Source: Lachnospiraceae bacterium (GTDB taxonomy: Bacteria > Bacillota > Clostridia > Lachnospirales > Lachnospiraceae). From it: a stretch of 35,857 bases of DNA. Below are positions 1 through 35,857 of the stretch, piece by piece. The stretch is taken from assembly GCA_017465845.1 (NCBI GenBank), contig JAFTVH010000161.1:1-35857 (forward strand), in the 5' to 3' direction. Positions within the stretch are counted from its first letter, which is position 1. Each line of letters begins with the position of its first letter. Both the position numbers and the translations under genes were made by a program. The notes beneath the pieces are model-generated. The model saw nothing but the letters and a program-made list of their open reading frames with translations. It had not been told where the DNA came from and did not search any database.

Positions 1-168
1 ATCGTTCTATTGTCTACGCATATCGTTTCAGATATTGAACACATTGCTGATCAGGTTCTAATGATGAAGGATGGACAGTTGATTTTTGAGGGAAAGTGGG
101 ACAATCAAAACGGTGATTTGGAAGAATTCTACTTGAAGCAGTTTGAGGAGGTAAGTGACAATGCATAA
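1..168 (+). CDS. ABC transporter ATP-binding protein, C-terminal fragment
   Basis: This is the last 55 codons of an ABC ATPase; the rest lies outside the window. The visible part begins just after Walker B, with the switch-histidine segment LLSTHIVSDIEHIADQV, followed by the usual LMMKDGQLIFEG strand of exporter ATPases. The stop overlaps the start of the permease gene, which indicates a translationally coupled ATPase-permease pair. The substrate cannot be judged from this fragment; drug, peptide or lantibiotic export are all possible. Confidence 0.9.
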   Translation: MVLLSTHIVSDIEHIADQVLMMKDGQLIFEGKWDNQNGDLEEFYLKQFEEVSDNA

Positions 169-1372
169 TAATTTGGGAAGGCTATTTCAATTTGAACTGA
201 AAAAGCTCGCTAAACGAAAACTTCTTTGGATTACTGCGCTGGTTTCTTTGCTCTGTATCGGATTCACAGTTACTTCCGGTCTGTTTGGTACCTATTACGT
301 GGAGGGTGAACCTGTAGAAACCCACTATCAGATTTTTAAGACGGATCAGGTTTATAGAAAAGCCCTTTCCGGAAGGGACATCGACCAGAAGTTGATTCAG
401 GAAACCGTGGATGCCTATATGCAGATTCCAGTGGGTGTAGAGCGATATACATTGACGCAGGAGTATCAAACTTATGCCCGTCCCTACAGCGATATCTTCA
501 ATCTAATCCGTTACTGGACTGGGATGGAGTTGGCGGATATTCGCAACTGGGAAGTAGATGAAGATACTTTGTATATAGCAAGAACTGAACTTCTGGAAAA
601 GGAGTGGCAGGCAATTCCTTTGACCGAAAGCGAGAAGGAATTCTGGAGAAATAAAGAAAACCAGATGCAGATTCCATTTTCGTATCATTACCATGAAGGC
701 TATGAAATTGCAATGGATTCCTTTTTGACTATCGGTGTAGTCATGCTGTTTTTGGTCGCAATATGCCTATCCAGTGTGTTTTCAGAGGAACATACCAGAA
801 GAACTGACCAACTGATGGTGAGCAGTGCAAAAGGAAAAACGACTGCTTACTGGGCAAAGATATTAGCAGGGATTACTATCTCTGTAGCAGCTGCTACGCT
901 TATGTCATTGACAACTATTTTTCTTTGTCTGAGTATTTTTGGTGCAGAGGGATTTGGAGCCCCGATGCAGATATACTTTACTACTTATTCCTATCCATTG
1001 ACTATGGGAGAAGCCTGTCTTATTGCCTATGGGATTATAATTCTTACATCCAACTTAGCAGGCGTATTTGTCATGGTTTTGTCAGAGCTGCTTCACAGCG
1101 GAGTCGCCACATTGGCAATATCTTCAGGTCTCATTATTCTGGGTGGAATGATTTCTATGCCGGTACAATACCGTATTTTGGCTCAAATTTGGGATTGGTC
1201 ACCGATGGCCTATCTGTCCACATGGAATGTGTTTGATCCAAGAACACTTACACTGTTCGGTCAGTGTTTTACATCCTGGCAGGTTGTTCCTGCGATATAT
1301 ATGCTGCTGAGTGTTGTATTGGCTGTTGGAGGAAAATATATTTACCAGAGGTATCAAGTTTCTGGAAGATAA
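161..1372 (+). CDS. ABC-2 type transporter permease
   Basis: This 403-residue integral membrane protein is the partner of the ATPase ending at 168. It has one N-terminal membrane helix (about residues 22-42), a polar region of about 140 residues probably outside the cell, then about five hydrophobic helices in the C-terminal half. The segment EEHTRRTDQLMVSSAKGK between helices 2 and 3 is the cytoplasmic coupling-type loop seen in ABC-2 permeases. The ATG at 161 lies 8 nt after AGGAGG (147-152); the in-frame GTG at 155 is too close to that site. A good hairpin terminator follows at 1468-1496, so the ATPase and permease appear to end a transcript. The substrate is unknown. The pair could be cargo of the element or flanking chromosomal DNA. 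Confidence 0.85.
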   Translation: MHNNLGRLFQFELKKLAKRKLLWITALVSLLCIGFTVTSGLFGTYYVEGEPVETHYQIFKTDQVYRKALSGRDIDQKLIQETVDAYMQIPVGVERYTLTQEYQTYARPYSDIFNLIRYWTGMELADIRNWEVDEDTLYIARTELLEKEWQAIPLTESEKEFWRNKENQMQIPFSYHYHEGYEIAMDSFLTIGVVMLFLVAICLSSVFSEEHTRRTDQLMVSSAKGKTTAYWAKILAGITISVAAATLMSLTTIFLCLSIFGAEGFGAPMQIYFTTYSYPLTMGEACLIAYGIIILTSNLAGVFVMVLSELLHSGVATLAISSGLIILGGMISMPVQYRILAQIWDWSPMAYLSTWNVFDPRTLTLFGQCFTSWQVVPAIYMLLSVVLAVGGKYIYQRYQVSGR

Positions 1373-1467
1373 TATACCCAAGCAAAATCGAAATTTGTCG
1401 AACACGCGATACTTTTAGGTTCCCAGTGTGTCAAATTCTAAGTATATTAAATAAGTTAAGTAATCAA

Positions 1468-1496
1468 GGAAGCTGCCCTGTGGTAGTTTCCTTTTT
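1468..1496 (+). terminator. Intrinsic terminator after ABC permease
   Basis: GGAAGCTGCC pairs with GGTAGTTTCC across a CTGT loop (10 pairs, two of them G-U), followed by five T. It lies about 95 nt after the permease stop. The rest of the 1373-1615 gap holds no convincing gene, only a weak TTGTTC/TATACA promoter-like pair near 1517-1546. Confidence 0.75.
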
Positions 1497-1615
1497 ATGT
1501 AGAACTAAACACTTTTTTGTTCGGGGGAGGTGCTCTTAGTTATACAATTAAAGGAATTTAAGTACATGTAGTGTACGAAAAAATATATAGCCAGATATGG
1601 CAGAAAGGATTATTT

Positions 1616-1840
1616 ATGGCAAGAAATATGAGACAAGGTACATTGGTGCCGAATGAAGGAGCAGGAAGAATTGATATCCGCTTTTCTCCGGAAGAATACT
1701 ATGGGGGACTTCATTGCGGAGAGACAATGGAGGTATTGATTGATGGGAAATGGATTCCTACCAGAATAGAAATGGATGATGATTGGTATCTGGTGGGAAT
1801 ACCGTATAGAGATCTGATAGGTCTGATTGTAAGAATTTAA
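1616..1840 (+). CDS. DUF5348 family small protein
   Basis: This 74-residue soluble protein matches my recollection of the DUF5348 family: the opening MRQGTLVPNEGAGRIDI, the central GETMEVLIDGKWIPTRIEM and the closing WYLVGI form a small beta-rich fold. Family members are common in mobile elements of Clostridia and have no established function. The ATG at 1616 follows AGAAAGGA at 1602-1609; an upstream start at 1571 would add 15 residues but lacks a ribosome site. A hairpin terminator begins 16 nt after the stop, so this small cistron is at least partly separated from the next gene. A role in regulating or supporting the downstream replication-type gene is only a guess. Confidence 0.75.
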   Translation: MARNMRQGTLVPNEGAGRIDIRFSPEEYYGGLHCGETMEVLIDGKWIPTRIEMDDDWYLVGIPYRDLIGLIVRI

Positions 1841-1855
1841 GCTATTATGTGTTTG

Positions 1856-1880
1856 CAGCTTCATATGAGGCTGTTTTTTT
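1856..1880 (+). terminator. Intrinsic terminator/attenuator before HTH gene
   Basis: CAGCTTC (1856-1862) pairs with GAGGCTG (1867-1873) around ATAT, followed by seven T. It sits only 14 nt upstream of the GGAGG ribosome site of the gene at 1906. It can therefore act as a leader attenuator as well as ending the DUF5348 transcript. Confidence 0.75.
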
Positions 1881-1905
1881 ATTGCAGAGGAAAGGAGGTG
1901 CTCTT

Positions 1906-2970
1906 GTGAAGTGCTTATATAAATATCAGTGGGTGAAGTTACAAAGAAATTATCTTCCTGAAGGAAAAGGGATTTTGGGCTATTGGGCGAAGCTGGCTGC
2001 ATGTGCAGCATATCGCAAGGGTACAGCCTTTTACTGTGGCTATGAGAACGCTGTAGGCCCTGGAATGTGGTCCGGAGGTGTTACTGGTATAAAGAGTATA
2101 CTGGGTGTGAAAAGCCGTTCTACAGCCTTACAGGTACTTCAGGAGCTGTCTGAGTTGGGATACCTGACTTATCATCTGGATCCTAAGACGAAGAAACTTA
2201 GTTTTCAAATTACGGACTGGGTAATGAACTGCTCAGGCGTAGATTGTATGAGCGGAAGTGTATACGCTACTACAGGCTATGGATTTTTGTGTATGCCCCG
2301 CAAAATCACAGAACGTCTGGTGAAGGCTGGAAGAGTATTTGAGGAAGCTGATGCCTGGATGGATTTATGGTGCCATACTGTTTCAGAAGATTCTTCGAAT
2401 GTCTTTTCTGGAATGGCACCAGTTGTTCAGTACGGGAAATATGGGATTGTTTTAACATTGGAGAAATTAGGGCAACGCTGGGGCTTGGAGAAAACAAAGG
2501 TATGGAGATTCTTAAAAAAGCATGAGGATACTTTTTCTCTGTACCGTCTTCCGGGATCTTATGGTTGCTTGATTTTCAATAAGATGTATCCATCTGAAGA
2601 GGAGATCGTATTGCCGGATCAGGCTGAAGTTATGCGCATATTGGATGAAATACGCATTATGGGAGCAAATGCGCATAAAAAAGGGACTGATCATGAGCAT
2701 ATCAATCGGCTGGTGGCTTGGTATGGCAAGAGACTGGCAGGAAAGGAAACAAACCAAGAGGATGAAAATCGCGTTGCACTTTCGACACCTATAACGCGCG
2801 CGTATCTTTCTCATTGTAGGAATTGTGAGAATTGTAATTATGACTGCCAGAGTAGTATATATGTGAAATTACTTATGGAGTCCAATAAAGGTCACATAAG
2901 GGGTCCATGTGAGGCGGTGGATCTGTCAAAAATAGCAAAGGAGATTGTAGAATATGAGTATGCAGGATGA
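1906..2970 (+). CDS. Two-HTH protein, possible replication initiator-like
   Basis: I do not recognise this 354-residue protein by a named family. Two regions look like winged helices: about residues 60-105 (SILGVKSRSTALQVLQELSELGYL followed by a beta wing) and about 185-230 (LEKLGQRWGLEKTKVWRFLKK followed by a hydrophobic strand). The C-terminus carries a cysteine cluster, CRNCENCNYDC, plausibly metal-binding. Paired winged helices are common in plasmid and ICE replication initiators, and the place at the head of the conserved module fits, but this is inference. GTG 1906 follows AAAGGAGG with good spacing. The reading frame overlaps the next gene by 17 nt. ATGCGCAT-type repeats lie inside the coding sequence at 2632-2676, which could be iteron-like sites. 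Confidence 0.6.
   Translation: MKCLYKYQWVKLQRNYLPEGKGILGYWAKLAACAAYRKGTAFYCGYENAVGPGMWSGGVTGIKSILGVKSRSTALQVLQELSELGYLTYHLDPKTKKLSFQITDWVMNCSGVDCMSGSVYATTGYGFLCMPRKITERLVKAGRVFEEADAWMDLWCHTVSEDSSNVFSGMAPVVQYGKYGIVLTLEKLGQRWGLEKTKVWRFLKKHEDTFSLYRLPGSYGCLIFNKMYPSEEEIVLPDQAEVMRILDEIRIMGANAHKKGTDHEHINRLVAWYGKRLAGKETNQEDENRVALSTPITRAYLSHCRNCENCNYDCQSSIYVKLLMESNKGHIRGPCEAVDLSKIAKEIVEYEYAG
2632..2676 (+). repeat. ATGCGCAT-like direct repeats inside HTH gene
   Basis: ATGCGCAT occurs at 2632 and 2669, and the variant ATACGCAT at 2650. The start-to-start steps are 18 and 19 bp. The same core recurs three times at exact 18-bp steps at 10827-10869. Confidence 0.4.
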
Positions 2971-3583
2971 AATGAATACATATCAGCAACAGGAGGAGCG
3001 GATACAGGCACAATCAGATGCCTTTGTAGAACTTCTGACGAAACGGGGGATCCTTGGGGATCATACGATATCCAACGAAAAAATCAGAGCAGCACAGCAG
3101 GAACGGAGAAAAGCGTCCTACCACAACACGGAGATGCTGTTAAAACACTATCGTACCGTGGTCTGGCAGTTGGAAAGCCGTCCAGGTGTGATTGCAGCGG
3201 AGTTAGACCGCCCTTTTGACAGTATCGACCAGATGATCAAGCAGTTGGATGTGGATCTGGCAAGAGGTGACCGCAGGAGGGAGCACGAATTGGCCAGCGT
3301 ACAAAAGTCCAGGATGTTGATCAATCGGGTTAATGAGGCGTTGACGGTGCTAAAGAATAAACCGGAAAATGGAGAGCGGTTATACGAGTTAATCTATCTG
3401 ACCTTTATTACGCCTGAAAAATTAAGCCATAAAGAACTTTTGTATCGACTGAATATGTCGTCCAGAAGCTATTACCGGTTAAGAGAGCAGGCAATTACCA
3501 TACTGTCCATCCGGTTATGGGCAGCACCAACCACAGAAGCAGATTTCTGGTTGGATATGCTGACTCTGTTAGAGAGTACTTAA
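2954..3583 (+). CDS. ArpU/sigma-region-4-like regulatory protein
   Basis: This 209-residue protein has a long charged, helical N-terminal half (residues 1-135, rich in Q, E, R and K) and a C-terminal helix-turn-helix. The segment LYELIYLTFITPEKLSHKELLYRLNMSSRSYYRLREQAI is laid out like region 4 of sigma factors and like the ArpU/RinA group of late transcription regulators in Gram-positive phages and ICEs. I infer a DNA-binding activator role, possibly for the transfer operon that begins just downstream. The start overlaps the preceding gene by 17 nt, so the two are probably translated together. A promoter-like pair and a terminator hairpin lie between this gene and the pilin-like gene. Confidence 0.6.
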   Translation: MSMQDEMNTYQQQEERIQAQSDAFVELLTKRGILGDHTISNEKIRAAQQERRKASYHNTEMLLKHYRTVVWQLESRPGVIAAELDRPFDSIDQMIKQLDVDLARGDRRREHELASVQKSRMLINRVNEALTVLKNKPENGERLYELIYLTFITPEKLSHKELLYRLNMSSRSYYRLREQAITILSIRLWAAPTTEADFWLDMLTLLEST

Positions 3584-3605
3584 GCAGTGGCAAGAATATG
3601 CCTAT

Positions 3606-3697
3606 AAAAGGACGATTCTTTGCCGATGACACGCAAATTGAAAAATGTTATAGTGATAGTGTCCCAAAGTGGGCAGACCACAAAAGGACAATTCTTT
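3606..3697 (+). repeat. 16-bp direct repeats flanking a promoter
   Basis: AAAAGGACGATTCTTT (3606-3621) and AAAAGGACAATTCTTT (3682-3697) differ at one base and are 76 bp apart. The ATGACA/TATAGT promoter lies between them. They are candidate binding sites for a regulator of the transfer genes. Confidence 0.5.
3626..3654 (+). promoter_or_regulatory. Candidate promoter of the transfer operon
   Basis: ATGACA (3626-3631) and TATAGT (3649-3654) are separated by 17 bp, each one base from consensus. It precedes the pilin-like gene and is bracketed by 16-bp direct repeats. Confidence 0.45.
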
Positions 3698-3702
3698 AGA
3701 TG

Positions 3703-3743
3703 CCGCATCCGAAGCACTCGAAGCTTTCTGGAGCGGTTTTTTT
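3703..3743 (+). terminator. Intrinsic terminator/attenuator before transfer operon
   Basis: CCGCATCC (3703-3710) pairs with GGAGCGG (3730-3736) with one bulged A, and seven T follow. It lies 14 nt before the AGGAGGA ribosome site of the pilin-like gene, downstream of the candidate promoter. Transcription into the secretion genes would have to read through it. Confidence 0.7.
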
Positions 3744-3771
3744 ATTACCCAAAATGGAAGGAGGAATAGGC

Positions 3772-4134
3772 ATGAGCAAGAAACAGAAAAAAGACAGATG
3801 GTGGGTTACGATGTACTGGTCCATGGTCGGTATGGTATCGGGGGCGATGCTTACACTGCAGCCGGTACTGGCGGCATCTACAACAATCTGGGATCGCTTC
3901 AGTTTGATCATGAAGGACATTTACGGACAGCTGGTTGGTATCAGTACGATTGTGGCGGTTACCGTGGCGTCTATTGCACTGATTGTCCGCATGGTATCCA
4001 GAAATCAGCGGTCTGTGGATGAGGCGACTGCATGGCTCAAACGAATTGTGGCAACCTGGATCATTCTCAATTCACTTGGCTTTGTTGTGGCATACTTACA
4101 GCCTCTGATTGCCGGTGGTAATTACAATCCTTAA
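3772..4134 (+). CDS. VirB2/pilin-like conjugal transfer protein
   Basis: This is a 120-residue protein with a basic N-terminus (MSKKQKKDRWW). It has a hydrophobic segment ending in LAAS, which could be a signal sequence cut after QPVLAA, and two further hydrophobic helices (about residues 52-72 and 92-112) joined by a short basic loop. This size and topology match VirB2/TrbC-type pilin-like subunits, the usual first gene of Gram-positive type IV secretion operons, directly before the VirB6-like gene. ATG 3772 follows AGGAGGA; the longer frame from 3700 crosses the terminator and lacks a site. It probably sits in the membrane at the base of the mating channel. The exact family was not verified. 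Confidence 0.65.
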   Translation: MSKKQKKDRWWVTMYWSMVGMVSGAMLTLQPVLAASTTIWDRFSLIMKDIYGQLVGISTIVAVTVASIALIVRMVSRNQRSVDEATAWLKRIVATWIILNSLGFVVAYLQPLIAGGNYNP

Positions 4135-4165
4135 TCCCAGTCAGGAAGAATGGAGGTGATAACAT

Positions 4166-6256
4166 TTGCTTGACTGGATATTTGAGGGGATTGTCACTTG
4201 GATCGCCAGTGTGGTATCGGAGCTGTTTGATGCGGTGTCAGGGCTGTTTCTCGATGCTCTGGGTACAGACATGACGGCGATGGAGGAGTATTTCCCCTTC
4301 GTGGCGAAAGCATTTGACATTATGCAGTATACTGCGTGGGCACTTTTGTTTTTGATTACAGTCTGGCAACTATTCCGGGTCTTTGGTGGCCCAATCAGTG
4401 AGGCAGAAAATCCTTGGACTCTGCTTGCAAGAAGCAGCATATTTGCACTTTTGATTGGTTATGCCAAACCGATCTTCCAGATGACACTGGATATTGCAAG
4501 AGCACCTTATTCCTCGCTTATGGATATTCCGATGGTGGGTGAAGACTTTACATTTGCCGGTGTCGGGCAGGTACTTGCAAATGGATTGACCACTCTTGTG
4601 GCGATGATATCCGTGGTCGGAACATTGTTACTGGTGATTTTGGAGATTGCACTTGGATGGAATTATTTTAAACTACTGCTGGAAACGGTAGAAAGATATA
4701 TTGTTGTGGGAGTCCTTTGTTATACGTCGCCGCTGGCATTTTGTATGGGCGGATCGAAGGCTACCAATCCTGTGTTTAAGAGCTGGTGTCGCATGGTTGG
4801 ATCCCAGCTTTTGCTGCTTGTTATGAATGTATGGTTTCTACGTGGCTTTAGCAGTTCTATGGGGCAGTATATTGCCAATGCAGGTGCTCTTTCAAGTGGA
4901 CGGGGAAGCTTGTTTCTATGGCTTTTTTGTGCACTTGCTTTTCTAAAGACAGCTCAAAAGTTTGATAGTTACTTAGCTGCTATGGGGCTCAATGTGGCAC
5001 AGACCGGTTCCAGTCTGGGTATGGAAATGCTGATGGCAACCAGAGTGCTTAGCGGGATCGGAAGCGGAGCAAGAAGTGCAGGATCAATCTTCGGAGGCGG
5101 AAATGCCGCTACTGCAGGAACAGGAGCAGCTTCACAGGGCTTTGCGGCCGGCTTTGCAAGTCGGTTCAAAGGAAATTCGTTTGTCCGGGACGCTGTGGTA
5201 GATGGCGGAACCAGAATGGGGGCTGGTGGAAGCATCGGCTTTATCGGAAGAGCTTTTGGCGGTATCGCTGCACGTAACGGAGCAACACTTACTGGAGAGT
5301 CGATTTCTTCGGTTGCGACAAGATTACCCAATGCATCCGGTAGTATTGCCGGGGACATTGCAGACAGAAGTCTTGAAAACTATATGCCACATATAAGTGG
5401 CTATCAGTTATCCAATACGCAGATTAGTGGTGGACAGATCAGTACCAGAGCTACAGGCCCGGATGGGAGAGAAAGTGATGTATCACTGTATAACGCATCA
5501 CAATTTGAAAGACCGGATGCTCCTCATAGCACTGTGACAGCATCTGATGGAAGTACCTGGTATCAAATGGCCAGCGGGGCCGGAGCAGGAACCTTTTATG
5601 ATGTCCCCGGATTCCAGGGAAGTCCGGAGGAAGCCGGTATGGTTGCTGCGGCATTTCCAGATGCAGCGGAGCAGACGATGCTTCGTACCGTAGGAGAAGG
5701 GGTACTGGAAGCTACAGATGGAGACGGATCCTCCTTGTGGTATAACAGTGCATATTATGAAGAACCAGAGGCACCGCACACAATTATGCAAGCCGCCAAT
5801 GGCGTGGATTGGTACGCAATGCAGCAATCCGGAGTTGCGCCTGAGTTTGATACAGATGGATCTGCTCTTGCATATAATCAAGCCCAGTTCCAGAACTTCA
5901 TGCCTGGGTATGAGCAACAGGTATCCTCTGTGGATGGTACGAACCGAAACGAAGGAAACTTTGAAGTACGTCATGCGGATGGTTCAGGTACGATGTTCTA
6001 TGACACCACACAATTTGCTTCTCCTCGTGGAGATTATCAGGTATATGAAGATACAACAGGACATCAATGGTATGCAATCCGTGGTGAAGCTGCGGTGGAT
6101 CAGAAGCCGGTATATGAAGACGGAAAGCCGGTCTATGATGAAAAGGGCTTACGGACTGTTGCTGTAGAAACCGTAAGATATAAGAACACACCATCCAGAT
6201 ATGGCGAGGTGAAGAGTCGTAGGATGGAAATACGGGCACCCAGACGGAGACGATAG
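4166..6256 (+). CDS. VirB6-like polytopic conjugation channel protein
   Basis: This 696-residue protein starts at TTG 4166, about 6 nt after GGAGGTGA. The N-terminal half holds about six hydrophobic helices between residues 5 and 290 and resembles VirB6/TrbL channel subunits. A Gly/Ala/Ser-rich linker follows (about 295-400). The C-terminal 260 residues carry imperfect repeats of the form Y(N/D)xxxFxxP, then DGxxWYxM, around residues 440, 475, 524, 568 and 610. The tail is strongly basic (RRMEIRAPRRRR). Long soluble tails on VirB6 proteins are known in other systems, but I do not recognise this repeat. It is in a tight operon with the pilin-like gene upstream and the wall hydrolase downstream. 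The role is probably DNA passage through the membrane, with the repeats as a partner-binding or channel-lining part. Confidence 0.8.
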   Translation: MLDWIFEGIVTWIASVVSELFDAVSGLFLDALGTDMTAMEEYFPFVAKAFDIMQYTAWALLFLITVWQLFRVFGGPISEAENPWTLLARSSIFALLIGYAKPIFQMTLDIARAPYSSLMDIPMVGEDFTFAGVGQVLANGLTTLVAMISVVGTLLLVILEIALGWNYFKLLLETVERYIVVGVLCYTSPLAFCMGGSKATNPVFKSWCRMVGSQLLLLVMNVWFLRGFSSSMGQYIANAGALSSGRGSLFLWLFCALAFLKTAQKFDSYLAAMGLNVAQTGSSLGMEMLMATRVLSGIGSGARSAGSIFGGGNAATAGTGAASQGFAAGFASRFKGNSFVRDAVVDGGTRMGAGGSIGFIGRAFGGIAARNGATLTGESISSVATRLPNASGSIAGDIADRSLENYMPHISGYQLSNTQISGGQISTRATGPDGRESDVSLYNASQFERPDAPHSTVTASDGSTWYQMASGAGAGTFYDVPGFQGSPEEAGMVAAAFPDAAEQTMLRTVGEGVLEATDGDGSSLWYNSAYYEEPEAPHTIMQAANGVDWYAMQQSGVAPEFDTDGSALAYNQAQFQNFMPGYEQQVSSVDGTNRNEGNFEVRHADGSGTMFYDTTQFASPRGDYQVYEDTTGHQWYAIRGEAAVDQKPVYEDGKPVYDEKGLRTVAVETVRYKNTPSRYGEVKSRRMEIRAPRRRR

Positions 6257-6285
6257 TCTGAAATGTAAGATAGGAGGTGGAAGGA

Positions 6286-7971
6286 GTGGCTGGTCCGCAG
6301 AATCAACAGATGGGAGACGGATCTGATAATTATGGTCAGGCGGCGGGCCAGATGGCAAAGGCTGCAAAACAGGCTGGACAGGAAGTGGCTAAAAAGACCG
6401 CTGAAAAAGGCATTGAAGCAGGTGCTAATGCAGCCGCAGCAACGGTGAAAGCCGGGGTGGAAGGAGGAAAGGCAGTTGCTGAGATTGCAGCCGGGACAGC
6501 GGCTGGAGGCCCCTGGGGAGCTATTCTGTCAGCTGCCTGGTCGCTTCGACATACGCTTTATAAAGTGCTGATATGCCTGTGTTTGGGGCTTTTATTCATG
6601 ATTGTGATGATTGTATCACTGCCATCCATTGTTACGGAAAGCATTTTCGGACTGAATGGTACGCAGCCGGTACAGGGAGCAACTTTGATGGTATCCTATA
6701 CCGAGTTATCGGAGCTTGTTTCAGAGGTTGTAGATGATGGATATGAGAAGTCTTTACTGGAAGTAGAAAAGATTATCAAGGATGGTGGCTATGACTACGA
6801 TTTGTCCATGGAGGCACTGGTTAACTACGCACAAAGCTCTGCAGGCTATGATGTGAGTTACATTCTGGCAGCATATTCTGCATCTCTACAGCAAAAGGGA
6901 ACCAGTAAGGATGATATGAAATCAAAGATGGATAAAGTTGCTAAGGACATGTTTCCGGTGTCCCATATAGAAAAGCAGAAGGAACGGACGATTCCACTTA
7001 CCTATCAGACATACAAACCTGTAACGGTTACGATCGTTACAAAAGCTTCCTTGATCGGTATTGTAAATGGTGTACCGCAAGTGAAATATGATCTTTCCAG
7101 CGGAACCTATTACGAACCGGACGGAGAAGCTACCAGTGAAAGTGAGATTACGGTAGATGATTATAAGGCAGTAACACTGGTAACACCGGTGTACTCCGGA
7201 GGCAAAGTATCCGGTACGCAAACGGAAACCTATTATGAGCCGGACGGTGAAGTGACTCTGACTCCAGAGACAGAGATAATCACTTATGCGGAATGCACCA
7301 TTCATCCATTTGATGAGGCAGTCATTGTGGATGCCTTTGATCTGGATCTTACTACCGAATATGATTTGTTTGGCATTACCTATGGGGAAGCCATTCAGAA
7401 TATGGCAAATGCTTTAAAGCGGACACTTTATGGGACGCTTGGAAGCGGAGAAGCTGTACCGCTGACCGATGCGGAACTGGTTTCATTTGTGGAGGGCCAG
7501 GGACTTAGTGAGGAAAGAAAAAGCATCCTTACAAATGCCTTGTCGCTGGTTGGAAAAGTTCCTTACTTTTGGGGTGGCAAATCGGCTCCCGGTTGGAATG
7601 ATGAGTGGAACACACCAAAAGTGGTGACAGCAGCCGGTTCCAGTTCCAGTGGCACAATCAGGCCTTTCGGGCTTGATTGCAGCGGATTTACCGATTGGGT
7701 GTATCAGACCGCCCTTGGAATGAGTATTGGTGTTGGAACAGAATCACAGTGGAACAACAGCAGAGAGATTCTTGAGTCAGAGTTGATTCCCGGTGATCTT
7801 GGTTTTCTGCAGGCACCATCGGAAACTTCAACCAATCATGTGTTGATATATGCGGGAGTAGGAGAAGGCGGTGAACAGTTATGGGTTCATTGTGAGAGTG
7901 GAAATGGTGTGGTATTAAACTCACCGGATTACGTTACTTATTACAGGAGAATCAGTAGTCTGGCTGAGTAA
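6286..7971 (+). CDS. Membrane-anchored NlpC/P60 peptidoglycan hydrolase of the T4SS
   Basis: This 561-residue, CwlT/VirB1-type protein probably opens the cell wall locally for the mating channel. The N-terminus is Ala/Gly/Lys-rich, then one membrane helix near residues 95-115. An extracellular region contains two copies of TYYEPDGE with related flanks (about 275-330). The C-terminal NlpC/P60 domain (about 415-561) shows the catalytic Cys465 in GLDCSGF, His518 in TNHVLIY and His535 in LWVHCESG, so it should be active as an endopeptidase. GTG 6286 is preferred because AGGAGG (6272-6277) overlaps the alternative GTG at 6277. I see no second lysozyme-like domain, unlike two-domain CwlT proteins. 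Confidence 0.85.
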   Translation: MAGPQNQQMGDGSDNYGQAAGQMAKAAKQAGQEVAKKTAEKGIEAGANAAAATVKAGVEGGKAVAEIAAGTAAGGPWGAILSAAWSLRHTLYKVLICLCLGLLFMIVMIVSLPSIVTESIFGLNGTQPVQGATLMVSYTELSELVSEVVDDGYEKSLLEVEKIIKDGGYDYDLSMEALVNYAQSSAGYDVSYILAAYSASLQQKGTSKDDMKSKMDKVAKDMFPVSHIEKQKERTIPLTYQTYKPVTVTIVTKASLIGIVNGVPQVKYDLSSGTYYEPDGEATSESEITVDDYKAVTLVTPVYSGGKVSGTQTETYYEPDGEVTLTPETEIITYAECTIHPFDEAVIVDAFDLDLTTEYDLFGITYGEAIQNMANALKRTLYGTLGSGEAVPLTDAELVSFVEGQGLSEERKSILTNALSLVGKVPYFWGGKSAPGWNDEWNTPKVVTAAGSSSSGTIRPFGLDCSGFTDWVYQTALGMSIGVGTESQWNNSREILESELIPGDLGFLQAPSETSTNHVLIYAGVGEGGEQLWVHCESGNGVVLNSPDYVTYYRRISSLAE

Positions 7972-7992
7972 TTATGAGATTACAGGAGGGAT

Positions 7993-8373
7993 GTGAACAG
8001 GTTGGAAGACAAAGAATATAGCAACATATATGCGATTCCTGCAAACTATACGGATTCGGGAAAACTGCTTGGTGGAATGCTGGAGACCAGAAATGCAATA
8101 GAAACATTGCTTTTGGTTATCCTGTTGGGGTATCCGGAATTGTTCTGGATACCGGTATCAACATCCATCCGGATCGTGATTATGACAGTCACACTGATTC
8201 CGCTTGCAGTTGTTTCCATGATGGGAATTGATGGGGACTCGCTATTTCAATATATCGGTCACATGGTCCAGTATCTGTTTCGTAAACGGAAATTACATAT
8301 GAGAAGGGTGGGATACAAATATGACCAGAGCCAGCTCAAAAAGAAGAAAAAAAGCAAAACCAGAAAAGCTTGA
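7993..8373 (+). CDS. PrgI/VirB3-like transfer membrane protein
   Basis: This protein of about 126 residues has a polar N-terminus (EDKEYSNIYAIPANYTDSGKL), two adjacent hydrophobic helices (about 38-58 and 60-78) and a very basic C-terminus rich in KKKKKSK. This is the layout of the PrgI family, the Gram-positive counterpart of VirB3, nearly always directly upstream of VirB4 as it is here. The start is uncertain: GTG 7993 lies only 3 nt after AGGAGG, while TTG 8002 gives the more typical MEDKEY start with a 12-nt gap. The 3' end overlaps virB4 by 53 nt, an unusually deep overlap that suggests tight coupling. Confidence 0.8.
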   Translation: MNRLEDKEYSNIYAIPANYTDSGKLLGGMLETRNAIETLLLVILLGYPELFWIPVSTSIRIVIMTVTLIPLAVVSMMGIDGDSLFQYIGHMVQYLFRKRKLHMRRVGYKYDQSQLKKKKKSKTRKA

Positions 8374-10843
8374 GTTTGTGCAGGATTTTCTGCCGATTAA
8401 GAATATCGCTCACGGCGTGATCGAAACGAAGGACGGTAGATATATCAAGATCCTGGAGATTGAACCAATCAATTTCATGCTCCGATCAGATGAAGAACAG
8501 TATGGTATCATATCATCCTTTGCAAGCTGGCTGAAGATCTCGCCGGTGAAGCTGCAGTTTAAGAGTTTTACCAGAAAAGCTGATTCAGACAAACATATTG
8601 CGATGGTTCGAAAAGAGCTGGAATTAGAGGAAAATGAAGCCTGTAGAAAGCAGGGAGAAGGATACATCCGGTTTATTAAGGATGTGGGAAACAGAGAAGC
8701 GCTTACAAGGCGCTTTTTTTTAATCTTCCAGTATGAGGAAGTACACCGAGGGGACGATGAAGATCCAGGACAGGTTTACAGCACCATGCAGACAGTGGAA
8801 CAAAATGCCAGGGCTTATTTTACCCAGTGCGGCAATACCATTGTGCAGCCAAAGGATCCTGATGAAGCGACTGCAGAGATTCTGTATATGTTCTTTAACA
8901 GAAGATCCTGTGTGGAAGAGACATTTTCAAGCAGGGTAAACCGTGTTGTGGTAGATACCATGGCTTCCAAAGGAAAGATAATCGGAATTGATCCGATCCC
9001 GCAGATAAAGATGTCTCATTTTGTGGCACCCAGAGGAATTGATTTTACGCATCATAATTACATCGTGATGGATGGTCTTTATTATTCCTTCCTGTACATC
9101 AAAGGGAATGGGTTTCCGGGCCGGGCAAGGGCCGGCTGGATGTCATCTCTTATCAATGCAGGGGAAGGGATCGATGTGGATGTGTTTCTGCGGCGTGAAA
9201 ACCGCAGCAAGACCATTGATAAAGTGGCACAGCGTATCCGCCTGAACAGGACAAAGATAAAAGGCATGCAGGACACTTCCACAGATTATGAAGAACTGGC
9301 AAACTCGATTCAGGCAGGATATTTTATCAAGAACGGCATTGCAAACAACAATGAAGATCTGTTTTACCTGTCAGTATTTATAACCGTTTCTGCGAGAACT
9401 TATGAGGAATTATTATGGCGGAAACAACAGATGATTGACATGTTAAAGTCCATGGACATGTATGTGAGTGAGTGCCGTTTTCAACAGGAATCTGCGTTTC
9501 GTGCGGTTATGCCATTTTTACAGATTCCGCCGGAACTGGAAAAGAAATCCCAGAGAAATGTGTTGACCAGTGGTGCGGCTAGTACCTATATGTTTACCAG
9601 CTTTGAGATGTCAGATGATTCAGGCGTACTGTTAGGAGTTAACAGGCATAACAACTCTTTGTGTATCATCGATCTGTTTGATACCAAGAAAAATAAAAAC
9701 GCAAACTTAAACCTGCTTGGTACCAGTGGTGCAGGAAAGACATTTACCCTGCAGCTATTGGCTCTTAGGATGCGAATGAGAGGTATCCAGTGCTTTATCC
9801 TGGCACCGATTAAGGGACATGAGTTCCGTAGGGCCTGCAATAAAATCGGTGGGCAGTTTATACGGATTGCACCGGGATCTCCGCACTGTATCAATATTAT
9901 GGAGATTCGTCATACGCTGGCTCCGGAAATGGAGCTGATCGATGAAATGGATTACAGTGATATGGACTCCATGCTGGCAAGAAAGATCCAGCAGCTGATG
10001 ATTTTCTTTTCGCTGCTGATACCGGACATGACAAATGTGGAAGAACAGCTTTTGGATGAGGCATTGATTAAGACATACGGAGAATTTGGGATTACCCATG
10101 ATAATGCTTCACTTTATGAGGACATGTCCTCCATACCGCCGAAAATAAAAAAAATGCCTATTCTGGGGGATTTACATAGACACTTGTTAGAAAACCCGTT
10201 GACAGAGCGTGTGGCGGTGATTGTGAGCAGATTTGTGACGGGTTCAGCGCAGTCATTCAATCAGCCAACCAATGTAGATCTGTCCAATAAATATGTGGTT
10301 CTGGATCTGAGCGAATTAAAAGGGAAGCTTCTGCCCGTGGGAATGATGATCGCTCTTGACTATGTTTGGGACTGTGTCAAAGCGGACCGCACCAAAAAGA
10401 AAGCCATCATGATTGATGAAATCTGGCAACTGGTAGGAGCTGCATCCAATAAGCAGGCTGCAGAGTTTTGCCTGACTATATTTAAGACCATTCGTGGGTT
10501 TGGTGGTGCGGCGATTTCCGCAACACAGGACTTATCGGATTTCTTTAGTTTGGAGGATGGTAAGTATGGCCGGGCAATTGTCAATAACAGTAAGAACAAA
10601 ATCATCCTGAATCTGGAGCCGGACGAAGCCAGATATGTGCAGGATGTCTTAAAGCTTACCAAAACGGAGATGCGATCCATTACCCGGTTTGAGCGGGGAG
10701 AGGCACTGGTGTATTCCAACAATAATAAAGTGCCTGTGGTAATCAAAGCGTCTAAAGAGGAACAGGAATTGATCACAACAGATCGGGCAGAACTGGAGGC
10801 AATTCTGAAAGAAAGACAAAAACAAAATGCGCAAAAAGCTTGA
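8321..10843 (+). CDS. virB4: VirB4-family conjugation ATPase
   Basis: This 840-residue protein is the motor ATPase that powers assembly of, and transport by, the type IV channel. The N-terminal half (about 1-430) is the VirB4/TraC/CagE domain that docks to membrane partners. The C-terminal RecA-like domain has Walker A GTSGAGKT at 467-474 and Walker B with Asp699-Glu700 in AIMIDEIWQ, both intact. Length is typical for Gram-positive VirB4. It starts inside the PrgI-like gene. Inside the early coding region, 8697-8721, a perfect 6-bp hairpin followed by eight T resembles an intrinsic terminator. The last codons carry the first of three ATGCGCA repeats. Confidence 0.95.
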   Translation: MTRASSKRRKKAKPEKLEFVQDFLPIKNIAHGVIETKDGRYIKILEIEPINFMLRSDEEQYGIISSFASWLKISPVKLQFKSFTRKADSDKHIAMVRKELELEENEACRKQGEGYIRFIKDVGNREALTRRFFLIFQYEEVHRGDDEDPGQVYSTMQTVEQNARAYFTQCGNTIVQPKDPDEATAEILYMFFNRRSCVEETFSSRVNRVVVDTMASKGKIIGIDPIPQIKMSHFVAPRGIDFTHHNYIVMDGLYYSFLYIKGNGFPGRARAGWMSSLINAGEGIDVDVFLRRENRSKTIDKVAQRIRLNRTKIKGMQDTSTDYEELANSIQAGYFIKNGIANNNEDLFYLSVFITVSARTYEELLWRKQQMIDMLKSMDMYVSECRFQQESAFRAVMPFLQIPPELEKKSQRNVLTSGAASTYMFTSFEMSDDSGVLLGVNRHNNSLCIIDLFDTKKNKNANLNLLGTSGAGKTFTLQLLALRMRMRGIQCFILAPIKGHEFRRACNKIGGQFIRIAPGSPHCINIMEIRHTLAPEMELIDEMDYSDMDSMLARKIQQLMIFFSLLIPDMTNVEEQLLDEALIKTYGEFGITHDNASLYEDMSSIPPKIKKMPILGDLHRHLLENPLTERVAVIVSRFVTGSAQSFNQPTNVDLSNKYVVLDLSELKGKLLPVGMMIALDYVWDCVKADRTKKKAIMIDEIWQLVGAASNKQAAEFCLTIFKTIRGFGGAAISATQDLSDFFSLEDGKYGRAIVNNSKNKIILNLEPDEARYVQDVLKLTKTEMRSITRFERGEALVYSNNNKVPVVIKASKEEQELITTDRAELEAILKERQKQNAQKA
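8697..8721 (+). other. Terminator-like hairpin inside virB4
   Basis: AAGCGC (8697-8702) pairs perfectly with GCGCTT (8710-8715) across a 7-nt loop, within a run of eight T (8714-8721). It covers codons for EALTRRFFL. It may cause premature termination or may be a codon coincidence. Confidence 0.4.
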
Positions 10844-10869
10844 AATGCGCATAAGTAACTCAATGCGCA
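10827..10869 (+). repeat. Three ATGCGCA repeats at exact 18-bp steps
   Basis: ATGCGCA, with its palindromic core TGCGCA, starts at 10827, 10845 and 10863. The array spans the end of virB4 and the short gap before the next gene's ribosome site. The spacing resembles iterons or an operator array. Confidence 0.55.
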
Positions 10870-10887
10870 CAATTTGGAGGTGAAGAT

Positions 10888-11418
10888 GTGCTATTACAGG
10901 AGGAACAGTATGTGGTCAAATGGCTGTCGCAGTATGGGGCCCTGCCAAAATCACAGATTATCCGCATGCTGCAAAAACCGCCCCGTACTGCAGATAAGAT
11001 TCTGAAGAACTTGAAGAAACAGATGCGGATATCGGATGTAGGCGGTGGTTACTATTTGGGAATAGATTCTATGTGCCAACCGGACCAAAGAACGATACTT
11101 GCTGTCTGGGTTCTTTTGAAGTTCATCGACTATGTAGAACCGATGGCTCATTATCCGGCAGTATATCCATCTCAGATCTTTTTTCTGAAGGAGAACATGG
11201 GGTATGAAATTGTGGTGTTGTATGAAGGAGAGTCCAGCAATTTAAGACTTTTACAGCCACAGGATGACTTGAAATACATTATCATCCTGCCACATATTTC
11301 AATGGCGGCACAGTTAAAGCTGCCAAATGCCCCATGCTTGTTTGCAACAGTAGATTTTTGCGGGAAAGAGGAACCAGAAGTATATTTTTATGCACAGGAG
11401 GATGCGAATGGAAATTAA
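10888..11418 (+). CDS. Conserved ICE protein with N-terminal winged helix (DUF5697-like)
   Basis: This 176-residue protein starts at GTG 10888, 4 nt after GGAGGTGA. Residues 1-60 read as a winged helix: QEEQYVVKWLSQYGALPKSQI, a recognition-like helix with PPRTADKILKNLK, then a GGGYYLG beta turn. The remainder is a mixed alpha/beta domain ending in a strand-rich segment. It reminds me of the DUF5697 group from Clostridia elements, but I could not verify that. Its place between virB4 and virD4 and its overlap with the next gene suggest a transfer accessory or DNA-processing role. The three ATGCGCA repeats directly upstream could be its own binding sites. Confidence 0.6.
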   Translation: MLLQEEQYVVKWLSQYGALPKSQIIRMLQKPPRTADKILKNLKKQMRISDVGGGYYLGIDSMCQPDQRTILAVWVLLKFIDYVEPMAHYPAVYPSQIFFLKENMGYEIVVLYEGESSNLRLLQPQDDLKYIIILPHISMAAQLKLPNAPCLFATVDFCGKEEPEVYFYAQEDANGN

Positions 11419-12112
11419 TCCTATCTTTCTAAAAACACTGGATAAAGCGGCATCTGCTATCGAAAAAGCAGATGAAATTGCACTTACGGTAAGATGGTTT
11501 TATGTGGATGGAAATGCGAAGGAGACATACGAGCAGGCAATGAAGCTGGAAGAACAGGTAGAGAAGCTGGTGTTGCTTACTCGTGCTTTGCCGGCGTATA
11601 CAGGAGCTCCAGAAGCACATGACAGGGTAGAAAAGATTATTGCACAGATCATCCCGGTAGAGATTGGTTTTACAAAAGAAGGCTGGTTTGCTGTAAGTCT
11701 GCCTATGCTGCTTCCGAAAAAATCTTCCGGGTCCGCAGATTACATCCGATCTTTTCTATACCCTGCGATGCGGCGATTCTTTTTGAATAAGCCACCGGTT
11801 CGCTACCGGGATTGTGTTTTGATCTACAGGCATGTATATGATAAAAAAAGACCGGAAAGACAGATGCGGGATCATGATAACATTGAAATCAATATGGTTT
11901 CAGACACTATAGCAATGTATGTCATGCCGGACGACGGACCTTCCAACTGCGCCCATTACTATGTAAGTGCTGCGGGGAACGATGAAAGAACTGAAGTATA
12001 TGTGGTGCCAAAGAGCGAATTTCCATTGTGGCTGGCCAAGGAGCAAAGCATCCCGCAGGAAGGAGTAAAACTCTATGAAAACAGGAGAGAAATGTGGAAA
12101 AAAGATATGTAA
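11408..12112 (+). CDS. Conserved ICE hypothetical protein (DUF6100-like)
   Basis: This 234-residue soluble protein is without a recognised catalytic motif. Residues 1-70 are helical and charged (LDKAASAIEKADEIALTV, then EEQVEKLVLL), followed by a mixed alpha/beta domain with conserved-looking LPMLLPKKSSG and YRDCVLIYRHVYDKKRPERQMRDHDNIE segments. It resembles proteins I recall as DUF6100, found in Lachnospiraceae elements; this is memory, not a search. Start ATG 11408 has AGGAGG 6 nt upstream, while earlier in-frame ATGs at 11390 and 11402 overlap or precede that site. It overlaps the upstream gene by 11 nt. The role is unknown; the context says conjugation accessory. Confidence 0.55.
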   Translation: MEINPIFLKTLDKAASAIEKADEIALTVRWFYVDGNAKETYEQAMKLEEQVEKLVLLTRALPAYTGAPEAHDRVEKIIAQIIPVEIGFTKEGWFAVSLPMLLPKKSSGSADYIRSFLYPAMRRFFLNKPPVRYRDCVLIYRHVYDKKRPERQMRDHDNIEINMVSDTIAMYVMPDDGPSNCAHYYVSAAGNDERTEVYVVPKSEFPLWLAKEQSIPQEGVKLYENRREMWKKDM

Positions 12113-12263
12113 AAACAGCCATGCAGGGAGGCTGAAAAAAGGCATATCTAAGAAAGTGTCTCTAGGTCCTGTATTTGCTGGCTTTTTCCCACCTTTGTCC
12201 TATGGAAATTCCGACAAAGAGAGCAGTCATGATGTCGGAAAATCTTACATGCGGAGGTGTTAA
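12075..12263 (+). CDS. Possible small basic protein bridging two transfer genes
   Basis: This 62-codon frame starts inside the end of the preceding gene, with GGAAGGAG about 10 nt upstream, and stops 3 nt before the next start. The product would be basic and cysteine-containing (MKTGEKCGKKICKNSHAGR), with no known domain. The spacing would suit translational coupling across the 154-nt gap. However, the composition is not convincing and an 8-bp inverted repeat lies within it. It may not be a real gene. Confidence 0.28.
   Translation: MKTGEKCGKKICKNSHAGRLKKGISKKVSLGPVFAGFFPPLSYGNSDKESSHDVGKSYMRRC
12209..12240 (+). repeat. Inverted repeat before the gene at 12267
   Basis: TTCCGACA (12209-12216) and TGTCGGAA (12233-12240) are perfect inverted copies around a 16-nt spacer, 13 nt before the GGAGGT ribosome site. 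It has no T-run, so it is not a terminator. It may be an operator or RNA hairpin. Confidence 0.4.
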
Positions 12264-12266
12264 GAA

Positions 12267-13421
12267 ATGCTGTATTTCCGCATGGGCAGTCAGCTGCACA
12301 GATTGGTTACAATGCTTTCCGTGGTGGGAGAATTCCCGATGTGTTCGCTGTATCTGTTAGGGAATGAACGTGTTTACAAAGCACTGGTTCATAAACTGAC
12401 AAAGCAGGAAACATTCCGTAATTGCATGACGGGAGAAGAACTCACCTGCAGGTTGTATACTGTGACAGGAAAAGCAAAGTCAAAATCCCTCCGGTTGTAT
12501 AAGGGGGCGCTTCCCATACTGAACTGGCTCCATCCGGATGCTTACCGGTATTATATGACATCCTTTTGGAATCATAGATTCCCGGGCGATTTAAGTCATC
12601 GTGAGAGGAATCACAGAGTGGCGGAAGCGGTTGCATTCTGTATGCGTGTCAGACTGGAATTCAGGCAATACATGCTGCCCACCCTTCAGAACCAGGACCG
12701 GTTAGAAATATTACCGGATACTCCCGTTTTTTATCAGTCTAAGGATCTGAAAAGAATCGGTGACAATGAGATGAACAAAACCATGTTTACCCGGCTGGTA
12801 GGGGCACTATTTTGCGGAAACAGCTGTTATGCGATATACAATACCAGAAATGCTGTTATGAAATGGTCGGGCATGGGTGAGTTTAAGACACTGCATCATT
12901 TGCTTGAGGTCGGAAGACTGAATGGGAAGATTACCAATATCGATTCGGCTCTGCTTATCGGCGAAGATTACAGCGTAGCCATGGATACTCTTATAGAATC
13001 TGGAAAGAACCGCAGGCTGGAATTTCGGTTTGATTCCATATACCATCATATTCATTTTGTACCTATGGATGAATCGGGCATCCGGCTTTTCCGGATCATG
13101 ATTCTGCCAGACTGGAAAAACCGTCTGTTAGATCTGATGTTTGAACCGGAAAGCAGATCCTACGGTCAGGGCTATTTTGAGTATGATGCTTACATAGATG
13201 GGGTATATATCTTTTCACATCTGGACAGCGACCTTGCGAGACTGATGAGATTTCGCGAAGCAGTTCAATCTCAGTATGAGAGATATGAAGTAGTTTGCTT
13301 TACCCACCAGAGGACCTTTGTTCGGGAATACTTGGGAGAGGGAGTAGGAATTAAGACGATTGATTTGGACACAGTGGAAGCTGCACTTGGTCCGGAAAGG
13401 AGGAGCGTGATTGAATGTTAA
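12267..13421 (+). CDS. Conserved transfer-module protein of unknown function
   Basis: This 384-residue protein overlaps the VirD4 gene by 11 nt and follows GGAGGT at 12253. I do not recognise a family. It starts with a hydrophobic stretch (about residues 1-30), followed by a mostly alpha/beta soluble protein with many aromatic and basic residues. Notable pieces are SHRERNHRVAEAVAFCMRVRLEF (about 110-132), FDSIYHHIHFVPMDESGIRLFRIMILPDW (about 250-280) and a C-terminal FTHQRTFVREYLGEGVGIKTID that looks like a Rossmann-type ending. The close coupling to virD4 suggests a role with DNA delivery to the coupling protein, for example as a relaxosome accessory. I do not call it a relaxase: there is no convincing catalytic tyrosine and HUH arrangement. 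Confidence 0.55.
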   Translation: MLYFRMGSQLHRLVTMLSVVGEFPMCSLYLLGNERVYKALVHKLTKQETFRNCMTGEELTCRLYTVTGKAKSKSLRLYKGALPILNWLHPDAYRYYMTSFWNHRFPGDLSHRERNHRVAEAVAFCMRVRLEFRQYMLPTLQNQDRLEILPDTPVFYQSKDLKRIGDNEMNKTMFTRLVGALFCGNSCYAIYNTRNAVMKWSGMGEFKTLHHLLEVGRLNGKITNIDSALLIGEDYSVAMDTLIESGKNRRLEFRFDSIYHHIHFVPMDESGIRLFRIMILPDWKNRLLDLMFEPESRSYGQGYFEYDAYIDGVYIFSHLDSDLARLMRFREAVQSQYERYEVVCFTHQRTFVREYLGEGVGIKTIDLDTVEAALGPERRSVIEC

Positions 13422-15273
13422 AAGAAGGACAATACTGATCAGTGCGCTGGTCATACTGGGATGCGCAGCATTCCTGTATCTAAGTGGAGCACTTGGCCAG
13501 CTGTTAACCAATTATACGGTTTGGATGAAATCGGATGGTATCAGTGGACAAGCCATGATGAAGCCGGTTGATTTGAAGCCTTTTATCTGTATTGCCCATG
13601 CTTTTTCGCCAGCTGGCTTCAAGGGAATGTTATTGATTCTGTTCATTAGTGCAGCGATTTTCTTATATGTCAAATTTCATGATCGCTTTGATAGTAATGA
13701 ATATGATCCAAGAGGATTCGCAAAGAGTAAATCCGGAATCTACGGAACCGCATCCTGGATGAGTGAGAAGGAGATGCATGAAGTGCTGGAGGTCTCAAAT
13801 GTGGACCAGGCACAGGGCACAGTATTAGGAGAATATAAAGGAAAAGCAGTCTGTATGCCAAAAGACACCAGACTCAACCGGCATATTGTGATCTTTGGTG
13901 CATCGGGTACCATGAAGAGCCGTGCCATTATCCGGAATGCATTGTTCCAGGCCATCAAGCGAAGTGAGTCTGTCATAATCACGGACAGTAAAGCAGAGAT
14001 GTACGCGGATACCGCTGAGCTGTTCCGCCAGAGTGGGTATGACGTAAAGGTATTTAACCTGGTAAGCCCGGAGCATGGTGATTCCTGGAATTGCATGGCA
14101 GATTTGTCCGGGGATACGCTGATGGCACAGGTTTTGACTAATGTTATTATCGGCAATACCAGTTCGGGAAAAGGTGATCACTTTTGGGATAACGGCGAGG
14201 GAAACCTGTTGAAAGCCCTGATCCTTCTTGTGGATCTGGATCGAAGCAGGAGCCCGACAGAAAAGCATCTATCTGCAGTATACCAGCTGTTAACTCGTAA
14301 TTCAGAAAGACAGCTTACAGCTATGTTTGAAAAGCTGCCCATGGATCATCCAGCAAGAGCTCCCTATAATTTATTTGCCCAGTCTTCGGATACGGTAAAA
14401 TCCGGCATCATACTGGGATTGGGAACCCGCCTTCAGGTGCTGCAGAACAAAGCGGTCCAGAATATTACAAGTCGGTCTGACATAGATCTTTCAGCACCAG
14501 GGAAAAGAAAATGCGCTTATTATATCATCTTAAGCGACCAGGATACAACGATGGCATTTTTGTCGTCGTTATTTTTTTCCTTCATGTTTATCAGACTGAC
14601 CCGCTATGCGGATTCCCAACCCGACGGGCGCTGCAATGTGCCCGTAAACTTAATCTTAGATGAGTTTAACAACATAGGCAGAATCGGCGGAGCAGAAGAT
14701 GGATCCGATTTTGCGAGGAGCCTTTCTGTGGTGCGCTCCCGTGATATTAGGGTCATGATGGCAGTCCAAAGCTTGGGGCAGTTACAGAATCGGTATGGCA
14801 ACAATCTTTGGAGTGAGATCATCGGTAACTGTGATATCCAGTTGATGCTGGGGTGTACGGATGATGTTACTGCAGAATATTTTTCGGTTCGTTCCGGAGA
14901 TATCTCTGTACAGGTAAATTCAACCATGACCGTAAGGCAGACGATTGCATTAGCCCAGGTGATTCCCCAGTATCGTCATACAGAGGGACAGGGAAAGCGT
15001 AGGCTTCTTACTCCGGATGAAGTGCTGAGGCTTCCGAGTAATGAGCTTTTGTGCATTATCAGAGGCTGTAACATGTTAAAGCTTGAGAAACTGGACTATG
15101 TGAAACATCCGATGTCGAAACAAATTATGAAAGCATCTGTTATGGATTATCACCCGGTACCGGAAGATTACTATACTCCCCAGACTGAGCCGGAACCAAT
15201 AGAGGTGAATCAGGAGCCGGCCAAACCTAAAAAGACGTTATATAATCTGGCAAGGGTACCGGAGGATTTCTGA
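13411..15273 (+). CDS. virD4: VirD4-like type IV coupling protein (T4CP)
   Basis: This 620-residue membrane ATPase brings the relaxase-DNA complex to the mating channel. Two N-terminal membrane helices (about 8-28 and 68-88) are followed by the RecA-like domain. Walker A is GASGTMKS at 163-170 and Walker B has Asp417-Glu418 in LILDEFNNIG. The motif SVVRSRDIRVMMAVQSLGQL is typical of TraG/VirD4. The methionine at 168 inside the P-loop is common in Firmicutes members. Start TTG 13411 is chosen because AGGAGG lies 7 nt upstream and the nearby GTG and ATG are out of frame. The C-terminal 40 residues are Pro/Glu-rich and may bind cargo. Confidence 0.93.
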   Translation: MNVKRRTILISALVILGCAAFLYLSGALGQLLTNYTVWMKSDGISGQAMMKPVDLKPFICIAHAFSPAGFKGMLLILFISAAIFLYVKFHDRFDSNEYDPRGFAKSKSGIYGTASWMSEKEMHEVLEVSNVDQAQGTVLGEYKGKAVCMPKDTRLNRHIVIFGASGTMKSRAIIRNALFQAIKRSESVIITDSKAEMYADTAELFRQSGYDVKVFNLVSPEHGDSWNCMADLSGDTLMAQVLTNVIIGNTSSGKGDHFWDNGEGNLLKALILLVDLDRSRSPTEKHLSAVYQLLTRNSERQLTAMFEKLPMDHPARAPYNLFAQSSDTVKSGIILGLGTRLQVLQNKAVQNITSRSDIDLSAPGKRKCAYYIILSDQDTTMAFLSSLFFSFMFIRLTRYADSQPDGRCNVPVNLILDEFNNIGRIGGAEDGSDFARSLSVVRSRDIRVMMAVQSLGQLQNRYGNNLWSEIIGNCDIQLMLGCTDDVTAEYFSVRSGDISVQVNSTMTVRQTIALAQVIPQYRHTEGQGKRRLLTPDEVLRLPSNELLCIIRGCNMLKLEKLDYVKHPMSKQIMKASVMDYHPVPEDYYTPQTEPEPIEVNQEPAKPKKTLYNLARVPEDF

Positions 15274-15286
15274 ATATGGTTTTCAA

Positions 15287-15317
15287 GTATCTGCATATAA
15301 AAAACATATGCAGATAC
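15287..15317 (+). repeat. Perfect 12-bp inverted repeat after virD4
   Basis: GTATCTGCATAT (15287-15298) and ATATGCAGATAC (15306-15317) are exact inverted copies with a 7-nt A-rich loop. No T-run follows directly. It could protect the 3' end of the mRNA, help termination, or be part of a transfer origin. Confidence 0.6.
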
Positions 15318-15325
15318 TAAAGACG

Positions 15326-15369
15326 AATGAGAAGATTTTTGCGATTTTCTAAAAGTCCCTCATTTTTTT
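15326..15369 (+). terminator. Possible weak terminator of the transfer operon
   Basis: AATGAG (15326-15331) can pair with CTCATT (15359-15364) over a 27-nt loop that holds a further AGAAGAT/ATTTTCT pairing, ending in seven T. TCCCTCAT followed by a T-run recurs at 15393-15405. The strength is doubtful. Confidence 0.35.
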
Positions 15370-15447
15370 GTAATATATATTGCATAAATCCCTCATCTTT
15401 TTGCGAATGAAGACGATGAATACAGAAGAATCATTTGGGAAGTCTAT

Positions 15448-15499
15448 TTCCATCATATTTGATGGAATCTCCATCATCAAGTGAGCAAATGATGGAGAT
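15448..15499 (+). repeat. Cluster of TCCATCA inverted repeats
   Basis: TTCCATCA/TGATGGAA (15448-15467, 4-nt loop) is directly followed by ATCTCCATCAT/ATGATGGAGAT (15467-15499, 11-nt loop). Both arms are perfect and share the TCCATCA word, so alternative pairings are possible. It lies in the 378-nt gap between virD4 and the toxin-antitoxin pair. Confidence 0.6.
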
Positions 15500-15562
15500 A
15501 GAAAAAGTCGAAAAGCATTGATGATAAATAATTACGATTATTGTTGTAAATACATCGATAAA

Positions 15563-15607
15563 TATGTCGACATAATATTGACATTTCTGTGAGAGTTGAC
15601 GTATAAT
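15563..15607 (+). promoter_or_regulatory. Toxin-antitoxin promoter with palindromic operator
   Basis: TTGACA (15578-15583) and TATAAT (15602-15607) are both consensus, 18 bp apart. A perfect 12-bp palindrome, TATGTCGACATA (15563-15574), sits just upstream of the -35. This fits autorepression by an antitoxin or antitoxin-toxin complex. Confidence 0.75.
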
Positions 15608-15651
15608 ATGATTGAAAAGAAGTAAGCTATTATCTGAAGGAGGTTCGGATT

Positions 15652-15978
15652 ATGAGTGAAATGTCAGTTATGGGAATGATGAAAACAATAATTCCAATTA
15701 CACGTTTTAATAGAGGTGAAGCTAATCGTATTTTTGATGAAGTGGAATCTTCAGGAACAAAAATCGTAATGAAAAATAATCAACCGGCTTGTATACTTAT
15801 GTCCCCAGGGCAGTATGAGTCTTTGATGGAGATGCTTTCTGATTATATTTTACGAGAGGAGGCACAAGCACGAATGAGTAATTATGACGCAAAGGAAAAT
15901 AAATCTCAGCTGGAAATGATGGAGGAACTTGGTATTACTCAGGAAGATTTAGATGCTGTAGATGTAGAGATTGAATAA
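15652..15978 (+). CDS. Phd/YefM-type antitoxin
   Basis: This 108-residue protein has the Phd/YefM layout. The DNA-binding N-terminal fold is IIPITRFNRGEANRIFDEVESSGTKIVMKNNQPACILMSPGQYESLME (about 12-60), and the C-terminal half is an acidic, probably disordered toxin-binding tail (EELGITQEDLDAVDVEIE). The start has a strong GAAGGAGG site upstream. The gene is 12 nt before a RelE-family toxin and behind a consensus promoter with a palindrome it could bind. It should neutralise the toxin and repress its own operon, and so stabilise the element in the host population. Confidence 0.87.
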   Translation: MSEMSVMGMMKTIIPITRFNRGEANRIFDEVESSGTKIVMKNNQPACILMSPGQYESLMEMLSDYILREEAQARMSNYDAKENKSQLEMMEELGITQEDLDAVDVEIE

Positions 15979-15990
15979 GGAGCTGCGTAT

Positions 15991-16329
15991 ATGAGTTGGA
16001 ATATTGAGTATATAAAGGAAGCGCAGCGAGACTTGAAACGTCTTGATCCTTATAATCGAAAGCTGATTTTAAAGGCAATTGCAAAAACGGCGGAGCGTCC
16101 GCTTCCACCTCCAGATGGAATTGGTAAACCATTAGGAAATCATGCATCTTCCAAGTTGAGTGGTTATTACAAAATCAAATTGAAAGACTTAGGATATCGT
16201 GTAGTGTATCAATTGGTAATGGATGGAAATACGATGCGGATCATAGTGATATCTATCCGAGATGATGAAGCTGTATATAAGGAAGCAGAGAGAAGAATAG
16301 CAGCAATGATACAATCAAATAATGATTAA
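15991..16329 (+). CDS. RelE/ParE-family toxin
   Basis: This is a 112-residue compact protein with the RelE/ParE core: an N-terminal strand (WNIEYIKEAQRDLKRLDP), two helices, then the sheet strands GYYKIKLKDLGYRVVYQLV and MRIIVISIRDDEAVYKEAERRI. It probably cleaves mRNA on the ribosome (RelE-like) rather than poisoning gyrase, but family members differ and I cannot settle this. The lysines and arginines of KLKDLGYR and the terminal basic helix are consistent with RNA binding. It is transcribed with the antitoxin, and a terminator follows 9 nt after its stop. Confidence 0.87.
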   Translation: MSWNIEYIKEAQRDLKRLDPYNRKLILKAIAKTAERPLPPPDGIGKPLGNHASSKLSGYYKIKLKDLGYRVVYQLVMDGNTMRIIVISIRDDEAVYKEAERRIAAMIQSNND

Positions 16330-16337
16330 GTAAAGAA

Positions 16338-16362
16338 AACACCTCACATGGGGTGTTTTTTT
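16338..16362 (+). terminator. Intrinsic terminator after toxin gene
   Basis: AACACC (16338-16343) pairs with GGTGTT (16352-16357), with T-run to 16362. It ends the toxin-antitoxin transcript and lies about 15 nt before the ribosome site of the S1-domain gene. Confidence 0.8.
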
Positions 16363-16391
16363 CATGCAAAAAAAGAAGGAGGTAAATAAGT

Positions 16392-17711
16392 ATGTTAATG
16401 AATGCACCAAATCAAGAGATTTCAGAGAACGCTGGAATTCAAACTGGACAGGAAAACCCTGAGTTGGAGGAGATGCTTCGTCTGGACCAGGAACAGGAAG
16501 CGGCAGTTTCCCAGACTGACTCTCAGATAGAGCAAACGGTCTCGCCTTCAGATGACCCACAAGCTGAGCATCAGGAACAGGATGGGAATGGTCAGACTGA
16601 CTCTGGAATGAATCAGGATCAGCTTACCGGTGATGGGTCTGAAGGGGATTCTCCCCAGACTGAAGTGAAACAAACAAGAAAGACTCGAACGCGTAAGAAG
16701 ACCGAGCAAAATCAAACTCAGTCTGACACAGAGGATAGTTCTTCCGGCGAACCGTTGGCGCCTGGCGTCGAAGAGGGCCCTAATACCAAAAGAAAACGTA
16801 CTTACACCAAACCCAGTTATTCCATTTTGTCCATTGATGAGCGCCCCAGCGTTGAAACCGCTGCAGATAAAGCAAAGAATGATTTGCTTGATTTGCTGGA
16901 ATCCCAAAAGACAGGACGTATCTTATCCGGCACCATTCAGGGAATTGAAAGGCCGGCAGATAACCCAGCCCGTTCTCTGGCAGTCATTTATCATGGTGAG
17001 TTTAAGATCATCATTCCTGCAGAGGAAGCGGTGGAGCCGCCAGATGATTTCCGGGGAAGGCTTCCGGAGGATGTACTGCACTATATGCTGACAAAGAGAC
17101 TGGGAGCAGAAGTGGATTATATTGTAAAAGGTATGGATCCAAAAGCAGGCCTGGCAGTGGGCAGCCGCCTGGAGGCCATGCGTGCAAAGCGCAAACAGTA
17201 TTATTTTGGCGCAGACCGGGATGGCAATAACTTGATCCACTCAGGGATCTGTGCGGAAGCAAGAGTCGTATCCGTAATCCGGGCAGGAATCTTTGTGGAC
17301 CTGTTTGGTTTGGAGGTATATATACCGCTTCGGGAATTAAGTTACCAGCGACTGATGGATGCTGCAGGTTATTTTCAGCCCGGTCAGCGAATCTTAGTTA
17401 AGATTCTTGAGGTAGACAGAAGCGACCGAAATCAGATTAAGGTTACTGCTTCCGTGAAGCAGGCAGGAGAGAATCCCTATGAGCAGGCACTTAAGAAATA
17501 TACAGAAGGGAACCGCTATGTTGGTACAGTCAGCATGGTAGATACCAACGGAGTGTTTGTTGCTTTGGATGGAGGCATAGATTGCCTTTGCAGTTACCCG
17601 AAAAGGGGACGTCCGCCCAGAGGAGCAAGAGTAACAGTCCGTATCCTTGGTATTAATCATGAGACAAACCGGATCTGGGGAGCAATCACACATATTGCTG
17701 CAGCAAGATAA
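16392..17711 (+). CDS. S1-domain RNA-binding protein with disordered N-terminus
   Basis: This is a 439-residue protein. Residues 1-150 are low-complexity and rich in Q, E, D, S and T, with a basic patch (KQTRKTRTRKK, then KRKRTYTKP). Three OB/S1-like modules follow: a diverged one (about 175-265), a clear S1 fold (about 288-362, ARVVSVIRAGIFVDLFGLEVYIPLREL) and a C-terminal one (about 372-437, VGTVSMVDTNGVFVALDGGIDCL). S1 proteins bind single-stranded RNA; ribosomal S1-like proteins of ICEs could aid translation of element mRNAs or act as regulators. The gene has its own GGAGG site after a terminator and is followed 15 nt later by the YbjN-like gene. Confidence 0.75.
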   Translation: MLMNAPNQEISENAGIQTGQENPELEEMLRLDQEQEAAVSQTDSQIEQTVSPSDDPQAEHQEQDGNGQTDSGMNQDQLTGDGSEGDSPQTEVKQTRKTRTRKKTEQNQTQSDTEDSSSGEPLAPGVEEGPNTKRKRTYTKPSYSILSIDERPSVETAADKAKNDLLDLLESQKTGRILSGTIQGIERPADNPARSLAVIYHGEFKIIIPAEEAVEPPDDFRGRLPEDVLHYMLTKRLGAEVDYIVKGMDPKAGLAVGSRLEAMRAKRKQYYFGADRDGNNLIHSGICAEARVVSVIRAGIFVDLFGLEVYIPLRELSYQRLMDAAGYFQPGQRILVKILEVDRSDRNQIKVTASVKQAGENPYEQALKKYTEGNRYVGTVSMVDTNGVFVALDGGIDCLCSYPKRGRPPRGARVTVRILGINHETNRIWGAITHIAAAR

Positions 17712-17726
17712 GAGAGGAGGAGACAT

Positions 17727-18140
17727 TTGAACCATTTGGAACTGAGTGTGACGGAGCAGAAGCGTCGTAAGGAAATTGTAAAACATGCAAGAGGAATTGT
17801 ATTAAAAGAAATGGTTGTGGAAGCATGTGATGAAACATCGTTGATGCTCACGTATAGAGGGTATTATCTGCAGATCTCATTTTCAGAACTTCATCCTTTG
17901 ATGGTGTTTTGTCTGGCTAAAGCATTGCCCAAAGCAGGGCTTAACAGGCAGTGTCAGGTGATCAACGAATTGAATCTGCACAGTGTACTGGGAAGCCATG
18001 CGATTAACAATGACATTGGTTGCTATTCTTATAGAGCAACCCACTGGCTTGATACACAGGTGGACATCAGCCGTTTTTATGAAATTCTGGACCGGTGCGT
18101 GGAGGAAGCACAGCGAGGATACTTAAAACTGGCAAGTTGA
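17727..18140 (+). CDS. YbjN/secretion-chaperone-like small protein
   Basis: This 137-residue soluble protein starts at TTG 17727, 6 nt after AGGAGG. The pattern of an N-terminal helix, sheet strands (SLMLTYRGYYLQISFSEL), then INELNLHSVLGSHAINND, GCYSYRATHWLD and a C-terminal ISRFYEILDRCVEEAQRGY helix resembles the YbjN/type III chaperone fold. The resemblance is by eye only. It is encoded with the S1-domain protein, so the two may act together. No catalytic residues are evident. It ends the gene group before the surface-protein block. Confidence 0.5.
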   Translation: MNHLELSVTEQKRRKEIVKHARGIVLKEMVVEACDETSLMLTYRGYYLQISFSELHPLMVFCLAKALPKAGLNRQCQVINELNLHSVLGSHAINNDIGCYSYRATHWLDTQVDISRFYEILDRCVEEAQRGYLKLAS

Positions 18141-18200
18141 TGTTGTATTTCGCATGAGCTGTTCGTGTAATTAGGTAAAATCGGAAAAGGAGAAACCATA

Positions 18201-19229
18201 ATGAAACGATACGCTATATTGTTCATGGCACTTACAATGTTTGCTTTAACCGCATGTTCTAAGGAAGCTTCGAGTGAGGAGACCAGGGAATCTAAGTCCG
18301 CATTTACTTCTCAGGAGCAGAGAAAGGACCAGGAGGTGGTAAAAGAGCAAGAACCCAGTAACACTTCTGCTTTAAAAAACGAGGATGCAAAAACAGCTAC
18401 GGAAGAATCAAAAGTGGCAGAAAAGCAGGAGATCGAGAACGGGAAACAGGAATCGAAGGAAAAAGCAGAATCTAAGGAATCTGATGGGAAGGATAAAGAG
18501 TCTTTAAAACAGGAATCCGAGAAAAATAATAGCAGCGGATCAGAAAAGACTGATAAATCCAAGGAAGGAAATAACGTGAAGCCTACAGAAACTCCTGTGA
18601 AGGTTCCGGAGAAGCCTACAGAAACACCGTCAGTAACGGAAAAGCCGGAGGTTACACCGGAACCGACCCCGGAGCCTACACCGGAACCGACGCCTGAGCC
18701 TACACCCGAACCGACCCCGGAGCCTACGCCAGAACCAACACCGGAGCCTACTCCAGAACCAACGCCCGAGCCTACGCCAGAACCGACTCCAGAACCAACT
18801 CCAGTTCCTACCCCGGAGCCGACACCAGAGCCGCCCGCTCCAGAGGTGACTCCGGATACTGGTGAGCAACAGCCGCAGGAACCATCTGCACCTGCCGTAC
18901 CGGAAGTTACAGCTGGTTTTGATGCGGGGATGGCCAGTGAGCTTGTGGCTCTTGTGAATGCAGAGCGGGAAGCAAGAGGAATCGGTACGGTGAGTGTCAA
19001 AGACAGTCTGGTAGCGAAAGCAGAGGAAAAAGCGTTAAATGGAGGCAGCGGAAGTGGTGTGATATCATGCCGTGGAACCGGTGCAACCAGTGCTGCTATA
19101 GTGGTTGAAAGCTGGAAAAAGGATTGGCCGGATGGCACCTGGATGACTACCAACTGGAAATATGTTGGCATTGCATGTTATGTAGATGGAGGTACCTATA
19201 CCTGGGTTGCAGTGTTTGGTGCCTATTAA
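18201..19229 (+). CDS. Lipoprotein with PTPEP spacer and degenerate CAP/SCP domain
   Basis: This 342-residue lipoprotein has signal peptide lipobox LTAC with the lipidated Cys at 19. Residues 20-130 are highly charged (K, E, S, Q), probably extended. Residues about 150-215 are a PTPEP repeat spanning the wall, and 230-342 form a CAP/SCP-like domain: MASELVALVNAEREARGIGTVSV at the start and YVGIACYVDGGTYTWVAVFGAY at the end. The usual histidines (SH and H-x-x-N positions) are missing, and the core is shortened to about 100 residues, so any metal-dependent or catalytic activity is unlikely. It may be a binding protein on the cell surface. A GAAA-loop terminator follows 28 nt after the stop. Confidence 0.75.
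   Translation: MKRYAILFMALTMFALTACSKEASSEETRESKSAFTSQEQRKDQEVVKEQEPSNTSALKNEDAKTATEESKVAEKQEIENGKQESKEKAESKESDGKDKESLKQESEKNNSSGSEKTDKSKEGNNVKPTETPVKVPEKPTETPSVTEKPEVTPEPTPEPTPEPTPEPTPEPTPEPTPEPTPEPTPEPTPEPTPEPTPEPTPVPTPEPTPEPPAPEVTPDTGEQQPQEPSAPAVPEVTAGFDAGMASELVALVNAEREARGIGTVSVKDSLVAKAEEKALNGGSGSGVISCRGTGATSAAIVVESWKKDWPDGTWMTTNWKYVGIACYVDGGTYTWVAVFGAY
18650..18835 (+). repeat. PTPEP-coding tandem repeat
   Basis: About a dozen units of a 12-bp (Thr-Pro-Glu-Pro) repeat, with synonymous variation among CCGACC, CCTACA and CCAACG codons. The variation suggests the array is selected at the protein level, while slippage can change its length. Confidence 0.8.
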
Positions 19230-19256
19230 CAACTGAATATGGAACTTATAAATAAG

Positions 19257-19281
19257 GACACTCGAAAGGGTGTCTTTTTTT
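19257..19281 (+). terminator. Intrinsic terminator before surface adhesin gene
   Basis: GACACTC (19257-19263) and GGGTGTC (19268-19274) form a stem capped by a GAAA tetraloop, followed by seven T. It is 13 nt before the GGAGG site of the adhesin gene. Confidence 0.85.
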
Positions 19282-19304
19282 GAGCAAAAAATATGGAGGT
19301 TATG

Positions 19305-22300
19305 ATGACTAAAAAGAAAAGATGTAGAGTCTTAAGTTTTTTGTTAGCTGTCGTAATGATGGCTTCCTCTTTTGTGTCCAATGCCCCTGTTGTTTTCGCG
19401 CAGGAGCCTGAGCTGACTGAGCATGGGATATCTGTCTTAGAGGCCGAGTACGGTACTGTCACAGTTAAGGACGAACTGAGTATGGCAGTGGCAGGGACAG
19501 AAGTGCATGTTTTTGCACAGGCACAGGAGGGATATAAGGTAAATCAGATCCTTGTCAATGGTGGTGATGTGGAGATTACTCAGATTACTGATAGTGAAAA
19601 TGAATATCAGTTTATGATGCCGGATTCAGACGCACAGATCCAGGCAGAATTTGTAAAGGAGGAAGTGGAAGGTGAAACTGAAGATGAAGCTTCCTTACAG
19701 GATTCCCAGGACATTACGGATCCGGTACCGGTGGAAGATGAAACTTCCGAAGAGGAAGAGGCACCAGTAGGAACCGTATCCGGGAATGATATTTCTGAAA
19801 CCGTATCCGGAGGCGATGTGCTGGTGGATCCTACGGAAGAATCAACAGAAGTTACAGAGCCAGAGGTTGATGAGCCGGCAGAGAAAATAACCGGTGTTTA
19901 CTTTGAGTTCCAGGACACTGCAGAGATTCTTGAGCTTGCAGAAAATGGTCTTGATCTGGAAGATTTCTTCCAGTATTCCATTTGGGGATTTTTGGATATT
20001 GAAGACCTTCGCTATCTGGTTGCCAATCAAATGGAGCTGGAGGATCTGTTTGATGTGATTGAAGGAGAGATTCCTGCAGCATCCGAAGAGATTCAGACGA
20101 TGGTTGAAAAGTACCAGGAGCGTTTTATGCCGCGTATGAGAATATCTACGTTTGCAACAAGGAATGCGATTACATCCCCAACAGCAACCGTTTCTATTAC
20201 TGGGAATGTTTCTGATTCCAGACTGGGAACGATCTCTGCATTCGGCGGTGGTGATCATGGTAACATGTTAAGAATTACATTGGATGGCTATTCTGCATTC
20301 TGCGCTCAGTATGGTGCATCCTGTCGCTCCGGTATGACCTATACGAAAGTAACCGGTGATGAGATCGGTATTGACAGAGGACAGCAGTACCTGTTGTACC
20401 GTATCATTGGGTGGTATTACGAAGCACAGCAGATCAATGATAATACCGGTAACTATGCCATCACGCAGGCAGCTGTATGGCTGGTAAGAAATGGCCAGTG
20501 GAGTGATGCTGCGACTATGGCTGCTGCAATTAAGCCTATGATCGAGAAGGTGCTTGTACTGGACGATGCTACAAGCCTTGCGCTGTTTGAAGGTATGGCA
20601 AACTGGGTAAATGATGAGAACAACCAGCCCCAGGTAGGTATTGATTTCTGGTACAATGGCCCGAATCAGTATCTGGTTACCGTAGGTGGTGATACTTATA
20701 TTGAGACAGAGGACCCGGAATACTCAGCTCATGTGAAAATCTATAAGACAGATGCTGTAACCGGAAATGGAATCAATAGTGATGCTCAGTTTAAGATTTA
20801 TACAGAAGACGGAACAGATACCGGTGCTACATTCAGTAAATCCGGTCATGTATATACTTCTTCCACACTGATCAAGGATGAAGAGCACAGCACTTTTTAT
20901 GTACAGGAAGTTGGCGTGCCATCCGGTTATCTGGGAGATGGTGGAAAGTATTATTTTACCATTGAAGATGGCGATAACGATGCAGAAAAAGTGATTACCA
21001 ATAATGGCAGTTCTTTTGCCAACAATCCCATGTGGGTTCAGGTAACGCTGACCAAAACAGACGCTGTTACAGAAAAGCATCTGGAAGGCGAAGCAAAATT
21101 TATTGTTGGATCAGATCGTGGTAATATGAGCCAGACCGTTACTTTTACCAAGCAGGCAAATGGAACATACCTTTCCAGTAAGGTTTATTATAACGAGTCA
21201 AACCAGGGCCAGTTCTATTTGCAGGAAGCAAAAGCTCCCACGGGCTATAACACAGACACACAGAAGTATTATTTCACTGTGGATGCAGGTAGTCATGGAA
21301 CAACAAAGACCATTACCAACAATGGTGTGGATTTTGAAAACCAACCATACTGGATTCAGATTTCTATTCCGAAGGTGGATGCCGTAACCGGTATGGCACT
21401 GGAAGGGAATGCCGCATTTATGGTAGCTGCAGAATCTGGTAATTTGAGTGTTCCGGTTTATTTCCAGAAACAGGAAGACGGATCCTACCTCTCCAGTAAG
21501 ATCTTTTATAATGAGTCTAATCTGGGAAAATTCTACGTGCAGGAAACAAAGGCAGTAGAAGGATATGAGCTGGATTCCAAGAAGTACAGTTTTACCATTG
21601 AAGAGGGAGACCATGGGAAGACCAAGAAGATCACCAACCAGGGTGAAGTTTTTGGCAACCAGCCTTTCTGGGTACAGATTCTGGTTCCTAAGACTGATTC
21701 CGAAACCTTGAATGCGATTGCAAATGATGCACAGTTTACGGTTACTGCTTTAAACGGCACATTGAGTCAGCCTGTGACCTTTGAAAAGAATACAGATGGC
21801 TCTTATCTTTCCAGCAAGGTATATTACAACGAATCCAATAAGGGACAGTTTTATCTGCAGGAAACCAAAGCACCTGAAAATTACTATGGCGACTGGGCAG
21901 ATGAAGAGGCGTCCAAAATAGCAGGAAGCAATACCAACAAAGAGAAATATGCATTTACGGTAAGCAAGGAAACCCACAAAAAGACACTTACGATCACCAA
22001 CCAGGACGAATTCTTTACCAATGAGAGAGTCAAAGGAACGGTTACCGTTTCCAAGATCGATGTGGAAGCCGGAAAATATGTAACCGGCGATATCGCTCAT
22101 GGTGATGCATCTTTGGATGGTGCGGTATACGGTCTGTATGCCAAGGAAGACATCCTGTATCCGGATGGTACCAGTGGCGTGAAATATCCGAAAAATGCAC
22201 TGGTAGTACAGGGAACAATCCAGAATGGGAAGCTTACCTGGGAGGATCTGTATCTTGGTTCCTATTATGTGAAGGAGATTACACCTCCTACCGGATACCT

Positions 22301-25300
22301 GAAAGATACCAAAGAATATCCGATCACATTAACCTATGAAGATGAAACGGTGGAAATCGTAACAGATCAGACTACTGTGGATGAACAGGTTATGAAGCAG
22401 GCGTTCCGTCTTCTGAAAATGGAAGGGGAAAGCCAGAATGAGCAGGAAGGTCTGGCAGGTGCAGGATTTAAGGTGTATCTGTTAAGTGACTTAGGAATCG
22501 ATGTACACGGAAAATCCGATGATGTCCTGTTAAAAGAAGTGATGGAAAAATATCCGGACTATGCAACCGGTCTGGACGAAAACGCTCTTGCCAAGGTTTA
22601 TGAAAATGATCCATCTGCAGTACTCACCTATAATGCAGTACAGGAAGCATTGGGCAGTGTTGGTCTTAGTGAGATTGGGGAGAATTATTACCAGCTAAAT
22701 GAGATCTTTACCAATGCAAAAGGTTATATGGATAGTCCGGAGCTTGCATATGGTACCTACGTGGTAGTAGAGACCACAGTACCGGATAATACATTGATTC
22801 AGATCAAGCCGTTTATTGTACATGTCAACAAGGACAGCAGAGAAGTGCAGTATCAGCGTTATTTCCTGGATCGGGATTTCACTGCGAAAATTAAAGTAAT
22901 AAAGATGGATGCAGATACCGGAAAGGCTGTATTACAGGAAGGTATCTCCTATAAGATCTACGATTTGGATAACGAAAAGTATGTGCGGATTCCGGTTGTT
23001 GAAGACAACAAGGAGATTTTCAAGGAAGTATTTACTTCCGATACAGAAGGTTACATTCTGACCGATGCAGCGCTGCCTTGCGGTCGATACAGGATCGAGG
23101 AGGTTCAGGGACCTGAAGGATTCTACAATGAGTTTGTTGGTACGGAAGGTGTACTCGGAGCGGTAGAATTTGAATTGAATTCAGATCAGGCATACGAAAT
23201 GAGTCAGGTATCCGGAGATGCAGTAGTAACGTTTACTTATTCTAACAAAGAAACCAGAGGTCTTCTTACCATTGAGAAGCTTGGCGAACTTTTGGTAGGT
23301 GCTGAAAATGTACCGTTCTTCCCGTTACTGTTGAGTGCAGGGGAAGATGAATCGGAAGACAAGAAAGAAGATATCCAGTTTGTTTACGAGAAGCTTCCTC
23401 TTGCAGGTGCTGAATATACCATTGAAGCAGCTGAAGATATCTATACACAGGATCATCAGTTGGATGAGTCTGGTAACCGCACAACCTGGTTCAAAGCCGG
23501 AGAAATTGTCGCAGTTGTTGAGACCGGCGATGAAGGTTCCATAAACAGCGTGAAATATCCTACCGGTGGATATACGGAGCATCCGATTGTAGAAGTGATT
23601 CACTGTGGAGAAAATGGTCAGGTTTCCATTACATTGCCCCTGGGAAGTTATAAGGTATATGAAACCAAAGCGCCTTATGGATTCCTGCATACAGATGAAG
23701 TAAAAGAGATCACCTTTACCTGGGAAAACCAGAGCGAGGAGCTGGTATTTAACTCCACACCGGCTACAGATGAAACCGGTATGACGACCTTTGAGAATGA
23801 ACGTGTAAAACCGATTCCAGAGGAGGATTTTGATCAGATTGGTGTAGGAATCTACAAACATGATAAGGACACCAAGGAACCTGTAGAGGGTACTGTGTTT
23901 GGCCTTTATACCTGCGATCCGATTTATGATACGTTTGGCAACCTGCTTGTTTTAGAGGATATGCTGCTGGCCGAAGCAGTGACTGATGAAAATGGTTTTG
24001 CTTATTTTGATGTAGATATTCCGTATATGTCCCCGGCACGCCTGGAGCGTAGAATGGACTACAACACCGGTGATTATTACATCGTGGAGCATTCCGTACC
24101 GGATGGATTCTTCTTAGACAGCACACCGTTGTACGTCCATTTTGAGTATGAGGACGAGCACACTCCTTATGTGGTAGTGCAGGCGAAGCAGGAAAATATT
24201 TCTACTTCCGTGGATATTTTAAAGACAGAGCTTAAGAATATGAATCCGGTTCCCGGAGCTGTGCTTCAGGTGATTGACAAAGCAACCGGTGAAGTGGTTC
24301 ATGAATTTACTTCCATGGAAGAGGCAACCAACATCAGACGTCTGAAACTGAGTACACCGGAGGCAGAAAATGTTTATATCTTGAGAGAAATAGCTCCTGC
24401 AGCCGGATATGTAACAGCAGAAGATATCGAGTTTAAGCTGGTACAGTCTGTGGATGAAGACGGAAATCCTCTGATGAAGGCGGACGTATATGTGCGTCAG
24501 GCGACTGAGAAACAGGTGAAACAGACCGGTATGATCAAATCCGATCTGGAAGGAGCAGAGTCTGCAGTTATTTATGCTGCATGGGAACTGGAAGATGAAA
24601 GACTTACGCTCTTTGTCAACGAAGAGATTCCGGAAGAATCCTTAGCGCAGGTGGTAAGAGAAAGCGATTTTGCAGATCTTACCTTCACAGAAGTTTATTT
24701 TGCGCAGGGAGAGCTGAAAGGTTTTTATGAAGAGCTTGTTGTAAAAGAGAATCTTCTGACAGCAATCATTGACTTCTTTACAGGGGATGATGAGGAAGAG
24801 GAAACTCAGTATGTTTGGACCAAGGTATCCGATGCAACTGTTGTGATGAAAGATGATGTGACCAAGGTGCAGATCAATAAGTATGATATTACAGATGGTG
24901 AGCCAGTAATTGGTGCGCAAATGGAAATCACAGATCTGTCCGGAAACGTAATTAAGAGCTGGACAACCACTGAGGAAGACTATTATATCGAAATGCTTCC
25001 GGTAGGAGAGTACATTCTGAAGGAAACTCTGGCACCTACAGATGATGGATATGTAAAGGCCGAAGATATTCGCTTTACTGTAGAAGACGACGGCAGTATT
25101 CAGAAAGTAAAAATGGCAGATGATTATACCAAACTGGATCTTGCCAAAGTGGATGTGGCAGGAGAAGAGATTCCCGGTGCCCATATGGTATTAAAGGATG
25201 CCGAGGGTAATATTGTCGATGAATGGGATTCCACAGAGGAACCACACCGCATTGAGTACATTAAGCCCGGTGAATATACACTCATAGAAGAGCTTGTACC

Positions 25301-25832
25301 GGATACTTATGTACAGGCAGAAGAGATTACCTTTACGGTAGAAGAAACAGGAGAAGTCCAGAAGGTAGAAATGACGGATAAGTATACCAGAGTAATCATC
25401 CAGAAGCTGGATGCAAACAATAAGACACCGCTTAAGGGTGCGACACTTGCCATCTTAAATGAAAAAGGCGAGGAAGTGTATACCTGGGTGTCTGATGGAA
25501 CGCCTTACCGCATTGAAAGAATCCCTCATGGAAAATACACACTGGTAGAAAAGAGCAGTCCGGCAGGATATTATAAAACAGACAACATTTCCTTTGAGAT
25601 TACCACAGAGGATATTGATAATTCTGTAATCATGCTGGATGAGCCGATTCCGGAACCTGAACCGACTCCGGAACCTCCTGCACCGGTACCGCCTCAGCCG
25701 ATTCCTAAGCTTGGATTTGAGGACAGTAATCTTTATCTGGCAGTGGCCTGTATGGCACTTGCATCTGCAGCATGCATTACTCTGATTGTAATCCGTGCGA
25801 AGAAAAGAAAAAGTAAAAGAGACGACTCATAA
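19305..25832 (+). CDS. Giant thioester- and Cna-B-domain surface adhesin
   Basis: This 2175-residue wall-anchored protein has a signal peptide of about 32 residues, cleaved near VFA-QEP. A bacterial-repeat/InlB-like domain follows (about 40-105, ending FMMPDSDAQIQAEF), then an acidic linker. Next is a thioester domain with Cys333 (SAFCAQYG) and Gln388 (AITQAAVW), the pair that forms the covalent-binding Cys-Gln bond. Then come four tandem Cna-B domains of about 106 residues (from about 477), several longer Cna-B/SpaA-like domains, and three to four short ones near the end. The pattern K(T/V)D, QE(T/A)KAP and F-x-N-x-P supports Lys-Asn isopeptide bonds. The tail is a Pro-rich region, IPKLG, a hydrophobic helix and KKRKSKRDDS. 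IPKLG replaces the usual LPxTG. ATG 19305 has GGAGG 5 nt upstream. Likely role: covalent attachment to host or partner cells. Confidence 0.9.
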   Translation: MTKKKRCRVLSFLLAVVMMASSFVSNAPVVFAQEPELTEHGISVLEAEYGTVTVKDELSMAVAGTEVHVFAQAQEGYKVNQILVNGGDVEITQITDSENEYQFMMPDSDAQIQAEFVKEEVEGETEDEASLQDSQDITDPVPVEDETSEEEEAPVGTVSGNDISETVSGGDVLVDPTEESTEVTEPEVDEPAEKITGVYFEFQDTAEILELAENGLDLEDFFQYSIWGFLDIEDLRYLVANQMELEDLFDVIEGEIPAASEEIQTMVEKYQERFMPRMRISTFATRNAITSPTATVSITGNVSDSRLGTISAFGGGDHGNMLRITLDGYSAFCAQYGASCRSGMTYTKVTGDEIGIDRGQQYLLYRIIGWYYEAQQINDNTGNYAITQAAVWLVRNGQWSDAATMAAAIKPMIEKVLVLDDATSLALFEGMANWVNDENNQPQVGIDFWYNGPNQYLVTVGGDTYIETEDPEYSAHVKIYKTDAVTGNGINSDAQFKIYTEDGTDTGATFSKSGHVYTSSTLIKDEEHSTFYVQEVGVPSGYLGDGGKYYFTIEDGDNDAEKVITNNGSSFANNPMWVQVTLTKTDAVTEKHLEGEAKFIVGSDRGNMSQTVTFTKQANGTYLSSKVYYNESNQGQFYLQEAKAPTGYNTDTQKYYFTVDAGSHGTTKTITNNGVDFENQPYWIQISIPKVDAVTGMALEGNAAFMVAAESGNLSVPVYFQKQEDGSYLSSKIFYNESNLGKFYVQETKAVEGYELDSKKYSFTIEEGDHGKTKKITNQGEVFGNQPFWVQILVPKTDSETLNAIANDAQFTVTALNGTLSQPVTFEKNTDGSYLSSKVYYNESNKGQFYLQETKAPENYYGDWADEEASKIAGSNTNKEKYAFTVSKETHKKTLTITNQDEFFTNERVKGTVTVSKIDVEAGKYVTGDIAHGDASLDGAVYGLYAKEDILYPDGTSGVKYPKNALVVQGTIQNGKLTWEDLYLGSYYVKEITPPTGYLKDTKEYPITLTYEDETVEIVTDQTTVDEQVMKQAFRLLKMEGESQNEQEGLAGAGFKVYLLSDLGIDVHGKSDDVLLKEVMEKYPDYATGLDENALAKVYENDPSAVLTYNAVQEALGSVGLSEIGENYYQLNEIFTNAKGYMDSPELAYGTYVVVETTVPDNTLIQIKPFIVHVNKDSREVQYQRYFLDRDFTAKIKVIKMDADTGKAVLQEGISYKIYDLDNEKYVRIPVVEDNKEIFKEVFTSDTEGYILTDAALPCGRYRIEEVQGPEGFYNEFVGTEGVLGAVEFELNSDQAYEMSQVSGDAVVTFTYSNKETRGLLTIEKLGELLVGAENVPFFPLLLSAGEDESEDKKEDIQFVYEKLPLAGAEYTIEAAEDIYTQDHQLDESGNRTTWFKAGEIVAVVETGDEGSINSVKYPTGGYTEHPIVEVIHCGENGQVSITLPLGSYKVYETKAPYGFLHTDEVKEITFTWENQSEELVFNSTPATDETGMTTFENERVKPIPEEDFDQIGVGIYKHDKDTKEPVEGTVFGLYTCDPIYDTFGNLLVLEDMLLAEAVTDENGFAYFDVDIPYMSPARLERRMDYNTGDYYIVEHSVPDGFFLDSTPLYVHFEYEDEHTPYVVVQAKQENISTSVDILKTELKNMNPVPGAVLQVIDKATGEVVHEFTSMEEATNIRRLKLSTPEAENVYILREIAPAAGYVTAEDIEFKLVQSVDEDGNPLMKADVYVRQATEKQVKQTGMIKSDLEGAESAVIYAAWELEDERLTLFVNEEIPEESLAQVVRESDFADLTFTEVYFAQGELKGFYEELVVKENLLTAIIDFFTGDDEEEETQYVWTKVSDATVVMKDDVTKVQINKYDITDGEPVIGAQMEITDLSGNVIKSWTTTEEDYYIEMLPVGEYILKETLAPTDDGYVKAEDIRFTVEDDGSIQKVKMADDYTKLDLAKVDVAGEEIPGAHMVLKDAEGNIVDEWDSTEEPHRIEYIKPGEYTLIEELVPDTYVQAEEITFTVEETGEVQKVEMTDKYTRVIIQKLDANNKTPLKGATLAILNEKGEEVYTWVSDGTPYRIERIPHGKYTLVEKSSPAGYYKTDNISFEITTEDIDNSVIMLDEPIPEPEPTPEPPAPVPPQPIPKLGFEDSNLYLAVACMALASAACITLIVIRAKKRKSKRDDS
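20733..22030 (+). repeat. Four tandem Cna-B domain repeats
   Basis: Related units begin at about 20733, 21042, 21360 and 21678 (steps of about 309-318 bp). Each starts V/I-x-(I/L)-x-K-(T/V)-D and contains a YLSSKVYYNES-like segment in units 2-4. They can recombine to vary adhesin length. Confidence 0.8.
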
Positions 25833-25845
25833 AATGTGAGTATTA

Positions 25846-25877
25846 AGAGGGTGTATCTTCGGATATGCCCTCTTTTT
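25846..25877 (+). terminator. UUCG-capped terminator between adhesin and sortase
   Basis: A 12-pair stem (AGAGGGTGTATC with GATATGCCCTCT, two G-U pairs) is capped by TTCG and followed by five T. It sits 13 nt after the adhesin stop and 16 nt before the sortase start, so sortase would depend on readthrough or another promoter. Confidence 0.85.
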
Positions 25878-25892
25878 ACAGAAAGGGTGTGT

Positions 25893-26585
25893 ATGAACGA
25901 AGATAGAATAGCCATTATGTTTGACCTGATTACAGGCATTGTGACGGTCATTATTATTGGTATTGTCATTTTGATGATACCATATCAGAAGGCTTCACAG
26001 AGGGACTCAAAGGAAGCTGTCATTATTGATGAATATCTGGAAGAGAAGCAGGCAGATATATCGCCGGTACCGAAGCCAGGCAGTGCTGCATCTGAGTCTG
26101 ATACTGCAGAGTTGGTCCAATCGGAGTATGAGCGGCCAGATAATAATACTGCAGCTGTGTCCAAGCAATATTATAAAGGTACGGTGGATAGTATTCTTGT
26201 CATAGACAAAATCGGTCTGGCGAAAGCAATTATCCGAGGGTCAGAAAATGATTATAATCTCTCCCGGTATCTGTTTGTGACAGCGGACCAGACATCTGTA
26301 CTTGGAGTAGATAATTATGTGATATATGGGCACTGTTCCCAGACTTATGGACACAGCTTTAACCGGTTGGACGAGATGCAGGTTGGTGACAACTTCCAAT
26401 TGATTCAGGGAACGGAAACATATCAGTATACTGTGACGAATATTCAGCTGGAACTTAGAGAGAATGCATCGCCCCTTCTTAGCACCGGGACCAATACCGT
26501 ACAACTGGTATCCTGTGAGAAGAAACGAGTGGAAGGATTCCCGGAAAAGAGATTGATTATTGTGACAGCAGAAATAGCGTCATAA
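25893..26585 (+). CDS. Sortase, probably dedicated to the adjacent adhesin
   Basis: This 230-residue transpeptidase has an N-terminal membrane anchor (about 8-30) and a stalk of about 55 residues. The sortase barrel starts at YYKGTVDSILVIDKIGL. The catalytic triad is visible: His147 in IYGHCSQTYG, Cys208 in QLVSCEKK and Arg220 in EKRLIIVTAE. The Cys motif is LVSC instead of the common TLxTC, so I do not place it firmly in a class; parts look class B-like. ATG 25893 follows GAAAGGG; an upstream start at 25836 would run through the terminator hairpin. Its neighbour carries the unusual IPKLG sorting motif, so this enzyme probably recognises that signal. Confidence 0.85.
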   Translation: MNEDRIAIMFDLITGIVTVIIIGIVILMIPYQKASQRDSKEAVIIDEYLEEKQADISPVPKPGSAASESDTAELVQSEYERPDNNTAAVSKQYYKGTVDSILVIDKIGLAKAIIRGSENDYNLSRYLFVTADQTSVLGVDNYVIYGHCSQTYGHSFNRLDEMQVGDNFQLIQGTETYQYTVTNIQLELRENASPLLSTGTNTVQLVSCEKKRVEGFPEKRLIIVTAEIAS

Positions 26586-26616
26586 GAGGTTTATTATCAA
26601 AGAAAGGAGCCGATGG

Positions 26617-27183
26617 ATGAAAAAGTTGAAAAAGATCCTAATTACCTGCACATTTATCATGAGTATTTTCTGCTTTTGCTGTATTCCGGTAAAAGCGGAT
26701 ACAGATGGAACAGAACTAAATATACTGGAGCCATCCAAACTGGAGATTCAGTTAGGGCAGGACTGGAGCGGCGTGCAGTTTCAATTAAAGACTGATGTTG
26801 GATTGTATCCGGAAGAAATTACAGTAGGAGAAGATGGAGTACTCAGATTAGAAATCGGAGGGAGCAGTACCTACATACTGATCTGTTTAAATTCAGAAGT
26901 GGCAGCGCCAAGCCCGGACCAGACAGATAGTACACCTGTTTTAGAGGACTCAGATGATGCAGAAACAGATCCTTCTGAATCAGAAACTGCAGAAGAGAGT
27001 GTAACGGAAGATGCGGCAACTACGAATGGAAATACAGGTACCGTGGCAGGCATTCCGATTATGCATTTACTGTTGTTCTGTGGTGGGCTTTTGATATCGG
27101 TGGGAACGCTGATAGCGATTCGCGTGATCTCCAATAAGAAAAGAGACGTATATGAGTATGACGATGATGAGGAAGATGAATAA
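26617..27183 (+). CDS. Small anchored surface protein with acidic cytoplasmic tail
   Basis: This 188-residue protein has a signal peptide (cleavage near VKA-DTD), an outer domain of about 75 residues with SKLEIQLGQDWSGVQFQLKTDVGLYPEEI, and an acidic Ser/Thr/Glu linker. One membrane helix follows (IMHLLLFCGGLLISVGTLIAI), then a basic stop-transfer and a DDDEEDE tail. No LPxTG or IPKLG motif is present, so it is probably a type I membrane protein and not sortase-anchored. It is 31 nt after the sortase and may be a partner of the adhesin-sortase system. Family not recognised. Confidence 0.65.
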   Translation: MKKLKKILITCTFIMSIFCFCCIPVKADTDGTELNILEPSKLEIQLGQDWSGVQFQLKTDVGLYPEEITVGEDGVLRLEIGGSSTYILICLNSEVAAPSPDQTDSTPVLEDSDDAETDPSESETAEESVTEDAATTNGNTGTVAGIPIMHLLLFCGGLLISVGTLIAIRVISNKKRDVYEYDDDEEDE

Positions 27184-27214
27184 CACATCATACTCGAAAA
27201 AAAGAAACCTAAAA

Positions 27215-27250
27215 GGAATATTATAAATATTAAATAATTATAAATATTCC
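27215..27250 (+). repeat. AT-rich inverted/direct repeat upstream of leader-RNA promoter
   Basis: GGAATATT (27215-27222) and AATATTCC (27243-27250) form an inverted repeat. The 12-mer ATTATAAATATT also occurs twice in direct orientation (27220-27231 and 27237-27248, 17 bp apart). The block ends 8 bp before the -35 element, a good place for an activator or repressor. Confidence 0.5.
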
Positions 27251-27258
27251 CGTAAGGC

Positions 27259-27287
27259 TTGACTTGCGAAACGACCAATGCTATACT
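27259..27287 (+). promoter_or_regulatory. Promoter of the structured leader RNA
   Basis: TTGACT (27259-27264) and TATACT (27282-27287) are separated by 17 bp, each one base from consensus. Transcription should begin near 27293-27295. Confidence 0.8.
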
Positions 27288-27292
27288 GAGAC

Positions 27293-27533
27293 CGTGGCAG
27301 GGGCTTGCGCCCAGGCTTTCGGTCCTTCGAGTATGGAGGCAGACCTATCCAGAGGCGGTAGGGAACCGTTACGGATTTTAGCGCAATGAGCGGATCCACA
27401 ATGACGCAAGCCATTTTCTGAATTGAATAAGCCGGAAGGCTGCTTAAATAGCGTACAGAGTACATGCTGGGTGAAGATTCATCCGGTACAGTGACTCTGT
27501 ATTTTTGTTTTTGCGGATCTTCCGGCTTTTTTT
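27293..27533 (+). ncRNA. Structured leader RNA, probable DUF3268-type cis-regulatory RNA
   Basis: About 240 nt between a good promoter and a terminator, without a credible gene. GGCTTGCG (27302-27309) pairs perfectly with CGCAAGCC (27405-27412) to close a large domain. A local GGGC-TTGC-GCCC hairpin (27301-27312) competes with that helix. AAGCCGGAAG (27429-27438) pairs with CTTCCGGCTT (27519-27528), enclosing TACAGAGT/ACTCTGTA (27454-27461 and 27494-27501), and seven T follow. The next gene is a DUF3268 zinc-finger protein. I recall a published DUF3268 RNA motif in Firmicutes, and this leader is a candidate member; identity was not checked by alignment. Confidence 0.7.
27429..27533 (+). terminator. 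Long-arm terminator ending the leader RNA
   Basis: A perfect 10-bp outer stem with an internal 8-bp hairpin, then T7 at 27527-27533. The end is 9 nt before the GGAGG site (27543) of the DUF3268 gene, as expected for transcription attenuation. Confidence 0.75.
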
Positions 27534-27557
27534 CGTACAAATGGAGGTTGAAAGAAA

Positions 27558-28043
27558 TTGAAAAAAGGTAAAAAGAGAAAGGGAATGAACTATAGCAACA
27601 TGCGCTGTCCCTATTGCGGTGGACGCGCACAGCTTAGAAAGGCGGATGGCATCTATAAAGATAATAGCAGGGGAATGATGCTTTATGTTTGTGAGAATTA
27701 TCCGGAATGCGACACTTATGTGCGCACACATGCAGGCACCTGTGTTCCGGTGGGGAGTATGGCCAATCAGGAATTACGGAAACTACGACGTACTGCGCAC
27801 CATTATTTTGATAGATTACATACTTCGGGCCTTATGAGCAGAGAGGAAGCTTATCGTTGGTTGGCATCTGAGATCAGTGCACCGCTTTCAGAAGCACATA
27901 TTGGTCATTTGGGTGAGTATTACTGCAAAGAAGTGATCAGGAAAAGTAAAGAAATGTTAGAACAGCAGGAAAAGCGTAAAAAACTACAGCGGTTAAGAAA
28001 GGAGAGACAGATTTATGCGGTTAACGGAAGAGCAGAGGCTTAA
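27558..28043 (+). CDS. DUF3268 zinc-finger protein
   Basis: This 161-residue basic protein shows the DUF3268 pattern: a zinc-ribbon with CPYCGG and VCENYPECDTYV, then GTCVPVGSMANQELRKLRRTAHHYFDRL and a HIGHLGEYYCKEVI helix. Two CxxC-type pairs should bind one zinc. Function in the family is not established; nucleic-acid binding is likely. TTG 27558 is about 10 nt after GGAGG; an in-frame ATG at 27585 (MNYSNMRC) with its own weak site is an alternative. A structured leader RNA with a terminator precedes it. The 3' end overlaps the sigma-like gene by 29 nt, so both are probably controlled by that leader. Confidence 0.83.
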   Translation: MKKGKKRKGMNYSNMRCPYCGGRAQLRKADGIYKDNSRGMMLYVCENYPECDTYVRTHAGTCVPVGSMANQELRKLRRTAHHYFDRLHTSGLMSREEAYRWLASEISAPLSEAHIGHLGEYYCKEVIRKSKEMLEQQEKRKKLQRLRKERQIYAVNGRAEA

Positions 28044-28548
28044 GGTAGAAGCCAATATGGGATTGGTAGGAAAAGTGATTGCGGATAAGGTTCATGGAAC
28101 CAATCAATATCGCATTTATAGTTATGAGGATCTGTATCAGATTGGATGTATCGGATTGTGTAAGGCGGCAGCAACTGACAAGGGCGGATGCTTTTCGACT
28201 TATGCATATCGTATGATCTGGAATGAGATCTGTGATGCACTCATTTATGTGAATCTACGTGCAAATAGAGAATTACTGACAGGTTGGGACAATGAATGCA
28301 CTCAAGTTAGCGAACCCTATAAGGAACCGGACGAGCATCAGGGGATTGAGATGGTGCTGAGTCAAATTAAGGGCGAAGTCTGTCCTACAATACAAAAGGG
28401 TATAGAGGCTTTGGTTTTGAAAGTCCAGGGATATTCTGGGAAAGAGATCGGTGAGAAGTATGGAGTTTCAGAAAGACTGGTAGCGGCATGGATCTCCAAA
28501 GCCAGAAAATATTTGAAATCCTGCCCACAGATCCAGCATCAAATCTGA
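28015..28548 (+). CDS. Sigma-70-like RNA polymerase sigma factor of the element
   Basis: This is a 177-residue small sigma factor. Region 2 is visible at about residues 15-80: NMGLVGKVIADKV, the YEDLYQIGCIGLCKAAATDKGGCFSTYAYRMIWNEI core-binding and -10 segment. Region 4 is near the end with GYSGKEIGEKYGVSERLVAAWISKARKYL as the -35 helix-turn-helix. There is no region 3 or region 1.1. It probably directs host polymerase to element promoters, or it may be an anti-termination-like regulator of this module. The gene overlaps DUF3268 upstream and lies 12 nt before the signal peptidase, so all appear to be one transcript. Confidence 0.8.
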   Translation: MRLTEEQRLKVEANMGLVGKVIADKVHGTNQYRIYSYEDLYQIGCIGLCKAAATDKGGCFSTYAYRMIWNEICDALIYVNLRANRELLTGWDNECTQVSEPYKEPDEHQGIEMVLSQIKGEVCPTIQKGIEALVLKVQGYSGKEIGEKYGVSERLVAAWISKARKYLKSCPQIQHQI

Positions 28549-28560
28549 GGGAGGCAATAG

Positions 28561-28977
28561 ATGAAACGTATAAAACATTATATAATACCTGCTATCTGCG
28601 CAGCGACAGTATTTCTGTTGCTGCGCTGTTTCTTTTTTATCGGATATGTACCGACCGAATCCATGGAGCCTACGATACCCAAGGGAAGCTTTATTATTGG
28701 AACGCGGATGATTAAGGATATAAGTAAGGGGGATGTCGTAGTTTTTAAAAGACAGAACCAGTTATTGGTAAAAAGAGTGGCTGCGCTGCCGGGAGAAATC
28801 ATAATGCGAGAAGGTGAGAGCGTAGCTGTTCCGGCAGGTTGTTACTATGTGCTGGGAGATAATAGGGAGAAATCCTGGGATTCCCGGTTTTGGGAGGACC
28901 CATTCATAGAGCACGAAAAGATTCTGGCCAGAATATTTTCAAAATCAATGGTCGAGTCCGATAAGGAGGTTCCATGA
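28561..28977 (+). CDS. Minimal type I signal peptidase
   Basis: This 138-residue membrane protease has one N-terminal helix (about 8-28). The Ser-Lys dyad is intact: Ser34 in PTESMEPTI and Lys71 in LLVKRVAALPGE. The conserved VLGDNREKSWDSRFW box is present. It removes signal peptides on the outer face of the membrane. At 138 residues it lacks the extra domain of larger enzymes, as is usual for short Gram-positive versions. Carriage on the element, near proteins with signal peptides and a sortase, suggests it processes the element's own surface proteins; the general secretory pool could be used as well. It overlaps the next gene by 4 nt (ATGA). Confidence 0.9.
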   Translation: MKRIKHYIIPAICAATVFLLLRCFFFIGYVPTESMEPTIPKGSFIIGTRMIKDISKGDVVVFKRQNQLLVKRVAALPGEIIMREGESVAVPAGCYYVLGDNREKSWDSRFWEDPFIEHEKILARIFSKSMVESDKEVP

Positions 28978-29867
28978 GAGATCTTACAAACCAGTGTTTT
29001 GGGCGACTGACGGCTGTGGAACCAATCCGCAAGGAGACGAAAAAGGGATATATCTGGAAATGTAAGTGCTCCTGCGGAGGAAGTAAGGAGGTACCAGCAG
29101 TTTATTTATTGAATGGTCATACCAAGAGCTGTGGATGTATAAAGCTGGAAAACAAAAAGAAACAGGATATTACCGGGAAACGTTGGGGAAGACTGGTTGC
29201 ACTTGAGTTTATGTACGTGGAGAATAGTAAATCGTATTGGCTTTTTCAATGTGATTGCGGGAATCAAAAGGTGATTGCTGCTTCTGATGTGAAGCATTCA
29301 GGAACCAGGAGCTGTGGTTGCCTGGCAAATGAGCATGCAACAAGTCTGAATAGACAGGATATCAGCGGCGAACGATTCGATAGGCTGGAAGCAGTTTGCC
29401 CTACCGATGAGCGTGATGAAGCCGGGTCGGTTATATGGAAGTGTATCTGTCAGTGCGGAAATGAGGTAAAGTATTCTGTAAATCAACTCCGTAGCGGCAG
29501 GATTCATAGCTGCGGATGTTGGTATCAGGAGACGAGAAAAACATGCTACCAGACGCGGCGTGACCTGCAGGAGCAGACCTCTGTAAGTGCCCTAATTGCC
29601 TCTAAAAAGCCGAATAAAAATAATACTTCCGGATATACGGGTGTTTATCTGGAAAAGAAGACCGGGCGATGGCAAGCCTATATTAATTTGCAGAAGCGGC
29701 GTTATTATTTGGGGAGTTATGAAGATATTGCTACAGCTGCCTCGATACGTTCACATGCAGAAAAGCATTTTCATGATCCAATCATAGTTGAGCATTTTGA
29801 GAAAATGAATTCCAGAAAGAAAGCACAATTTTTGGAGTATGTAAGCCGGATGAAAGAGGAGGGATAA
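28974..29867 (+). CDS. Triple zinc-ribbon protein with C-terminal AP2 domain
   Basis: This 297-residue DNA-binding protein has three similar modules of about 65 residues, each opening with (I/F)xGxRxxRLxAxE-like text and holding a CxCG ... SCGC zinc-binding set (about 30-56, 92-116 and 152-184). The C-terminus (about 215-265) is an AP2-like domain: SGYTGVYLEKKTGRWQAYINLQKRRYYLGSYEDIATAA. AP2 domains of this kind are common in phage and homing endonucleases, but no HNH or other nuclease motif is visible. It could be a regulator, or a nuclease relic that keeps only DNA-binding parts. The ATGA overlap with the signal peptidase makes it the last gene of that operon. Confidence 0.8.
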   Translation: MRDLTNQCFGRLTAVEPIRKETKKGYIWKCKCSCGGSKEVPAVYLLNGHTKSCGCIKLENKKKQDITGKRWGRLVALEFMYVENSKSYWLFQCDCGNQKVIAASDVKHSGTRSCGCLANEHATSLNRQDISGERFDRLEAVCPTDERDEAGSVIWKCICQCGNEVKYSVNQLRSGRIHSCGCWYQETRKTCYQTRRDLQEQTSVSALIASKKPNKNNTSGYTGVYLEKKTGRWQAYINLQKRRYYLGSYEDIATAASIRSHAEKHFHDPIIVEHFEKMNSRKKAQFLEYVSRMKEEG

Positions 29868-30003
29868 TTGGAGTAAGTAAGATTTGAGAAACAAGAAGCC
29901 CAGTTCTTATGGACTTCATTGTTATGCCGGACATGACAAAAAGGGCTGACGTAAACCGCCAGTATCAGAAATGAAACATTCAAACACAGATTTTTTATGA
30001 CGA

Positions 30004-30252
30004 TTAGTTCTCTATATCTAATCCTTCAAAGAACTCATCATAAGAGCAGCCATAAAGCTTCTTTAGGGCGACGAGCACGCTGATTCTGATATTCAGCTCG
30101 CCACCTTCATATTGAGAGTAGGCGCTTCTGCCGATATCACAACCAAAGCGTTGTAATTCAGCACATAGTTTTTCTTGGGAGTAGCCATGGTCTAGTCGTA
30201 ACCTGCGTAGGTTATCGCCCATTCGCATGTCCCTTTTCAATTTTTGTTCCAT
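30004..30252 (-). CDS. XRE-family HTH repressor
   Basis: This 82-residue DNA-binding protein is a nearly complete Cro/C1-type helix-turn-helix: NLRRLRLDHGYSQEKLCAELQRFGCDIGRSAYSQYEGGELNIRISVLVALKKLYGCSYDEFF. It has no C-terminal effector domain. The ribosome site GAGGTGA precedes the ATG on the minus strand. It is the only clear minus-strand gene in the window and is divergent from the gene at 30547. Three TTGCAA palindromic cores lie just upstream (30279-30338), probably its operator. Likely roles are control of its own promoter and of the rightward genes or transfer. Confidence 0.88.
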   Translation of the reverse strand: MEQKLKRDMRMGDNLRRLRLDHGYSQEKLCAELQRFGCDIGRSAYSQYEGGELNIRISVLVALKKLYGCSYDEFFEGLDIEN

Positions 30253-30277
30253 AGTTCACCTCGATTGACAGGTATTG

Positions 30278-30338
30278 GTTGCAACTATTTCCATTTTATG
30301 ATATAGTGGAAGAAAATGTTGCAAGCGATACCTTGCAA
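30278..30338 (-). promoter_or_regulatory. TTGCAA-containing operator/promoter of the XRE gene
   Basis: TTGCAA occurs at 30279-30284 (as perfect GTTGCAAC), 30319-30324 and 30333-30338. On the minus strand the middle copy could serve as -35 with TATCAT as -10 (spacing 15), placing repressor sites over and around the promoter. Confidence 0.45.
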
Positions 30339-30470
30339 TTTAAAGAAGATAACAAAGACAGATAGGAAGGTGTGGATGATTAATATTTTGTCTATTATCT
30401 GTAGTTGTATAACTGATATGTAGAAAAACATAAAAAGAATATTGATTGCATCCTGTAATATCGGTAAATT

Positions 30471-30515
30471 CCTTTCCGCTGTTGTCTCATAAGTCAGCTG
30501 TGGAGAGGTTTTTTT
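30471..30515 (+). terminator. Terminator/attenuator before the gene at 30547
   Basis: CCTTTCC (30471-30477) pairs with GGAGAGG (30502-30508), with a second GCTG/CAGC pairing inside and a TGT bulge, followed by seven T. It is about 20 nt before the GGAGG site of the next gene. The remaining 30253-30470 holds the XRE operator and no gene that I can support. Confidence 0.65.
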
Positions 30516-30546
30516 GTATAAAATAAAACGTATGGAGGTATAGCAG

Positions 30547-31230
30547 ATGATGATGCGAAAGAAAAATCTGATACTCTTTATTGGCGCGATTTGTGTGGCT
30601 TTTATTGTGGGGTACTTTTGGCTGGGGCCAATGTGGAGAAGTGATAAAAGTGAGTGGCCAGAGTTCAATACTGAAGAAATTGAAATGATATATACTTCAA
30701 ATATCACAGAAGAAGATTGTAATTTCTGTGGGACACTTTTGAATTTGCATAGAGGTGAAGATAACCTTGGTATTTTCAGTATGAATGATGCCTTTATCTC
30801 ACCTATCCGGATCAATCGGTATGATGATTGGGGGCGTCTGGTAAAAAAAGGTGATTCCGGATCAGGGACGAATATAAATAATGCGGGAGAAAGCGGATTA
30901 ATGACCGTAGTAAGCGCCTATTCCAACAGGGGATATGCAACGGCTGATATCAGTATGGGAGAAGACAGAGAGTTGGATATTAATCTTGCTGCGCAGCATT
31001 ACTGTACATTGTGTCTCAATCGAATCATGAGTGAGACATCTTGGGGAGAACCATATGGTGTGGGAATGATCAATTACAAAACGGGTGAGATCAAATTATT
31101 TACAGATAGTCTTAGAGGGTTTATGCTGGGTGACTATTATGTATCGTGTGAGCCTTATGCAGAGGGAGAGTCAGAGGAGATTACAGATATTGATTTGCTT
31201 GTCTTTTATTGCCCGGATCGCTATGAATAA
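30547..31230 (+). CDS. Hypothetical membrane-anchored protein with two CxxC motifs
   Basis: This 227-residue protein is not recognised. An N-terminal helix (LILFIGAICVAFIVGYFWL) anchors it, with the rest probably outside the cell. Two CxxC pairs, CNFC (about residue 59) and CTLC (about 156), could bind a metal or form disulfides. The C-terminal half reads as a compact alpha/beta fold (WGEPYGVGMINYKTGEIKLF). It has a good GGAGG site, directly after an attenuator-like hairpin, and starts a row of small unrecognised genes going right. Confidence 0.55.
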   Translation: MMMRKKNLILFIGAICVAFIVGYFWLGPMWRSDKSEWPEFNTEEIEMIYTSNITEEDCNFCGTLLNLHRGEDNLGIFSMNDAFISPIRINRYDDWGRLVKKGDSGSGTNINNAGESGLMTVVSAYSNRGYATADISMGEDRELDINLAAQHYCTLCLNRIMSETSWGEPYGVGMINYKTGEIKLFTDSLRGFMLGDYYVSCEPYAEGESEEITDIDLLVFYCPDRYE

Positions 31231-31262
31231 GGCAAGTGATAGAGGATACTGAGGGGAATGGA

Positions 31263-31472
31263 ATGAGAAAATGGATTCAGAAATTGCGATATAAAGCAAA
31301 ATTGCGACAGATGGATGATATGTGGAGATGGATGGGTGGTAGCTGCTGGGGCCTGTTTCCGCCGTCATTTTATTTGACGCATACGCAGGAAGAGATACAA
31401 CGAAGAAAAAAAGCGGAACTGGATAAGCTGAAGGCTATGCTGGAAGAGTACAAGGAAAAGAATGGTCTGTAA
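31263..31472 (+). CDS. Small hypothetical charged protein
   Basis: This 69-residue protein has a basic, tryptophan-containing N-terminus (MRKWIQKLRYKAKLRQMDDMWRWMGG), a short aromatic stretch (WGLFPPSFYL) and a C-terminal helix rich in K and E likely to be a coiled coil (EEIQRRKKAELDKLKAMLEEYKEKNGL). ATG 31263 has GAGGGGA upstream and is preferred over GTG 31236. It lies 32 nt after the preceding gene, probably co-transcribed. Function unknown. Confidence 0.5.
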   Translation: MRKWIQKLRYKAKLRQMDDMWRWMGGSCWGLFPPSFYLTHTQEEIQRRKKAELDKLKAMLEEYKEKNGL

Positions 31473-31507
31473 ACAGTAAGCTTAAGCCTGGATTAGGATT
31501 AACTGAC

Positions 31508-32002
31508 ATGAAGAAAAATGAGTGGATATATGATATGGTAAATGGCTCTCTTATAGGAGATGCCCTGATGCTACCAAAGGAAGATTTGATTGTTACCAGT
31601 GAATTTAAAGAGGGAATGTATTGCTATCAGCAGTACGAGAAGGTATTTCACGCCAAAATGAGAATCGAAGAGCAGCTCTTGTCAGATGAAGATGAGGATA
31701 CCGAGCTAATCATCAATAACATGAACGATATTATAAGGTACCTTTCCATGAATGTGTATGATAATGCGAAATCAGGTGCTCCGAAGGGTAAATTAACCGG
31801 AGCGTTTGATAATGATCCGTATTGTCGTGAGAAATATATGGAGATACTTGCTGCAAAAGCCAATCTGGAGCTTAGGCTGGTTACTGGTAGCCATCCGGAT
31901 GTTGAGACCATGATTGATGGGATGGATAACATCATGAAGCATGTTGTACTAAAAATGTATGAGTATGGGAAGATGGCAGCGAAAAGAAATCGGGCAGGAT
32001 GA
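31508..32002 (+). CDS. Hypothetical protein with two tandem similar halves
   Basis: This 164-residue helical protein is built from two related units of about 55 residues. YCYQQYEKVFHAKMRIEEQLLSDEDEDTE (followed by MNDIIRYLSMNVYDNAK) matches YCREKYMEILAAKANLELRLVTGSHPDVE (followed by MDNIMKHVVLKMYEYGK) in order and spacing. This points to an internal duplication and a four-helix-type fold. No catalytic motif is visible, and I do not recognise the family with confidence. Ribosome binding looks weak (AGGAT upstream), so translation may be coupled to upstream genes. Confidence 0.6.
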   Translation: MKKNEWIYDMVNGSLIGDALMLPKEDLIVTSEFKEGMYCYQQYEKVFHAKMRIEEQLLSDEDEDTELIINNMNDIIRYLSMNVYDNAKSGAPKGKLTGAFDNDPYCREKYMEILAAKANLELRLVTGSHPDVETMIDGMDNIMKHVVLKMYEYGKMAAKRNRAG

Positions 32003-32078
32003 AAAAAGGTTGTGGTATATTTATTGGAGGACAAAAAGCCGCATATTAAGGCCAGCAAGGTTTCTGGACTTAAATCTA

Positions 32079-32122
32079 TGCTACAATATTATCGTAAAAA
32101 AAGGATGTAATATTTTACGATA
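32079..32122 (+). promoter_or_regulatory. Extended -10 promoter with TATCGTA operator
   Basis: TGCTACAAT (32079-32087) is an extended -10 element; no good -35 is present. Three bases later TATCGTAAAA (32090-32099) and TTTTACGATA (32113-32122) form a perfect 10-bp inverted repeat reaching the ribosome site. The half-sites match the operator at padR. Confidence 0.55.
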
Positions 32123-32135
32123 GGAGAATGTGGTT

Positions 32136-32723
32136 ATGGATAATGAACGGAAGTGTGATCAGATCCAATTATCAAGAAGAGCACGCAGATTTCTTGCGGA
32201 CGAAGGGTTTCATGATGTGTTGAGCCTTCAGAATATGAGCATTTATGCTTTTTTGAGTCGATGTAAGTTTCATACATGGTTAAATGAAACCATAGATGAG
32301 CTGGTTGCATGTGGGATTATGCAGGAGATACCGGGTGAAATAAAAATCAGTGAGCTGGATATTTCGCCCAGGTTAAGGAATATTCTTCATCGAGCATATA
32401 TGCGATACTTATCTCAAGTGGCAGAGTATTCCCGGGAGGATTTAATGAGGCTGCGAAATCTGGGGCCAGGAACACTGAAGGAACTTCTTTCTGTGTGTGA
32501 GGAATATGGAATAAAGATCTGGTCGGTGAATGACTTGCCAATTGAGATAAGAAAGAGTGGAATTCATCCATTAAAATATGCTCAATGGTATGCCGATGGA
32601 ATATCGGATCTGTCTGATTTGTCCGGTAAAAGCCAAGAAGAACTTTTGGAATTATGTGAAGGAAATGAAAAGGTTGTAAAGAAGATAATGGGATTGTTGC
32701 GTAAGGCTGAGAATAGAAAATAA
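32136..32723 (+). CDS. RNA polymerase alpha C-terminal domain-like protein
   Basis: This 195-residue protein resembles the alpha-subunit CTD. KISELDISPRLRNILHRAYMRYLSQVAEYSREDLMRLRNLGPGTLKELLSVCEEYGI at about residues 70-128 shows the LxxLxxS(P)RxxNxLxxA start and the helix-hairpin-helix NLGxGTLKEL. The flanking parts are helical and unrecognised; a second, weaker helix-hairpin-helix may be present at about 150-190 (YADGISDLSDLSGKSQEELLEL). The rest of alpha is missing. It could bind DNA upstream of promoters or compete with host alpha for activators, acting as a transcription modulator. ATG 32136 follows TAGGAGA. Its promoter region carries sites like the padR operator. Confidence 0.75.
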   Translation: MDNERKCDQIQLSRRARRFLADEGFHDVLSLQNMSIYAFLSRCKFHTWLNETIDELVACGIMQEIPGEIKISELDISPRLRNILHRAYMRYLSQVAEYSREDLMRLRNLGPGTLKELLSVCEEYGIKIWSVNDLPIEIRKSGIHPLKYAQWYADGISDLSDLSGKSQEELLELCEGNEKVVKKIMGLLRKAENRK

Positions 32724-32755
32724 CCAAAAGGTAATGCGTTCCGGTACTGTAGCTC

Positions 32756-32790
32756 CTTTTATTATGATCGGTTATACGATATGATAAAAG
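32756..32790 (+). promoter_or_regulatory. Imperfect palindrome with a TATACGATA site
   Basis: CTTTTATTATGATC (32756-32769) roughly pairs with GATATGATAAAAG (32778-32790). TATGAT at 32763-32768 could be a -10 (with TTCCGG as a poor -35). TATACGATA (32773-32781), the reverse of the padR operator half TATCGTATA, follows it at once. Confidence 0.4.
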
Positions 32791-32809
32791 AAAAAGGAGG
32801 TCAATCCAC

Positions 32810-33187
32810 ATGAAGATTGATACATTTATTACGGAAACTGAAAGGTCCAAGTGCAGGAGAGTTGCTGACGCCTTCGCGGAACTATATGAGAAAGTTGGCG
32901 ACATGGCAGTGGCGGATGGAGGAAGTGTAGGCTATATACTTCTGAAGTATTATAACGGGTACATGTTTGAAAGTAATGAGATTTATACTGACAGTAAGGA
33001 GCTTTTTGAGGTATTATGGACGGATTGGCTGGAACACCACCTGTTAACACCAGTGTTGGGTACACCTGTGGCAGAACTGGATTATGATATGCTTTATGAG
33101 ATACTGCCACCCGAGAAAAAAGAAGCGTTCGCGGTGGAAAAACAGGCTTTTTGGAAGGCAAGTTTTGGCGATGTTCCCATGGAGTAG
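32810..33187 (+). CDS. Hypothetical small acidic protein
   Basis: This 125-residue soluble protein is not recognised. It is acidic and aromatic-rich (FAELYEKVGDMAVADGG, then YILLKYYNGYMFESNEIYTDSKELFEVLWTDWLEHHLL) and likely a mixed helical protein. It has a strong AAAAGGAGG site. A half-site like the padR operator lies upstream and a terminator follows 34 nt after the stop, so it forms its own small transcript. Confidence 0.55.
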   Translation: MKIDTFITETERSKCRRVADAFAELYEKVGDMAVADGGSVGYILLKYYNGYMFESNEIYTDSKELFEVLWTDWLEHHLLTPVLGTPVAELDYDMLYEILPPEKKEAFAVEKQAFWKASFGDVPME

Positions 33188-33220
33188 TACGTTTATATAA
33201 TTAGAATAAAGTGTTTGATA

Positions 33221-33253
33221 GGGAGATGGCGTAAATGCTGTTTCCCTTTCTTT
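33221..33253 (+). terminator. Intrinsic terminator before padR
   Basis: GGGAGATGGC (33221-33230) pairs with GCTGTTTCCC (33237-33246) with three G-U pairs across a GTAAAT loop, followed by TTTCTTT. Confidence 0.65.
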
Positions 33254-33269
33254 ATGATTGCTGCATACA

Positions 33270-33298
33270 TTGACAATAGAAGTATTATACAGTATAAT
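33270..33298 (+). promoter_or_regulatory. Consensus promoter of padR
   Basis: TTGACA (33270-33275), 17 bp, TATAAT (33293-33298): a full sigma-A-type consensus. It is overlapped at its 3' end by the first TATCGTT/AACGATA palindrome. Confidence 0.9.
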
Positions 33299-33325
33299 AT
33301 CGTTAAACGATATCGTATAACGATA
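33297..33325 (+). promoter_or_regulatory. Twin palindromic operators of PadR
   Basis: ATATCGTT-A-AACGATAT (33297-33313) and TATCGT-ATA-ACGATA (33311-33325) are perfect palindromes centred about 13 bp apart. They begin at the end of the -10 and cover the start of transcription. This is the expected arrangement for autorepression. Confidence 0.75.
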
Positions 33326-33347
33326 CGAAAAAGGAGAGTGATACAGG

Positions 33348-33665
33348 ATGCCTAAAAAAGCCATGGAGATATTAACAGAATCGATGTTTTATGTATTGAT
33401 GGCATTTGTAACCGGACCTATGTGTGGGATTGAAGTTGCGAAATACATAGAGACAAGAACAAAAGGCAGGGTTCTGATCGGACCAGGTACTCTGTATACT
33501 ATTCTTGGTAAATTTGAAAAAGAGAATTGGATTAATGAGGTAAAAGTAGGAGGCAGTAAACGTACTTATCAGATTACTGCCAAAGGTATGGATGCCTATG
33601 AACAAGAAGTGCAGCGATTAAAGTCCTGTGTGCAGGATGCATTGGATGCGAAAATGGATTGTTAA
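33348..33665 (+). CDS. padR: PadR-family transcriptional regulator
   Basis: This 105-residue protein has the PadR winged helix: ILTESMFYVLMAFVTGPMCGIEVAKYIETRTKGRVLIGPGTLYTILGKFEKENWI, followed by the wing EVKVGGSKRTYQITAKGMDAYE and a short C-terminal dimer helix. It is a typical short PadR (PadR-s2) repressor. The start has AAGGAGAG upstream. The consensus promoter and two perfect palindromes just before it suggest autorepression. Its usual partner in Firmicutes, a DUF2812 membrane protein, is the next gene, 14 nt away. The inducing signal is unknown. Confidence 0.93.
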   Translation: MPKKAMEILTESMFYVLMAFVTGPMCGIEVAKYIETRTKGRVLIGPGTLYTILGKFEKENWINEVKVGGSKRTYQITAKGMDAYEQEVQRLKSCVQDALDAKMDC

Positions 33666-33679
33666 TTGGAGGAACGCTT

Positions 33680-34903
33680 ATGGAAGAGAGAAAAGAACCC
33701 AAATTAGCTCATCGTTTGATTCCATGTCCTCAGTATGATGTAAGCGGTATGGAATGCTGGCTTTCAGATATGGCCAAGCAGGGCCTTATCCTGCAGAATG
33801 ACGGTATTTTTGCAGGAATAGCCACCTTCGAAAAAGCGAGTCCACAAAATGTGAAGTATCGATTACAGCCTGCAGAGAAGAGCACCAGTATGTGGGCAGA
33901 CAATAATGGAGATCCGGATGAGGAAGTAGTAGAGCTTAGCAAAGAATACGGCTGGGAATATGTGGCAAAACGAGGAGAATTCCATATATACCGGACCAAT
34001 GATTTTACAGCTAGAGAGTTTCATACGGATCCAGAAGTTCAGGCTCTGGCCATGAATGCTATGCGCAAGCGACAGCGAGATAATTTATTCTCGTCAGTTT
34101 TCTTTGGATTGTTTTATCCTTGGCTACTGTTTAAGGGCAAAATGATGTTATCAATTGTTCATGTTGGAACAATTCCTATGGTATTGATCATGATCGGCTG
34201 TTTATGGATGAGTATCAATTCTATAGTGGGAGCTGTAAAGCTTATCAAGCTAAGAAAGAAGGTATTGAACGGTGAGGAGACCGGTAGTGGAAGTAATTGG
34301 AAGAAAGGCATCTGGGTATATCATGCAAATAACATACTGCGGAGATGTGTATATATCATTGCAATCTTTTGGTTCTTGAAACTCATGGGTGATCAGATTA
34401 TTTATGAGGAGTATATCCCTTTGGCGGACTATACAAAGGATATGCCATTTGCTACTATGGAAGACTTTTTGCCCGGCGGTGAAAGAGAATTGATGAATAT
34501 GAAGGTTGGCAATATGAATACGGTTCGTGAGTGGTCGGATTTATTGTCACCGGTGAATTTTGAGTGGGACGAAGTAGGAGAGGTGGTACACTCCGACGGA
34601 CGAATACTATCCGGTGGTTTGGAGGTAATCTATCATGAGACGAAAGCTCCATGGATCGCAAAGAGATTGGCAAGAGAATATCTGCTGAAGGGAAAGGAAA
34701 GCAAAGAATTTGAGTTGGTAGATCTGGAGATTGAGGGTATGGATCAGGTCATTGCATATAATTCTACCCTTCATTATCCGAGTATCATTCTACGAAAAGG
34801 TGGGAAGATCCTTCATGCAAGATTTTACACCCATGCGTCCGGCACGGTGACGTATGAACTGGAAGAGTGGGCAGGTATGCTTGCAGAGTGTCTGAACGAG
34901 TAA
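33680..34903 (+). CDS. DUF2812 membrane protein
   Basis: This 407-residue protein shows the DUF2812 N-terminal pattern (LIPCPQYDVSGMECWLSDMAKQGLIL, then FEKASPQNVKYRLQPAE, YGWEYVAKRGEFHIYR). Three or so membrane helices are at about 142-165, 175-190 and 225-245. A C-terminal outer domain (about 260-407) is extracellular or periplasm-side. DUF2812 proteins regularly follow PadR regulators; they are thought to be sensors or regulatory partners, with no proven biochemistry. ATG 33680 has GGAGG upstream and is preferred to the TTG at 33659. The response regulator gene begins 18 nt after the stop. Confidence 0.85.
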   Translation: MEERKEPKLAHRLIPCPQYDVSGMECWLSDMAKQGLILQNDGIFAGIATFEKASPQNVKYRLQPAEKSTSMWADNNGDPDEEVVELSKEYGWEYVAKRGEFHIYRTNDFTAREFHTDPEVQALAMNAMRKRQRDNLFSSVFFGLFYPWLLFKGKMMLSIVHVGTIPMVLIMIGCLWMSINSIVGAVKLIKLRKKVLNGEETGSGSNWKKGIWVYHANNILRRCVYIIAIFWFLKLMGDQIIYEEYIPLADYTKDMPFATMEDFLPGGERELMNMKVGNMNTVREWSDLLSPVNFEWDEVGEVVHSDGRILSGGLEVIYHETKAPWIAKRLAREYLLKGKESKEFELVDLEIEGMDQVIAYNSTLHYPSIILRKGGKILHARFYTHASGTVTYELEEWAGMLAECLNE

Positions 34904-34920
34904 GAGCAAGGAGTTTGAGA

Positions 34921-35592
34921 ATGAAAACAATCGCAATTATTGATGATGATATTCATATTGGAGATATGCTGACAGAAGTGCTGGTGCAAGAGGGCTATTC
35001 TGTTCTTCGTGCATACTCTGGCACAGAAGCGTTATATCTTCTTTCACAAAACAAACCCGATTTGATACTGCTGGATCTGATGCTACCGGGGCTGTCCGGT
35101 GAGGAAGTTCTGCCGCATATTGAGAATATCCCGGTTATCGTTCTCAGCGCAAAAGTGGACGTGCAGGACAAAGTAAATCTTCTGCTGGGCGGTGCGGCAG
35201 ATTACATGACCAAGCCTTTTGATACAAAGGAGCTTCTTGCCCGTATCACCGTTCAGCTCCGCAAGGCAGAACAACATGGAGAAACCAAATCCCTTTCTGT
35301 TGGCGATTTGGTTTTGGATATGGTTTCCCTTTCTCTGACGGTGCAGGGACAGGCTGTGAAGCTGACCCGAACAGAGTATGCCATCTTGAAGCTGCTGATG
35401 GAGAATCCCAAACAGGTTATAGCAAAGAGTGTTCTGCTTGACAGAATCAGTCTGGACACCCCCGACTGCACCGAGCGTTCTTTGAAACAACACATCAGCA
35501 ATCTTCGTAAAAAGATGCAGGATTTCAGCGGTGTAGACTATATCGAAACAGTCTGGGGAATTGGTTTCAAATTGGCAGAACAAAAATCTTGA
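34921..35592 (+). CDS. OmpR-family response regulator
   Basis: This 223-residue two-component regulator has a receiver domain (1-118) with the acidic pocket Asp8-Asp9, phospho-acceptor Asp52 in LILLDLMLPG and Lys98 in MTKPFD. The winged-helix output (about 130-223) has SLSLTVQGQAVKLTRTEYAILKLLMENPKQVI and HISNLRKKMQDF ... VDYIETVWGIGFKL, typical for OmpR/PhoB. No histidine kinase is adjacent within the window; it could lie just beyond the ABC genes. The four TCTTGAC repeats that follow, before the ABC ATPase, are the likely target. ATG 34921 follows AAGGAG. Confidence 0.93.
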   Translation: MKTIAIIDDDIHIGDMLTEVLVQEGYSVLRAYSGTEALYLLSQNKPDLILLDLMLPGLSGEEVLPHIENIPVIVLSAKVDVQDKVNLLLGGAADYMTKPFDTKELLARITVQLRKAEQHGETKSLSVGDLVLDMVSLSLTVQGQAVKLTRTEYAILKLLMENPKQVIAKSVLLDRISLDTPDCTERSLKQHISNLRKKMQDFSGVDYIETVWGIGFKLAEQKS

Positions 35593-35628
35593 CCAAATCT
35601 TGACGTTTTTCTTGACCACTTTCTTGAC
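35587..35628 (+). promoter_or_regulatory. Four TCTTGAC direct repeats, probable response-regulator box
   Basis: TCTTGAC starts at 35587, 35598, 35610 and 35622, steps of 11, 12 and 12 bp, on one face of the helix. The first overlaps the regulator's stop codon. OmpR/PhoB-type dimers bind direct repeats near 11 bp. Confidence 0.7.
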
Positions 35629-35668
35629 TTTTGTTTTGTAAACTTAGGTCAGCAAGGAGGTACACACT

Positions 35669-35857
35669 ATGAATTATATTTTGCAAACAAACAGCCTGAC
35701 CAAAAAGTATAAAAACTTTCAGGCTTTGAACGGTCTTACCATGAACGTTCCCAAAGGCTCCATCTATGGCTTTGTGGGAAAGAACGGCGCTGGTAAGACA
35801 ACCTTGATCCGATTGATTTGCGGATTACAGGAGCCGACTTCCGGTGATTTTACCCTG
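35669..35857 (+). CDS. ABC transporter ATP-binding protein, N-terminal fragment
   Basis: These are the first 63 codons of an ABC exporter ATPase, cut by the window end. Walker A is visible as GFVGKNGAGKTTLIR, preceded by NSLTKKYKNFQALNGLTMNV, the usual first strand pair. AAGGAGG is 9 nt upstream of the ATG. It is positioned after a response regulator and a repeat array, so it is probably the regulated target, of the peptide- or lantibiotic-resistance type. Family-level call is firm; substrate is unknown. Confidence 0.9.
   Translation, partial: MNYILQTNSLTKKYKNFQALNGLTMNVPKGSIYGFVGKNGAGKTTLIRLICGLQEPTSGDFTL

Follow-up and report, generated by a model that had tools for sequence, protein, structure and literature searches.

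Why should a mobile element of a gut bacterium encode a giant adhesin with an unusual sorting signal, and directly behind it a sortase of its own? The window, i.e., the whole stretch of DNA analyzed here, is an entire contig of its assembly (C144, 35,857 bases). We read it as a conjugative element because it encodes a VirD4-like coupling protein of the CD1115 family and a VirB4-like ATPase related to CD1110, the latter scoring below the model cut-off (Table 1). A scan of part of the ORFs on this contig, which may be incomplete, revealed neither a relaxase nor an integrase. We think it probable that the locus represents an adhesion block, both exchangeable and self-sufficient, of a Lachnospiraceae conjugative element, and that its main product is a thioester adhesin anchored by a sortase and acting in mating pairs. 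The cassette varies in an unusual way on an adhesion device known from conjugative elements: work on pLS20 has already been published for thioester adhesins in conjugation, and work on the Clostridioides difficile element 023_CTn2 for a conjugative transposon carrying a sortase whose substrates have odd signals, as described in passages of PMC8092201 and PMC6814731, respectively.

Table 1. Features of the window discussed in the text, with positions counted from its first base.
Feature	Position	Strand	Remark
VirB4-like transfer ATPase	8321..10843	+	NCBIfam conju_CD1110 268.5 bits, under cut-off 325
VirD4-like coupling protein, CD1115 family	13411..15273	+	NCBIfam NF045973 390 bits, cut-off 250
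S1-domain protein, element-family marker	16392..17711	+	65-74% identical in the 14 sisters of the slot count
Conserved 137-aa protein, last fully conserved gene 5' of the block	17727..18140	+	58-66% identical, 14 sisters
Lipoprotein, first gene of the block	18201..19229	+	Pfam CAP E 0.18, very weak; no tblastn match in sisters
Giant putative thioester adhesin: signal peptide, thioester domain, SpaA/Cna-B stalk, IPKLG signal	19305..25832	+	
Cys333 (337 counted from 19293), FCAQ	20301..20303	+	Cys in 22/22 aligned domains, window included
Gln388 in the TQAAVW helix motif, not expected to form the bond	20466..20468	+	conserved 22/22
Gln455 in GPNQYLVTV, likely thioester-forming Gln	20667..20669	+	122 residues after Cys333
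IPKLG sorting motif, then hydrophobic stretch and KKRKSKR at the C-terminus	25701..25715	+	
13-bp hairpin, UUCG loop, then U run: likely intrinsic terminator	25845..25874	+	-23 kcal/mol, z -4.9
Sortase, 230 aa from ATG; N-terminal hydrophobic segment; His147, Cys208, Arg220	25893..26585	+	Pfam Sortase 55.4 bits
188-aa protein, first conserved gene 3' of the block	26617..27183	+	39-48% identical, 14 sisters

The adhesin ORF extends from 19293 to 25832 (2179 aa); if translation begins with MTKKK at 19305, the protein has 2175 aa. Many Cna-B domains had been claimed in the preliminary description, and the Pfam SpaA model indeed matched in 13 stretches with 394 bits. The thioester domain taken alone reached 17.0 bits in Pfam versus a cut-off of 22. 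At the level of the family the match was clearer: PF08341 was found at E <= 0.1 in 11 of 14 aligned members, window included, and the family profile led to the solved SaTIE-TED structure (6fx6) with an E-value of 9.1e-6. The closest relative, L062, is 39% identical over the part searched; with the whole L062 protein, the Pfam TED model went unmatched at E <= 0.1. Among plasmids, no relatives of the thioester domain were found. The FCAQ sequence, which fits the [YFL]C motif, the fold assigned via the family profile and the tandem SpaA stretches thus point to an adhesin of the TIE type.

A thioester pair of Cys333 and Gln388 had been suggested for this domain, and its Cys stands, being retained in all aligned relatives. 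Gln388 is equally conserved, but belongs to the TQxxW motif, whose Gln is dispensable for the thioester bond according to passages of PMC6194298 and PMC4450167; we thus rejected it as the partner. In the solved thioester domains described there, the bond-forming Gln sits in a late strand, at a distance from the Cys of 129 residues in CpTIE, 171 in SaTIE and 204 in EfmTIE86. Judged by sequence, Gln455 fits better and is the likely partner of Cys333 in the putative thioester. Its counterpart in L062 (GPNQYLLTA) lies 127 residues past the Cys. The residue preceding Gln455 is an Asn, unlike the hydrophobic residue of the published weak motif.

From these features we infer a mode of action that comprises thioester formation, the binding partner and the role in mating, with IPKLG as the target of the adjoining sortase. 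The secreted adhesin would be retained via its C-terminal hydrophobic stretch until the neighboring sortase cuts IPKLG between Leu and Gly and joins the protein to the cell wall. A long stalk stiffened by isopeptide bonds would then extend the thioester domain outward, where it might form a covalent link to a nucleophile of a partner surface, for instance a lysine. The most likely partner would be the recipient cell, since related elements keep a thioester adhesin in the same slot, and the protein would hence act as a mating-pair adhesin. Furthermore, a sortase of its own would free the element from the sortases of its host, the apparent substrates of which end in PxTG.

These related elements were gathered via the S1-domain protein as a marker, with one genome per species, yielding 23 loci that include Blautia parvula, Blautia schinkii and Schaedlerella arabinosiphila. 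The VirD4-like protein is 68-78% identical across the 20 sister loci with a match. In 14 sisters the adhesin was readable, and in all 14 the slot holds a thioester adhesin that ends in VPKTGD and exceeds the Pfam TED cut-off. These adhesins have 1500-1549 aa (that of L150 is split into two ORFs), with 10 SpaA stretches, for example, in those of B. schinkii (L151) and S. arabinosiphila (L145). Among the 14 are near-identical loci, namely, L139/141/144/153 and L145/149/150. A lipoprotein gene precedes the adhesin in nine of them; none was seen in L139, L141, L144, L148 and L153. None of the 14 carries a sortase in the slot. A profile built from 48 sortases likewise had no match in any of the 23 loci or in L118, L119 and L121; it recovered the window sortase and five controls, the controls being drawn from its own training rows. 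The count excludes loci that end before the adhesin (L140, L142, L155, L159), run off the contig (L154, L157), end without an adhesin (L156) or do not belong to the same element (L160), as well as L118 and L119, which by their equal lengths are apparently the same contigs as L139 and L147. In L158, also not counted, the slot is occupied by a 1434-aa protein whose tail is hydrophobic and basic and which has neither a recognizable motif nor a Pfam match; a sortase is absent there too. L121 likewise has VPKTGD and no sortase.

Compared with these sisters, the window differs over a defined stretch. Beyond the flanking genes of Table 1, the gene at 27558 is conserved as well (63-69% identical in the 14 sisters), while the window lipoprotein and sortase found no match in any of them. 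The adhesin resembles theirs at the level of the stalk alone (24-27%), and its thioester domain found no sister adhesin in phmmer even at E 10. At the DNA level, similarity ends at the latest at about 18242-18265, inside the 5' end of the lipoprotein gene, and restarts rightward from about 26701. With conserved flanks and non-conserved genes in between, lipoprotein, adhesin and sortase (about 18243-26585) hence differ as a block.

Such a difference may arise without any exchange, if the block were ancestral and the sisters had lost the sortase while their adhesins drifted to VPKTGD. The base composition would agree with this: GC3 in the block (0.42-0.44) matches that of the adjoining genes (0.44 before, 0.40 after; VirB4 and VirD4 have 0.49). 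As it equals that of its direct neighbors, the block bears no mark of recent arrival; the whole-gene GC of the lipoprotein (0.50) is above that of the backbone (0.45). Loss and drift would, however, have to account for a similarity that vanishes in the lipoprotein and the adhesin head where the flanks can still be aligned, and for a thioester domain that finds no counterpart in the sister adhesins. We therefore regard an ancestral block as unlikely and favor an exchangeable one. A candidate for a second swap, L122, combines the 3' end of an S1 gene (94% over 67 residues), a broken S1 gene, another lipoprotein-like gene, an adhesin and an LSTC sortase. We did not adopt it as proof because its only conserved flank is this S1 3' end together with a 37-residue match, which leaves the case ambiguous.

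In the window adhesin, the IPKLG motif followed by a hydrophobic helix and a basic tail, as first described, is present at the C-terminus. Of the features of an LPXTG-type tail it has the Pro, the Gly, the hydrophobic stretch and the basic end, with a Leu and not a Thr in position 4. The linker ahead of the motif is proline-rich, so that a PxxG would be weak evidence alone. We nevertheless count IPKLG as a signal because it precedes the hydrophobic stretch in the same way as VPKTGD does in the sisters, and because a sortase adjoins. The DNA pattern for IPK[LF]G has five matches in the host genome, among which that of the window is the sole one resembling a sorting signal. An IPKFG in L162 lies 44 residues from the end of what by eye appears to be a multi-membrane protein. 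The IPNLG- or IPKLG-like tails of L191 (181-aa ORF) and L190 (202-aa ORF) were discarded as signals, as by eye they look like the ends of SipW-type signal peptidases.

With the LPXTG model, 11 weak hits were obtained in the host, four of them over the cut-off. The protein ends that can be read as signals are VPATGDD, SPATGDE, APETGDD and VPKTGES, none with a Leu, and there is one APDTSD. Among 22 relatives of the thioester domain, 18 had readable ends, with PxTG in 16, LPKLG in one (L073) and a VLTG-like tail in one (L083). When openly licensed literature was searched for LPXLG or IPXLG signals, LPXLG turned up solely in passages of one review (PMC9126251), according to which streptococcal sortases favor LPXLG over LPXTG.

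The gene behind the adhesin was said to encode a sortase with an LVSC active site, and this is borne out: PF04203 matched well above its cut-off of 26.6 bits, alignment places the His, Cys and Arg, and the active-site Cys stands in the context QLVSC. Between the end of the adhesin gene and the ATG of the sortase lie 60 bp, with a hairpin whose stability was equaled in none of 200 shuffled sequences, although a consensus terminator scan did not list it. A GTG start at 25836 would sit 5' of this strong hairpin and was rejected; since the hairpin lies between the GTG and the ATG, the latter at 25893 is the most likely start. Given the intervening hairpin, the sortase may be expressed less than the adhesin.

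No close relatives of this sortase were found in 299 genomes of the family, 101 of the genus and 391 of the class, each set including its own genome, where the best others reached 33% identity; none were found in viral contigs, genome contigs, plasmids or phages. A sortase alignment run against the 100 other genus genomes gave no match at E <= 1e-12. A Pfam sortase search of its own genome missed the window's sortase, and absence in such searches is hence no proof. None of the NCBIfam class cut-offs was reached (class C, 39.6 of 160 bits; class D, 30.5 of 165; class E, 25.7 of 160). In the tree, the window sortase falls outside a 10-row group that holds the LSTC sortases (support 100/98) and that we take to be class B-like. 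The two host sortases compared are among the LSTC sortases, apart from that of the window with the same support. The tree joins the window sortase to seven same-family sortases (99/92); its branch is long (1.76) and was flagged by the tree program. AU tests kept the alternative placements with L010/L179/L180 (p 0.067) and with all 30 other non-LSTC sortases (p 0.264), so that the grouping with the seven is not secure. The highest identity, 30% over 150 columns (E 3.9e-17), was with the sortase of L179, which lies outside the group of seven.

Does the odd signal match the odd enzyme? We compared 26 pairs of sortase and neighboring protein; one gene lies between sortase and substrate in L191, L212, L216 and L136. 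The proposal that LVSC co-varies with IPKLG did not hold. At three loci (L214, L215, L216), a sortase with LSC has an LPQTG protein next to it or close by, and an LLTC sortase is found near APNLG (L212). Leu occurred in the signal of two of five pairs with Ser before the Cys versus one of 21 others (one-sided p 0.085), and Ser-before-Cys was dropped as the match for Leu. The idea that the two form a unit fared better, as adhesin and sortase appear to belong to one block that is absent from the sisters. No homolog with LPxTG beside the same sortase was found, nor any close homolog of the sortase itself.

Alternatively, Leu might go with the group of the enzyme. Two members of the group of seven, L191 and L212, both of genome G247, are near secreted-looking proteins that end in APNLG and have no Pfam match over the cut-off. 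Leu thus stood in position 4 in all three pairs of the window-sortase group (window, L191, L212) and in none of 23 others (p 0.0004). Two further members, L203 and L213, are directly 3' of SpaA-type adhesins without a PxLG signal; counted as misses, they change the ratio to 3/5 versus 0/23 (p about 0.003, by hand). These p-values are descriptive only, as L191 and L212 come from a single genome and the rule was derived from the data it is applied to. L203 and L213 had been left out of the comparison beforehand, as had L198, L199 and L200 of the same group, for which no candidate substrate was seen next to the sortase, other sortases without a readable neighbor, and L190 (LPKTG), L193 (VKTG) and L195 (IPKTG), all with Thr. 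It is conceivable that an unclassified sortase group specialized in PxLG, with the cut after the Leu, was captured by the conjugative element and gave its mating adhesin a private anchoring system independent of host sortases. We rate this reading lower, as rather unlikely, because the AU test keeps other sortase placements, and with the long flagged branch and the higher identity of L179 outside the group we rejected a firm clade rule for PxLG. A natural PxLG sortase, if true, would be of interest to protein-ligation chemists.

At the other extreme, the enzyme may be an unrelated or general-purpose sortase next to the adhesin by coincidence, with IPKLG either served by a host sortase or left unanchored. 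If streptococcal sortases prefer LPXLG, as the review passages (PMC9126251) indicate, a Leu needs no special enzyme. No sortase adjoins the LPKLG adhesin of L073, and in that genome (G253) the sortase alignment found nothing at E <= 0.001, so that another sortase may handle PxLG there. The window enzyme is, moreover, as close to sortases beside LPKTG (L179) as to any. Against mere coincidence, the VPKTGD sisters do without a sortase, and sortase and IPKLG occur together in the sole element of the set that departs from VPKTGD. We hold an unrelated sortase to be distinctly unlikely and continue to assume that the adjoining enzyme would serve IPKLG.

A comparable arrangement exists on 023_CTn2 (and on 1-UHL of RT017), where a sortase and putative collagen-binding substrates share a conjugative transposon and where the authors suggest that the sortase may serve its proximal I/TPKTG substrates, as far as the passages of PMC6814731 go. 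These signals, like that of the window, are outside the preference of the core sortase. In C. difficile, SrtB cleaves the Thr-Gly bond of (S/P)PXTG and left LPETG and NPQTN peptides uncut (passages of PMC4155245). In contrast to the window's IPKLG, the 023_CTn2 substrates keep the Thr.

What the adhesin holds on to might also be the host. As colonization cargo, it would attach the bacterium to tissue of the host, to mucus or to diet fiber and be spread by the element as an accessory trait without a part in mating. SfbI, a pathogen's thioester adhesin, forms a covalent bond with the host (PMC4450167, in part), and colonization is what the 023_CTn2 authors proposed (PMC6814731, in part). Yet the slot retains a thioester adhesin in all 14 sisters whose adhesin was readable, more than is usual for accessory cargo, which makes colonization possible but somewhat unlikely in our view. 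A role of the adhesin in mating contact, in contrast, is plausible by analogy with pLS20, whose thioester adhesin is needed for efficient conjugation (passages of PMC8092201). How mating cells make contact is poorly understood for transfer among Gram-positive gut bacteria. The slot described here, with thioester adhesins of two signal types and a sortase solely where the signal departs from PKTG, offers a natural comparison that bears both on covalent adhesins in mating and on the dependence of elements on host sortases.

The pLS20 adhesin (TIE pLS20, p34) shares with that of the window the thioester domain and the Cna-B stalk on a conjugative element. According to the same passages, pLS20 lacks a sortase gene, and a typical sorting signal is missing from its adhesin, whereas the window element has both a sortase and a signal; the sister elements with VPKTGD are different again, with the same slot, thioester domain and, in L151 and L145, preceding lipoprotein, but with an ordinary PKTGD signal, no sortase and a head that is not phmmer-similar to that of the window. 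SfbI, CpTIE, BaTIE and SaTIE have in common with the window adhesin the Cys motif, TQxxW, an isopeptide stalk and a C-terminal anchor (passages of PMC4450167 and PMC6194298), their anchor being LPXTG where the window adhesin, with its putative thioester, has IPKLG. The pLS20 domain is of class II with a modeled Cys68-Gln256 bond (PMC8092201, in part), whereas the spacing of 122 residues in the window is nearer to class I, as represented by CpTIE with 129.

Thioester adhesins of a further common class, roughly 1560-1800 aa long and ending in LPQTGDN, were found at nine loci from other contigs or genomes (L064, L066, L067, L069, L071, L074, L075, L076 and L078). A small lipoprotein-like gene often lies ahead of them, and no adjoining sortase was seen at any of these loci. 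The host genome itself carries one more thioester adhesin besides the window's; it lies on contig C64 (L070), where the gene is interrupted by the contig end and a lipoprotein-like gene stands before it. At L122, the S1 gene survives as a remnant whose last 67 residues are 94% identical to the window's S1; after it come a different lipoprotein-like gene, an adhesin of 2053 aa and then a sortase of the LSTC type.

At L203 and L213, the ends of SpaA-type adhesin genes are overlapped by sortases that group with the window sortase, a grouping not secure by the AU test. T-Q ester-bond domains occur in one of these two adhesins, and in neither can the sorting signal be recognised as LPXTG.

Among the 14 sister elements with a readable adhesin, eight carry a Fic-family protein, recognised by its 382-aa ORF, after the adhesin and ahead of the conserved gene that comes next. 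In the window, a consensus sigma-70 promoter precedes a pair of short genes, encoding 108 and 112 aa, that were matched among the sister loci only in L138 and L155. Further along the window, a DUF3268 RNA lies upstream of a conserved gene.

Coordinates of the features (locus-internal for L-numbers)
Feature	Locus	Position	Strand	Detail
SpaA-type adhesin with overlapping sortase	L203	8189-12261		
SpaA-type adhesin with overlapping sortase	L213	4386-10021		
S1 remnant locus	L122	1-9200		
Fic-family protein	L139	16587-17732		Fic_N 85.5 bits, Fic 84.2 bits
Sigma-70 promoter	window	15578-15607	+	TTGACA-18-TATAAT, 12/12 positions
Two small genes	window	15652-16329		
DUF3268 RNA	window	27296-27412	+	Rfam RF02966, 101.8 bits (gathering 65.3)
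Gene downstream of RNA	window	27558-28043
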